This document shows positions 1-64,000 of a stretch of 64,000 nt of DNA, one piece after another (position 1 is the first letter of the stretch; every line of letters begins with the position of its first letter). Origin of the DNA: Lytechinus variegatus (Eukaryota; Echinodermata; Echinoidea; Temnopleuroida; Toxopneustidae). A program made the position numbers and the translations under genes. The notes below the pieces were generated by a model. That model worked only from the letters and a program-made list of their open reading frames with translations, was not told where the DNA came from and made no database searches. The stretch covers positions 8,956,501-9,020,500 of the forward strand of contig NC_054750.1 of NCBI RefSeq assembly GCF_018143015.1, in the 5' to 3' direction.

Positions 1-680
1 ATTTGAATCAATAGCATACATATTTTGTGGGTTTTCTCCAAATATTGGCCTCTTTTCACTGTAATATTTGCTTAGTCATTGGAATGCAGCTACATACATA
101 AATTATTGTTAATTTACATAATATAACACACTTTTGCATGGAAACAGGATTTTTCAATAGTATGTTTTGCTGGTAAAATTGAAGCTTTTGAGCTGATAGA
201 GGTACTTCAAAAGTTTAGCCAATTTTCCATTCTTAATACCCATTGGAATGGGACTAATTGATATAAAAAATTGCAAATTTACATAAATTAGCATATTTTG
301 CATGAAGACGAGATTTTCAATAGCACGTTTGATAGGGATAATTAAAGCTATCGATCTGATAAAGATTTTCTTTAAGTTCGGTTTCTTTTTGTTCCTTTTT
401 AATAAGTATTACTATTCATGCATAAATTAACATATTTTTGCATGAAGACACAACTTTCAATATCATGTGTGATAAGGAAGTTTAAAGTTATTGACCTGAA
501 AGAGACATTGCTAAAGTTTGGTATCTCTTTATTTACTTTTATTGATTAATTCCTACTGGCATTATGGCTTCATGCATAAATTACTGCCAATTTACATTAA
601 ATAAATTAGCATATTTTTGCATGAAGATGCAATTCTCAACACTATGGTCTGTGGGAGAAATTAAAGCTATGATAATAATA
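1..680. repeat. Diverged tandem repeat, about 140-180 bp period
   Basis: A block around 'ttgcatgaagac...tttcaatag' recurs at about 136, 300, 440 and 619, each preceded by 'atttacataaattagcata' and followed by 'taaagctat' or a close variant. The units are clearly related but strongly diverged and differ in length, so this is an old tandem array. No coding potential is seen. The array extends to the window's left edge and may continue beyond it. Confidence 0.6.
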
Positions 681-811
681 ATAATGCTCAATTCTTGTAT
701 AGCCATCACACATAGCATAGCATGTCCCTATGCGCTTAAAGAAGAAATAGTGAAAGGTAAGAATAAAGTAATCAAGATATTAGATTGGATCATTAGTTCA
801 AAGTTGGTATT

Positions 812-2452
812 TTATGCAATGAAAATATATGTTTTGAGGGATCTCTTGAATGTACATAAATCACTTTGATATCTCATTGAATTAGGTAAAGCATTCCAGA
901 GGACAGCAGAGGCATGAGTAAAAGCACGCTCACCATATGACTTTGTAAAGACAGAGGGAACAACAAATAATGCTTTTGAGCTTGATCTAAGATTTCGGGA
1001 TGGCTGGTAATATGATACTAAATCGAGTAAATAGGACGGGGCAATTTTGTAAAAACAGTTGTGTGCAAAAACTAGAAGCTTGAATACAATCCAGGAACGG
1101 ACATTGAGCCAATGTAATTCTCTGAGAACTGGAGTAATTGCTTCATACTTGCGTGTTCGTGTTACTAATCTCGCAGCTGAATTTTGAATGGTTTGCAGTT
1201 TTTTAATTTGTTCAATAGGTAATCCCGAAGGGAGACTATTGCAGAAATCAATGTGACATAAAACAAAAGCATGTACCAATTTTTCAGTGGTAGGTTTGTC
1301 CAAGAATTCACGAAGTTTACCAATTTTGTATAAGGCATATGATGCAGAGCGACATTTTTGGGATATAAATTCATCGAATGTCAATTTATCATCAAATATA
1401 TCTCCTAGATTTCTACAAGAAGTACTTGCGCGTATGTCCATTCCACCAAGTTTTAATATCTGGATTGACTCTGTTTTTCGAAAACGTGAGGAAATGTGTA
1501 AAAACTCTGTTTTTTCACCGTTTAGTTTGAGGCTATTTATCTGTGACCATTCTTTAATCTCTTGAATACATTGCGTAATTTCAGCAGTGGGGTCAGAATC
1601 CTTAAACTTTTAAAGGGTAACATTTTTATTAACATCAATAATTGACTCAAGTGGGGAAGTGTACATTGTAAATAAGTTCGGTCCCAGTACAGATCCCTGA
1701 TGAACATCTTGAGTTAAAGAGTGGAAAATTGATTTCTCACTTCCAATGACGACACGATGGCTTCGACCTAAAAGATATGAATGAAACCATTGTAGAGCCA
1801 GATCACGTATCCCAAATCTATACTCTAAACGTTTCAGGAGAATGTCGTGTTTAATGGTGTCAAAAGCTGACGAAAAGTCTAGTAATAGAAGAATAACTTC
1901 TTCACCTTTGTCTAATAATATCAAAATATCGTTTGTTACCCTAAGAAGAGCCGTTTCTACACCATAGTATTGACGATAACCTGCTTGAAATTTGGCATGT
2001 AAATTATATTCGTTAAGATAAGCTTGTAATTGAGAAGCAGCTAATTTTTCCAAGATCTTGGCAAAGAATGTTAGATTTGAAATAGGGCGATAGTTTTTAA
2101 GCTCTTCCTTGTTCAGAGAATTTCCTTTTAACTTGGGAATGATATTAGCACACTTAAATTTACTAGGGAAGCAACCAGATATAAATTATTCATTTATGAT
2201 TTCTGTCATTATAGGAACAAGCTCAGGTAGCAATCGCTTAAGAAATGATGTCGGAATCGATTATTAAGTTATTTGCCCATTATTCATTTATGATTTCTGT
2301 CATTATAGGAACAAGCTCAGGTAGCAATTGCTTAAGAAATGATGTCGGAATCGATTATTAAGTTATTTGCCCATTATTCATTTATGATTTCTGTCATTAT
2401 AGGAACAAGCTCAGGTAGCAATTGCTTAAGAAATGATGTCGGAATCGATTTG
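812..2452 (-). mobile_element. LINE remnant (CR1/L2-like), reverse transcriptase part
   Basis: Read on the minus strand, the stretch encodes the RT of a non-LTR retrotransposon. It runs from SIPTSFLK..LLPELVP (near 2450) through FPSKFKCANIIPKLKG, ETALLRVTNDIL and DFSSAFDTIKHD (motif A, catalytic Asp) to QGSVLGPNLFTMYTSPLE (motif B). The C-terminal part follows (LNGEKTEFLH, GRNLGDIFDD-like, SYGERAFTHASAVLWNALP). The FADD/YADD box expected between 'SPLE' and 'KFKDSDPTAEI' (about 1,605-1,650) is missing, and a stop lies there, so it is dead. Its 5' end is truncated at a short tandem triplication. Assignment to the CR1/L2 group rests on the wording of the RT motifs and is not certain. Confidence 0.85.
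2187..2452 (-). repeat. 94-bp tandem triplication inside the LINE
   Basis: The block containing 'catttatgatttctgtcatt' starts at 2191, 2285 and 2379, giving an exact 94-bp period and about 2.8 copies that differ by one or two bases. It repeats the LINE codons for SIPTSFLKQLLPELVPIMTE. Since 94 is not a multiple of three, each extra copy breaks the frame. The near identity of copies inside an older LINE indicates a later local duplication. Confidence 0.85.
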
Positions 2453-2454
2453 CC

Positions 2455-3270
2455 CATCCTGTTCATGATTGCAAAATATGCTTAGAATGTCAAGTTTTCA
2501 TGTCTAAAATCCACAGATTTCAACTTGCGCATCGCACTCTCATCAATTGTTTAGACATATTATACTCATCCTGTCCATGGTAACATTTCTTTTAATGTCT
2601 TTTTTTTTAGGTCTAAATCTAAGTTTAAAAATCAGCTCACGCCGATACCTGCTGCTACCTACTCCTGAAACCTTATTATTACTTTTCCCAATGTACTTAA
2701 ACGTAGACACTGCAATCATTTCTCACAGATGGATATTACAATTTTTAAGTAATGGGAGTCATTTAGACGCCATTTTGGAAGTCATCTTGGATATTGTTGC
2801 AAAATGGACAATTGCATATATTATGGTTACCATGCAGTCCAAAATGTCTATTTGACCCTTAAAAACATAGTGTAGACAGCAATGTCATATATTCAAGGTG
2901 GATTTTTAGTAAAGTATAATGTCAATTTGTTAGTAACTGCAGTCAATTTAGACTATATATTTAAGCCATCTGGATCTGTAAACATACTGGACCACTGACT
3001 GTCCTCGTATCTTGTACCAATGTTTTATTTGACTCTTTAAACCGTGGTTTAGACATGTTAGACACCAAAATCATATCTCAAAGGCATTGGTCATTTGTAA
3101 GTCATAGCAGCAATTTGGACTCCATTATTGGATGCCATCTCATATTTCTAGACTCCAAGTTTGGAAGCCATCTTCGGGTTTCTGAACATACTGGAACACT
3201 AAAAACTGTCCTTGTAACTAGTCCCAATGTACTACTTGACCCTTAAAACCACTGAATAGAAACAAAATTA
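2455..3270. repeat. Diverged non-coding tandem repeats
   Basis: From 2455 to about 2680 the DNA resembles degenerate members of the AGCTCGCGCTTCGCGCTCGC repeat family seen at 31-33 kb (for example 'cttgcgcatcgcactctca'). After that, a block of the form 'ccaatgt..ta.ttgac.cttaaa...tagac' recurs near 2682, 2838, 3013 and 3221, a diverged tandem repeat of about 155-210 bp. No credible protein is seen. Confidence 0.45.
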
Positions 3271-4085
3271 AAGACACTAAAGTAAGTTAAAGATCAATTA
3301 ATTGTGGATTTTTAGGCTTTTTGAAGCCATTTTAGACGCGGTCTTGGATTTCCAGGTACCCTGGGTTTCGAACCGCAAAGGTTAGGGATTGATCGTACGC
3401 TAGATTTTCACGATTGATTGTACACTGTAGTCAATGGAATCAATCGTAGAAAAATGTTCTACGATCTATACTAAGTTTTGTTTCACGGACCCCAGGTCTG
3501 TTTATGTTCACTCTAGCCTGTATTAGATGTGTTTTACCCCTTTAGATCATGATATGCACCGATGTTGGATGTGACCTAGGGGGGACAATAAATGAGTTAT
3601 GTCCATTTACTGTGAATGGCGGCCATGAACGCCATCTTGGATTGCAGAAAACGCTCAAGGAAGATTTATGAGGAATTTTAGTATGTTATCCCAGACATAT
3701 TCCTGGACATATCCAGAAAAATATCAGCTTGTACCAGAAATTTCTCTAAAATCCTTATGATCTTGGCCAATCGGTTTTTCACTGTATTTACATACGATCT
3801 TGTGAGGCTTCTGGGGCATGAGAAAATTTTTGACATTGGCCATTTAATAGAAGGTAAATGGTCTGCCATGGGCAGCATTTGAATGGAGATTGAATAACCA
3901 CCAGACATGCCAGAGGAAATTGATTCATCCTCTCAGGGATGAAATTTAATACATTAATGCTAATGCCTCATCACATTTTCTCTACGGCGATCGCACGGCG
4001 AATCAAAAGGCGAATCGAAACAAACATTTTCTACTACTTACACCTAATTGTATGGTTATAATGTAACTATAAACAATGTTAATTT
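3271..4085. other. Non-coding interspersed DNA, no gene seen
   Basis: Short blocks such as 'gaacgccatcttggattgcag' look like fragments of dispersed repeats, but neither ends nor an open frame of note can be defined. The 'ggcgaatcaaaaggcgaatcg' block near 4000 resembles, in inverse, 'cgattcgccgaatgg' at about 5560. The LINE between them may therefore have landed in an older repeat. Confidence 0.4.
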
Positions 4086-4089
4086 GCAA

Positions 4090-5526
4090 CAAGTTAATTC
4101 CACCAAATTAATTTCTCGGTCTTTACATTGATCATGAATTATCATGGAAATGTCAAATTGATTATATATGTAAGTTATCTTCTCGTAACACTGGCATTTT
4201 GAATAAACTAAAAAAAAATTCCTGATCACATTTTAAAAACATTATATTCTACACTTGTTTTATCCCATATGAATTATGGAATATTGGCCTGGGGTAATTG
4301 CAATACAACCTTAATTGATAAAATATTCACGATACAAAAACGAGCAATTAGAGTGGTTAATCAAGTTGGTTTTTATTCCCATACAAACCCATTATTTTTC
4401 CAAAATAAAGTACTCAAAATTTCTGATATATATGCATTTCAAGTTGGTATATTTATGTTTCAGCTTTCAAGAGGTGAATTGCCTGATACATTTGTTTCTA
4501 TGTTTCAAAGGAACAATCTAATCCACACATATCCCACCCGGCTAATACCGTTTTCATACTGAAGGCGAAGTGGAGTTACTCCGGAATAACTCCGGATTGA
4601 GTTTATACGCTTGTACTGCGGACTGACTTTAAACACCCTTTCATATTGGCAAACACCGCAATGGTGAATCCGCAGTCGTTGCCATGGTTTCCAAGCGAGT
4701 TCGCGCCATACGTGTGGCGAGATCAAAGCGATAAGCGCATACCGCATTTCCGGTGCGGAGTAACTCCGTTTGTAACCCTCTTCTCGAAGTGGGTTGAGTA
4801 CTCCGCTTCAACTTAATCCCGATCGAACTAATCTCAGAATTTTCATATTGCCCTCCAAAGTGGGGTAACTCCTCCTGGACTCCGGACTAACTCCACTCCG
4901 GACTAGCTCTCACTATGAAAGGGGTATAAGTGACTCCTATCACCTTCCGCGTACTCGCACTCTCCTTGCTCAAAGAACAATCGCATTTGAAGGGCCCAGG
5001 TTTTGGAACGATCTTCCCCATGATATGGTATAGAGTGCCTCACTTAATATATTCAAACGTAAATTGAAAGCGATGCTTATCAATTCTTATAATTTCCCTT
5101 TGTAAACTTTTATATTCATGTACTTTGTTAATACGCTCCGGCTGAGAAATGAGTAATAAATAATAGTCATAGAGTGGCGGACTCTTTTTTATTTATTCAT
5201 TTTATTATTTTTTTGTATTCCTTACACAATCGTCACATTTTGGCATTACTTTGTTATAATCAATTTCTTACCTGTCCTCTCCTCATTAAGACCGAATTTT
5301 TTTCTGGATCCTGCAGACTTAACAAGCCTTGCTTTTTTTATGCAGGTTCCCTCATATTTCACTCCTTTAACTTGTCTTTAATTCCAAATCGCTATTCTCT
5401 TTAATTTGAATCAATTGTTATGCCTTGTCTGATTTGTATTCTCATAAGTTTTCTGATATTGTTTTCATAATTTTGTTTGTACTTGGGAAATATGTAAAAT
5501 AAATTCAAATCAAATCAAATCAAATT
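4090..5526 (+). mobile_element. LINE 3' fragment (CR1/Jockey group) with (CAAAT)n tail
   Basis: Plus-strand translation gives the C-terminal region of a LINE ORF2 in scattered frames. LGLYIDHELSWKCQIDYI lies near 4110, LSHMNYGILAWGNC near 4260, and FTIQKRAIRVVN follows. After an inserted MITE, LLAQRTIAFEGPRFWNDLPH (about 4970-5030) and FKRKLKAML follow. A 3' UTR then runs to a tail of CAAAT repeats at about 5500-5526, the usual simple-repeat end of such elements. It is 5'-truncated, with several frame breaks, so it is a dead copy. Confidence 0.82.
4548..4924. mobile_element. Non-autonomous TIR element (MITE) inserted in the LINE
   Basis: The block splits the LINE frame between HTYPTR and RTRTLLAQRT. 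Its ends are imperfect inverted repeats: 'ccgttttcatactga' on the left against the reverse complement of 'ctatgaaagggg' on the right, followed inside by 'ggagttactccgga'-type repeats. Both outer flanks read 'ata', compatible with a short target duplication. The interior is rich in GGAGT/ACTCC and has no transposase. The superfamily is not determined. Confidence 0.7.
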
Positions 5527-5587
5527 GGTTTGAATAACAAAGAATAACATGGCTGTTTTCGATTCGCCGAATGGCCATCCTAAAGGT

Positions 5588-6279
5588 CCCCTCACACCTA
5601 ACCGAATTGCCTGAAATATGCTTTGCGATGGCTGGCGAAAGGCATTTAAAAAAAGATCGTTTTCAATGGCAACTGATAGTAAATCATATTTACCCTTCGT
5701 GTTTGGGTTCGTACATCTTCTGAACTAACCACTGCGATTATTCAAATTCGCGCGAAAATTTTAAACATGCTTAGAATTTCCCGACGAATTGAAAAATCGT
5801 TGGTTCTGTTTGAATTCGCATCTCTTAATAAATAGTCTGCGATAATCGTTCGTTTATGGTTCGTGTGTTTTTGTCGCTCATAGTCCCTCTTCGCGCTTTT
5901 GCCAAAGTGGAAAGAACCCATAACGAAGCAACTCGATTACACAACGAACAAGATTGCCTGATCTATTCCCTCGTCTTCGTTTCTAATCGCATGCCATATC
6001 AAACCATTGCTCACTTTTCTTCGTCCTAGTGGGTTATATCAACCCTTAGCTCGCCTTCGGCCGCAATTTTCGCAAAGAGGTGAACTGAAAAATCGATATC
6101 CGGCCTTGCATGTCATATTTATCCTTCGCTTACCGTTCGTTGATAACATTTGACAATAGTTACTGATTACATGATTTGACGGTAATTTTATTTGATTTTG
6201 TTGAATTCGCGTGCATTTCGTTGATTTTCCCATTCGTCACTCTTCGTTCGCTAACATTCGGTCAGGTGTTTGTGAGGGG
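5588..6279. mobile_element. Non-autonomous TIR element, about 690 bp
   Basis: The left end 'cccctcacacctaaccgaat' matches the reverse complement of the right end 'attcggtcaggtgtttgtgagggg' with a small gap. Inside are many short 'ttcgt'/'attcgc' motifs in both orientations and no transposase frame. Target duplications are not clear. This fits a MITE-like DNA transposon of unknown superfamily. Confidence 0.65.
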
Positions 6280-7330
6280 GTTTTAAAGCCCAAATGTGAC
6301 TGAGACATTAATTATACTCATTTTTTACTCAACATATGTACTTTATGTGTTGTAGATATTTGCAAACCCGGATACGGTATGTACCTGTGTTAGAAATATT
6401 CATAACATCCCATAATCAGATGGATTTCATATTTTATTTCAAATATCAGTCTTTAATGATATCAAATAATATTATGATGAGATCAAAATATAGGAGAATG
6501 AAATGGATTGATCAGGCTATATAGGCCTACCTGTTTTTCCTTGCTCCGAAACATGTTTACATCTCTCTAAGGGATCCTGAAACCTACTTCTACTGTTCTG
6601 CTCTTTCCACAGCTGTAAACATTGCTGATTCAACATCTACTGAATAAGACCAAACTACAGAGACCCATTTGTGTTCAGAGCTATATATATAGTCTGATTG
6701 TTACTCCTGATTAGTTGTTCGTCCTTTCACTCCTTTTATTTTCTCTCTCTGAAGACCAACACACCGATTGCCATTTGATTAAAGTCCGCAATCAACCCCA
6801 CTTTGAATTCATAATCAATAATTTCTGGTAACCATGGTGATGGAGACAACGATCGCGAGAGAGAATTTAAGAATCGTAGTTTCGTTCATACCGCCGCTGT
6901 CCTTCTTCATGTATCAATTATAACCTGTATAGTGTACATTGACTAGCGTATTGATTGGGGACCTGATGATTTTATAGGGTTTATTTAATCAAAAACAATA
7001 ATATAATTACTACAGTCATTGGCTACGAGTCTAGCAACTCGCCTGTGTATCGAAATATGCACAATCCTTTCATGTATTAGTGTTTAATTGGTAATATATT
7101 TAAATTCTTTATTAGTCACTGCAAACAATCCATAGCAATTCGTCTATGTGGCGAAATATTGTAATCCTTGCTCTCATTATTTAATTGGTAAGATATGAAC
7201 CTCTTATGAGCCATTGTGAACAGGTGAAGATTAGGATAGACCTGTATCCAATCTGTCCCGCGCGCATCCGCAAAAAGACAGTGTTATAATTATCCATGCA
7301 TTTTAAGCCATTGTTGGTCTGTTAATGTAA
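6280..7330. other. Intergenic DNA, no feature recognised
   Basis: No open frame resembling a known protein, no terminal repeat pair and no RNA gene are seen. The stretch is AT-rich single-copy-looking sequence. Confidence 0.4.
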
Positions 7331-7334
7331 GTTT

Positions 7335-7795
7335 TTGCATGCTCCAGGGGAGACGATCCTAGTGAGGGGGGGGGGTGTTACAGTGCCCCTCACTTTTTGA
7401 AACACGGAAAAGTACCTTTTTTTAGCAAGAAAAAGGCTCCCTCACACTAACGCGTAATGTGCCTCCTTCACATGAGGAGGACCCGTTTTAGGTGTTCCTA
7501 AGTGCCCTTGTATAAGTGCCCATTTTTTTTGCAAAAATTCTTTTCTCGAATGTGTTCTGTACCACTTCCACCTTGCGAAGGACCCGTTTTATGTGAAAGC
7601 ATGCACGCCTTGCCTTCTTGTAAGTGCCCTTTCTCGAATCAGTGCCATTTTAACCCAAGACAGGTGCCCCTTACAAACTTGTTCTGTGTCCCTTTCACCT
7701 GAGAAGGACCCGTTTTATGTGTAAGTGCCTCCTTGCCTTCCTGTGCCCTGTGACCCCCCCCCCCCACTCTCAACATCGCTCCGCCGCCCCTGGCA
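7335..7795. repeat. Dispersed repeat with ~110-bp internal units (copy 1)
   Basis: The block 'gaaggacccgttttatgtg' (with variants) recurs near 7475, 7577 and 7700, each followed by 'aagtgccct.tctcg'. The whole stretch matches, in the opposite orientation, 45,030-45,620. The shared part starts with 'ctttttgaaacac.gaaaagt' and runs through 'cacc.gaggaggacccgtttta'. G/C homopolymers mark both margins. It is a dispersed, internally tandem, non-coding family. Confidence 0.7.
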
Positions 7796-8929
7796 TGCTC
7801 AGCCCCCTTCCAATGCCCCTCCGGTCCCTACATTACATGATCATGATGACATTGTATTATATTTATTTTTTATTCATAAAAAACATGCAAAATACAAATA
7901 AATTACATCACATAATTATAATTACAAAACAAAATACAAAATGAATACACCCAGACTGGTTAAGTATTACCACTCTGTTCAGTCTAGGGGTCGAGAACGT
8001 AATTAATGATAAATCAAGCTGTATCATAAACATCTTCAACAAGCAGAAAAGAACGACTGTCACAGTAAACAAAATATAATGTAATGAAAACTAGACAATA
8101 GACATAAAACAAAATTTTAAGTTACGAGTTCACGCTACAAGAAAATATACCCCCGCCCACTCCCGGCAAAACAACGTCTTGGTCAGCGATCAATGTTATT
8201 TGCAATTTTAGAGCTCAAAGAAGAAATAAATGTATTATTTTTGTTTAATGTATTTCATATCTTAAGGTAGGTCATTATATAGGTGTGATCAACATCTACA
8301 CATACATTCCACGGCAAATTTCTGCATTTGGTTTGGGAATTACATTACCTACGGATATTAAATTATACGAGTAATATTGAGATGAGTCTGTTGGTTATAA
8401 TGGAGTCAGGCCGTTTAATGATTTGAACACCGTAGTATATACATGAGTATGTCTTCGTGATTGTTGTGACATCCATTCGAGTCGCTGGTGTATTTCTCTC
8501 TTGGACATGTTAGATATTACATTTTGCGGTTTAACATTCAAAATAATACGGCCAGCTCTGTTCTGAAATTTATAAGACGTTCGGTATATTTCTTATTAGT
8601 ATATCAGCGTAGTCGAATGAGGGAAGTATAACTGAATTATACAATAATTTTATATTAATTTGTGTTACAAATGTCTTATACGTGCTTGATATTTGACAGG
8701 CTTATTAGTCTTCTTACACAATCCTTCAATATTGGTATCCCACTTTAATTTTGGATCGAGATACATCCCTAAATATTTATTAGAGTTACATTGCTTAATG
8801 GTTTTATCATATATTTTAACATTTATATTTGCACATTTCGATAACATAGTATTACTAGTAGTTTCGAATAGCACAGAATTCGTTTTATTTTTAAGGCTTA
8901 GTTTGTTGTGACACAGCCAGTCATATATA

Positions 8930-11006
8930 CACAACAAAAAAAGTAAGTCCCCCCTAAATCAAATTGCTGTAACTTTTGAACCGAATTATTTTGAGATATG
9001 ATATTTCATGGGTGGTTTTCTATACTCATTAAGCAACTCCTGGGGAAAAATGAGATTGATCGGTTGAGTCATGCATGAGTGATTAAAGATTGAATTAAAA
9101 ATGACCATTTTTGAAAGTCACAAGAGTCATTTTTCAGATTGTGCAGATACAAAGTAGGGCAAAAAATTTTTTTTAGGTGAATTTTATGGTGTTATGCTGT
9201 TTTACTATCCATCATTTAACCACTTCAGACCAAATTTTGATATCGTATGTTCATGGTTGAGTGAGCACGATGTATTACAGGGGCCGCGGAAGCGGGGGGA
9301 GGGGGGCTGGGTGGCTTCAGCCCCCCCCCCCCACTTTTTCCCATAAGCAAGTATAAAAATGTAATATGATTGTGATTTTTGGCATGGTCAGCCCCCCCCC
9401 CCCCCCACTTTCTAAACTGCTCTTTGGCCCCTGTATTGTGACGTATCATCATAGGGTTTTTTTTTGGTAGTATCTTCTACAACTTGTTAGATCATGTTAA
9501 AATTTGAAAATGTTGATGGCTCCCCCGATTATAGGCCCCTCCCCCATTTAACATTCTGGATCCACCACTGATCTGTCCATACATTCAACTGATCCTGAGA
9601 AATTGTTAGGAAAAGAATACATTTATGCAGTATAAAGAGTATTCATTCCTAAGTTTTCGAATGTGCTCGCTCAACCATGAAAATGGTTAAAATTCGGGAA
9701 GTGTTTGGTGATAGAAATGATGGATGATAAAAACAACAGCAATTAAAGACACATTTGAAATCAAATTTGTCCCCAATATTCACTTTATTACCCTTTAAAA
9801 TGAGTCTGTGACATTGAAAATACCAATTTTCCCATTTTGATACGTGCTCACTCATCCATAAAGAAACAAATCGATTTCATTTTTGCACAGAATTCTGCCC
9901 ATAGGTTGATAAACATTACTGCCAAACGACATTGCTAAAAACAGCCTTGAAAAAAAGTTCCACCATATTGAATAAGGGGTTAAGTATGCTTAAACATATG
10001 CACCCATAATGTACACAAGTCTATGAGAGAGGAAGTCAAAATTTTAACAAATATGAAATGAGGGTTTGTTTCATGGACGGTTTTTGTTACTTCTGCCAAT
10101 AGTTATTTCATGAAACTTCGCACATGGCTTCAGAGTAACACTATCCAAAAGGTGCGCACACCAAAACAACCATTAGATACGGTACAGAGTGGGGCCAAGG
10201 CCTTGAACTTTCTTCTCATTTGCATAATTTTCGAATATTGTGTGCTCACTGATGCATTAAACATCGGGATTTTCATAAAAATCAAATCAAATTAACTGTG
10301 CAAGGAGTTTTATGACAGATATCCATAGTTACAAATTGCATTTTTTCCAATAACGTAAAAAAGAGCTAATCACATTCCACGTGTTCATTCAAGCGTAAAT
10401 GTTTAATTTGACACCTTTGAATCATTGAAGCATGTTAATTGGTCATGAACATAACGAAAAAATTGAAAAAATATCATTTTCAGTTACCAAAATGAAGCAA
10501 TACTTGCCTACGATATTTGAAAATCGCATTTTTTGTTTCAAATAAATGTTCATTGAACCGTGAAACGATGAATATTGTTGAAGATAGTCTTCCCCAAAAT
10601 AACTGTCATCATATTCTAGCATTTTTATTGATAGAAATGTGTAAAAATCCAATTATAGCAAATTTGGACTTGAGTTTATTCAACCGTGAAATTTAGCTAA
10701 AAAAGTTGTATAGTCTTTTAGAAAGTACCTTTTACAAGCCTTCTGACTATTTTTCATGATGAGAATGTGGAATTAGTTCCAATAAAATGGAATCAAAGTC
10801 ATGATATTTTGCTTGTGACTTTTGAAAAGTGACATTTTTGCCTTCTGACGGTGCTCACTGAAGCATGACGTAAGATACGTCCACAGCATTTACTCAGAGG
10901 GTAGCTTATAAAATTACCTACACGCTCATGTAAAAATATATCAAAAACTCACATTGGTTCGGAAATTATTGATGTTTGTTCAGGGGGACTTACTTTTTTT
11001 GTTGTG
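8930..11006. mobile_element. 2.08-kb TIR transposon, TA target duplication (Tc1/mariner-like ends)
   Basis: The left end CACAACAAAAAAAGTAAGTC (followed by CCCC) is repeated perfectly in inverse at the right end. Weaker similarity continues inward for about 50 bp (GAACC..., GATAT...). TA flanks both sides (8928-8929, 11,007-11,008). The element sits inside the RT frame of a LINE. No transposase was found, so it is non-autonomous or decayed. About nine copies of a motif close to GTGCTCACTCAACCATGAA lie inside, at 9250, 9663, 9844, 10,242, 10,381, 10,548, 10,674 and 10,851, plus one weak copy near 9064. The superfamily call rests only on the TA duplication. Confidence 0.85.
9278..9433. mobile_element. 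C-rich 156-bp mini-element nested in the transposon
   Basis: The ends CAGGGGCC and GGCCCCTG are inverted repeats, both flanked by TA (9276-9277, 9434-9435). The interior has two long C runs and a G run. It lies within the 8930-11,006 transposon, making it the third level of a nest. Confidence 0.75.
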
Positions 11007-11189
11007 TATATGTTATTTGGATCAATATTTATGTAATATTTTATTTCACTGATATTTTTTCCACAAAATGAATGTGTCGTCTGCATACAGATGCAGTTTA
11101 CAATATCGTATAATGTTTATGGATATCGTTTGTGTATTACGTAAAGAGGATTGGCCCTAGGGTTGAACCCTGTGGAATCCCACACTCTA

Positions 11190-11490
11190 CAGTGCGTATC
11201 CAAAAAAAAAAAGTTTACACCTTGGAAAAGCCCTGGGAATTAAAAAATATACAACATGTGGATAAAATTTTCACATGTTATCTTGGGTTTGGGTCTTATC
11301 TATCTAATGAAAGTAAACGTTTTGCCAGAATGTAACACTAATTGAGTGAGCACTCTCCATTTTTGTAAAGCTCACAGAAATCTGTTTGCGCAGAAATGCT
11401 CGCTTTCACGCTGTGTCAAGGGGAAAGGGCGAAATCAAACTTACCCTGCGAAACATTTATCATACATTTCCCTTGCACTTTTAGTGAAAA
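11190..11490. mobile_element. Fragment of TIR transposon with CAGTGCGTATCC end
   Basis: It starts with CAGTGCGTATCCAAAAAAAA after TA and continues with 'gtttacaccttggaaaagccctg'. It matches, in inverse, the right-hand ~300 bp of the element at 47,205-48,191, including 'gggtttgggtct.atctatctaatgaaagtaaa', TTGAGTGAGCAC (11,342-11,353) and 'tttgcgcagaaatgctcg'. Similarity stops near 11,490, where LINE sequence begins, so one end is missing. Confidence 0.75.
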
Positions 11491-11499
11491 AAAAAGATC

Positions 11500-13400
11500 T
11501 ATCAATTGCAAATACTCTCTTTAAAAAACCGAAGAGGCGGCTTTATACTTGGAAGAGCCCGGTGACTTATACAGAAAAAATCAGATTGACTTCTTGGTTG
11601 TTAAATCACATTTCAAGAACTCTGTAAAACAGTGCCAGACTTATCCTAGGGCGGATATAGGATCAGACCGTGTACCTGTTGTTATGAAGAAAATTAAAAA
11701 TAAAACTGAAAATTCTTCAAAGAAAATTTCCTAAACCAACAAGATATGATCTGTGCTCAAAAGTAACAATATTAGGTACAAATATGCAGTTCAGATTAAA
11801 CAAATAACCGATTTGAATGTCTCATGGAAACAGAGGAGAGCGAGGAGGATAACTCTGAGAATGACGAAATGTGGCAATGCCTAAAGCAGGCAATGACAGA
11901 ATCTAATGAAAAGAACCTTCCAAAGCAAGAAAGGGGAGCTAAACAACATTGGATGACAAGTGAAATTCTAGAACTAATGAAAAAAAAAGAAGTACAAGGA
12001 CACAGACAAATACGAGCAACTTGACAAGCAGATTAAGAGAAAGTGTATCGAGGCAAAAGAAAACTGGTTGAATGCAAAATGAGGACCTCAGTATTTATCC
12101 TTCTACCAAAAAAGCCTTAAGCAGAAGATAGATCTGACTACAGGTCAAAAAGCCTCATGTGCTAAAAGTCATCCACACAATTATCCTGCGAAGAATATTT
12201 AGTAAGATTGAGGGGCAGGTAGGAGAAGAACAAGCTGGCTTCAGAAAGAATATTGGCACCAGGGTAGCCATTTTCAATCTCAAAATACTTGCTGAAAATA
12301 TATTGAAAGTGCACAAGGAAATATATGCATGTTTTATTGACTATTCAAAGGCTTTTGACACTGTCGATCACGAGAAATTAATCGAGACACTTATGAATAT
12401 AGGAATTGATGAGGTCGATATAGCAGTCATAGCGAACTTGTATTGGAAAAAATACAAGGATACGTGTTGAGACAGGACTATCAGAATCAGTATATACAGA
12501 GAGGTGTTAGACAGGAATGTGTTTTATCTCCATCCCTTTTCAACGCCTACACAGACTTCATCTTCAATATGCCAGGTTTAAAGGTAGGCAGAACAAGAGT
12601 AAATAACCTTCGCTATGCAGATGACACAGTCCTTTTGGCTGAATGCAAAGAAGATCTACAGTGTCACTTGTAAGCTATATTAAAGATTAAAGTGAACAAT
12701 TTGGCCTGAAAAATAAACATCAAGAAGACAAAAACGTTGGTTATCTCAAAGAAAACAGAAATACCGAAAGTAGATATTGTGACAGAGTGAAAGGTGGTGG
12801 AACAAGTCAACAGTTTTACATACCTGGATCAGCAAGTAACAGAGGATGGAAAATGTGACCAGAAAATTAGAAGAAGGATCTACCTTACAAAGAACACTTT
12901 CTCAAAACTTAGCAAACTTCTCACCAACCGGAATATAAGTACACACGAGTGCGCTTCATCAATTGCTATGTGTGGTCCATCTTCATGTACGGCAGTGAGA
13001 CATGGACATTAGACTCATGTAAGGAAAAGGAAATATAGGCCTTCTAAATGTGGTCCTATCGCAGAATGTGCCGGATATCATGGAAAGAAATCAAATAAAA
13101 CGACGATCTCCTTATACTAATGGAACTCAAACGGAAAGAACTATTGATATCAATAAAATCACACAAACTATCATATAATGGCCATACTAGAGGACATGAA
13201 TCTTTGTCAAAGAAAACCATGGAGGGAAAAATTGAAGGCAAAATGGAAAGGGGTCGTAAAGGAAAAGCTGGCTTGGAAATATTGGAGAGACGAAAGGCAG
13301 AAACATATACGAATGCTGCAAGATAGCACTGGACAAAGACAGACGGAAGACCATGACATCCAACCTCTTTAAAGAGAAGGAACAGCGGTAAGGTATAATT
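11500..13400 (+). mobile_element. LINE remnant: endonuclease tail plus reverse transcriptase
   Basis: Frames in order on the plus strand are an APE endonuclease C-terminus (KNQIDFLVVKSHFKNSV, ADIGSDRVPVV near 11,660), FILLPKKP, GEEQAGFRKNIGTR, CFIDYSKAFDTVDHEKL (motif A), GVRQECVLSPSLFNAYTDF (motif B), NNLRYADDTVLLAE (motif C) and VNSFTYLDQQVTEDGKCD. An MYGSETWTLDSCKE-type C-terminus and ELLISIKSHKLSYNGHT follow. The frame changes several times and parts between endonuclease and RT are missing, so it is inactive. The wording differs from the CR1-like copies nearby. It resembles the common invertebrate 'endonuclease-reverse transcriptase' LINEs (RTE/L1-like), with the clade not fixed. Confidence 0.83.
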
Positions 13401-14837
13401 GAAATATTTGATGTAATATTCTCGATACATGTACATATATTTCGGTTGTATAAATAACTCTCAAACCAGTGCAAACGATCTTCTCCACGATTGAAGTATT
13501 GGTCTCAATCGTGGTGATCGTGTCAGATCACGGGGTCAGTCGTGGCAATCGCATTGATCATAGAAATGTTTTGGACGGTTCAAAACTTTCTACGATAAAC
13601 ACGATGAGCTGCCAATCGTGAAAATCGCTCGACCAGGATTCGAAGAAGTCGCCGTTCGGGTTCACGTTTCATCACCATAATCATCATCTCTCTAAGGTGC
13701 TGTGGATGGGTTTGGAGGTTTAAGAGGTTGATCCAGATCTGATCAGTCCACTTTTGTCCCTCCACGCACGTGGAAAGACATGGTAGTTACTGCGGCAATG
13801 CCCGGATATGCTGTGCAATAGTAGGCCGGTTCAACAGAAGGACTAAAGTTCCACAGAATCATTTTCAATTATTGGGCTATTGATCTAGAGTCCTGAGGGG
13901 ACAGCTGAATCTGTTGGCAAATATCCTGAAGCGAAGGCGTACTTAGCTGCCCCATTGGAGATTTGATAATTCAAGATTTTCTCCTCTCTATAGAATATAA
14001 ATTTTGAATTCTGTATAAACGTTTAGTGTATGTCGATAATGGAGACTTAAGATATCACAGTTGGTATCACCCATTATATGACAATACACTTATTAAAACT
14101 GTCAAGATATGATAACAAGTTTTCATATTACTGGAATATATCAAGATGACAGTTTGGAGGTCGATACAGGTACTAAAAATAATTGGGTTTGATAACCCTT
14201 GGACGTGTGATTAACGAAATTATTTTTAATGAGTTCTCTACTTTATAATCAATTTCTTCATGCACACGACTGAAGGCAAACACAATTATGATGAACGCAA
14301 ATAGATATTCCGTAACTTTTTAATGAATTTCACATTGTTTAGCTGGTTTAGTCTTATTAGATTTATTAAGATTATATATAATTTTGAGCCTCCACTCTAT
14401 CTGTTAAATATAATTTAACATATTTGGAAACATGGGATATGTTCATTCAAACAAAAACGTGAATACAGTCGCATTTCGCAGTTTTGAGCAAGTGAAAAAT
14501 TGTCAACTTGAGAAACGCTTATATATGACAAAGAAAAAACACAAGTAATTGGTCCCGACTACAGTTTATTGCTATGTTAAATCACAAAATACATGTTCAT
14601 CTACTGAAATGTTTCATATCAACTTATATATTAAGTTAGGAAGTATACATTCGCATAATGTACGCGATTGAGTAATAAACTGGAATTATTATTGCCGACA
14701 ATATTAGAAGGTTTTTTCCGAAAGTTAAAGTGGAAATCAAAACCAACAATTTTTTTATTCCGAACAAATAGATCAATCAAACTAGTTTAATATTAGATGA
14801 AGAATATAAGACATTTCAAAGTTTTGTTCTTCTTGTT
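13401..14837. other. Intergenic DNA without recognised genes
   Basis: Around 13,480-13,640 there are several 'aatcgtgg/cacgatt' motifs in both orientations, perhaps an eroded repeat like that near 3380-3470. The rest is AT-rich, without credible frames or terminal repeats. Confidence 0.4.
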
Positions 14838-15008
14838 GGGTGTTTCTTGAAACGTTTGTAAGATACAAATGACTTAACACACGACTGGTGATCCTTTCTT
14901 GTGCTATGTGATATCCCTATGTACTAGATTTATAACCTAAGAACATGTTCCAGTCGTGCGTAAAGTTGTGCGTAACTTTACGAACAGCTTTATGAAACAT
15001 CCCCCCCC
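14838..15008. mobile_element. MITE with long imperfect TIRs
   Basis: The left arm 'gggtgtttcttgaaacgttt' pairs with the right arm 'gtaactttacgaacagcttt'+'atgaaacatccccc'. Further in, 'acacgactggtgat' pairs with 'gttccagtcgtgcg'. The element is about 170 bp, almost all of it a hairpin. It resembles the common deuterostome hairpin MITEs that start GGGGG(A/T)GTTTCA. Confidence 0.7.
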
Positions 15009-15513
15009 TGGTCAGTATGTGAATATGGAAGCCGATGATGTCACCAACTTACTATTTTCGTTATATTTTGTATACAACATATATAATATTCTAATAAATT
15101 GTTTTTTAATGTAAGCAAACGAAGGTTGATTCTTCTCTGAACACATGGAACATGTATGTGGATTGCCTGTGTTGTAACCAATTATGATTTAAAATCCAAA
15201 TATGCAATGTAAATGTTGTACTATTCATGCATGTAATTCAATAGAAAGTGAGTGACATGGTTTCCTGTCTCATTTTTTTTCTTCAAAATCGTTTATATCC
15301 GATTTTTATGACATTTTTAGCATTACGCTTGTTTGATTTTTATCTTTTTATTTCAAATCAATTGCTGTTAGGGGAGTCTTCTATTGGGGTAACTTCCATT
15401 TTAAGAGGTGATTTGAATACTGTCTGCCAATTGTATAATGAAATTATTGGTAGCTGGCCTGTTGGCATGGTTGGTATAATATTTTCCCATTAATCAAATG
15501 TTTGTTAATGATT

Positions 15514-16647
15514 CTATGTAAACACATCTTCATCTGATCCCTTTCCATCTGATTGACAACGTAAGTATCTGCACGCTTTTAACCGTTTAAATTCCTCTTC
15601 TAAATTGACTGTAACATGCCTGCCTCTGGTTGCACTTTCGAGAGTTAAATCACTCAGTCTAAACGATCTAGAATTGTCTTTATTGACTCGTCTAGAAGAT
15701 CCTGACTTTGGGTCGATTTTGACCAGGATTGGGTTGATATTCTGGTTTGTTAAGCTACTTGTTGGTGGTGATGTTGATAAGCTGAATGGCTTCTGCCATT
15801 TAGGGATATTGGGAACACGTTTCCCTTTGTTCGCACGATTGAGAAGGGGACTTCCGTACGGTGAGTTGGGGGCGCTATTGTTGCCCGGTTGGTAGATTTC
15901 TCGACTCTCTCGCTGAGGACTGGTATGAGCAGATTTGCTACGATTCATGGGCAGGCAAACTGGATTGTCTTTGTTCTGTTGGGTTCGTGACAAGGGCGAT
16001 AGACCACGAGATCCATTCTTCCACATAGACGGTTCAAGATCCAGAGATGTCTTTTGTCCTCTTTTGCTTTCATCTTTTCTCGATAACCTTTCTTTGATAC
16101 CTCCTTCGTGCTTCATACTCTGTCTTGCTCTTCGTCGTACACTTGGTGAAGTATTACATATCATATAAGAATCAGAACGAACTGAAATATTATCGTCACA
16201 GGCCTCAACCTCTAATTGTTCACTTTTTGCTTTAGAACGGTTCCATTTCTTCGGTTCCAACGTGACGAGTGTACCAACATTGCTTAGTGATGTCCAGCTC
16301 TTCGTGTTATCATCAGATGTACCCGTCCCATTATCATCATCCCAGCAGCTTGGTCGAGTTTTCCTATGACTACGGTCGTTTTCTGAGCATTTAAGAAGCT
16401 GGATAACGGGCAGAGTAAGTTTATTTTCGGCGAAGTCACTGTCCTCTTCCATCCGATGTAAGTCGTTGAGACTTTTCTGAAACTCATTTGAGCATGGTGC
16501 TAGTGTGTTGATACCACTGAATGACACCCGAGCACGAGGGGGCAAGCTTGATGATCGTGATGAATCCCCAGTCATGGTATCATCATGAGAAAACATACGA
16601 TGATGTTTGGTGACAGTAGTTATTGGCAATGGACTAGAGGGTCTCAT
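15514..16647 (-). CDS. Uncharacterised Ser-rich, probably disordered protein (377 aa)
   Basis: This is an uninterrupted 377-codon frame, by far the longest single-exon ORF here that is not part of a UGT. The ATG at 16,647 is preceded by an in-frame TGA six codons upstream, so the start is well bounded. An AATAAA on the minus strand at 15,347-15,352, about 160 nt past the stop, is a plausible poly(A) signal. I recognise no domain. The protein is rich in Ser, Arg, Lys, Asn and Pro and has no signal peptide or membrane segment. It carries several S-P sites in polar context (NTSPSVRRRAR, AHTSPQRES, NSPYGSPLL) and ends with a likely helix NLEEEFKRLKACRYLRC (about residues 347-363) before an acidic tail (GSDEDVFT). 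This suggests a phosphorylatable, mostly unfolded regulatory or scaffold protein, but that is inference. 5' non-coding exons may exist. Confidence 0.6.
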   Translation of the reverse strand: MRPSSPLPITTVTKHHRMFSHDDTMTGDSSRSSSLPPRARVSFSGINTLAPCSNEFQKSLNDLHRMEEDSDFAENKLTLPVIQLLKCSENDRSHRKTRPSCWDDDNGTGTSDDNTKSWTSLSNVGTLVTLEPKKWNRSKAKSEQLEVEACDDNISVRSDSYMICNTSPSVRRRARQSMKHEGGIKERLSRKDESKRGQKTSLDLEPSMWKNGSRGLSPLSRTQQNKDNPVCLPMNRSKSAHTSPQRESREIYQPGNNSAPNSPYGSPLLNRANKGKRVPNIPKWQKPFSLSTSPPTSSLTNQNINPILVKIDPKSGSSRRVNKDNSRSFRLSDLTLESATRGRHVTVNLEEEFKRLKACRYLRCQSDGKGSDEDVFT

Positions 16648-17399
16648 TGTCGATTTGTTATTTCAAATGACAGCTAGCTAGGTGAAGATCTCTTTCACTG
16701 TACGGTTGGTTTGATTCCCGATCAGTTTATCGTTTCTGTTTCCTTATCCTAAACCATTAGAACATTTAGAACTTGAGGTGATTGGTTTCCTGGAATTAGA
16801 AAAAAAACGAAAAAACAGATAGTAATAAAGATGGCTTCTTTTTTTAATGCATTGCAAAAACTTAACTACTGTCATTAAAACAAAATGAAAAATTGGAGAC
16901 TTGTAAACAGATATTTGAAACACGGTGATGCTTGTCATTACCGTAAAAATTATGGTAATGGTTTATTTTTTTTAAAAACTCAGCAGCAGTTAAAGGCTGA
17001 ATTGCAGAATTTTTACACATAATAGTATAAACATGATACTGTAATAAGTTTAATAATTACACAATGCTTAACAAATCAAAATAGTTACACGATCCCTATA
17101 AACAAACTTGCCTAGATGAATGAGTCCATAATATATCATGCATTATTTGAAGAAGAAAAGTATAGACACATAAAAAAGACAATTCACGCCATGTCCATCA
17201 ACTTAAACTAACTACGAAACGGAAATTAGAGCAAGAACAGTTTGATTTAGCAGAAGTAAAATGGAGGGGGGTACAGATAAAACATGAAAATAAGGTATGG
17301 AAAAGAGAGAGGGCAAAGGAGGCAAGGAAAGTTGAGTTGAAAGTTGGGAATATAGGAAGTAATCTCGAGAAGGTAGAAATAGGGAGTTTTAGGACGTTC
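16648..17399. other. Upstream flank of the 377-aa gene
   Basis: AT-rich sequence. It would hold the 5' UTR and promoter of the minus-strand gene, but I see no certain TATA box or splice site. No other gene is visible. Confidence 0.35.
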
Positions 17400-18425
17400 T
17401 ACAGTTAAAATGAAGTCTATGTCATTTTCACCAAATTTTGCACAAATTTACTTTGGTATCTATGCATTGTGAAAATGCAAAAAATAATATAGGTTCATGT
17501 GCTTATTTTTTTTCTACGGGTCTTCAAAATAGCCGTATTTGAATGATATGCAATCTTGCGCAGTCAAGAGAATCATGCCTCCCTTATAGACCTCACGAAT
17601 TCACCAAATGAGTTTAAATCATTTTTACTCAGTGGATACCTCATCAAACTTCATCAAAATTTCAAGATATATAACAAAGTGTATACCAAAGTAAGAAAGT
17701 CTTTTAATTGGTAAAATTATGTCTATTTGCAGTCAGCAGCGCCCTCGTTTGGCAAGAATGTTCCAGAAACTCGGAAAAAAACAAATCTTCAAAGACGTGT
17801 GTGTATCTACTCAAAAATTATCAAAGTATGTTGTAAGCTGCACTTTTTTTAAATCCAAATCATTTTCATCAAATTCCGCTAAATTGTAGAGGATTGCATA
17901 TCAAAGGTGTAGGGGAGTTAAAAATATGGGGTCCATGTTCTCGGGTTTTTTTTTAACTATGAGTGTCCAAGTGATTAAAGTTGGCATGAAGATCGCCTAA
18001 AATGCGCCGAAAACGTGCGAAAGTCTAATAATACCGTCTAAAATTCGAATGGTTCCGTAGTTTTGCTCCTAAACATTCAAATATCCATGTAATTTTTATC
18101 ATACTCTTCAGATTTGTAAATAAATATATTCCAAATTCATCAAAATATTAAAAATATGGGTTCCATGTGCTCGTTTTTAAACTATCAGTGTCCAAAATGT
18201 TGCAAGTGGGCTTGAAAATCGCCTAAAATGCGCCAAAACAGGCATGCAAAATTCTCACGATACCCTCTAAAATGCAAATGGTTCAATATTTTGCTACCAA
18301 ACATTCGAAATCTATGTCATTTTCATCATATTCTCCAGATCTGTAGAGGAATAAATTCTAAAGAAGTCAAGACATTCAAACTATGGGGTCCATGTGCTCG
18401 TTTTCAAATTATCGACCTGTGCAAA
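17400..18425. repeat. Diverged tandem repeat, about 228-bp units
   Basis: The block 'tatggggtccatgtgctcg' recurs at 17,926, 18,156 and 18,382, each preceded by 'gtcattttcatca..ttc..cagat.tgta'. A weaker copy lies near 17,410-17,520. The inner block 'gcctaaaatgcgcc.aaa' lies near 17,996 and 18,225. Units differ at many sites, so the array is old. It is not coding. Confidence 0.7.
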
Positions 18426-18769
18426 TAACTTTAAAATGTTTATGTGTGCTTTTTTTCTTCCAAGCAGGTGCTTTCTATCGTTCGTTATGTTGTGTGGCTT
18501 CGGCAAATTTGTAGGGGTTTGAGATGCTAGAGACCCCTCTCCTTAAAATTATTAACATGTTAAGCTACTATTCAAACTTTTCAACATATTGATTTTGATC
18601 TAATTCCCAGGAATAAAAATGTAAATTTATATTTAGTTATCCTTTCCTGTTTTGTTGCTTGCTGTTATCTTCTAAGAATTGGGGAAAATGTAATATTGCC
18701 TCGCATCATTATCTACTGCATAATCTATGAAAAAGATCTAAAGCTTGAATCCGATAACTGGGGAAATAA

Positions 18770-18845
18770 TATAGGCTCTAGCTATCTGTAAAGCGCTCAG
18801 AGACGTCCGATTGAGCACTGTACAAAACCGGAACAATATTTATTT
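18770..18845 (+). mobile_element. 3' tail of a SINE or LINE
   Basis: 'ctgtaaagcgctcagagacg...gattgagcactgtacaaaac' followed by 'aatatttattt' resembles the conserved 3' ends of many invertebrate SINEs and LINEs (xxAGCGCTxxxGAGCAxx...). Only this stub is recognisable. Confidence 0.4.
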
Positions 18846-18849
18846 CTAT

Positions 18850-20670
18850 CAACACAAGAATCCACAATACCATTTGCCTTAAAATCCTTGGCCATGATGT
18901 AATATCAAAGGGGTATAGACATATTACATAATCGTATCTATCCATTCACTTTCTTTTAAAATGTGAATCAATAAACATAATCGATTAACGTTTATCTTGT
19001 CATGCTTGTTAGGAGGCCATTCAGTTTTGCCTTGCAGGATAAAACAAAGACAGATATATATCTCAAACGCAAATTTAGTGTACCGAATAATATTTTGTTC
19101 TGATTCCGTCTTCTATATTGTAAGTTTTATTTCCCTTTCAAGATGAGGAGGATAACTTGTCGACCCCTGGACTTTCCTGCTTTGTCCATAATTGCATCAA
19201 GTTTTTAATGTTTATGCTGACGCAAATATTGGTTGAATTTTGGTTGCTTCGCATGCTAAAACTATTTTATGAAAACTCGTAACAAAAAGTTGTGCGACCA
19301 ATTGCAAAATTGAAACAACAATCCTTGTTAAAAAGGGCCTTTACCTTCCAGGCCTCTTGAAAAAAAATTGCTTGCAACTATCATAATATCATTAAGAATG
19401 GTTTTTAAAAATGAAAAATATCAATTTTAGTTTGAGAAAAAAATCTTTTGGTCATGACCCGGTCTTTCTCATATCGCATTATCATTGTATTCACAATAAA
19501 ATGACAATCGGTGGCTACTAAAGTAATGACCATTTCTGGTAACCAGTGTTGTTATACCATATTTCTTAGAACATGTAGAACGCAATATCAAAAGTTGTTG
19601 TTGTTGTTGTTATTTTGAATAGGTAAAACTAGTCAGTTTTGACTATTGTTGACTTGTAAATTTGCTTTCCTTTTTTTCAAAACAGAATAATTTCTTTGTT
19701 GAATTATATATCAGTTAGAAAAAATAAAGGAAAGAGAGGAAAGAAAAGTTCCTAGGAAATCGTGCAAGACCACCTCTCCTGCCCTGTACAGCACGTTATC
19801 CTGACAAGCCCGCTCGCGGTGCATTTCTAGTTCGTCTCAGTAGTACAAAAAAAATGCACTCCATATGTCTATATGTGAAGACATTTATATCGACGCAGTG
19901 TATATCCAACAAGTTGAATTTGTACCACATAATTTTTTTTTACTTTGTTTTTAGGCCCCCAAAAAAATTCCTGATTATTTTGTGAAAATTTCATATCTCC
20001 CTTAAAACATAATAGAAAAGGATCGTCAGATACGAGATATTGCAGATCCATGACTTTTGCTTTGGAATATAGGCCTGTTTTCTATAATAGCAATCATGCA
20101 CAACGCGATGCAAACACAATACAAATTTAAGTAACTTACATCAAAACTTGCATTTATTCTCCGTCTTATGTATCTTGCATGACGATTGTCACGTAATAAA
20201 TATCACTATGAAAGTGAAATCATTCCATCCTATCCAAGTGTGTCAAGCGTACAAAACAAACGAAAGTTTCTTGAGGACTTCTTTTCTTGGTTGCGACTGG
20301 TACAATCGTTAACGGCTGAGTGAACGCAGAAACGCGGCGCCTCTATAAAGGTTTTATAGCAATCGATATGAAACACACCAAAGCACAGGGTCGAGGACAT
20401 CATGTCGGTACACACTCATATGCGGTACCGAATCGAAGAAAGTGGTTTTTGTAGTCCATTGTTCTTCGATCTTTATTTGCCCCTCGAATGACGTATAGAC
20501 GGAATGAACGTCAATATCAGACTATTGCATCATCCAAAAAAAAGATGATTGTAAACACTTTGAATCACTTTATTCTCTGTTTATATACAACCCTGTACCA
20601 CATAGATGCACGCATCCTTTTGAGTTTTCGCAAGTGGCCATGCTTTCATGGTTCCACCCAAAATCTGGAA
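18850..20670. other. Intergenic DNA, no gene recognised
   Basis: A short (TTG)n run lies near 19,595. Several frames of about 60 codons occur by chance and resemble nothing known. No terminal repeats are seen. Confidence 0.4.
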
Positions 20671-20674
20671 TAGG

Positions 20675-21106
20675 CCAGTTCGTAGTTACTTCATGGTCAA
20701 TTTCGGTCAAATGACCTTTCATTTCTGGTAGATTTCAAAGTAAGATATTACGTAAGCTTGCATTGCATAGCGGGATGAAGAAATTGAATAGATCCCTGCA
20801 AGAATAGCACACCAATGAACACTTTATGAAAGTATTTGTAGCATTCCTACTTTGAATGCATATCATAGCATGTTGCACATTGTACTTGGAAAACTGTGAA
20901 ATACCAGTCGTTGGTGTACGCATTGGGTTTTTTTGTGGATGTAAATGAAAACTACAATTCAAAAGAATATATGAATAATCAAGACATCAAAGTTGGTGCT
21001 TATCTCATTAGATTTTAAACCACCATGTCACTATAATACAAATATGACCTTCCTCTGATCATGCGAAAAATCTGTTAATCATGTGCAGAAAGGAACTACG
21101 AGCTGG
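20675..21106. mobile_element. MITE with CCAGTTCGTAGTT ends (copy 1)
   Basis: CCAGTTCGTAGTTAC on the left matches in inverse GGAACTACGAGCTGG on the right. The body is present again, reversed, at 39,142-39,563. Shared blocks include 'ggtcaaatgacc', 'gcattgcatagcgggatgaag', 'tgcattggg.tttttttgtgg' and 'ccaccatgtcac'. It carries no transposase. Confidence 0.78.
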
Positions 21107-21358
21107 TTTATAGCCTCACATACTTAGTAAGAAAGACAACGCTTTCGACTAGGTAAAAACTGGAAAATTACCTTTTTAAGAAAGGTTTCAATGAACACAT
21201 TCAATTGTCATGAATGTTAGAGATATAGTAGGGGTATTCTATTATCTTTAGCTATATGACTTAATTCTTAATGTATTTCTTATTTTGTTATTTGGTTTGT
21301 TTCTTGTTTTACTTGCTATTATAATGCGCAGTTGAGTACATCCTTACACAGATTGCGC

Positions 21359-21450
21359 AATGTGAACAATTATCATCATTATCGTTACCATTATTGTTAT
21401 TATCATCATTATTATCATCATCGTTAATACTATTGTCATCATCATCATTA
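21359..21450. repeat. Degenerate (ATC/ATT)n microsatellite
   Basis: About 90 bp of mixed ATC and ATT triplets. Confidence 0.85.
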
Positions 21451-21469
21451 AGTTCCATCTCAGTGGTTT

Positions 21470-21862
21470 AAAGGTATTGTTTAACTTTGTGAGCAGCCGA
21501 TTTAAAAAAATTCTCAGACCAAGATGAAACATGAGTACAAGTGCATGTATTAGAACTAATAAACCCTGAAAAGAACCATTGTTGAGAATGAAAAGCTAAA
21601 TCTACGAGGCAAACCCTGATTTTGTAAATAGGTGTCTTATAGACGCCTAAATAGTACACACAAGTGTATGCGCTGAAATTAAGATGGTGTTTCCGGTCAC
21701 TTTATATTTCAATTTTGAAGCACTAAATAATTATTTTCGAACGCAATTTTTTCTGGGCTTCATTTTTGTAACATATCACAGACACAGGTGACAAGGGTGA
21801 CCTTCTAGCTCATATTTTTTTAAAGTCAAATCATCTCTCTCGATGTTAACCAATCACTTTAA
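21470..21862. mobile_element. Partial copy of the TIR element at 27,870-28,500
   Basis: The stretch matches 27,920-28,313 in inverse. Shared blocks include 'aactttgtgagcagccgat', 'cattgttgagaatgaaaag', 'tgtttccggtcactttatat' and 'gaccttctagctca'. The outer TIRs of the better copy are only weakly visible here ('ctcagtggttt' at about 21,456). Confidence 0.72.
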
Positions 21863-22189
21863 ATGACTACACCGTATTGGTAAATATTGGCATTAATAAT
21901 AATTTGTCATTGATCTTTCGCTCTGGACCCGATTGACCATTAATCATGTTAATCATTATTCGTTGTAAGTTTTGATGAAAACCAAGTTGTCAAAAATACA
22001 TATTTTTTAATATAGTGTAGGACTGTTATTTTGACAATTGGTTTCTTTAAAAGCTTAGTTTAATATTTACGGTTCTAGTTTGGTATTTACATTCTTGATA
22101 CTTCTGTTGTCATCCATTTCCATTTCACTTTCAACCTGCTTCTTTTGTCACTCTAGATGTGTTCATTTATTACATTCCTACATTAATTT

Positions 22190-22990
22190 GTTCATTATTT
22201 CTTTTTCATTTATTTCATTTCGAAACCGACACGTCCATCAGCCAAAGGCTGTTCTTCAGAACGTCCGTGTACAATAAAAACAGATTGCATGCATATACAA
22301 TTAAGAAATGCAAAATAATACAATTCAATGTACAAGTAAAAGATCCATATTTCGGAAAAGATAAAGTATTCATAAAAGAACCCGCCCCCCCCAAAAAAAA
22401 AAAACAAGACACACACAAAAAAGTGGGGGTGGGGTACACCACCTGGATGTCCAATATTCTGTCAAAACCAATTATTTTTACGTTAGTATATAATATTTTC
22501 AAGCTACATGTATATATTCCCTATAATTATACTAAAGACTTATTTTCATATGGTTGGTTTTCACTTCTGGTAATTTGATTTTTAATGAAGATCTTAACAT
22601 GTAGTTAATATCACTTGAACTGAATTGGTTACAAGTACTCTCTGGCAGCATACTATGCGTTATTTTATAAATTGCTTGTAGTGTACCTATATATCTCCTT
22701 TCTACCAGTCTTTAATTTCTAATTCATTACATATAGGATCAAATCGATACATCAAGTGAGTCCACATCTAAACACAACGAAGATGTCTATTCTGAACCTT
22801 TTGAATAATATAACTAAGAACTTTCCCTAGGTTAATTCCCCCAAATTCCATCACAGTCATCAAATTTGCTCTGTATCAAACTCCAATAAAATAGAAATGC
22901 TGTTTGTTTTGTTATGAATGGCCGGATTCTTTTGAGTAGGTACAGATATTTAGCAACGTCTTGTTTCAGTTTTTCTATTTGTTTAAACAT
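22190..22990 (-). mobile_element. LINE 3' fragment (CR1/Jockey group)
   Basis: Read on the minus strand from about 22,985, the sequence gives DVAKYLYLLKRIRPFITKQT, FLFYWSLIQSKFDDCDGIW and later NELEIKDW. This is the region after the RT active site in CR1/Jockey-type LINEs, with stops and a frame break. The 3' UTR runs down to a T-rich end near 22,200 that contains 'cgtccatcagccaaaggctg', a block similar to 43,300-43,340. Confidence 0.7.
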
Positions 22991-23494
22991 TCCAATAATG
23001 TAATCATCCCAACATGTTATTCATCTCCATCCATTATCTCTAATTAGATATTTTTTATGAATTAGACTGTAATATTTTAGTTCGATACTTCTTTTCTCTT
23101 TAATTTTATTGGTAGATTTTACTTTATTTGAATGCATGTATATGTAAATCATTATGTGATCCCAAGTTGAACTGAGGGAAATCAACCCTTCCAATAAAAA
23201 CGGTGCACTACCAGACTTCATTGAGTTTTCCATTTGGTTGTGTTCCCGAGTTACATGTAGGCCTAGTTCATCTCTCCGTGTGCTGATTGATGCGTGATTG
23301 AGCTTGTGTTATCTCCCTTCTTCTCTCTTGAATTCTTGAATATTAAATCCCATAGACTGTACTCTATTTTTCAACCCCCACAGTAGTATGACCTTTTTTT
23401 CGACGAATGATACAAACATTTAGGTCTGATAAGGATGCAGATTTTAATAGCTTAGCAGTTAACAGATCAAAAATATTTCTTAAAAAAAAGATAT

Positions 23495-23668
<174 letters not shown>

Positions 23669-24049
23669 TTTACTGCGCAGTTGGTATCTACTTACTCTGA
23701 GTGATCCTTAATTTGCTCTAGATAGTTGTATCACCCAACATGTCGACGTCACAAAACACAGTCATGATAGTTAGATCGCCTTAGTCTGAGTCATGAATGA
23801 GAACGGTCAGGAATATACCACAACTTTTTCAGGTTATTTGCATGCAGCTACGCCTTTTTTTCAAGTGACCAGTAGGCAAGAATGATCATTGTCTACAAGC
23901 GCAATGTGTACATTCTAACTTAGCATATATTTGCTGAAAGAATGATTAAGTGTCACAACCTGACACAAATGGGCATGGACAGACTATACGGTAGTCTTGT
24001 TTCAGACAAAGAGACCATGGCTAACGCAGCTCTTGATGATTCTATTTGA

Positions 24050-24062
24050 TATATACATATAT

Positions 24063-24109
<47 letters not shown>

Positions 24110-24111
24110 AA
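24050..24111. repeat. Compound (AT)n/(AC)n microsatellite
   Basis: Short TA runs flank about 15 AC dinucleotides. Confidence 0.9.
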
Positions 24112-24166
24112 TATTTTTATGATATATAGGGATACTAATAATGTATTACATGATTTTCCAACACTC

Positions 24167-24325
24167 ACTGGCGTATCCAGGGGCACAAATGCCGTTGAAA
24201 CAGAAGTGTGCCCCCCCCCCTATTTTTACAGTGAAGACTTTTTTGGGGGAGGGGGGCTTGTCCATTTGTTCCTCGATAAAAAAAAATGTGCCCCCAACTT
24301 TTGTAAAATCCTTGATCCGCCCCTG
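24167..24325. mobile_element. C-rich mini-element with GGATCC-type ends
   Basis: It runs from 'actggcgtatccaggggcac' to 'cttgatccgcccctg', roughly inverted ends, with inner 'gtgtgcccccccccc' and a G run. It is the same family as 29,971-30,207 and 41,179-41,316. It is non-coding. Confidence 0.65.
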
Positions 24326-24386
24326 CCTACACTCATGTCAGTTCGCAAAGCCCAGACGGCGTACAATTGTTGATTCATTCTCGGAT

Positions 24387-24862
24387 AGGCGTCACGCGCG
24401 TAAAACATTCCCCATAGACTTGTGTGTTAAAATGGCACTATTGAAAATTCATAAAAAAAAATAAACGTAAAATTAGAGGGTCGAATGTTTACTACCATTG
24501 GATAGGATATATATCTGACATTCCATATCTGACCAGAGGAGGGTATCGTAGCCAGTTCATCTTAAAAATAAATCGCCATTTATGAAGATAATTATGGTGG
24601 GATCAAATTTATGAACTGAAACAGTGATTTTAGCCCTAATTCTTCCGCCAGTCAAAAATAGTTCCAAAGTCATTTTATATCTTCCCAATTTTTGGCAAAG
24701 GAAGTTCAGTATAGTTACCATTTCTAGAATCAGTGTTAGATTTTCAATTGTATTCGTACACTTTAGTCAATCAGCAATATCAAATTGAAAAAAAAAATCG
24801 AATGGGTTGGGTCGAACAAATTTTTCATAGCCGCGTCCTGTTATAATTAGGCTCGTGGAACC
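24387..24862 (+). mobile_element. Solitary TIR element related to the satellite unit
   Basis: This 476-bp block is clearly homologous to the first ~465 bp of the 1.47-kb satellite unit at 49,589 onward. Shared blocks include 'cattccccatagact', 'gaatgtttactacca', 'ccatatctgaccaga', 'agccctaat.cttccgcca', 'agaatcagtgttaga' and 'atgggttgg.tcga'. The degenerate ends 'aggcgtcacgcgc' and 'ggctcgtggaaccc' correspond to the AGGTTTCAC / GTGAAACCT inverted ends of the array copies. The rest of the satellite unit is not present here. Confidence 0.85.
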
Positions 24863-26570
24863 CATATGCGTCCGATTTGTAGTGTAGTATAGATATCAAC
24901 ACTGTATCACATGCCTATCAGGGCTTAAATCATGTACATAAGCGTATTTTTTTCTGAGCAGTCGTACAACTATCATTATTAAGTAATGGTTAATTACTTA
25001 ACGACTGAACATCAAGCTACGCCAACGTTGCAGTAGGAGAGCCATGAAAGTATTCTATAACATGTTTAATGAGTAAACAAACAAGCAGTCTTTTCACAGA
25101 AAGGTCCAGACTATTGTCTATTAATCAACGATTGAACTCAATTCGCTGATGACGTACACGGGATAATTAACATGTATTATGAATGGCTTCTCAGAATTGA
25201 CGATTGCAGGAGATAGATTCCTTCAAACTTTTATGTTTCTGTCGTGGTATTAAACACTTAAAATCAAGGTTTTCAAACAAATTGAGGTATAAAAACGTAT
25301 TACAGTATTATGAGGAAATTAGTCTGTACCTTTCTCAAAATACTACACGCTAGGTTTTTCTCTGAAAGAATAAATAGCGATCACTTCCAAAAAAAAACAA
25401 AAGAAAGAGACAACTCGAAACCAAAGCTGACAAAATGTTGGTTTAAAACCAGCAAATAAACCATTTAAAGTAGATTGTTTCAAAGAAAATTGAGAATAGT
25501 CCCTTTTCAGTAGCCACAACTAGGACTACACATGGAGGAGGCAAAGAAAGAGACACTAACTCTCATCAAAAGACTGCTAAAGAGTTCAGAATTTCATATA
25601 ATAAAATACAAAAGAATAAGTGAAGATATGACATCATCAGCCCACCTAATAAACATTCATGAAGACATGCCTAGAACTGTTTCACCGGATTAATGCAAAT
25701 CTTTAAAATTCAATAACTTTGTTATCTGTTATCCGATTTCGGTCAGATTTTCAGCATTTGCCTTGTGATTTTTTTACTCTAATTATTGAGATATAAATAT
25801 ATCCAGACTGGACAATCCCTGTAAGGGTTCTTAATAGCCATCATAATCTAAATAATTACTATATCGAATGAAGCATTTTAAACACTACTTCCCTACAGGG
25901 AACTTTTCTTATTTCACTTTCAAGATCTTACTTTATCATTTCTAAAGTATTGCTACCGGTATTTCAAAAATAATAAGAAGAAACATATATAAAGCGCTTA
26001 ATGCGCATTGTTTCTTAGTGCTAGATCATAGACAAAATAGGTACAAGTACATGTCAGCAAAATACAAAAAAAAATATACATTTAGGCGACCTCACACTCA
26101 CTAGGCCGGGATGCAGTGTGATGACTATCTGTATTATGACTAAAAGGAAAAAAGATTAAAATTAAAACGGGGAAAATTAAATAAAGGGAGGCAGAAATAG
26201 AAAATGAATATTTTTAGAAGGACGTCATTTTCAGGTCATCAAACCGCCCTGGGTGCCTCCCCTTTTTGTCATATTAATATATTCCCCTTAAACTAAGTTT
26301 CTTCATTTATCTTTTTATATTTACATTGGGTGAATTTAATCATTTTCTCCTTTCACAGATTACTACTGCTGCTTAAATAATTTCTTTTAAAATAACATAC
26401 ATTAAACCTGACAAATGAATCAATATATTTAAGTTATGTTGCATGCTTGCTTGAACATGTGATTTCATTTTTTAACACATCCGTCGCATCTGGTCACTGA
26501 CAAAATGCGACTGGCTACAACTATGTTTATTTTCCTGCTATTTGCCTTCCAAATATCAGATAAGAGATAT
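24863..26570. other. Intergenic DNA, no gene recognised
   Basis: AT-rich. A 'taaagcgcttaatgcgc' stub near 25,990 may be a retroelement tail. No credible exon or terminal-repeat pair was found. Confidence 0.4.
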
Positions 26571-26783
26571 GGGGGGTGTTTCACAAAGATTTAAGTATGA
26601 CTTAGGTCGCACTTAAATGTCGACGCGTACATGATATGTAACGCACAATCTTATTGATCAATACACAGTAGTGCGCGTCCTCTTGGCATGATCTGACCAA
26701 TGCTGTCTTGCCTTTTACACTGCGCGCAACTAGACATTTAAGTGCGACTCTAAGTCACACTTAAATCTTTGTGAAACACCCCC
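26571..26783. mobile_element. Hairpin MITE, 213 bp
   Basis: The arms are about 48 bp and nearly perfect inverted repeats. The left arm GGGGGGTGTTTCACAAAGAT (continuing 'ttaagtatgacttaggtcgc') pairs with the right arm ending 'cttaaatctttgtgaaacac'+'cccct'. The central part has no coding potential. This type is common in deuterostome genomes. Confidence 0.88.
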
Positions 26784-27042
26784 TGGTAAGCTTACTACTC
26801 GTGTTTATAATCTATGTTTATCATGTTTATTAGAATTATCTACAATATCATGACGATAATAAAAGTCATAGACAATGACAGTTTGTGAGTTGTACCAAAA
26901 ACAAAGTAATTTACTGCATAACGAGTTATTTCTGAATGTCGAAATATTTTTAGAGTGCTTTGTGTTATCATTCATTTTTTTAAAATCTTCTCATTTGCCT
27001 TCATTTCAGAACGAAATGAGGAAATCAGTCATTGAAAAAACC

Positions 27043-27296
27043 GTCGCACACACCACGAACCGTCCTCTCTGTTACGATGCCCACTGTGGCGTAAATAATT
27101 CACTTCAAGAAAATGTTAAGATACGGGATGGAACTTTGGAACCTGAACTGTCGAAAAAAGACACGGGTAAATGATTTGCTCTCCTTATAGGTGCACTTAT
27201 TGCTGGTTTTAAAAACCTGTTTTTTTAAATGCGTTCTCTGCAAAACTAACTTTCGCATCGAAGTGCGCAGAGAGGACGATTCGTGGTGCGTGCGAC
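27043..27296. repeat. Inverted repeat with 29-bp arms
   Basis: The arm at 27,043-27,071 (GTCGCACACACCACGAACCG...) and the reverse complement of 27,268-27,296 differ at only two of 29 positions. About 196 bp separates them. This is possibly a decayed TIR element; its outer ends cannot be fixed. Confidence 0.6.
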
Positions 27297-27869
27297 GAAA
27301 CCATGATTTAACAAGAAGGCTAATATGACATTTTCTTGGAAATACCTTTAAGCAAAGCAAACTATATTCGATGCTCATTAGACATGTAAGAACCGTTGAT
27401 TTGTCTTTGACTCACTTCATCAATTAGTTTAATATCTATAGTTACGTCATCATTTATGAAAGTGAAATGTTAAATATTTCTAATGAAATCATAATTAGCG
27501 CACATAATTAACTTTCAGTGGTTATTTCATGACTTTCAATTATACTAAGTCTGCCATAATTGGAAATAGCGAGCATAAAAAACTTAATCATGTTAATTTT
27601 GATTGGTTGTTGAGCCATGCCCCATGGTAATGGCAACGTTACCATAATAAACTTCTCATAAAAAAGTTCGGAAATCTGAGTTTGGCCATTAATTTCTCCA
27701 AACTTCCAATCTTAAACAATGCATATTTGATATCATTCAAAAGATATTTTAATTCTCTCTAAAATGATACCCATCATGATATGATTATAGTTTACATGGA
27801 GGTGCAGTGCCTTAAAATGTGGGGCAAGGTCAAAATTAAAAAGTTATTGAAAAAACACTGTTCTTTTTG

Positions 27870-28500
27870 CCGTGGTGATGAGTTATTTTCTCAGCGGTTT
27901 CTTTTGTTTTCATGCACCTTAACATCGACATTAAAGTGATTGGCTAACATTGATTTGACTTTTGAAAAATCTGAGCTAGAAGGTCACACTTGTCACCTGT
28001 GTGTGTGATATGATTCCAAAATGTAGCCCAGAAAAAAATTATTTAGATTATTTAGTGCTTCCAAAAAGTGAAATATAAAGTGACCGGAAACACTATCTTG
28101 ATTTCATCCCATACGCTTGTGTTGAATTTAAGCGTCTTTATGACGCCTTATTAGAAAATTGGGTTTTGCCTTGTATTTTTTACTTTTCATTCTCAATAAT
28201 GGTTGTTTGCAGGGTTTTTTTTTCTAATACATGTACTTGTACACATGTTTCATCTTGAATTGAGATTTTTTTTAATCGGCTGCTCACAAAGTTAAATAAT
28301 ACCTTTAACATGGAATCAAACACACCTATGCACAAGCAAACATATAGCAAACAAATAATTTCATACCAGCTATTACAGATAATAGCTCTATGTTCATACC
28401 ACGACTCACACCAAGTTATCTCACAGATCTCCATGTTAATGTTGATGTTAGGAAGCATGAAAACAAAAGAAACCGCTGAGAAACTTACTCGTCACCACGG
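27870..28500. mobile_element. TIR element, about 630 bp, 46-bp inverted ends
   Basis: The left end begins CCGTGGTGATGAGTTATTTT and contains 'ctcagcggtttcttttgttt'. The right end is its inverse ('aaacaaaagaaaccgctgag...cgtcaccacgg'). The interior has no transposase. A partial reversed copy lies at 21,470-21,862. Confidence 0.8.
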
Positions 28501-28621
28501 AATTAGAGAATTATTTTTTCATTGGGGGTGCTGTGTGTATTTTTCTGCATAGGCAGCACCTCCTGGAACTTTGGAAGGTGTGACAAAATGGAGAAATGTA
28601 ACAAAACTGACCTACATTTTT

Positions 28622-28850
28622 TCAATTCAGTTCAGTTCAGTTCAATTTATTTATTTTCTCAGCATTAAGAAAAATGATATATATATACAATATGTACAGG
28701 AATGACAAATAGTATCAGAGAAAATTGGAAACTACAAAAAAGTTTATAAAAACTTGTGAGTAGTAGTTCCCGATACATTGAATGACATTAATATTTATAC
28801 ATAAACCTTTTGTTTCTTTTTGATCGTCTATTTCTCTGGACTAAAATTAC
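28622..28850 (-). mobile_element. 3' end of a minus-strand retroelement
   Basis: 'ttcagttcagttcagttcaatttatttatttt' at the left margin reads on the minus strand as an A-rich end plus a GAACT simple repeat, the usual 3' tail of LINE or SINE copies in this window. No protein remnant could be read. Confidence 0.45.
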
Positions 28851-28859
28851 CTTCCTTTA

Positions 28860-29327
28860 TGGAGTGACCCCCCCCCCACCTTTGTGTTTTGCTTGTCAAA
28901 TTTATATTAGTACCCTCAATTAAAAAAAAGTACTCCCAGGGCCCCAGTCCGGTCCTCTCTGTTACTTATACGGGGTTTGGAATCGCAAGGGGCACGTGAC
29001 TCGACCGTCACTTTCAGGGATACAATAAAGGCAACATATACAATCAACACAGAATATAACCTAATTATTAAACAATATTATTAATTACTGCACCTTCTTC
29101 AGATGTAATGCATTAAAGTCGTTTTTAATCCTTGAATAATTATCACTAAAAATTTGCATTTTTTTGTCATTGGGCCTGTAGGACATTGCTTTTTGTGGTA
29201 AAAAGAATATACTGATTGGATTGTTTCTGGATTGTATGCGTTGTGGATAGACCAGAGTAACAGACCTTCTCGCTGAATGTGCAAACATTTCATTAAAACT
29301 TTTAAATCTTAGGAATGTGCCTATACG
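28860..29327. other. Downstream flank of UGT gene A
   Basis: A C run at 28,869 begins a short C-rich repeat piece. An ATTAAA on the minus strand at 29,124-29,129, about 200 nt beyond the UGT stop codon, is a possible poly(A) signal. No gene is seen. Confidence 0.35.
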
Positions 29328-29622
29328 CTAATCATCTTTCTTTTCATTTACATGTCGATATTTCCTCCACATACTGCTTATTAATTTTATCGTTATTTTT
29401 AAAAGGAAAATTAAAATGATAAATATTATAGAAAGGCAAAAGGTGAGGAAAACAATAACGTCGACCAGATGGTATTGGTACCAGGGCACTTCTCCCGCGA
29501 TAGATTTAAGATGAGTGCCGCCATATTGGATCACGTGCTCAACCCAGAAAGCTGCTTTCTCAACGGGCCTCATCGTGCGATGTCTGTACATCGAAGATAT
29601 CCTTGCTGCGTTATCTTTGTAA
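29328..29622 (-). CDS. UGT gene A, exon 4 (C-terminus)
   Basis: It follows the acceptor CAATCTAG and encodes YKDNAARISSMYRHRTMRPV, AFWVEHVIQYGG, one hydrophobic span (VIVFLTFCLSIIFIILIFLL) and a basic tail ending NEKKDD. It includes the stop codon. Confidence 0.93.
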
Positions 29623-32600
29623 CTAGATTGAAGAAGATGTAGATTTAGATAAGATTAGAAGTATCCATAGAGCTAAAGATCATGGCTCTTTTAGATCATA
29701 AAATAGAAAATGATCATGCACGGCATGCAGTTTATAATGAGACGTGATTACTTACAAAAACCCATTTATAGGCAAAATATTTATAATTTTCGAATAGTTT
29801 GTCGTTTGTTGATCAACAGACTACATTTGGAAACCTTTCTATATCAATTTTCTGTTTACTTTTGATTGTATACATACAGCAGCGAAAAATCATATCTATA
29901 GAAAGACCACGGGGCTAATAGTCAGAATCATGTGAATTATTTCAAACGAATAAATAGAAAGTTTGATGCACTGGTGGATCCAGGGGGCACAGCCGGTCCG
30001 TGCCGCCCCCTGCCCCCCCCCCTTGAGAAGCCAAATTAAAATTAGTAATGTAAAAATTGCAAAAAACAAAAGTGCGCCCCCCCCCCCTGAATGTTATTGG
30101 GGGACGAAATATTTATTTTTTATTAAAAACTTGGGGGGGTCAAATTGTCAATATTTTCCTTGGAAAAATGTGCCCCCCCCCTTTGGAAATCCTGGATCCG
30201 CTCCTGGGTTGATGGCATTTTAAACAAAGACGCCATTATTATTATTTTGTTTAACACAAGTCATGACTAACGTGTTGCACGACCTATTTGTTTTCATTTT
30301 CATGATGAGTTACCTCGTATTTTCTAACACTGTTCTGACTGCCTCTTCGATCTTTTCAGCGTTTAGAGTGTGGTAATCGAGCTTCGTTCCCATTCCGTGA
30401 TGGATAATTCTTGAAGCGATGTCGTACTGATCCTCGAGTAGGGGGATGACCACGCACGGTACACCATGATAAACGACTTCATAGAACCCGTTGTTTCCTC
30501 CTTGAAAGATGATTAGCTTTGTCTTGTTGTGACCTGAAATGTACAATTCCAGTGGCTTACCGTGAGTCATGGCATGGGGAAGGGCACCGACAACATGTGT
30601 AAGTCACTTAGTGAACACGCTCATTTGCCAGGTATACTGACCTAATAGGGACATTTTAAGGACAGTTCGATTAAACGGATATGTACCACACTGATCAAAT
30701 AATGCGAGCGCGAAGCGCGAGCTGAAATTTTTTTATGTTCAGACCAAAAAGGGACATTAAAAGCAAACTATGTATCTCATGATACATAGTTGTCTCCCTA
30801 AACAAACAATGCGAGCGCGAAGCGCGAACTGAATTTTTTTTAAATACATGTATTGACCCCAGGGACATGTTAAGGACTGTTTTAGGAATCCATTAAGAGT
30901 ATACATACATGTATCTCACCATAGTCATGTAATGCGAGTGCAAAGCGCATGCTGATTTTGCTACATGTAAACACGTGAAGCACTATTGTAGTCATTGTAA
31001 TCATAATTATAATAAACACATCTCACTAATCAAATATTGCGAGCGCGAAGCGCGAGCTGAAAATTTACGATATTCAGACCTGAAAATGGGCATTCTAAGT
31101 TTGTTTATAAGAATTCACTAAGACCATACGTATTTCACAAACCAAATGATGCGAGTGCGAAGCGCGAGCTGAAATTTTTGATATTCAGATCAGAAAAAGG
31201 GACATTTTAAGGACTGATTTTTAGGAATTCATGAAGAGCAGACATATCTCACCAATCTACTATTGCGATCGTGGGGCAATCACATTAAGTAGTCATGAAA
31301 AAGAAGCATATATCACTACATAAAACAATAATAAGTCGAAGTGCGAGGAAATATATTTGGTGCATATCGACTTAAACGTTAAACAGACCGGGAACAATGA
31401 AGACATAGGCCCTAGCAAATAATGATTCATAAAATTATGGGAAAAAAATTGTTCCTTATGTATTATAATTATAATATAACATTATAATGAACAATAATTT
31501 CTTCTTCCCAGTACGTTTCTCTCCCTTTCTCCCTCTTTTTCTCCTCTTCCTTTTTTGGCCAGCTGATGGGGGGGGGGGCACGTGCCCCCTCCATGCCCTC
31601 GTAGTTACGCCACTGTACAATTCAATATCCTTATATTCATTCATTCGCCACTGATAATGCAATATGATTACAACCAGCTTCATAGGGCAGGAAATCACAG
31701 CTAGCTATATAATAATAATGATAATAATAATGGTAATTATAATAATAACAACTACTACAATTATAATAATGATGATAATAATGATGTGTCCATTTATATA
31801 GCATTGATACTATGTGCATATACTTATGATTATTACCCCCCCCCCCCACTTGGAGGAGCAAAAAATAAAAACAAATGGCGAAAGAAGAAAAAGAGGGGAA
31901 GGAGATTAGAAAAAAAGAAGGGGAAAATAAGAAAAGGAAGGCGAGTGAATAAAATAAGATAAGGGAAATACTTGAAAAATAATATTTAAAAATTAATGTC
32001 ATTATACAAAATTTTTGCTCGCACTTCGCGCTCGCATTGCCTTTTAGGTGATTAGCTTCCTCAATATGGAGCTTAAAATATCAAGTTTGGAAGTAAATAT
32101 ACAAAACATATTTCAGCTCGGAAATTGATCTTTCGTCATTTTGTTGGATTTTCAAAAGTGCTGTGTAAACATATCACTTTGATGGTCTTAATATTTACAT
32201 TTTCTGCTCGCGTTGCGCGCTCGCCAAATTTGATTTGCCAGATGCCTATTATTTTCGTGTATTCCATAAAGTTCTCAAAATATCCTTATTCAGGTCAGAC
32301 TGTCAAAATATATCAGCTAGCGCTGCGCGCTCGCATTTTGATTGGTGAGTTATGCATATCTCAATATTGATTTCTAACAAACTATCCCCGTTTCATGACA
32401 GTTTATCAAAAACTTCGGCTTGTGGTTGCCCTCGCATTAATTGTTAAAAATATTACTCATCCATCCTATTTTCACAATTACAAAGTGCTTAAAATGTCCA
32501 GTTTTCAGGTCATAATATTAACAGATTTCGCGCTCTCATTAGGCATAGATTTAAAAACCGCCCTTTTTGCAGAATGAAATATGAACAATATTCATCTTCC

Positions 32601-35600
32601 ACTTTAAAAGAGAAATAGGAAGGTAGTCATCATTCATATTATGACAAAATGTCCTCAGAATGTCCTGGTCCTATGTCAAAATTCAAAGTAATAATGAAAA
32701 GTAACAACTCTTTCTTGAGTGCGATCCATACCCACCTCACAATTTTCCTATAAAAATGCTTGAAATACAGAGCTTGAATTGACCCCTTTTCAGAAAGGGA
32801 TATCACATATCTTAAGCTCGCGCTTCGCGCTCGCTTTATTGATCTATGATTTAAAAAAGCTGTATTTAGAATGCCCAGATTCTAGGTCTTAATCTGTAAC
32901 ACACTCGAGCATGTTAATTAGGAAATACCGCTTATTCTCTATTTAAATCATTATCAAGTTTCAGATCAGAATAAAAAAAAAAATTCGCGCTTAGCGTAAA
33001 TGTATATACCTATCCTGTTCACGAGCAGTCCTTAACCGATCCCTTTTTGATCAGATCAAAACATATATCTAAAATTTCTGCTCCCACTTCCCACTTCCAG
33101 AAATTATTTAGTAGCAAACAAATCTTGTTCAGCATGGTATATTTCCAATTCGTCTAATGCCAATTTGTCCAATTTCGAACTCATCTACTATTATTTGGTC
33201 TACCATCAGTTCGTCTACTAACCACATGGTCTACTTTCATTTAGTCTTGTGCCATTTCGTATAATAACTTTTTGGTCCAATAGCCATTTAGTCATTATAC
33301 CATTGGTCTAACTGGACTAAAATGTTGAATATGCAAAGTGAATGAAAATGAAATGGATATTAGACCAACCGGTTATTAGACGAAATTGTCATAGAGGAAA
33401 TGGAAATTAGACGAAACGATATGATTCAACCAAATGGTTAATGGACCAAATTATTGTTAGACGAAATGTTGATGGACGGAATGGCATTAGACTAAATGAA
33501 AGTAGACCATGTGGTGAGTGGACCAATTGGCAATTTACCTACACAAACATTGCCCAGAATGTTCAAATTTTTAGGACAAAATACATAAAATTTCAAAAAA
33601 TTAGCTCGCGCTATGCGCTCGCACTATTTGAATAAGGCTTATATATGTGCATGTTGATCTATAATAATAAAGCTAAGAAGTGACTATTGGGACTAATCCT
33701 TCATTGAAACAAATAAAAATCAACTTGGAGTAGCCGATTCGAAGAAAATATGGCCTTAAATAATTCTGCCCCCCTCCCCTATTGGCGAAGGCTTGATCCG
33801 CCCCTGACGACGCCCCCATATGTCAATGTGGTAGCTATTTTAAGGTAACAGGGCGATCAGCAGCCGGTCACAGCCAATGTTTCCACTGGCGTTACAATAA
33901 TCATGACAATGGCAAATTTTCAATAGTCGTAAATGTTTATGAAATGGGTATCTAAAATAAGATTTAAACGTCATTAGCTCTGAAAATTTTGCCGTACAAC
34001 GCAGTTACTGTAGGAAAGAAGTATTTTGCTTTCGCTCCTCAATGCTCTCTTTATACTTGTCATTTTAAGACAGATTACCTTAGCGAAACAATCTATGGAC
34101 AAGTCTTTACTTTTGCAATCAATGTAAGAAGAAAGTAAAAAAAATGATAAGCTTTAAAAGAAAGACAGATAACATGTAAAAGACTATGGCTGCAAAGAAA
34201 TAAAGCTAGTTTTATTTACTAATTAGATCCTCTTGTACATGTACTACTTATTAGATTCTTTTAAGTTTTCCTCTTAGGGGTTCCTCACTTCATAACATGG
34301 AGTTCATAAGATCGTGACATAAATTTGATAAATTCTTCCTGCGTGAGGCAAGTAGATGGTCAGAAAATGTTGACAGAACCTCAATTCAGCAGAAAAGTAT
34401 AAATTCCGTACATAAATAAACCTTCTCTTTGCGACCACCCCTCCCCAACACCCACACACATCTCTCTTTCTCTCTCCTCTAGTTTCCAGATAAGAAAGCA
34501 AACATTTAGTGTGACATGACTCTGTAATGAAAAAGTTACTTTTCAAACCAGAAATGAAAATTCAATAGTCTTGTCTTGTCTTTTTAAAATCCATTTGCAC
34601 TCATCATTTTTCTTGAAACAGTCTGGACCTCTAGGAAGAACAGAGCCATTATATGAATTGCTCTGAAGAGAGTGATCCATCCGTATATTTTTATGTGCAT
34701 GTTTATATATTTATATTCCATGTCATATCTTGTGCAATGTGTTTTATTGTGATTTTTATAAGGTGAATAAAACCAAACCAAAGCAAGTCTTACCAAGTAG
34801 GTCATTCTGTGGCATCCACGTCATCGGTTTGAACTTGAATCGGTTGATATCTTCGGAGAAATTGCGACTAGTCTTCCAGAGGACCTTTTGAGGTAGTCGT
34901 GAGAATGCCGTTATAAACTCTTTAATAAGCTCCTCCTTCATGTAGGTTGCGTAAGAACCCATGGTGAAGATGATAATACCATCTTCACCAGAGCTTTGGA
35001 CAAACTCCTCAAGGTTCTAGAAAATGTGGAAGGAAGTAATAAAGTAATATGTCATCATTGAATGAAAACGTATTATAATATTTACTACCTTGGTACCATA
35101 TCAGACAGATTAAAGAATAGATTTGTGGATAAGTGTATATTAAGGTAAGATCGACAAACAGTATGTGTCAGGTTTCAGTATTAGGATTGTATGCTCAAGT
35201 TTATGAAGTCAAGCAGAATTAATCTAGAGGACAATGAAAATTACAGTACTATAAACACCTTTATCGAAAGACTAGACAGTCGAAAGTCGAAAGACTAGAC
35301 AGTTGAAGAATACAGCAAATTTTCATACTTGTTCAAGCGGCTTGGCAGGTTTGGTTGTGACGCCACCGACCGGAATTACATTCGGTGCGATGGGAAAGGG
35401 AAACTCGACGGCAAAATCCATGTTGACGAGAAGTAATTCCGCCTTGTTGAAAATATCAATGGGAGATAAATGTGGAGATATATTTCGTAAAGCCATGTAA
35501 TCTTGAGTGCTCTTCATCCTCATGGTGAGAAAAGATGGAAATACTTTTACCCGTACAAAATTGCGAAGACGCTGCCAAAACGTCATCCGTAGCGGGAAAC

Positions 35601-36189
35601 TACTCGAGTATGACGGTCGTATAGCATTGTTCACAGGAGAACCTAAAGCATCAGCAAGGTGTTCTTCAAGATGAGTTGGAAAGAAGAAGATGAAGGGCTT
35701 CTTGAGTATAACTGGTAGGAGATTCGGGCATCCAAAGACGGGATCAATGATAAGAATGTCTACGCTGGCTTCGGTTAGGCTATTAATGAAATTATCATCT
35801 TGCAGCATATCGTCACAGTCATTTAACCAATATTCATGCAGCGCCTCTTTATTCTTTCTAAACTCTCCGAGAAAATCACCAGAGACAGCGGCTCGGGCTA
35901 CAAAGTCTATCTTTTCCTTGAGTCTCCCCTCTGAAGGGGTGCGCTTTGTTCTGACAAAGTTGAAGAGTTTTGAGTATCTGTCGTCGTTGGGTACGGATGT
36001 TACTTCACCGCTGATGATGGCGGTGGCGTTGTGGCCACGCCCAACCAACTCCTCGCCAATAGCAGTTATTGAACTGAAGTGACTGCCTACTCCAGGCCCG
36101 CCATAGAAAGCTATATTCGCCGAATGCACTTTGTCGAATATGAACATCGATGAGATCAGAATGTACAACATTTCTGCCCCAAGATTCAT
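29328..36189 (-). CDS. UDP-glycosyltransferase, UGT family (gene A, intact, 4 coding exons)
   Basis: Exons join as 36189-35329, 35016-34794, 30533-30314 and 29622-29328, all with GT donors and AG acceptors and consistent phases (0, 1, 2). The total is 1,599 nt, or 532 aa, the usual UGT length. By family knowledge the enzyme transfers a sugar from a UDP-sugar to small lipophilic acceptors in the ER lumen. Visible features are a signal peptide (residues 1 to about 23), the catalytic pair His37 (GVGSHF) and Asp149 (IIDPVFGC), FTMGSY, WMPQNDLLGH, the donor-site motif QGGNNGFYE (372-380) with DQ at 396-397, a C-terminal membrane span and a cytosolic tail ending KKDD (ER retrieval). The usual donor-site His (THGG) is Gln372. 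The ATG at 36,189 was chosen because a signal peptide follows and the exon then matches gene B exactly (861 nt). An in-frame ATG 62 codons upstream is less likely. Donor sugar and acceptor are unknown. Confidence 0.93.
29971..30207. mobile_element. C-rich mini-element in intron 3 of UGT gene A
   Basis: It runs from 'actggtggatccagggggca' to 'cctggatccgctcctgg', with three C runs and a G run between. It contains 'aaattaaaattagtaatgta', shared with the copy at 41,179-41,316 in the same intron of gene B and in the same orientation. Confidence 0.68.
30314..30533 (-). CDS. UGT gene A, exon 3 (UDP-sugar binding)
   Basis: 220 bp, the same length as the corresponding exon of vertebrate UGTs. Acceptor TTTCAG|GT, donor AG|GTAACT. 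It encodes HNKTKLIIFQGGNNGFYEVV, HGVPCVVIPLLEDQYDIA and LDYHTLNAEKIEEAVRTVL. Confidence 0.93.
30655..31260. repeat. Tandem array of ~110-bp units with GCGAGCGCGAAGCGCGAGCT core (array 1)
   Basis: The core starts at 30,704, 30,811, 30,934, 31,039 and 31,151 (spacing 105-123 bp), always plus-oriented and followed by 'gaaatttt'. The spacer has 'gggacattttaaggac' and 'atatctcacc.atcaaat'. The core can fold as GCGC-GAA-GCGC. It lies in intron 2 of gene A. Confidence 0.88.
31490..31620 (-). mobile_element. C-rich mini-element fragment
   Basis: On the minus strand it starts 'cagtggcgtaactacgagg' and runs through 'ggaggggg' and 'cacgtgcccccccc' to a pyrimidine/purine-rich tail. It is a common invertebrate repeat start and is truncated. 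Confidence 0.55.
31700..31790. repeat. Degenerate (ATA/ATG)n microsatellite
   Basis: About 90 bp of AAT, AAC and ATG triplets, within intron 2 of gene A. Confidence 0.8.
31990..33110. repeat. Reverse-oriented array of the same ~110-bp hairpin repeat (array 2)
   Basis: Inverse cores (AGCTCGCGCTTCGCGCTCGC and variants) lie at 32,017, 32,206, 32,315, 32,418 (degenerate), 32,528 (degenerate), 32,816 and about 32,985. An isolated one lies at 33,602. Spacing is again near 110 bp or multiples. Units are more diverged than in array 1. It lies in intron 2 of gene A. Confidence 0.8.
33150..33540. mobile_element. Fold-back element built of ~20-nt repeats
   Basis: The left arm is a run of variants of 'atttcgtctaataacca' / 'atttggtctactttc', one about every 20 nt. 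The right arm is the same in inverse ('tagacgaaatg', 'tagaccaaatgg'). The turn is near 33,310-33,345. 'ccacatggtctactttcatt' occurs in the left arm and perfectly inverted in the right. It is non-coding. Confidence 0.75.
34794..35016 (-). CDS. UGT gene A, exon 2
   Basis: 223 bp, acceptor TTTTCTAG|AAC, donor CTTG|GTAAGA. It encodes NLEEFVQSSGEDGIIIFTMG, SYATYMKEELIKEFITAFSR and FKPMTWMPQNDLL, the link between the two Rossmann-like domains and the start of the nucleotide-binding domain. Confidence 0.93.
35329..36189 (-). CDS. UGT gene A, exon 1 (N-terminal acceptor-binding domain)
   Basis: 861 bp in phase 0, donor CAA|GTATGA. It holds the signal peptide, His37, Asp149, RMTFWQRLRNFV and the end DFAVEFPFPIAPNVIPVGG, the segment that leads into the sugar-donor domain. 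Confidence 0.93.
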
Positions 36190-36719
36190 TTTGTTATCTT
36201 CTGTAATCAACGAACGGTTGGTTTCCTTGATTGTCCGGCTCCATATAATCACTGGGAAATTCACAAGAAAAAAAAATCTGAATACGTCAATAAACACAGA
36301 AGAATATATGCTCGATGGATATAGAGCGTATGAAAAACGTATATGCAAAAAGTACACAACGGATACGTTTTCCAACGGATGGCAAGACGCTTTTCCGTTT
36401 TACATCGTCTCTTCATCCGTAAATGCAGTGGGACCGAGCCTTATACTAGGAACATTCTGCATATACGCACTTTTTGATAAGTGCTCAGCTTTTGGAATGA
36501 ACATAATTGATGGACACGACCTCCTTCATGCCCTTGATATAAAGCAGTTTCATGACTGAATTAAGGGGGTATAGCCTGGACAGTAGGTCAGATAATGAAA
36601 CGTTTATGAAAAAAAAACACAGACATGGAACAAAAGTTTGGTTTCCACGGTTTCCTATACAAATGCCTTAAAATAAAAAGAAAATGAAAAGGAAAAAACA
36701 ACACTGAGCGCTCAGATAC

Positions 36720-36985
36720 GTTTTTACAATACAGAGAATAGCTGCTTGAAAATATCAAATAATGCGAGCGCGCAGCGCGAGCTAAAAATGTGCATATTGA
36801 GACCATTGAAAGGAAAGTTTGAAGAACACTTTTTTAAAACATCAATTTGTAAATCAAACAAAATAATGAAAGCTCGATCTCCGAGAACTGTTTCGTATAT
36901 TGACCTCATAGTTTAAGCTCATATCAGCAGGATATGTAAAATATCTCATCGAACAGGCCATGCGAGCACGAAGCGTTAGCGAAAA
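36720..36985. repeat. Hairpin repeat, two more cores (array 3)
   Basis: Plus-oriented cores lie at 36,764 (GCGAGCGCGCAGCGCGAGCT) and 36,962 (degenerate), just upstream of UGT gene A. It is the same family as 30,655-31,260. Confidence 0.75.
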
Positions 36986-39140
36986 TTTTGTATAGTGACA
37001 TGATATATTTTTCCCCAAGTCTTCCCATTTCCTAATTTTATTTACTTGTCTTCCTTATTCTTTTTCTCCATTCTTTTCCATTGATTTTTTTCTTTTCCCT
37101 TTTATGTTTTTGTTTGTTGCTCCGTCATTACAGACCACAAATAGTGAGAGGGACATTTGATATTGTGTCTCCCCCCCCCCCCGTCCTCCCTGGGGTTTCC
37201 TTCCATGGATAGGGGTAATATAGCCTAGAACTTTGATATTGTTGTGTTATTGGCAGAACATGTCAGGGAAGCTCTCGCGCAGTCCTTTACATTTCAAGCT
37301 CGTGTATCTATCAAGTATCAAGTTTGAATCACAGTAATAATATACGCCGATACAACCATATACTTCAAACCTACAGATATTACTTACAGCTTATTAGGAA
37401 ATCCTCTATCGTTTTTCGTCCAAACGTAAAGCAGCACACAATGAGCAACCATTGGCAGGCAAATCGGAGCCAAAAACGGAGTTCTGCTGCGCTACGAAGA
37501 AAAGCATGCATGTGTGTTACCTCGATTCTCAGATGGGGGTGCATTTGACTGGGGATGGGGTTCGATTTTTCAGATAATAGGAACAATTGGAGAGATCACC
37601 AAACTTCTTTCAACTCATTACAATAGCTCTTCCTCGTCCCGAGCAAACAAAAACTGAACGTAGTCTTGCATTTCCAGTCCATTCCCGATGTAGAATAAGC
37701 TATTGGTTTATCAGACTCCGAGTCTGGTCAAAATATTGGCAATTAGTACATGAATATGCTATGTAGATAGTAAGGTGTAGGATAAAAAGAGGGGTTTGGG
37801 TAAAAAAAACCCTCATAATCCTATAGATGCTTGCGTTCATCGGGGATCAACTTCCACCCTCCCCCTCAGGTAATTGTTATATTAGTACAATGTGTAAATA
37901 AGGTGTACTATTATCACTGCAATCCTATTATTTCTAGCAAATATTTGATATAAACATTTTTAGGTTTAACTTAATTACTTTTTAGAAAACCACTTCATTT
38001 TTCCCCAGATTGATATCGTCACCGACTCCATATATCATCTCATTTGATTTCGATTCATTAGAGATGTATTTCCATATCTCGATTGTCCGATCTCCTTTTA
38101 TTTCTATCAGGCATATAATTTAACTAACTCCAGAGTTGATTAAAATATAAACCTATACCAACCGTAGTATATAAAATCCAAATAATTTTGCATTCATTTT
38201 TTGGTCCAACAGGTACACATTGACACAACTTACATGACTTATAGATTTGCTAGAAAACGAAAGAGTAATATTTTATATGACATCTTAGAAAGCGATAGGT
38301 CTCATTTGAATTAGCTAACCATTATAACAGAAGGTTTCTATTTCATTTCATTACGTTATGTTATAATTCGCGTTACTTTTTAACTGAGTTTAAATTTTGA
38401 AATGAAATAAATTCGTTATAAATCATCAATAAACAGGCCAAAAAATTATGTCCATAATGATAAACTTCAATTAACTGATTAATATGCTTCCATTGATTTT
38501 CATTATTCAGTATTCAATGTCATTTTATTGCAGACGGAAGAACATTATAATGCTGTTGATTTGTTTATTACGCTAACACTTGTTCCAATATATTCAAATA
38601 ACGATTTTGCTGTGTAATTGTTTATGTAATGCGTAACAATATAGGCCTAGTGTAAGGTATTTTGCTGTCCGACTCGAAAAGTGTTGCGATATAAAGATGA
38701 TTTGAAAAATAATAAGAACAATCCATACGTATTCGTGCATTATAAACCAGAGTTGCATTCATGATTATCCAACACTTTAAGAATAAAAAAATTATATCAA
38801 AGGAGGAGAAAGTAGACAACATAATAAATCTATATTTACTAGAGATTTTATTAGTTGAATAATTAGTCTGTGAGAATCATGAAATCTAAATTATTGACAT
38901 AAATGATAAACTGTGCAATCAGGTAATTCGGAATGGACAAAATCTTGCCAAATAACAGTAACAGGGTCGTATACTCATGCTTTTGTTTCAATATTTGATC
39001 ATTTACACCACAAGCGATATCTCTATTTAGAATTCAAACTAGAATTCAAACTATTTTGTTTGAAAGATACATTTTAGTCATGATTTAAAGGAGGATATGT
39101 GCGCAAAAGCTGCGTTAAGAGTGAAAACTTGCTTTCATAA
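36986..39140. other. Intergenic DNA between the UGT genes
   Basis: A C run near 37,172 and a pyrimidine-rich tract near 37,000-37,100 belong to eroded C-rich repeats. The remainder is AT-rich without recognisable exons. It would hold the promoter of gene A (nearest part) and the 3' flank of gene B, but I see no definite signal. Confidence 0.35.
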
Positions 39141-39141
39141 G

Positions 39142-39563
39142 CCAGTTCGTAGTTCCACTCTGCGCATGATCGGAAGATTCTGCGCATAATCGGACGAAGG
39201 TCATTTGTACAAAAGTGACATGGTGGTTTAAAATTTAATGAGATGAGCACCAACTTTGATTTTTTATTATTCATGTATTCTTTTGGATTATGTTGTTCAT
39301 TTACATCCACAAAAAAAAACAATGCGTCCACGGACGACTGGTATATCACAGTTTGAAAAGTACATTGTATAACATGCTACAATATGCATTCAAATTAGAA
39401 ATGCAACAAATACCTTCATAGAGTGTTAAATGGTGAGCTATTTTAGTCATCTGGTCTATTCAATTTCTTCACCCTGCTATGTAAGGCATTCTTAATATCT
39501 TGCTTTGAAATCTGCCTATCACAATGGAAGAAATGAAGGGTCATTTGACCAAAATTGAACTGG
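39142..39563. mobile_element. MITE with CCAGTTCGTAGTT end (copy 2, reversed)
   Basis: It is the inverse of 20,675-21,106. The left end CCAGTTCGTAGTTCCAC is kept. The other end lacks about 15 bp of the terminal repeat. The target site is about 130 bp downstream of the stop codon of UGT gene B. Confidence 0.75.
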
Positions 39564-39696
39564 TCTATTCTACAGTTCTAGCGCTCACGTACAGGTTTAC
39601 ACTCCAAGTAATGCTGAAGCCAATTATAGCAATGAAATAAAAAACATTTAAAACAAAATGAGTTCAAATATTAATTTTTTTACCAATTTATTGGTC

Positions 39697-39991
39697 CTAA
39701 TCAAGTTTGTCATTCTTAGTCCCTCTGTTTCTCTGGAAAACATTACAAATTAGTCTAAGTCCTAATCTTAAAGTCAAGTAAATAATGACAAGAATTATTG
39801 TTATAATTGAAAATAAAGAGAGTATTACGTCGATTTGATGGTATTCATACCAATATAACTCTCCTATAACTGATTTAAGAGGGGTTCCGCCATGTTGGAT
39901 CACGTGTTCAACCCAGAAAGCAGCTTTCTCAACTGGCCTCATGGTGCGATGCCTGTACATCGAAGAAATCCTCTTTGCATTCTTCATGTAA
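39697..39991 (-). CDS. UGT gene B, exon 4
   Basis: Acceptor AAATAG|TTAC. It encodes YMKNAKRISSMYRHRTMRPV, FWVEHVIQHGG, one membrane span (VILSLFSIITIILVIIYLTL) and a tail ending TKNDKLD. Its own frame is intact. Confidence 0.88.
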
Positions 39992-40249
39992 CTATTTGAG
40001 TAAAATAAAACAATAAAACAGTATTTAAAAAAAATGAGTTAGAAGGGCTGTATCCCGAATCGGAGGACAAAATCCAAATCGCTCTAAATCCCCTTCCATC
40101 ATGTTCATGTGTACGGCAGCAAAAAGGCAAATTTTTGACGTCTTGCCTCACGTCTTTGGCCTAAACTCCCTCTAAATCAAAGAAATATTTGAAAATACAC
40201 GAATGAAAGAAAAATGGTTCATTTTCATCATCTTGTATCTGTCATATAC

Positions 40250-41035
40250 TTTAAATAAAACTATTCATGATTACCCCACCCGTAACTCTTCTATATTACA
40301 TTAGTTAATCCAAAACCACTTATTGCTCAGAGATCTGTAAGACAACGTGTATATAGTCCTGACCTTTGGAATCCTCTCCCAGACTCAATGATTGTTTTTA
40401 TAATAATTTTTTATTTAACGTATTCACACTAGTTCCAAAAGTTTTTCAAGAAAAGGTATGAAGGTATATGTAATTTACATATAACGACGCAACACAGGGT
40501 CACAATGAAAGACAACACCGTCAGACTCAATTAAATCATCTTGCTCCCTACACTCACTTAAAGTTAAAGTTAAGGCAATGTTACTATCGGAATATGCAAG
40601 GTAAACTTTCTGTGTCATCAATCATAATCATTTCCTATTCTTTATCAAACACCACCACCGTCATCACTATTTCCACCAGCATCTCCGTCATCATCTTCTT
40701 CATCATCATCATCATCATCATCATCATCTTCACTTTCACCATCATCGTCGTTTTCCTTCATGATTATATCTTATAGCAAATGTTTGTTAGTTTGATTTTC
40801 TTTCTTTTTACTTAATTGATACTTTGATAATTCGTAGTCATCCATTATGCTCATAATTAATATATGTTTCGGTTTGTCATATTTCAAGCATTTTTGCCTA
40901 CAATGGCAATCCATCTTCTGCAACTGATTTTTAATATGTTCAATGATATATCTGATTTATTGACAAAATATATTTGCTATATTTATGTTATATTATGTAT
41001 AAAAGAAAAATGAATAAATCAAAATCAAATCATAT
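40250..41035 (+). mobile_element. LINE 3' fragment in intron 3 of UGT gene B
   Basis: Near 40,265-40,390 the plus strand reads IHDYPTRNSSILH, PLIAQRSVRQRVYSPDLWNP and LPDSM, the C-terminus of a CR1/Jockey-type ORF2 (compare HTYPTR...RTIAFEGPRFWNDLPHDM at 4.5-5.0 kb). A 3' UTR with an ATC microsatellite follows. The tail 'aataaatcaaaatcaaatc' lies near 41,010-41,030. Confidence 0.65.
40690..40752. repeat. (ATC)n microsatellite
   Basis: Runs of ATC/TTC triplets inside the LINE 3' fragment. Confidence 0.85.
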
Positions 41036-41178
41036 AGGCCTTCATAACTCACCAACAGTTGATCCAATCAATAAGCGCATAATGACTAGCTTATAGGCTT
41101 CCAAAAACTTAAGTTAAGCGCTATATAAGTATATATTGGTGTATCAGAAGAGTGAATAGCTTTACAACTGACCATGAT

Positions 41179-41316
41179 CTGGCGGATCCAGGAGGGGGCA
41201 CAACCGGCCCGTGCCCCCTTTAAAGGCACAATTAAAATTTGTAATGTAAAAATTCTAAATGCTGTTAAAACAGAAGTGTGCCCCCCCCCCTCCTTTTTTA
41301 GCTGGATACGCCCCTG
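41179..41316. mobile_element. C-rich mini-element in intron 3 of UGT gene B
   Basis: It runs from 'ctggcggatccaggaggggg' to 'gctggatacgcccctg', roughly inverted ends, with 'aattaaaatttgtaatgtaa' and 'gtgtgccccccccccc' inside. It is related to 29,971-30,207 and 24,167-24,325. Confidence 0.7.
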
Positions 41317-41383
41317 TGTAAACCAATAATAGAAAAATGGCACTTTTTCTATTATGTCGTTAGATATATCATCGACAACGTAC

Positions 41384-41603
41384 CTGTTGTTTCCTAATAC
41401 CGTCCTTACAGCCTCCACGATTATGTCAGCATTGAGGGTGTGGTAGTCGAGTTCGATTCCCATTCCATGGTGGACGGTTCGTGAAGCAACATCGAATTGG
41501 TCCATGAGTAATGGGATGACCACGGATGGCACACCGTGGTCAACGACTTCGTAAAAACCATTGTGACCTCCTTGGTAGATGATCAGTTTAGTCTTGTTGT
41601 GTG
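41384..41603 (-). CDS. UGT gene B, exon 3 (UDP-sugar binding)
   Basis: 220 bp, acceptor TTATCAG|CA, donor AACAG|GTACGT. It encodes HNKTKLIIYQGGHNGFYEVV, HGVPSVVIPLLMDQFDVAS and LDYHTLNADIIVEAVRTVLG. The codon split across the junction gives Ala where gene A has Gly (LLAH against LLGH). Confidence 0.9.
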
Positions 41604-42265
41604 CTGATAAAATTTGAAGAGATAATTTCAAATGCAGTATATCCCAACCATGTTTATAGTTTTGTACACCCTCCCCCTCATTTTCATCAGTCCTTGCCAT
41701 GGCAACGGGGCATAGTATACGTATAGGTAGGGGGTGATATACAGTATGCAATGAAAGGGAAGACAAATGACCAAATATTGTCCTGATTTCCAGCGATGGC
41801 ACCGCTACGACCCCCCCCCCCCCCACTTGTTTGAATGTTGCAGATGGTCATTTTAAACATTTCAATATTGTCCCCATATTACAATTAATCATTGTATAAA
41901 AATGTGTGTTTTACTATATATATCAATACATGCAATATAAAAATTGCATATTGCCTTATACTAAGCATACCATATACATGTATCATGGGAAAATATAACT
42001 TACACCACATTATGTCAAGGTCATGAGGAGATGATGTGAAATATGTAAAATAATTTGTGTAAACAAATGGAGGGTCAATCAGCCATTTTGAGGCATGTTT
42101 GCCAATTTGAGGATCCCCATATGTATACCACAAGACTTTTTAAACGTCAATAACTTGCGTATTTCACAACCAATTTTGATGAAACTTGCTTAAAGTTGTT
42201 CCCCTTGTTTTTCTCTTTTCCAATAAGACCGCTTCTCTTCATGGGTTTTGGTTTCCCTAACTCAC

Positions 42266-42488
42266 CTAATAAATCATTTTGTGGCAGCCAGGGCATTGTT
42301 TTTATCTTTGACTGATCGGCCTCCTTAGGGTGATCACGTGTCAATTTCCATACCACCTTTTGAGGTATTCTTGAGAATGCCGTTATAAATTCTTTAATGA
42401 GCTCCTCCTTCATGTAGGTTGCATAGGAACCCATGGTAAAGATGATGATACCATCTTCACCAGAGCTTTGGACGAACTCCTCAAGGCT
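42266..42488 (-). CDS. UGT gene B, exon 2
   Basis: 223 bp, acceptor TTTCCAG|AGC, donor TTAG|GTGAGT. It encodes SLEEFVQSSGEDGIIIFTMG, SYATYMKEELIKEFITAFSR (identical to gene A), then diverges (IPQKVVWKLTRDHPKEADQ) before MPWLPQNDLL. Confidence 0.9.
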
Positions 42489-43261
42489 CTGGAAATGATA
42501 GCATGCATAAAAGTCCATTTAGATCAGTTTAACAAAGGAATCGTTATCGACAATTTTATATAAATCAATATATATATTCCCACCATATAGCAATAGCTCT
42601 ATGTTCCCAATATACATGCTATTTTATATACATGTGTATATTCCCAGTCTGCATTTTTTCGAAAGCAAAGAAGGAATTCTTTATCCGAGGTTGGACTGCA
42701 TGGCAATTTATATATACATATACCTCTACATTGCTCAATGCTGTGTTATTTTCTAGAGGATACTGTCCATTTGTTTTTGGTTATGCCGCGGGTCCCTTTT
42801 GATGAGAGTCTTCAAAATTCATGAAACCATCAGCTCTGAAATCTCCGGTTTTGATTGACGGAGAAGTTGAATAATAACGACTTTATTTTCGATGCTAATA
42901 ACAAAATTCCTGGACCGTTTTGGGGCATCCCAGAAAAAGTGGAATGGCAGATTCATGTCGGCAAACCGTTTACCTTGAAAGATTTTAATTTTATTCTTTT
43001 TTTACTTACAAACCCAACAATGAAATATATTGGTATCAGGACAGGGGCGGCGGAGTTGAATAGGACATGGAATAGGGGCATCTTTTCTGTCGAAAAGGGC
43101 ACTTTCTTATAACAAACAAACAAAAAATGACTTATTTCCCCACTCACATGAGTCAAAAAATTTAAGGAACGTAGGACTATTCTTACAAGTTTTTTCCTTC
43201 ATAAGTAATAACATATAAAATGCAGAATATTGTTTTTGTTTTGTTTCTTACCAATGAAGAT

Positions 43262-43720
43262 TTATTTATTCATCTATTTATTCATTTTCCACTCGTGGGC
43301 TGGATGGCCCTCTTCAGCCACAGGCTGTTCTTCTGAGGGGTCAAGTGGACACGTTTAAAAAAATAAAAACGTGCAATATACAAACAAATACATTTATAAA
43401 AGAAAACATAAATCAGTCCAATTCTATACAAGGTACGTTGCGACTATACAAATTACAACTTATACAAATGGGTTAAGTGGGACGGGGGATGGTAGGGGGT
43501 AGCATGCAGTAAGGGGGAATTTTAATTAGTGTTGAGCTAATGTGATCCGAAGCTTTATATTTAAGGTAGTAAGAGAAGTTTCAGGAGGGATGTACGATAT
43601 CAACTTGTTCCATGACTTTCCGCCTTAAAACAAGAAACGTCTTATGCCATATTCAGTTTTGGGCAGTTCAAAGCCAGTTGGTCATTTCTTTATAGGTATT
43701 TGCCAAAGTATAGCAAATGC
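43262..43720 (-). mobile_element. LINE 3' fragment in intron 1 of UGT gene B
   Basis: On the minus strand near 43,670-43,540 it reads ELPKTEYGIRRFLF, GGKSWNKLISYIPPETSLTT and LNIKLRIT, the C-terminal signature of a CR1/Jockey-like ORF2 (…GAKLWNSLP…). The 3' UTR runs to a T-rich end at 43,262 and contains 'cttcagccacaggctgttctt', similar to 22,235-22,255. Confidence 0.65.
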
Positions 43721-44305
43721 TGGTTGTTCCTGGCGACAATTTATTTGGCAAAGGCTGTGAGGTCAAGGGCATCAGAAATGCGTCAAGTAATCAGGGGCCA
43801 GTTTCTCAATACCTGGACAAGTCAGTCATTATCTTTATCAAACAACCAAGGAGTTGGCTCTAATCTCACTCAACCCGTTTCACGAAAGACCTCCTAACTA
43901 GAGGCGGGAACACTATAAGCCGAGTGGGAACGGGTTTCAGTATCTGTACGAACAAAAGCACAGAGGTCTTTATTAATAATAGACAAGTGACATATATTAT
44001 CACATATGATGCATGATATATCATGGCGATCAAGCATTCCACAAGACATGTCATTTTATCAATTTAAAACAAGTAAATTTACCCTTTTATAAACCAATCG
44101 GCACAGTAGCTGAACTATAAACATTAACACAGATGACCTGACCCAAATTCTTCTACCAATAATCACTGTCAATATAAAAACTCCTTTTATTTTTCATTCA
44201 ACACACCAAGCTAGGTTTAATAACCTGATCACGTGACCTCTGTATCCCTACTTAACAAATGATCAAGCCATCTCCTCAATTCTTGTCTTAGATTGTACAA
44301 TGTAT

Positions 44306-44340
44306 ATCTTATCCTGACAATGCAGATGTCAGGATAAGAT
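44306..44340. repeat. Perfect 14-bp-stem hairpin
   Basis: ATCTTATCCTGACA (44,306-44,319) and its perfect inverse (44,327-44,340) are separated by 7 nt. It lies in intron 1 of UGT gene B. Confidence 0.8.
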
Positions 44341-44404
44341 AAAGCTCAAATAGTGCTATCCTGGTTCCTCCTTTTTAAAGAAAGCACATATTACATGTTG
44401 AATA

Positions 44405-44443
44405 ATGATATTGTTAGTTCATAAAATGAACTAACAATATCAT
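44405..44443. repeat. Perfect 18-bp-stem hairpin
   Basis: ATGATATTGTTAGTTCAT (44,405-44,422) and its perfect inverse (44,426-44,443) are separated by AAA only. It lies 65 bp from the hairpin at 44,306. Confidence 0.85.
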
Positions 44444-45029
44444 GATAAAGGAACAAAGACAAAATATCTTTGCAGGTAATGTTATCAAAATATCCCAAGA
44501 CCAGAAACATTGATAAATCTTAGAAACTATAAATATCTTAATATCTGCATCAGATCTAACTTTTATCAACCAGTCCAATCCAAACATCAGACTTTCATTC
44601 TTTTGTAAATTACAAACCAACTACAATAATCTTCCGATCTAACCCTTACCACTGTTCTTTCTCCTATTATTCTTTATAAGATTCACACGTAACAATATTC
44701 TTTTTGCATCAATCTGCAAAATGAGAAATAAGGTTTAAATAATTGAAGGCGCTAGATCTGACAAAGTTGATTATCACTGTTTGATGTGCCATGATTAACA
44801 TGCCTTCGCCAGGATGTAAAACAGAAACGCATATTAACAGACTGAACATTTTGAACAAACTAGAAAAGAAAAGGGGCATTTATCAACAATAAATAAGGGC
44901 ATTTAGTTCGAGGTTCCAAGGGATGAATTTCATTTTAAAAAGAAAAAGAAGTAGCGAATGGGGCAAATCGTAGGGATTAGCGATTCAATGGTGCACTTTC
45001 AGAATGAAGCAGAATGCTAAATACAGAAA

Positions 45030-45620
45030 CCTGGGGCTCATATATACGGGCACGGAAAGAGCGGTTTTTAAGGACAACTTATCTGATAATGGCACCTGTG
45101 AGAAGACACATTATGGCACCTACGAGAAGGCAAAGGGACACTCGCTAACACATAAAACGGCTCCTTCTCAGGTGAAAGGTCGGGCACAGACCACGTTCGT
45201 GAGGGACACAGAGGGCTCTGATACGAGAAAGGGCACTTACACGAAGGCAAGGGCACTTGTTCACACATAGAACACCTTAAAAGGGGTCCATCTCAGGTGA
45301 AAATGGCATAGAACACGTTCGTGAGGGGGCATTATTTGGTACAAATTGGTACTGATACGAGAAATTGCACTTACTAGCACATAAAACGGGTCCTTTTCGG
45401 GTAAATGTGGCACAGAATATCGTGAGAGGCATTATTTGTATTTTTTTAAATGGCACTTATAAATACGAGAAAGGGCACTTGGTAACACCTAAAACGGGTC
45501 ATCCTCAGGTGAAAAGGTACAGTAATTGTTCGTGAGGCAGCATTTTTCTTGCGTCAAAAATACACTTTTCAGTGTTTCAAAAAATGGGGGAAATGTGCCC
45601 CCAGCCCCCATGATCGCCGC
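45030..45620. repeat. Dispersed repeat with ~110-bp internal units (copy 2)
   Basis: It is the reverse of 7335-7795. 'cataaaacgggtccttctcaggtg' variants start near 45,150, 45,267, 45,378 and 45,487 (period about 110). 'gagaaagggcactt' lies between units. It ends in 'gccgccccc'. It lies in intron 1 of UGT gene B. Confidence 0.7.
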
Positions 45621-45792
45621 CCCCCTGCCAATATAACCCAGTTTAAAGGCGTCGTACTGTAACTGCCTTATAAACATAAAAGTAATCCCTTGGTACCATA
45701 ATATTATTGGCAACACCGACCCTTTTGATAATCATCTATTTTTTTCTTCTTCTTTTACTGTTGAACATAAGAGAATTACACATTTGACTTAC

Positions 45793-46653
45793 TACATCTA
45801 GCTTTTTCGCTGGTCTTGTCGTGATGCCGCCAACTGGAATGACATTCGGCGCGATAGGGAAAGGGAACTCCACTGCAAAATCCATGTTGACAAGAAACAG
45901 TTCCGCTCTACCAAATACTTCACTTTCTGAACAGGATGAAGGCGGTATATTTCGAGAAGAACAGTACTGCTGAACGCCTCTAAATGTTAAACCAATAAAT
46001 TAAGGTTGGATGAAATTACGAAATCGTTGCCAAAATGTCATGCGACGCGGGAAACCGCTTCCAAAATAAGGATGAAGGGCGGTGTCGATAGGGGATCCAA
46101 ATGACCTGCCTAAGAAATCCTCAAGGTGTGTAGGGATCATGAATATCACAGGTTCCTTCAATATTACCGGTAAAAGGTTGGTACAACCAAAGTATGGGTC
46201 AACGATCAAGAGGTCAAGATTAGCATCCACAAGACTTTTGATGAAGTCCGCGTCCATCAGTAGGGCATCGCAATCTTTGTTCATTTCGTCTTGCATAGTT
46301 GCAAGGTGCTTGTTAAGCTCCCCGAGGAAATTGCCCGACACAGCAGCTTGCGCGACAACGTCCACTCTCTCCCTCAATTCTTCCTCCGAGAATCGCCTGT
46401 TTGTGATTGCAAAATGGAAGAGCTCGGAGTACCTGTCATCTTGGCTTGTAGCAATGGCGTCGCCGCCAAGGATGGCTGTTACATTGTGACCTCGACGAAC
46501 CAATTCTTCACCCAATGAAGCCGCCACAAAGAAATGACTGCCCAGTCCCGGGCCACCGGATATTGCTATATTGGACGCTTCAGATATAGCAGTAAGCACT
46601 CCACTAAGAATAGAAAACTTCCAAATCAGTGCCATTACCATAAATTGAGACAT
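45793..46653 (-). pseudogene. UGT gene B, exon 1 with premature TAA
   Basis: 861 nt from ATG to the donor GTA|GTAAGT, the same length as in gene A. The signal peptide, His40 and Asp152 are present. The stop at 46,002-46,000 is the only break. After it the same frame reads FIGLTFRGVQQYCSSRNI and then NMDFAVEFPFPIAPNVIPVG. Confidence 0.9.
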
Positions 46654-47204
46654 TAGATCAGGTGAACAATCAAAAATAATTATTCAGTGATAGTCTGATC
46701 CCGGTCGGTTAAATCACAATTATCAGCATAACTTTAAGCAACCGGAAGTAAGGATATGACTATTTCAGTCTGCATACAAACTGCTGTCACTGGCCCCTAC
46801 CTTCACGTTTATCCTTTAAAATTGAAGGTCTTATTCCAACAAAACTTTGGAAATTAATATTTGAAGATAATGACGAACGTACCTCAGGCTTCCGATTTTC
46901 GAGTGTTAGAACGTTTTGTGTCTTGTTAGGTACATTACACACGTCAAGTTGCCTTATTCAAAACTAACCTCTTGAAATAAGTAGAACTACAGTTCAGGTC
47001 GGAAACCCCAGGTCATGTTTGTTATCATTCACGATAAATATTGAAGGTTCAAAGTCCATACATGTGGAACCTTGTCCATTTGATATTGAATTTGTCATCT
47101 GCATCAATCATATATCATGTATATGCTACGTAATTAATTTTATTTCGTCTCTGTTATTTCCAATATGGTCATCCATACCTTTTTTTTGTCCTGGGTACCC
47201 TGTA
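46654..47204. other. Upstream flank of UGT gene B
   Basis: It should hold the 5' UTR and promoter of gene B. I see no definite TATA box, splice site or repeat. It ends at a TIR transposon. Confidence 0.35.
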
Positions 47205-48191
47205 CAGTGCGTATCCAAAAAAAGTTTACACTTAGAAAAAAACCCTGTAAAATTAAAAGTTTGTAAGATCCTGAAGATTTTTCCAGAGTTTAAAATTGGT
47301 ACAGATCTATTTAAGCAAATGACGATACTGTCTAAAAATATTTCCGCTTGAGTGAGCACCGCTTACTTTTGAAAAGTTAGTGATAAATTATTTGCGCAGG
47401 ACTTTGAAATAGTTATGCGAATAAAAGTAGACCTTAATCATGAAGAACACGTGGAATTTAGCTAGTAAAATTGATTTGATGATATCTTGTACCTGTTTTA
47501 AGTTGTGCCCAAAACACTTCGAACATGCAGTGCATTGCGCCCACCCAAATACCCACACACCGAGGCCATCGTGACGATATTTGCTTTACACTAGCTGAGC
47601 TGTGATTTACATGAAATGGCTTAGGCTTCATTTTCATTTTGTTAATCATTGTCAAGCTTGGGAAAAGTGTGGATCGAGAAACAAGTATTAAATGACAAAG
47701 GAAATGCAAACCCACTTTAAATAATACAAACTTAGTGAACAAATGCTGGAGATGTCTGATATAAACTTTTTTTCAGATTCAGTTATGTCCTGAGATCCAG
47801 CTGGCACAAAAAAAGGAAGTTTGTGCTTACTAAGTGTTGAAATTTCAATTTGGGGGGCAAAGTTGTTACAAAATACTTGAATGTATCCGTTTTATTTCAA
47901 TTGACTAAAAGTGCAAGGGAAATTGATGAGAAATGTTTTGCGGGTAAGTTTGATTTCGCCCTTTCCCCTTCTTTACACAGCGTGAGAACGAGCATTTCTG
48001 CGCAAACGGATTTGTGCGAGCTTTACAAAAATGGACAGTGCTCACTCAAGTGTAATATTCTGTCAACACTTATTTTACTTTCATTAGATAGATGAGACCC
48101 AAACCCAACATGTGAAAAAAATACACACTTGTTGTATATTTTTCAATTCTCAGGGCTTTTTCAAAGTGTAAACTTTTTTTTATACTCACTA
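47205..48191. mobile_element. TIR transposon, 987 bp, TA target duplication (second family)
   Basis: The left end CAGTGCGTATCCAAAAAAAG, continuing 'tttacacttagaaaaaaaccctg', matches in inverse the right end 'cagggctttttcaaagtgtaaactttttttt...actcacta'. TA lies on both sides. Subterminal TTGAGTGAGCAC (47,348-47,359) and its inverse (48,038-48,050) lie about 145-155 bp from the ends. No transposase is present, so it is non-autonomous. A fragment of the same family lies at 11,190-11,490. Confidence 0.83.
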
Positions 48192-48284
48192 TATAGTAGA
48201 TATGGGTGTGTGCAGTGTGACCTAGCTGCTTCAATGGGAATGTGTCGACATTGCCAGATCTAGTATATAGGGCAATATAATAAT

Positions 48285-48440
48285 GAGAAATTCATCATTA
48301 TCATCATTAGGATCAGTACTATTATCATTATTATTACTATTATTATTATCATTATTAATATTATCATTATTATTAGCATTATCATCATCAACGTTTTAAT
48401 GTTATCATTGTTAATTTGTTATCATTATTATTATTATACT
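48285..48440. repeat. Degenerate (ATT/ATC)n microsatellite
   Basis: About 150 bp of mixed ATT and ATC triplets. Confidence 0.85.
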
Positions 48441-49588
48441 TGGCTACTTTCAGTGGCATCAATTTATCTTAGACATCTTTTATCCAAATTAGACTTAATT
48501 TGTCACTTAGGCCTACCTGTATACATGATAGGTACTGACATTATACGCGACCGGTTCATCCTGATACCGAAAACTTAAGAGAAATCTGAAAATTTTTGAT
48601 AGGTGACTATTTAATATTGCTCTTTTTTATTCAACAAAAGAAGAATTTTTTTACACGCCCAAATCCAAACAATTTCAAACACAAATAGTTATGAAAATTA
48701 ATTGAACAGTTTTATTAGCATTACTTGTGCTATTAATTAATATTCATGTATTATTTCAATATAAGTTCATGATCTTTGCCAGCTGATCTTTGGATCGGAG
48801 TTGGATACCGAAGCAAGCTAGAAACAGGTAAATTATATAGAACCAAAATAAATCAAGTACCGTCGAGAAATAATTACAAATAATAAATTCTACTTATATA
48901 CATTACTGTTAACTACTAATTCAGATAATTTTTTACAGTGTAATAGTGGTGGTAGTAGTAGCAGTAGTAGTAGTATACCATTGCTATCATGCATTAATTC
49001 TTAACCCTTGTTAAATTTTGTATAAGCGCATGTCGGTCCCAAAATTGCTCAAAAAACGTGATTACGTGTACAAAGTCAATGCAAATTGTGTTTTTCAACC
49101 AAAAATCATAAATGTATGATATAACGTTTTAGTTTTGTTGGTTTAGATGGATAATATGTTATATCGAAAAAACAATAAAAAACAAAGGTTTGAAAAAACA
49201 GAGAAATACATAAAAATAAAAAAACAATAAGATACATATGAAATTTTGTATTTTTCGGCATTTTTTTAATAGAATTTTCTTGGAAATGTAAAAACTTATA
49301 TGTTCACCAAAGTTAGAATTCTACTAGCTGTATAATATAGAAAATGAATTAAAGGCAAAAACACACACACAAATTTGGGGAAAATTTCATACGCTTGTAA
49401 TCAATTGCAAATTTACATTATCATCATCATACACACGCATCATCAATTATATCTATCATTTTACCTCTCTAAAATATAGGATCTCATGGGGGGTCAACAC
49501 CGCTCGGACAAAAACATATACGGTACCCTCCGAATGCATTCCATACAACTTTTGAGTTATATGGAAAGCCATTACCGGAATTAGTGTG
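48441..49588. other. Intergenic DNA left of the satellite
   Basis: AT-rich, with a (GTA)n run near 48,950-48,976. No exon, RNA gene or terminal repeat was recognised. The sequence directly before the array ('ccattaccggaattagtgtg') is not found between the later units, so the junction is sharp. Confidence 0.4.
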
Positions 49589-50053
49589 AGGTTTCACAGG
49601 CTTAATTCATTCCCCATAGACTCATGTGTTAAATTGGCACTTTAAAAAATTCATGAAAAATAAGGATGAAATTCGGGGGTTGAATGTTTACTACCAGTGG
49701 ATAGGATTTATATCTGGCAATCCATATCTGACCAGAAAAGGGTCCCTCGACCGGCTCATTTTAAAAATAAATTGGCGTGTTTGAAGACACCTTCGGGGGG
49801 AGCAGATTCATCACCTCAAACAGCAAAATAGCCCTAATCCTTCCGCCAGTGAAAATATAGTCCAAAATTGGTGATGTTTCTTCCCAATTTGGGAAAAGGA
49901 AGTTCAGTAATTACCAAAAATAGAATCAGTGTTAGATGGACAATCATATGCATACACTTTGTCTATCAGCCATATCAAAATAAAAAAAATAGCAATGGGT
50001 TGGCTCGAATGAATATTTATGGCCTGCCACTAGTAATTAGGCCCGTGAGACCT
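49589..50053 (+). mobile_element. TIR element forming the first part of satellite unit 1
   Basis: The left end AGGTTTCACAGGCTTAATT and the right end 'ttaggcccgtgagacct' (GTGAAACCT in other units) are inverted repeats of about 18 bp. A solitary diverged relative lies at 24,387-24,862. It has no transposase, so it is MITE-like. The same element recurs at the start of each of the ten units. In units 5 and 7 the end reads AGTTTCAC. Confidence 0.82.
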
Positions 50054-53000
50054 GTATTGTATGGCACATGAAGGTTTCTTTTAATTTACCTTCCTGGCTT
50101 TTCTTTAACATCTGTACACTCACTTTATCACAAAGAAATGCATGAAATATACAGATGTGTTATGTAATGACCATTTCTAATGTTACTCCTAATGTCCAGT
50201 GCCCTATGGATTTACACACATCCTACATGCCTATATGTAGCTCAACAATGGATGCAATGTAGGGCCCAAATCCTATAATACAAATTATAGATATGAATAG
50301 TGTGCATATCTGGATTCAAGATCTGCCCACAATATCAATACCAGATTCACATGAGTTAAATTAGATAACAATAAAAAGAAATGAGAATCAACATACAAGC
50401 ATACTATACATTCACATCTTCCTATGACAAGGGCCCAAGCCAGGTGTAAGAGAGAGACAGGGAGAGAGGGGGTTAGATGGCTTGTATTCTAAATGGATGG
50501 GGGCTAGTCTGGCTAGAAGTCAGTAAAAGTTGAACAAGATAGCAGTATAGAACTCATTCTCAGCCCCCCCCCCCCCAGCTAACTATATGCTTTTCTCTAC
50601 CCCCCCCCCCCCTCCTCCCTCTTGAATCCACCACTCTTCAGTCAAATTCTAAAGTTTTCTCTTCTCATTCCCTCCCCCATGAACCAATTTCACAAGTGCA
50701 ATTGATGCAAGGCCTATCTAATGTGTACTATATCTTGTGATGGGTGCTATACACGATTTACAGCAGCGCTCGTCGGTATACGAAAACACACGACAACATG
50801 CAAGCAACCCAGTGTCAGTGACAAACACACGCACAGCCTAGCTAGCCTAGGTACACAAACACAGAGTTACTAATAACAACTTGTTACCTGTTATACCCCC
50901 TATGTAGCCTTGTATATAGCCATGAAGTTCAGTTTTTGGACCTCTTGATGATTGGAACATGTATACTAGTGAAATGCAATCTGCTACTGAAGAGTTGGGC
51001 AGGTATTTCATCCACTAGGGAATCCCCCATGTAATAGGCTATGGTCAGGGTTATAGGTTTCACAGGCTTAATTCATTCCCCATAGACTCATGTGTTAAAT
51101 TGGCACTTTAAAAAATTCATAAAAAATAAGGATGAAATTCGGGGGTGAATGTTTACTACCAGTGGATAGGATTTATATCTGGCAATCCATATCTGACCAG
51201 AAAAGGGTCCCTCGACCGGCTCATTTTAAAAAAAATTGGCGTGTTTGAAGACACCTTCGGGGGGAGCAGATTCATCACCTCAAACAGCAAAATAGCCCTA
51301 ATCCTTCCGCCGGTGAAAATATAGTCCAAAATTGGTGATATTTCTTCCCAATTTGGGAAAAGGAAGTTCAGTAATTACCAAAAATAGAATCAGTGTTAGA
51401 TGGACAATCATATGCATACACTTTGTCTATCAGCCATATCAAAATTAAAAAAATAGCAATGGGTTGGCTCGAATGAATATTTATGGCCTGCCACTAGTGA
51501 TTAGGCCCGTGAAACCTGTATTGTATGGCACATGAAGGTTTCTTTTTAATTTACCTTCCTGGCTTTTCTTTAACATCTGTACACTCACTTTATCACAAAG
51601 AAATGCATGAAATATACAGATGTGTTATGTAATGACCATTTCTAATGTTACTCCTAATGTCCAGTGCCCTATGGATTTACACACATCCTACATGCCTATA
51701 TGTAGCTCAACAATGGATGCAATGTAGGGCCCAAATCCTATAATACAAATTATAGATATGAATAGTGTGCATATCTGGATTCAAGATCTGCCCACAATAT
51801 CAATACCAGATTCACATGAGTTAAATTAGATAACAATAAAAAGAAATGAGAATCAACATACAATCATACTATACATTCACATCTTCCTATGACAAGGGCC
51901 CAAGCCAGGGTGTAAGAGAGAGAGACAGGGAGAGAGGGGGTTAGATGGCTTGTATTCTAAATGGATGGGGGCTAGTCTGGCTAGAAGTCAGTAAAAGTTG
52001 AACAAGATAGCAGTATAGAACTCATTCTCAGCCCCCCCCCCCAGCTAACTATATGCTTTTCTCTACCCCCCCCCCCCCTCCTCCCTCTTGAATCCACCAC
52101 TCTTCAGTCAAATTCTAAAGTTTTCTCTTCTCATTCCTTCCCCGTGAACCAATTTCACAAGTGCAATTGATGCAAGGCCTATCTAATGTGTACTATATCT
52201 TGTGATGGGTGCTATACACGATTTACAGCAGCGCTCGTCGGTATACGAAAACACACGACAACATGCAAGCAACCCAGTGTCAGTGACAAACACACGCACA
52301 GCCTAGCTAGCCTAGGTACACAAACACAGAGGTACTAATAACAACTTGTTACCTGTTATACCCCCTATGTAGCCTTGTATATAGCCATGAAGTTCAGTTT
52401 TTGGACCTCTTGATGATTGGAACATGTATACTAGTGAAATGCAATCTGCTACTGAAGAGTTGGGCAGGTATTTCATCCACTAGGGAATCCCCCATGTAAT
52501 AGGCTATGGTCAGGTTATAGGTTTCACAGGCTTAATTCATTCCCCATAGACTCATGTGTTAAATTGGCACTTTAAAAAATTCATAAAAAATAAGGATGAA
52601 ATTCGGGGGTTGAATGTTTACTACCAGTGGATAGGATTTATATCTGGCAATCCATATCTGACCAGAAAAGGGTCCCTCGACCGGCTCATTTTAAAAATAA
52701 ATTGGCGTGTTTGAAGACACCTTCGGGGGGAGCAGATTCATCACCTCAAACAGCAAAATAGCCCTAATCCTTCCGCCGGTGAAAATATAGTCCAAAATTG
52801 GTGATATTTCTTCCCAATTTGGGAAAAGGAAGTTCAGTAATTACCAAAAATAGAATCAGTGTTAGATGGACAATCATATGCATACACTTTGTCTATCAGC
52901 CATATCAAAATAAAAAAAATAGCAATGGGTTGGCTCGAATGAATATTTATGGCCTGCCACTAGTGATTAGGCCCGTGAAACCTGTATTGTATGGCACATG

Positions 53001-56000
53001 AAGGTTTCTTTTTAATTTACCTTCCTGGCTTTTCTTTAACATCTGTACACTCACTTTATCACAAAGAAATGCATGAAATATACAGATGTGTTATGTAATG
53101 ACCATTTCTAATGTTACTCCTAATGTCCAGTGCCCTATGGATTTACACACATCCTACATGCCTATATGTAGCTCAACAATGGATGCAATGTAGGGCCCAA
53201 ATCCTATAATACAAATTATAGATATGAATAGTGTGCATATCTGGATTCAAGATCTGCCCACAATATCAATACCAGATTCACATGAGTTAAATTAGATAAC
53301 AATAAAAAGAAATGAGAATCAACATACAATCATACTATACATTCACATCTTCCTATGACAAGGGCCCAAGCCAGGGTGTAAGAGAGAGAGACAGGGAGAG
53401 AGGGGGTTAGATGGCTTGTATTCTAAATGGATGGGGGCTAGTCTGGCTAGAAGTCAGTAAAAGTTGAACAAGATAGCAGTATAGAACTCATTCTCAGCCC
53501 CCCCCCAGCTAACTATATGCTTTTCTCTACTACCCCCCCCCCCCTCCTCCCTCTTGAATCCACCACTCTTCAGTCAAATTCTAAAGTTTTCTCTTCTCAT
53601 TCCCTTCCCCGTGAACCAATTTCACAAGTGCAATTGATGCAAGGCCTATCTAATGTGTACTATATCTTGTGATGGGTGCTATACACGATTTACAGCAGCG
53701 CTCGTCGGTATACGAAAACACACGACAACATGCAAGCAACCCAGTGTCAGTGACAAACACACGCACAGCCTAGCTAGCCTAGGTACACAAACACAGAGGT
53801 ACTAATAACAACTTGTTACCTGTTATACCCCCTATGTAGCCTTGTATATAGCCATGAAGTTCAGTTTTTGGACCTCTTGATGATTGGAACATGTATACTA
53901 GTGAAATGCAATCTGCTACTGAAGAGTTGGGCAGGTATTTCATCCACTAGGGAATCCCCCATGTAATAGGCTATGGTCAGGGTTATAGGTTTCACAGGCT
54001 TAATTCATTCCCCATAGACTCATGTGTTAAATTGGCACTTTAAAAAATTCATAAAAAATAAGGATGAAATTCGGGGGTTGAATGTTTACTACCAGTGGAT
54101 AGGATTTATATCTGGCAATCCATATCTGACCAGAAAAGGGTCCCTCGACCGGCTCATTTTAAAAATAAATTGGCGTGTTTGAAGACACCTTCGGGGGGAG
54201 CAGATTCATCACCTCAAACAGCAAAATAGCCCTAATCCTTCCGCCGGTGAAAATATAGTCCAAAATTGGTGATATTTCTTCCCAATTTGGGAAAAGGAAG
54301 TTCAGTAATTACCAAAAATAGAATCAGTGTTAGATGGACAATCATATGCATACACTTTGTCTATCAGCCATATCAAAATTAAAAAAATAGCAATGGGTTG
54401 GCTCGAATGAATATTTATGGCCTGCCACTAGTGATTAGGCCCGTGAAACCTGTATTGTATGGCACATGAAGGTTTCTTTTTAATTTACCTTCCTGGCTTT
54501 TCTTTAACATCTGTACACTCACTTTATCACAAAGAAATGCATGAAATATACAGATGTGTTATGTAATGACCATTTCTAATGTTACTCCTAATGTCCAGTG
54601 CCCTATGGATTTACACACATCCTACATGCCTATATGTAGCTCAACAATGGATGCAATGTAGGGCCCAAATCCTATAATACAAATTATAGATATGAATAGT
54701 GTGCATATCTGGATTCAAGATCTGCCCACAATATCAATACCAGATTCACATGAGTTAAATTAGATAACAATAAAAAGAAATGAGAATCAACATACAATCA
54801 TACTATACATTCACATCTTCCTATGACAAGGGCCCAAGCCAGGGTGTAAGAGAGAGAGACAGGGAGAGAGGGGGTTAGATGGCTTGTATTCTAAATGGAT
54901 GGGGGCTAGTCTGGCTAGAAGTCAGTAAAAGTTGAACAAGATAGCAGTATAGAACTCATTCTCAGCCCCCCCCCCCAGCTAACTATATGCTTTTCTCTAC
55001 CCCCCCCCCCCCCTCCTCCCTCTTGAATCCACCACTCTTCAGTCAAATTCTAAAGTTTTCTCTTCTCATTCCCTTCCCCGTGAACCAATTTCACAAGTGC
55101 AATTGATGCAAGGCCTATCTAATGTGTACTATATCTTGTGATGGGTGCTATACACGATTTACAGCAGCGCTCGTCGGTATACGAAAACACACGACAACAT
55201 GCAAGCAACCCAGTGTCAGTGACAAACACACGCACAGCCTAGCTAGCCTAGGTACACAAACACAGAGGTACTAATAACAACTTGTTACCTGTTATACCCC
55301 CTATGTAGCCTTGTATATAGCCATGAAGTTCAGTTTTTGGACCTCTTGATGATTGGAACATGTATACTAGTGAAATGCAATCTGCTACTGAAGAGTTGGG
55401 CAGGTATTTCATCCACTAGGGAATCCCCCATGTAATAGGCTATGGTCAGGGTTATAGTTTCACAGGCTTAATTCATTCCCCATAGACTCATGTGTTAAAT
55501 TGGCACTTTAAAAAATTCATGAAAAATAAGGATGAAATTCGGGGTTGAATGTTTACTACCAGTGGATAGGATTTATATCTGGCAATCCATATCTGACCAG
55601 AAAAGGGTCCCTCGACCGGCTCATTTTAAAAATAAATTGGCGTGTTTGAAGACACCTTCGGGGGAGCAGATTCATCACCTCAAACAGCAAAATAGCCCTA
55701 ATCCTTCCGCCGTGAAAATATAGTCCAAAATTGGTGATATTTCTTCCCAATTTGGGAAAAGGAAGTTCAGTAATTACCAAAAATAGAATCAGTGTTAGAT
55801 GGACAATCATATGCATACACTTTGTCTATCAGCCATATCAAAATAAAAAAAATAGCAATGGGTTGGCTCGAATGAATATTTATGGCCTGCCACTAGTGAT
55901 TAGGCCCGTGAAACCTGTATTGTATGGCACATGAAGGTTTCTTTTTAATTTACCTTCCTGGCTTTTCTTTAACATCTGTACACTCACTTTATCACAAAGA

Positions 56001-59000
56001 AATGCATGAAATGTACAGATGTGTTATGTAATGACCATTTCTAATGTTACTCCTAATGTCCAGTGCCCTATGGATTTACACACTTCCTACATGCCTATAT
56101 GTAGCTCAACAATGGATGCAATGTAGGGCCCAAATCCTATAATACAAATTATAGATATGAATAGTGTGCATATCTGGATTCAAGATCTGCCCACAATATC
56201 AATACCAGATTCACATGAGTTAAATTAGATAACAATAAAAAGAAATGAGAATCAACATACAATCATACTATACATTCACATCTTCCTATGACAAGGGCCC
56301 AAGCCAGGGTGTAAGAGAGAGAGACAGGGAGAGAGGGGTTGGATGGCTTGTATTCTAAATGGATGGGGGCTAGTCTGGCTAGAAGTCAGTAAAAGTTGAA
56401 CAAGATAGCAGTATAGAACTCATTCTCAGCCCCCCCCCCAGCTAACTATATGCTTTTCTCTACCCCCCCCCCCCCCTCCTCCCTCTTGAATCCACCACTC
56501 TTCAGTCAAATTCTAAAGTTTTCTCTTCTCATTCCCTTCCCCATGAACCAATTTCACAAGTGCAATTGATGCAAGGCCTATCTAATGTGTACTATATCTT
56601 GTGATGGGTGCTATACACGATTTACAGCAGCGCTCGTCGGTATACGAAAACACACGACAACATGCAAGCAACCCAGTGTCAGTGACAAACACACGCACAG
56701 CCTAGCTAGCCTAGGTACACAAACACAGAGGTACTAATAACAACTTGTTACCTGTTATACCCCCTATGTAGCCTTGTATATAGCCATGAAGTTCAGTTTT
56801 TGGACCTCTTGATGATTGGAACATGTATACTAGTGAAATGCAATCTGCTACTGAAGAGTTGGGCAGGTATTTCATCCACTAGGGAATCCCCCATGTAATA
56901 GGCTATGGTCAGGGTTATAGGTTTCACAGGCTTAATTCATTCCCCATAGACTCATGTGTTAAATTGGCACTTTAAAAAATTCATAAAAAATAAGGATGAA
57001 ATTCGGGGGTTGAATGTTTACTACCAGTGGATAGGATTTATATCTGGCAATCCATATCTGACCAGAAAAGGGTCCCTCGACCGGCTCATTTTAAAAATAA
57101 ATTGGCGTGTTTGAAGACACCTTCGGGGGAGCAGATTCATCACCTCAAACAGCAAAATAGCCCTAATCCTTCCGCCGGTGAAAATATAGTCCAAAATTGG
57201 TGATATTTCTTCCCAATTTGGGAAAAGGAAGTTCAGTAATTACCAAAAATAGAATCAGTGTTAGATGGACAATCATATGCATACACTTTGTCTATCAGCC
57301 ATATCAAAATAAAAAAAATAGCAATGGGTTGGCTCGAATGAATATTTATGGCCTGCCACTAGTGATTAGGCCCGTGAAACCTGTATTGTATGGCACATGA
57401 AGGTTTCTTTTTAATTTACCTTCCTGGCTTTTCTTTAACATCTGTACACTCACTTTATCACAAAGAAATGCATGAAATGTACAGATGTGTTATGTAATGA
57501 CCATTTCTAATGTTACTCCTAATGTCCAGTGCCCTATGGATTTACACACATCCTACATGCCTATATGTAGCTCAACAATGGATGCAATGTAGGGCCCAAA
57601 TCCTATAATACAAATTATAGATATGAATAGTGTGCATATCTGGATTCAAGATCTGCCCACAATATCAATACCAGATTCACATGAGTTAAATTAGATAACA
57701 ATAAAAAGAAATGAGAATCAACATACAAGCATACTATACATTCACATCTTCCTATGACAAGGGCCCAAGCCAGGGTGTAAGAGAGAGAGACAGGGAGAGA
57801 GGGGGTTAGATGGCTTGTATTCTAAATGGATGGGGGCTAGTCTGGCTAGAAGTCAGTAAAAGTTGAACAAGATAGCAGTATAGAACTCATTCTCAGCCCC
57901 CCCCCCCCCCAGCTAACTATATGCTTTTCTCTACCCCCCCCCCCCCTCCTCCCTCTTGAATCCACCACTCTTCAGTCAAATTCTAAAGTTTTCTCTTCTC
58001 ATTCCCTTCCCCATGAACCAATTTCACAAGTGCAATTGATGCAAGGCCTATCTAATGTGTACTATATCTTGTGATGGGTGCTATACACGATTTACAGCAG
58101 CGCTCGTCGGTATACGAAAACACACGACAACATGCAAGCAACCCAGTGTCAGTGACAAACACACGCACAGCCTAGCTAGCCTAGGTACACAAACACAGAG
58201 GTACTAATAACAACTTGTTACCTGTTATACCCCCTATGTAGCCTTGTATATAGCCATGAAGTTCAGTTTTTGGACCTCTTGATGATTGGAACATGTATAC
58301 TAGTGAAATGCAATCTGCTACTGAAGAGTTGGGCAGGTATTTCATCCACTAGGGAATCCCCCATGTAATAGGCTATGGTCAGGGTTATAGTTTCACAGGC
58401 TTAATTCATTCCCCATAGACTCATGTGTTAAATTGGCACTTTAAAAAATTCATGAAAAATAAGGATGAAATTCGGGGGTTGAATGTTTACTACCAGTGGA
58501 TAGGATTTATATCTGGCAATCCATATCTGACCAGAAAAGGGTCCCTCGACCGGCTCATTTTAAAAATAAATTGGCGTGTTTGAAGACACCTTCGGGGGGA
58601 GCAGATTCATCACCTCAAACAGCAAAATAGCCCTAATCCTTCCGCCGGTGAAAATATAGTCCAAAATTGGTGATATTTCTTCCCAATTTGGGAAAAGGAA
58701 GTTCAGTAATTACCAAAAATAGAATCAGTGTTAGATGGACAATCATATGCATACACTTTGTCTATCAGCCATATCAAAATAAAAAAAATAGCAATGGGTT
58801 GGCTCGAATGAATATTTATGGCCTGCCACTAGTGATTAGGCCCGTGAAACCTGTATTGTATGGCACATGAAGGTTTCTTTTTAATTTACCTTCCTGGCTT
58901 TTCTTTAACATCTGTACACTCACTTTATCACAAAGAAATGCATGAAATGTACAGATGTGTTATGTAATGACCATTTCTAATGTTACTCCTAATGTCCAGT

Positions 59001-62000
59001 GCCCTATGGATTTACACACATCCTACATGCCTATATGTAGCTCAACAATGGATGCAATGTAGGGCCCAAATCCTATAATACAAATTATAGATATGAATAG
59101 TGTGCATATCTGGATTCAAGATCTGCCCACAATATCAATACCAGATTCACATGAGTTAAATTAGATAACAATAAAAAGAAATGAGAATCAACATACAATC
59201 ATACTATACATTCACATCTTCCTATGACAAGGGCCCAAGCCAGGGTGTAAGAGAGAGAGACAGGGAGAGAGGGGTTGGATGGCTTGTATTCTAAATGGAT
59301 GGGGGCTAGTCTGGCTAGAAGTCAGTAAAAGTTGAACAAGATAGCAGTATAGAACTCATTCTCAGCCCCCCCCCCCAGCTAACTATATGCTTTTCTCTAC
59401 CCCCCCCCCCCTCCTCCCTCTTGAATCCACCACTCTTCAGTCAAATTCTAAAGTTTTCTCTTCTCATTCCCTTCCCCATGAACCAATTTCACAAGTGCAA
59501 TTGATGCAAGGCCTATCTAATGTGTACTATATCTTGTGATGGGTGCTATACACGATTTACAGCAGCGCTCGTCGGTATACGAAAACACACGACAACATGC
59601 AAGCAACCCAGTGTCAGTGACAAACACACGCACAGCCTAGCTAGCCTAGGTACACAAACACAGAGGTACTAATAACAACTTGTTACCTGTTATACCCCCT
59701 ATGTAGCCTTGTATATAGCCATGAAGTTCAGTTTTTGGACCTCTTGATGATTGGAACATGTATACTAGTGAAATGCAATCTGCTACTGAAGAGTTGGGCA
59801 GGTATTTCATCCACTAGGGAATCCCCCATGTAATAGGCTATGGTCAGGGTTATAGGTTTCACAGGCTTAATTCATTCCCCATAGACTCATGTGTTAAATT
59901 GGCACTTTAAAAAATTCATAAAAAATAAGGATGAAATTCGGGGTTGAATGTTTACTACCAGTGGATAGGATTTATATCTGGCAATCCATATCTGACCAGA
60001 AAAGGGTCCCTCGACCGGCTCATTTTAAAAATAAATTGGCGTGTTTGAAGACACCTTCGGGGGAGCAGATTCATCACCTCAAACAGCAAAATAGCCCTAA
60101 TCCTTCCGCCAGTGAAAATATAGTCCAAAATTGGTGATATTTCTTCCCAATTTGGGAAAAGGAAGTTCAGTAATTACCAAAAATAGAATCAGTGTTAGAT
60201 GGACAATCATATGCATACACTTTGTCTATCAGCCATATCAAAATTAAAAAAATAGCAATGGGTTGGCTCGAATGAATATTTATGGCCTGCCACTAGTGAT
60301 TAGGCCCGTGAAACCTGTATTGTATGGCACATGAAGGTTTCTTTTTAATTTACCTTCCTGGCTTTTCTTTAACATCTGTACACTCACTTTATCACAAAGA
60401 AATGCATGAAATATACAGATGTGTTATGTAATGACCATTTCTAATGTTACTCCTAATGTCCAGTGCCCTATGGATTTACACACATCCTACATGCCTATAT
60501 GTAGCTCAACAATGGATGCAATGTAGGGCCCAAATCCTATAATACAAATTATAGATATGAATAGTGTGCATATCTGGATTCAAGATCTGCCCACAATATC
60601 AATACCAGATTCACATGAGTTAAATTAGATAACAATAAAAAGAAATGAGAATCAACATACAATCATACTATACATTCACATCTTCCTATGACAAGGGCCC
60701 AAGCCAGGGTGTAAGAGAGAGAGACAGGGAGAGAGGGGGTTAGATGGCTTGTATTCTAAATGGATGGGGGCTAGTCTGGCTAGAAGTCAGTAAAAGTTGA
60801 ACAAGATAGCAGTATAGAACTCATTCTCAGCCCCCCCCCCCAGCTAACTATATGCTTTTCTCTACCCCCCCCCCCCCCCCCTCCCTCTTGAATCCACCAC
60901 TCTTCAGTCAAATTCTAAAGTTTTCTCTTCTCATTCCCTTCCCCGTGAACCAATTTCACAAGTGCAATTGATGCAAGGCCTATCTAATGTGTACTATATC
61001 TTGTGATGGGTGCTATACACGATTTACAGCAGCGCTCGTCGGTATACGAAAACACACGACAACATGCAAGCAACCCAGTGTCAGTGACAAACACACGCAC
61101 AGCCTAGCTAGCCTAGGTACACAAACACAGAGGTACTAATAACAACTTGTTACCTGTTATACCCCCTATGTAGCCTTGTATATAGCCATGAAGTTCAGTT
61201 TTTGGACCTCTTGATGATTGGAACATGTATACTAGTGAAATGCAATCTGCTACTGAAGAGTTGGGCAGGTATTTCATCCACTAGGGAATCCCCCATGTAA
61301 TAGGCTATGGTCAGGGTTATAGGTTTCACAGGCTTAATTCATTCCCCATAGACTCATGTGTTAAATTGGCACTTTAAAAAATTCATAAAAAATAAGGATG
61401 AAATTCGGGGGTTGAATGTTTACTACCAGTGGATAGGATTTATATCTGGCAATCCATATCTGACCAGAAAAGGGTCCCTCGACCGGCTCATTTTAAAAAT
61501 AAATTGGCGTGTTTGAAGACACCTTCGGGGGAGCAGATTCATCACCTCAAACAGCAAAATAGCCCTAATCCTTCCGCCGGTGAAAATATAGTCCAAAATT
61601 GGTGATATTTCTTCCCAATTTGGGAAAAGGAAGTTCAGTAATTACCAAAAATAGAATCAGTGTTAGATGGACAATCATATGCATACACTTTGTCTATCAG
61701 CCATATCAAAATAAAAAAAATAGCAATGGGTTGGCTCGAATGAATATTTATGGCCTGCCACTAGTGATTAGGCCCGTGAAACCTGTATTGTATGGCACAT
61801 GAAGGTTTCTTTTTAATTTACCTTCCTGGCTTTTCTTTAACATCTGTACACTCACTTTATCACAAAGAAATGCATGAAATGTACAGATGTGTTATGTAAT
61901 GACCATTTCTAATGTTACTCCTAATGTCCAGTGCCCTATGGATTTACACATATCCTACATGCCTATATGTAGCTCAACAATGGATGCAATGTAGGGCCCA

Positions 62001-64000
62001 AATCCTATAATACAAATTATAGATATGAATAGTGTGCATATCTGGATTCAAGATCTGCCCACAATATCAATACCAGATTCACATGAGTTAAATTAGATAA
62101 CAATAAAAAGAAATGAGAATCAACATACAAGCATACTATACATTCACATCTTCCTATGACAAGGGCCCAAGCCAGGGTGTAAGAGAGAGAGACAGGGAGA
62201 GAGGGGGTTAGATGGCTTGTATTCTAAATGGATGGGGGCTAGTCTGGCTAGAAGTCAGTAAAAGTTGAACAAGATAGCAGTATAGAACTCATTCTCAGCC
62301 CCCCCCCCAGCTAACTATATGCTTTTCTCTACCCCCCCCCCCCCCTCCTCCCTCTTGAATCCACCACTCTTCAGTCAAATTCTAAAGTTTTCTCTTCTCA
62401 TTCCCTTCCCCATGAACCAATTTCACAAGTGCAATTGATGCAAGGCCTATCTAATGTGTACTATATCTTGTGATGGGTGCTATACACGATTTACAGCAGC
62501 GCTCGTCGGTATACGAAAACACACGACAACATGCAAGCAACCCAGTGTCAGTGACAAACACACGCACAGCCTAGCTAGCCTAGGTACACAAACACAGAGG
62601 TACTAATAACAACTTGTTACCTGTTATACCCCCTATGTAGCCTTGTATATAGCCATGAAGTTCAGTTTTTGGACCTCTTGATGATTGGAACATGTATACT
62701 AGTGAAATGCAATCTGCTACTGAAGAGTTGGGCAGGTATTTCATCCACTAGGGAATCCCCCATGTAATAGGCTATGGTCAGGGTTATAGGTTTCACAGGC
62801 TTAATTCATTCCCCATAGACTCATGTGTTAAATTGGCACTTTAAAAAATTCATAAAAAATAAGGATGAAATTCGGGGTTGAATGTTTACTACCAGTGGAT
62901 AGGATTTATATCTGGCAATCCATATCTGACCAGAAAAGGGTCCCTCGACCGGCTCATTTTAAAAATAAATTGGCGTGTTTGAAGACACCTTCGGGGGGAG
63001 CAGATTCATCACCTCAAACAGCAAAATAGCCCTAATCCTTCCGCCGTGAAAATATAGTCCAAAATTGGTGATATTTCTTCCCAATTTGGGAAAAGGAAGT
63101 TCAGTAATTACCAAAAATAGAATCAGTGTTAGATGGACAATCATATGCATACACTTTGTCTATCAGCCATATCAAAATAAAAAAAATAGCAATGGGTTGG
63201 CTCGAATGAATATTTATGGCCTGCCACTAGTGATTAGGCCCGTGAAACCTGTATTGTATGGCACATGAAGGTTTCTTTTTAATTTACCTTCCTGGCTTTT
63301 CTTTAACATCTGTACACTCACTTTATCACAAAGAAATGCATGAAATATACAGATGTGTTATGTAATGACCATTTCTAATGTTACTCCTAATGTCCAGTGC
63401 CCTATGGATTTACACACATCCTACATGCCTATATGTAGCTCAACAATGGATGCAATGTAGGGCCCAAATCCTATAATACAAATTATAGATATGAATAGTG
63501 TGCATATCTGGATTCAAGATCTGCCCACAATATCAATACCAGATTCACATGAGTTAAATTAGATAACAATAAAAAGAAATGAGAATCAACATACAAGCAT
63601 ACTATACATTCACATCTTCCTATGACAAGGGCCCAAGCCAGGGTGTAAGAGAGAGAGACAGGGAGAGAGGGGTTGGATGGCTTGTATTCTAAATGGATGG
63701 GGGCTAGTCTGGCTAGAAGTCAGTAAAAGTTGAACAAGATAGCAGTATAGAACTCATTCTCAGCCCCCCCCCCCCCAGCTAACTATATGCTTTTCTCTAC
63801 CCCCCCCCCCCCTCCTCCCTCTTGAATCCACCACTCTTCAGTCAAATTCTAAAGTTTTCTCTTCTCATTCCCTTCCCCATGAACCAATTTCACAAGTGCA
63901 ATTGATGCAAGGCCTATCTAATGTGTACTATATCTTGTGATGGGTGCTATACACGATTTACAGCAGCGCTCGTCGGTATACGAAAACACACGACAACATG
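49589..64000 (+). repeat. Satellite-like tandem array, 1,466-bp unit, 9.8 copies
   Basis: Units start at 49589, 51055, 52519, 53987, 55456, 56919, 58389, 59854, 61321 and 62788 (spacings 1463-1470). The last is cut by the window end. Units are nearly identical by eye. Differences are mostly in the two C runs ('ctcag C(n) ctaac' and 'ctctac C(n) tcctcc') plus scattered single bases. Each unit consists of a ~465-bp TIR element (AGGTTTCAC...GTGAAACCT) and about 1,000 bp of other non-coding DNA that includes 'gagagagagacagggagaga' and 'cctagctagcctagg'. I found no rRNA, snRNA, tRNA or histone sequence. A recurring 67-codon frame is a by-product of unit identity. Confidence 0.95.

Follow-up and report, generated by a model that had tools for sequence, protein, structure and literature searches.

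A satellite array in Lytechinus variegatus that appears to be the expanded interior of a composite DNA transposon

The window, a stretch of 64,000 nucleotides of Lytechinus variegatus DNA (NC_054750.1; C11:8956501-9020500), holds the left part of a tandem array in which a short element, E, alternates with a block of about 1 kb, R. Features are given in window coordinates, all on the forward strand. The array is preceded by the 4-bp word GTGA (49,586-49,589), whose last base, the A at 49,589, is flank and lies outside E. E1, the left terminal element (49,590-50,052; 463 bp), begins with GGTTTCAC and ends with GTGAGACC, the alternative right end of E being GTGAAACC. It is followed by R1 (50,053-51,055), which starts with TGTA and ends with TATA, and then by E2 (51,056-51,516), R2 (51,517-52,519), E3 (52,520-52,982), R3 (52,983-53,987), E4 (53,988-54,450), R4 (54,451-55,456), E5 (55,457-55,915), R5 (55,916-56,919), E6 (56,920-57,381), R6 (57,382-58,389), E7 (58,390-58,851), R7 (58,852-59,854), E8 (59,855-60,315), R8 (60,316-61,321), E9 (61,322-61,783), R9 (61,784-62,788), E10 (62,789-63,249) and R10 (63,250-64,000), which is cut by the window end. 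In E5 and E7 the element's first base is missing or changed. The ten E starts, from 49,590 to 62,789, are spaced 1,464-1,469 bp apart, and R of the later window units is 98.5-99.2% identical to R of the first.

A preliminary description of the window had reported a satellite of about 1.47 kb whose unit carries a TIR element of about 465 bp. The period stands; the element measures 463 bp, and the array is larger than was described, running on beyond the window to C11:9067814. It spans 61,725 bp of the 870-Mb genome, including a foreign insertion of ~9.4 kb, and contains 35 E, 10 of them in the window, and 36 R (35 intact and one split by the insertion); at two junctions R follows R with no E between them. 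Its units differ by a mean of 0.35% substitutions in E and 0.43% in R and carry both private and shared variants; as a head-to-tail array of near-identical units it is a satellite. The right end, like the left, lies at an E terminus and is followed by GTGA (C11:9067815-9067818), so that the proposed coincidence of array boundary and transposon end holds on both sides, with a target duplication. E termini at both array ends together with GTGA on both flanks place the satellite within a single composite transposon, enclosed by its two ends.

Members of the E family have GGTYTCACRGGCCTAATT-type ends. Their terminal inverted repeats agree at 15 of 20 positions for the array subfamily and at 17 of 20 for a sister subfamily, and position 4 distinguishes three subfamilies (GGTT/AACC, GGTC/GACC and GGTG/CACC). 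This position is usually identical at the two ends of an E; it is mismatched in E1 of the C11 array, in both E of C4 18.8 and of C4 16.4, and in the E of C5 30.35. Terminal inverted repeats and a target duplication of fixed length (4 bp) around dispersed copies identify E as a TIR DNA transposon, probably of the MITE kind, and the same two features do not fit a Helitron. Superfamilies with 4-bp duplications include Sola, Chapaev and Ginger. E occurs without R as well as attached to it, and identical 4-bp flanks at 8 of 14 solo copies bear out the earlier view that it was mobile. The diverged copy reported at about 24,387-24,862 is also real: a solitary E at 24,388-24,862, with outer 4 bp GATA/CATA, is 76% identical to the array E over 467 positions (E 1.8e-86). 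It belongs to an older, many-member subfamily (best 40 of 2,258 candidates scored; E ~79% alike) that has the same E/R layout, with ATAT/ATAT flanks.

Coding or RNA content of R was considered and rejected: no ORF that overlaps unit 1 reaches 70 aa (none exceeds 67 aa), and no Rfam match at gathering score was found in the window. R is nearly always joined to E. With separate patterns, each allowing up to 3 mismatches, the R start is matched 247 times across the genome, and the E end plus R start 203 times; among 26 R-bearing loci read, an R end lacks E only where that end is truncated. R is also found in dispersed single-unit copies, E-R-E, which goes against the prediction that the 1-kb part is confined to arrays. 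The arrangement that the preliminary description had set against its own reading, a 1-kb part always attached to the element as in one larger transposon, is largely what we observe, but E also occurs alone.

Elsewhere in the genome composites contain 1, 2, 3, 4, 5 or 7 R copies, or consist of E-E alone; an E-R-R-R-R-E composite and an E-only array with 12 junctions were seen. Identical 4-bp outer flanks, in 14 different words, surround 14 of the 20 R-bearing composites with both ends readable, and four more match in 3 of 4 letters. All seven multi-R arrays with both ends readable have identical outer flanks, as do 7 of 9 E-only multimers, whereas 20,000 shuffles of the flanks gave at most 6 matches in each set (R-bearing composites, E-only multimers and solo E). 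No outer duplication was found at C9 5.1, at C1 17.1 or around the E-only array at C1 33.75 Mb, and the flanks of 6 of the 14 solo E do not match. These counts describe a non-random sample of best search hits and hand-picked loci, with 11 of 19 head-to-tail E-E loci looked at and the later-read E multimers and solos covered at their flanks and tips, without bodies. Dropped from the flank count, with one end missing or truncated, were C1 3.3, C5 30.35, C8 13.3, C9 30.6 and the multi-R arrays C9 0.35 and C9 7.7, as well as the E multimers C1 53.0 (R as left neighbour) and C16 23.0 (ends unclear) and the solo E at C16 4.87 (no right end found); one or two changed E first bases were assumed at C3 41.0, C9 5.1 and C8 33.3. 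At 14 of 20 loci, then, two element copies bracket a cargo that they would have moved by their outer ends. Most tested composites, whether E-E, E-R-E or longer forms with as many as 36 R, lie between identical, locus-specific 4-bp duplications, and these flanks indicate that it was the outermost E ends that served for insertion.

Where R meets R or E meets E, a spacer of 4 bp lies at the joint, the exact types being R|TGTA|R and E|TGTA|E (or E|TATA|E). The C11-type R-R junction, with up to 2 mismatches, occurs at three places, every one within an E-bounded array. A wider exact-pattern search found 25 R-R junctions at nine loci, of which the five outside C17 were read; four of these have E at both ends, and the fifth, C9 7.7, has a truncated left end. 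A free, R-only satellite was rejected on these grounds. Joints without E mostly retain one 4-bp copy. Within arrays E is flanked by TATA/TGTA (TATA/TATA in the single old-subfamily unit read).

In a tree of R units, each of the nine multi-copy loci forms one clade (support 0.37-1.0). This clustering, weakly supported at some loci, indicates that arrays were multiplied or homogenised separately at each insertion. The left and right E of a locus are also more alike than random within-subfamily pairing gives (permutation, 12 loci; 0 of 20,000 shuffles). This test excluded C9 5.1, where a single E remained after filtering, and C11 31.3, which has no R.

We regard growth of the satellite within a composite transposon as probable, and as a better account than the earlier one. 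A satellite associated with a TIR transposon, as previously described, is real; it is of another kind, with the array interior to the transposon. One target site, two transposon ends and like-built arrays elsewhere make the C11 repeats appear as the swollen interior of a DNA transposon. There is a good case that this transposon is non-autonomous, and that it inserted by its outer ends and was then amplified or homogenised at each site; cuts at inner ends would have added or removed modules. Its core would be two direct 463-bp E copies bracketing the ~1-kb non-coding R, with the outermost E ends used for insertion and a transposase supplied by a putative autonomous relative. The array may have grown through unequal exchange or conversion among its directly repeated E and R, with circles as a possible seed. 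The exact R-R and E-E joints could be scars left where inner E ends were cut and the break was repaired over a 4-bp duplication; the retention of both flanks at the E-less joints of C1 49.9 counts against cut-and-repair. TGTA as the right flank at 5 of 14 non-perfect sites likewise speaks against the preferred explanation, as do the loci that lack an outer duplication and the E whose two ends disagree at position 4. The likeness of left and right E needs, on a composite origin, either local homogenisation or donors from already homogenised arrays.

An alternative history with an appreciable, if smaller, chance of being correct, and compatible with growth inside a composite, begins with an older R satellite of ~1 kb that E invaded once at TATA/TGTA. 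Unequal exchange would have spread E, a transposase would later have moved E-bounded pieces, and the E-less R-R junctions would be ancestral remnants instead of excision scars. The R-R junctions at nine loci are consistent with this, and the TATA/TGTA flanks of E within arrays (TATA/TATA in the old-subfamily unit) imply that R-R contiguity once existed, in tandem or in a circle. However, truncated ends aside, none of the 26 R-bearing loci has an R end without E. The sequence to the left of R-R junctions differs among loci, and at C11, C4 40.8 and C3 25.8 it is identical to the one found at R-E junctions of the array concerned. This argues for local events, although homogenisation could mimic the pattern.

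A bolder proposal, which we hold to be speculative, is a self-renewing satellite transposon with E and R as its modules. A single transposase would act now on the outer, now on the inner E ends, so that entire arrays are moved and modules are gained or lost by way of circles; the satellite would then be a product of transposition chemistry and not of ordinary unequal crossing over. That E-R has persisted in two old lineages suggests a role for R in such a cycle. Somewhat less plausible still, arrays may have been homogeneous at birth, rolling-circle multimers of E-R circles having been inserted whole between two E ends. Unit distance and spacing in C11 are unrelated (Mantel p 0.88), so that stepwise duplication of neighbours is not visible there; together with the single clade per locus and the likeness of left and right E this favours pre-formed concatemers, for which circles and rolling-circle composite insertions, as described in the maize accounts cited, are a precedent (PMC4270019, PMC3744419). 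On the other hand, E1 of C11 carries three right-half variants that are present at other loci and absent from the other 34 E, so that the array was either non-uniform at birth or later changed.

We took seriously, for the synchrony of the two E copies at a locus, the possibility that E is a long terminal repeat and R the interior of a tiny non-autonomous retroelement (TRIM/LARD-like), with arrays formed by LTR-LTR unequal exchange and solo E as solo LTRs. Direct terminal repeats, 4-bp duplications and solo copies fit it, as does that synchrony, LTRs being alike at insertion; local homogenisation also predicts the likeness. But E ends in GG...CC instead of TG...CA, with inverted repeats that agree at 15-17 of the 20 terminal positions and, some exceptions aside, the same position 4 at both ends in three subfamilies. 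Judged by eye, there is no primer site at the R start and no purine tract at the R end, and E-E multimers with 4-bp spacers (including the 12-junction array) and E-R-R-R-R-E are unexpected products. Given these termini, inverted repeats and E-E products, the retroelement origin was set aside as improbable. An assembly artefact or collapsed repeat, which the high identity of units might suggest, is very improbable, since units differ by private and shared variants, one contains the ~9.4-kb insertion, both array boundaries pass into other flanks and a like layout recurs at many loci.

The origin of satellites, and their spread to new sites on chromosomes, is a long-standing problem. In this case likely intermediates (solo E, E pair, single-unit composite, short arrays and the 62-kb array) are found together in a single genome, and most of the tested ones lie within a target duplication of their own. 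With a defined start and end and a known insertion site for the array, satellite birth could be traced locus by locus, and growth separated from transposition.

Bacterial compound and pseudo-compound transposons of the IS26 type have an (IS-cargo)n-IS layout and amplify between direct IS copies. The element-cargo tandem ending in an element, and amplification between direct copies, are shared with the composites described here, which differ in their large eukaryotic genome, non-coding cargo and units without a transposase. In MITE-borne satellites, such as Xstir and miDNA4 of Xenopus and the pearl-related satellites of bivalves (PMC12628747, PMC9659126), a non-autonomous element likewise carries or yields tandem repeats, and dispersed and tandem forms coexist. 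As described in those accounts the repeat lies inside one element, whereas here whole TIR elements form part of the unit, and arrays with as many as 36 R have retained the same 4 bp next to both outer E ends. The Tetris foldback element and the TIR-220 satellite of Drosophila virilis (PMC4079207) also have a DNA transposon as the source of a young satellite's blocks; in that account the repeats lie within long TIRs and duplications are 8-10 bp, against whole elements, a separate block and 4 bp here. In alternative Ac/Ds transposition in maize (PMC3744419, PMC4270019) the termini of two nearby elements cooperate, the DNA between them is circularised and junctions carry target duplications, as proposed here. 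The cases in the accounts cited are for the most part new alleles of a single gene, alongside a few older duplications and a bz1 allele, in contrast to the composite family here, which occupies many sites and is present in at least two old lineages. Finally, TE dimers have been attributed to double insertion (McGurk and Barbash, cited in PMC12628747), and E-E tandems share with them, as that account describes them, a spacer of target-duplication length. Unlike such dimers, however, the seven E-E multimers whose outer flanks are identical have a TGTA spacer that differs from the outer duplication, indicating that the E-E dimer itself moved as a unit.

In the window (C11:8956501-9020500) an element of 463 bp with terminal inverted repeats (E) occurs ten times from position 49,590 onwards, each copy followed by a non-coding block of about 1,003 bp (R). 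We searched the genome (869,567,369 bases in 33 contigs) and joined the resulting loci by coordinate, which gave a whole array of 61,725 bp on contig C11, C11:9006090 to 9067814, with 35 E and 36 R, 35 of the latter whole and one split. Counting substitutions, the E of different units differ by 0.35% on average and the R by 0.43%. Outside the window, about 9,361 bp of inserted DNA (C11:9033161-9042521) interrupt the split R; this insertion has the inverted ends CCCTTATAAAAA/TTTTTATAAGGG together with a repeated AG. The 8,501 bases of locus L043, which cover most of it, contain no ORF of 150 aa or longer.

The array has an E terminus at both edges, with GTGA outside each (left edge, TTAGTGTGA followed by GGTTTCAC; right edge, GTGAAACC followed by GTGACTGTG), and its boundary is a transposon insertion site. 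Internal E copies lie between TATA and TGTA. Where E is lacking, at two joints, the sequence reads GGGT-TGTA-TTGT, with a single copy of the 4 bp kept. A length of 4 bp therefore also fits the interior of the array.

To score flanks across the genome, loci were picked from the best hits and from pattern lists, a non-random sample. Of 26 R-bearing loci read, both outer E ends were readable in 20, and 14 of these have identical 4-bp words outside the outermost E ends (GTGA, TCGT, AACA, TCCT, TAAG, CACA, AGGA, TCTG, TGCA, TGCG, TGAC, ACCT, TAGA and CTAA). The flanks agree at three of four letters in four more (C4 18.8, C1 6.5, C2 10.3 and C8 33.3 Mb) and show no match in two (C9 5.1 and C1 17.1 Mb). 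All seven composites with several R copies and two readable ends (36, 7, 5, 5, 4, 3 and 2 R) have identical flanks; the multi-R arrays at C9 0.35 and C9 7.7 Mb, each truncated at one end, were left out of the score. Identical flanks were also found in seven of nine E-only multimers and eight of 14 solo E. When right flanks were compared with left flanks of different loci, matches numbered 2 of 380 for composites, 0 of 72 for E-only multimers and 5 of 182 for solo E, and shuffled flanks gave at most six matches in each of the three sets (20,000 shuffles). Of the 14 sites whose outer flanks are not identical, five have TGTA to the right of E (L044, L032, L060, L105/L106 at C1:55.5 and L089/L090 at C1:59.2). 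Two composites, L070 and L071 (C9:30.6 and 32.4 Mb), have 24 bases of left flank in common, so one insertion was probably duplicated within a larger segment.

The modules are combined as E-R-E, (E-R)n-E, E-R-R-R-R-E, E-E and mixed forms such as E-R-R-E-R-R-E-R-E-R-E-R-E. Head-to-tail E-E joints carry TGTA or TATA as spacer, and TAGA once. An E-only satellite on C1 (about 33753808-33759872), of which flanks and joints were read, has a 467-bp period and 12 exact E-E joints with TATA as spacer; the words outside its two ends, TATA/TTCA, do not match. Seven E-E multimers have identical outer flanks, and in all of them the outer word differs from the inner spacer, as at C11 31.3 Mb (ACCG outside, TGTA inside), which indicates that E pairs moved as pairs. 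R-R joints gave 25 exact matches at nine loci, with TGTA retained. The sequence to the left of TGTA differs between loci; at C11, C4 40.8 and C3 25.8 it equals what stands at the R-E joints within that array, and the C1 49.9 joints retain both flanks. Flanks and joints together show that insertion occurred at the outermost E ends, that one duplication encloses whole arrays and that the joints are 4 bp. Pattern matches place further arrays with R-R joints on C17 at 2.09, 17.53, 19.59-19.60 and 20.58 Mb, the joints at 19.59 Mb extending over 12 kb. E pairs in head-to-head orientation, 4 bp apart, are present at L063 (C5:30350360), C3:64085137 and C2:53182642.

Genome-wide, a pattern for the R start matched 247 times and one for the left end of E 724 times (each with up to 3 mismatches), a separate pattern of E end plus R start matched 203 times, and R starts directly after another R at least 25 times (exact matches only). 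From these counts R nearly always belongs to a composite, and E also occurs independently. The first 26 bp of R contain GGTTTC at position 21, and at L048 (C17:16398303) a solo E end with its right flank is nearly the reverse complement of R positions 1-26, a resemblance that may be a trace of the origin of R.

The two outer E copies of one locus are more alike than expected from chance pairing within the subfamily, and this likeness is the strongest point for reading E as the LTR of a retroelement. That reading fails against the GG...CC ends and long inverted repeats of E, against position 4, usually equal at both E ends (the exceptions are the first E of the C11 array, the single E of C5 30.35 and the two E each of C4 16.4 and C4 18.8), and against the E-E and R-R products. 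We take the likeness of the outer pair as the outcome of homogenisation, or of donors lifted from homogenised arrays.

Homogeneity locus by locus is supported by a tree in which 24 loci contribute 81 R copies and each of the nine multi-copy loci forms a single clade (support 0.37 to 1.0, 0.44 for C11, and weak for some loci); multiplication or homogenisation thus probably took place at each site separately. The R copies preceding the two E-less joints of C11 have in common two variants absent from every other copy examined, which means that a single event was copied inside the array. The first C11 E carries three right-half variants known from other loci and absent from the remaining 34. No relation was found between unit distance and spacing in this array.

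The diverged E copy at 24,388-24,862 is a member of an older subfamily; its full-length matches, among the best 40 of 2,258 candidates scored, are mostly 86-89% like it, with one at 97%. Some older copies lie about 1,470 bp apart, as in E-R (C3 60.50, C2 41.82 and C5 6.32 Mb); a spacing of 467-469 bp, as in E-E, occurs at C3 12.86 and C2 41.82 Mb. For the C3 60.50 Mb array the first unit and last 71 bases were read, and the middle was deduced from the spacing. Its E is 79% like that of the C11 array, its block is a collinear homologue of R (68% over 338 positions, E-value 1.6e-21; 75% over 103, E-value 2e-13), and its outer flanks are ATAT/ATAT. This homologous layout implies that the composite predates the split of these subfamilies. 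TATA follows E and also ends the block, so that E within R has a clean TATA duplication; in the younger lineage, TGTA on one side of E would have arisen by mutation.

The main growth step may have been unequal exchange between direct copies of E and R. Joints lacking E or R could have formed when inner E ends were cut and then joined over the 4-bp copies, and E might first have been placed in either a tandem R or a circle. Published accounts offer precedents: reversed-ends transposition of maize Ac turns the segment between two elements into circles (PMC3744419) and can yield re-replication and composite insertions (PMC4270019), and repair of excision sites through target-duplication microhomology is described in PMC9659126, which cites work on mPing. 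The origin of satellites from MITEs and other transposons is already well described (PMC12628747, PMC9659126, PMC4079207). Our search, which covered literature outside subscription journals and known systems other than the sea urchin Tsp elements, found no paper joining a satellite with a macrotransposon or with duplication and composite transposition.

Pfam matches elsewhere in the window (35326-36399, 41089-41847, 46003-46683 and 1613-2185) comprise UDP-glucuronosyltransferase-like stretches, which lie on the minus strand, and one fragment of a reverse transcriptase.
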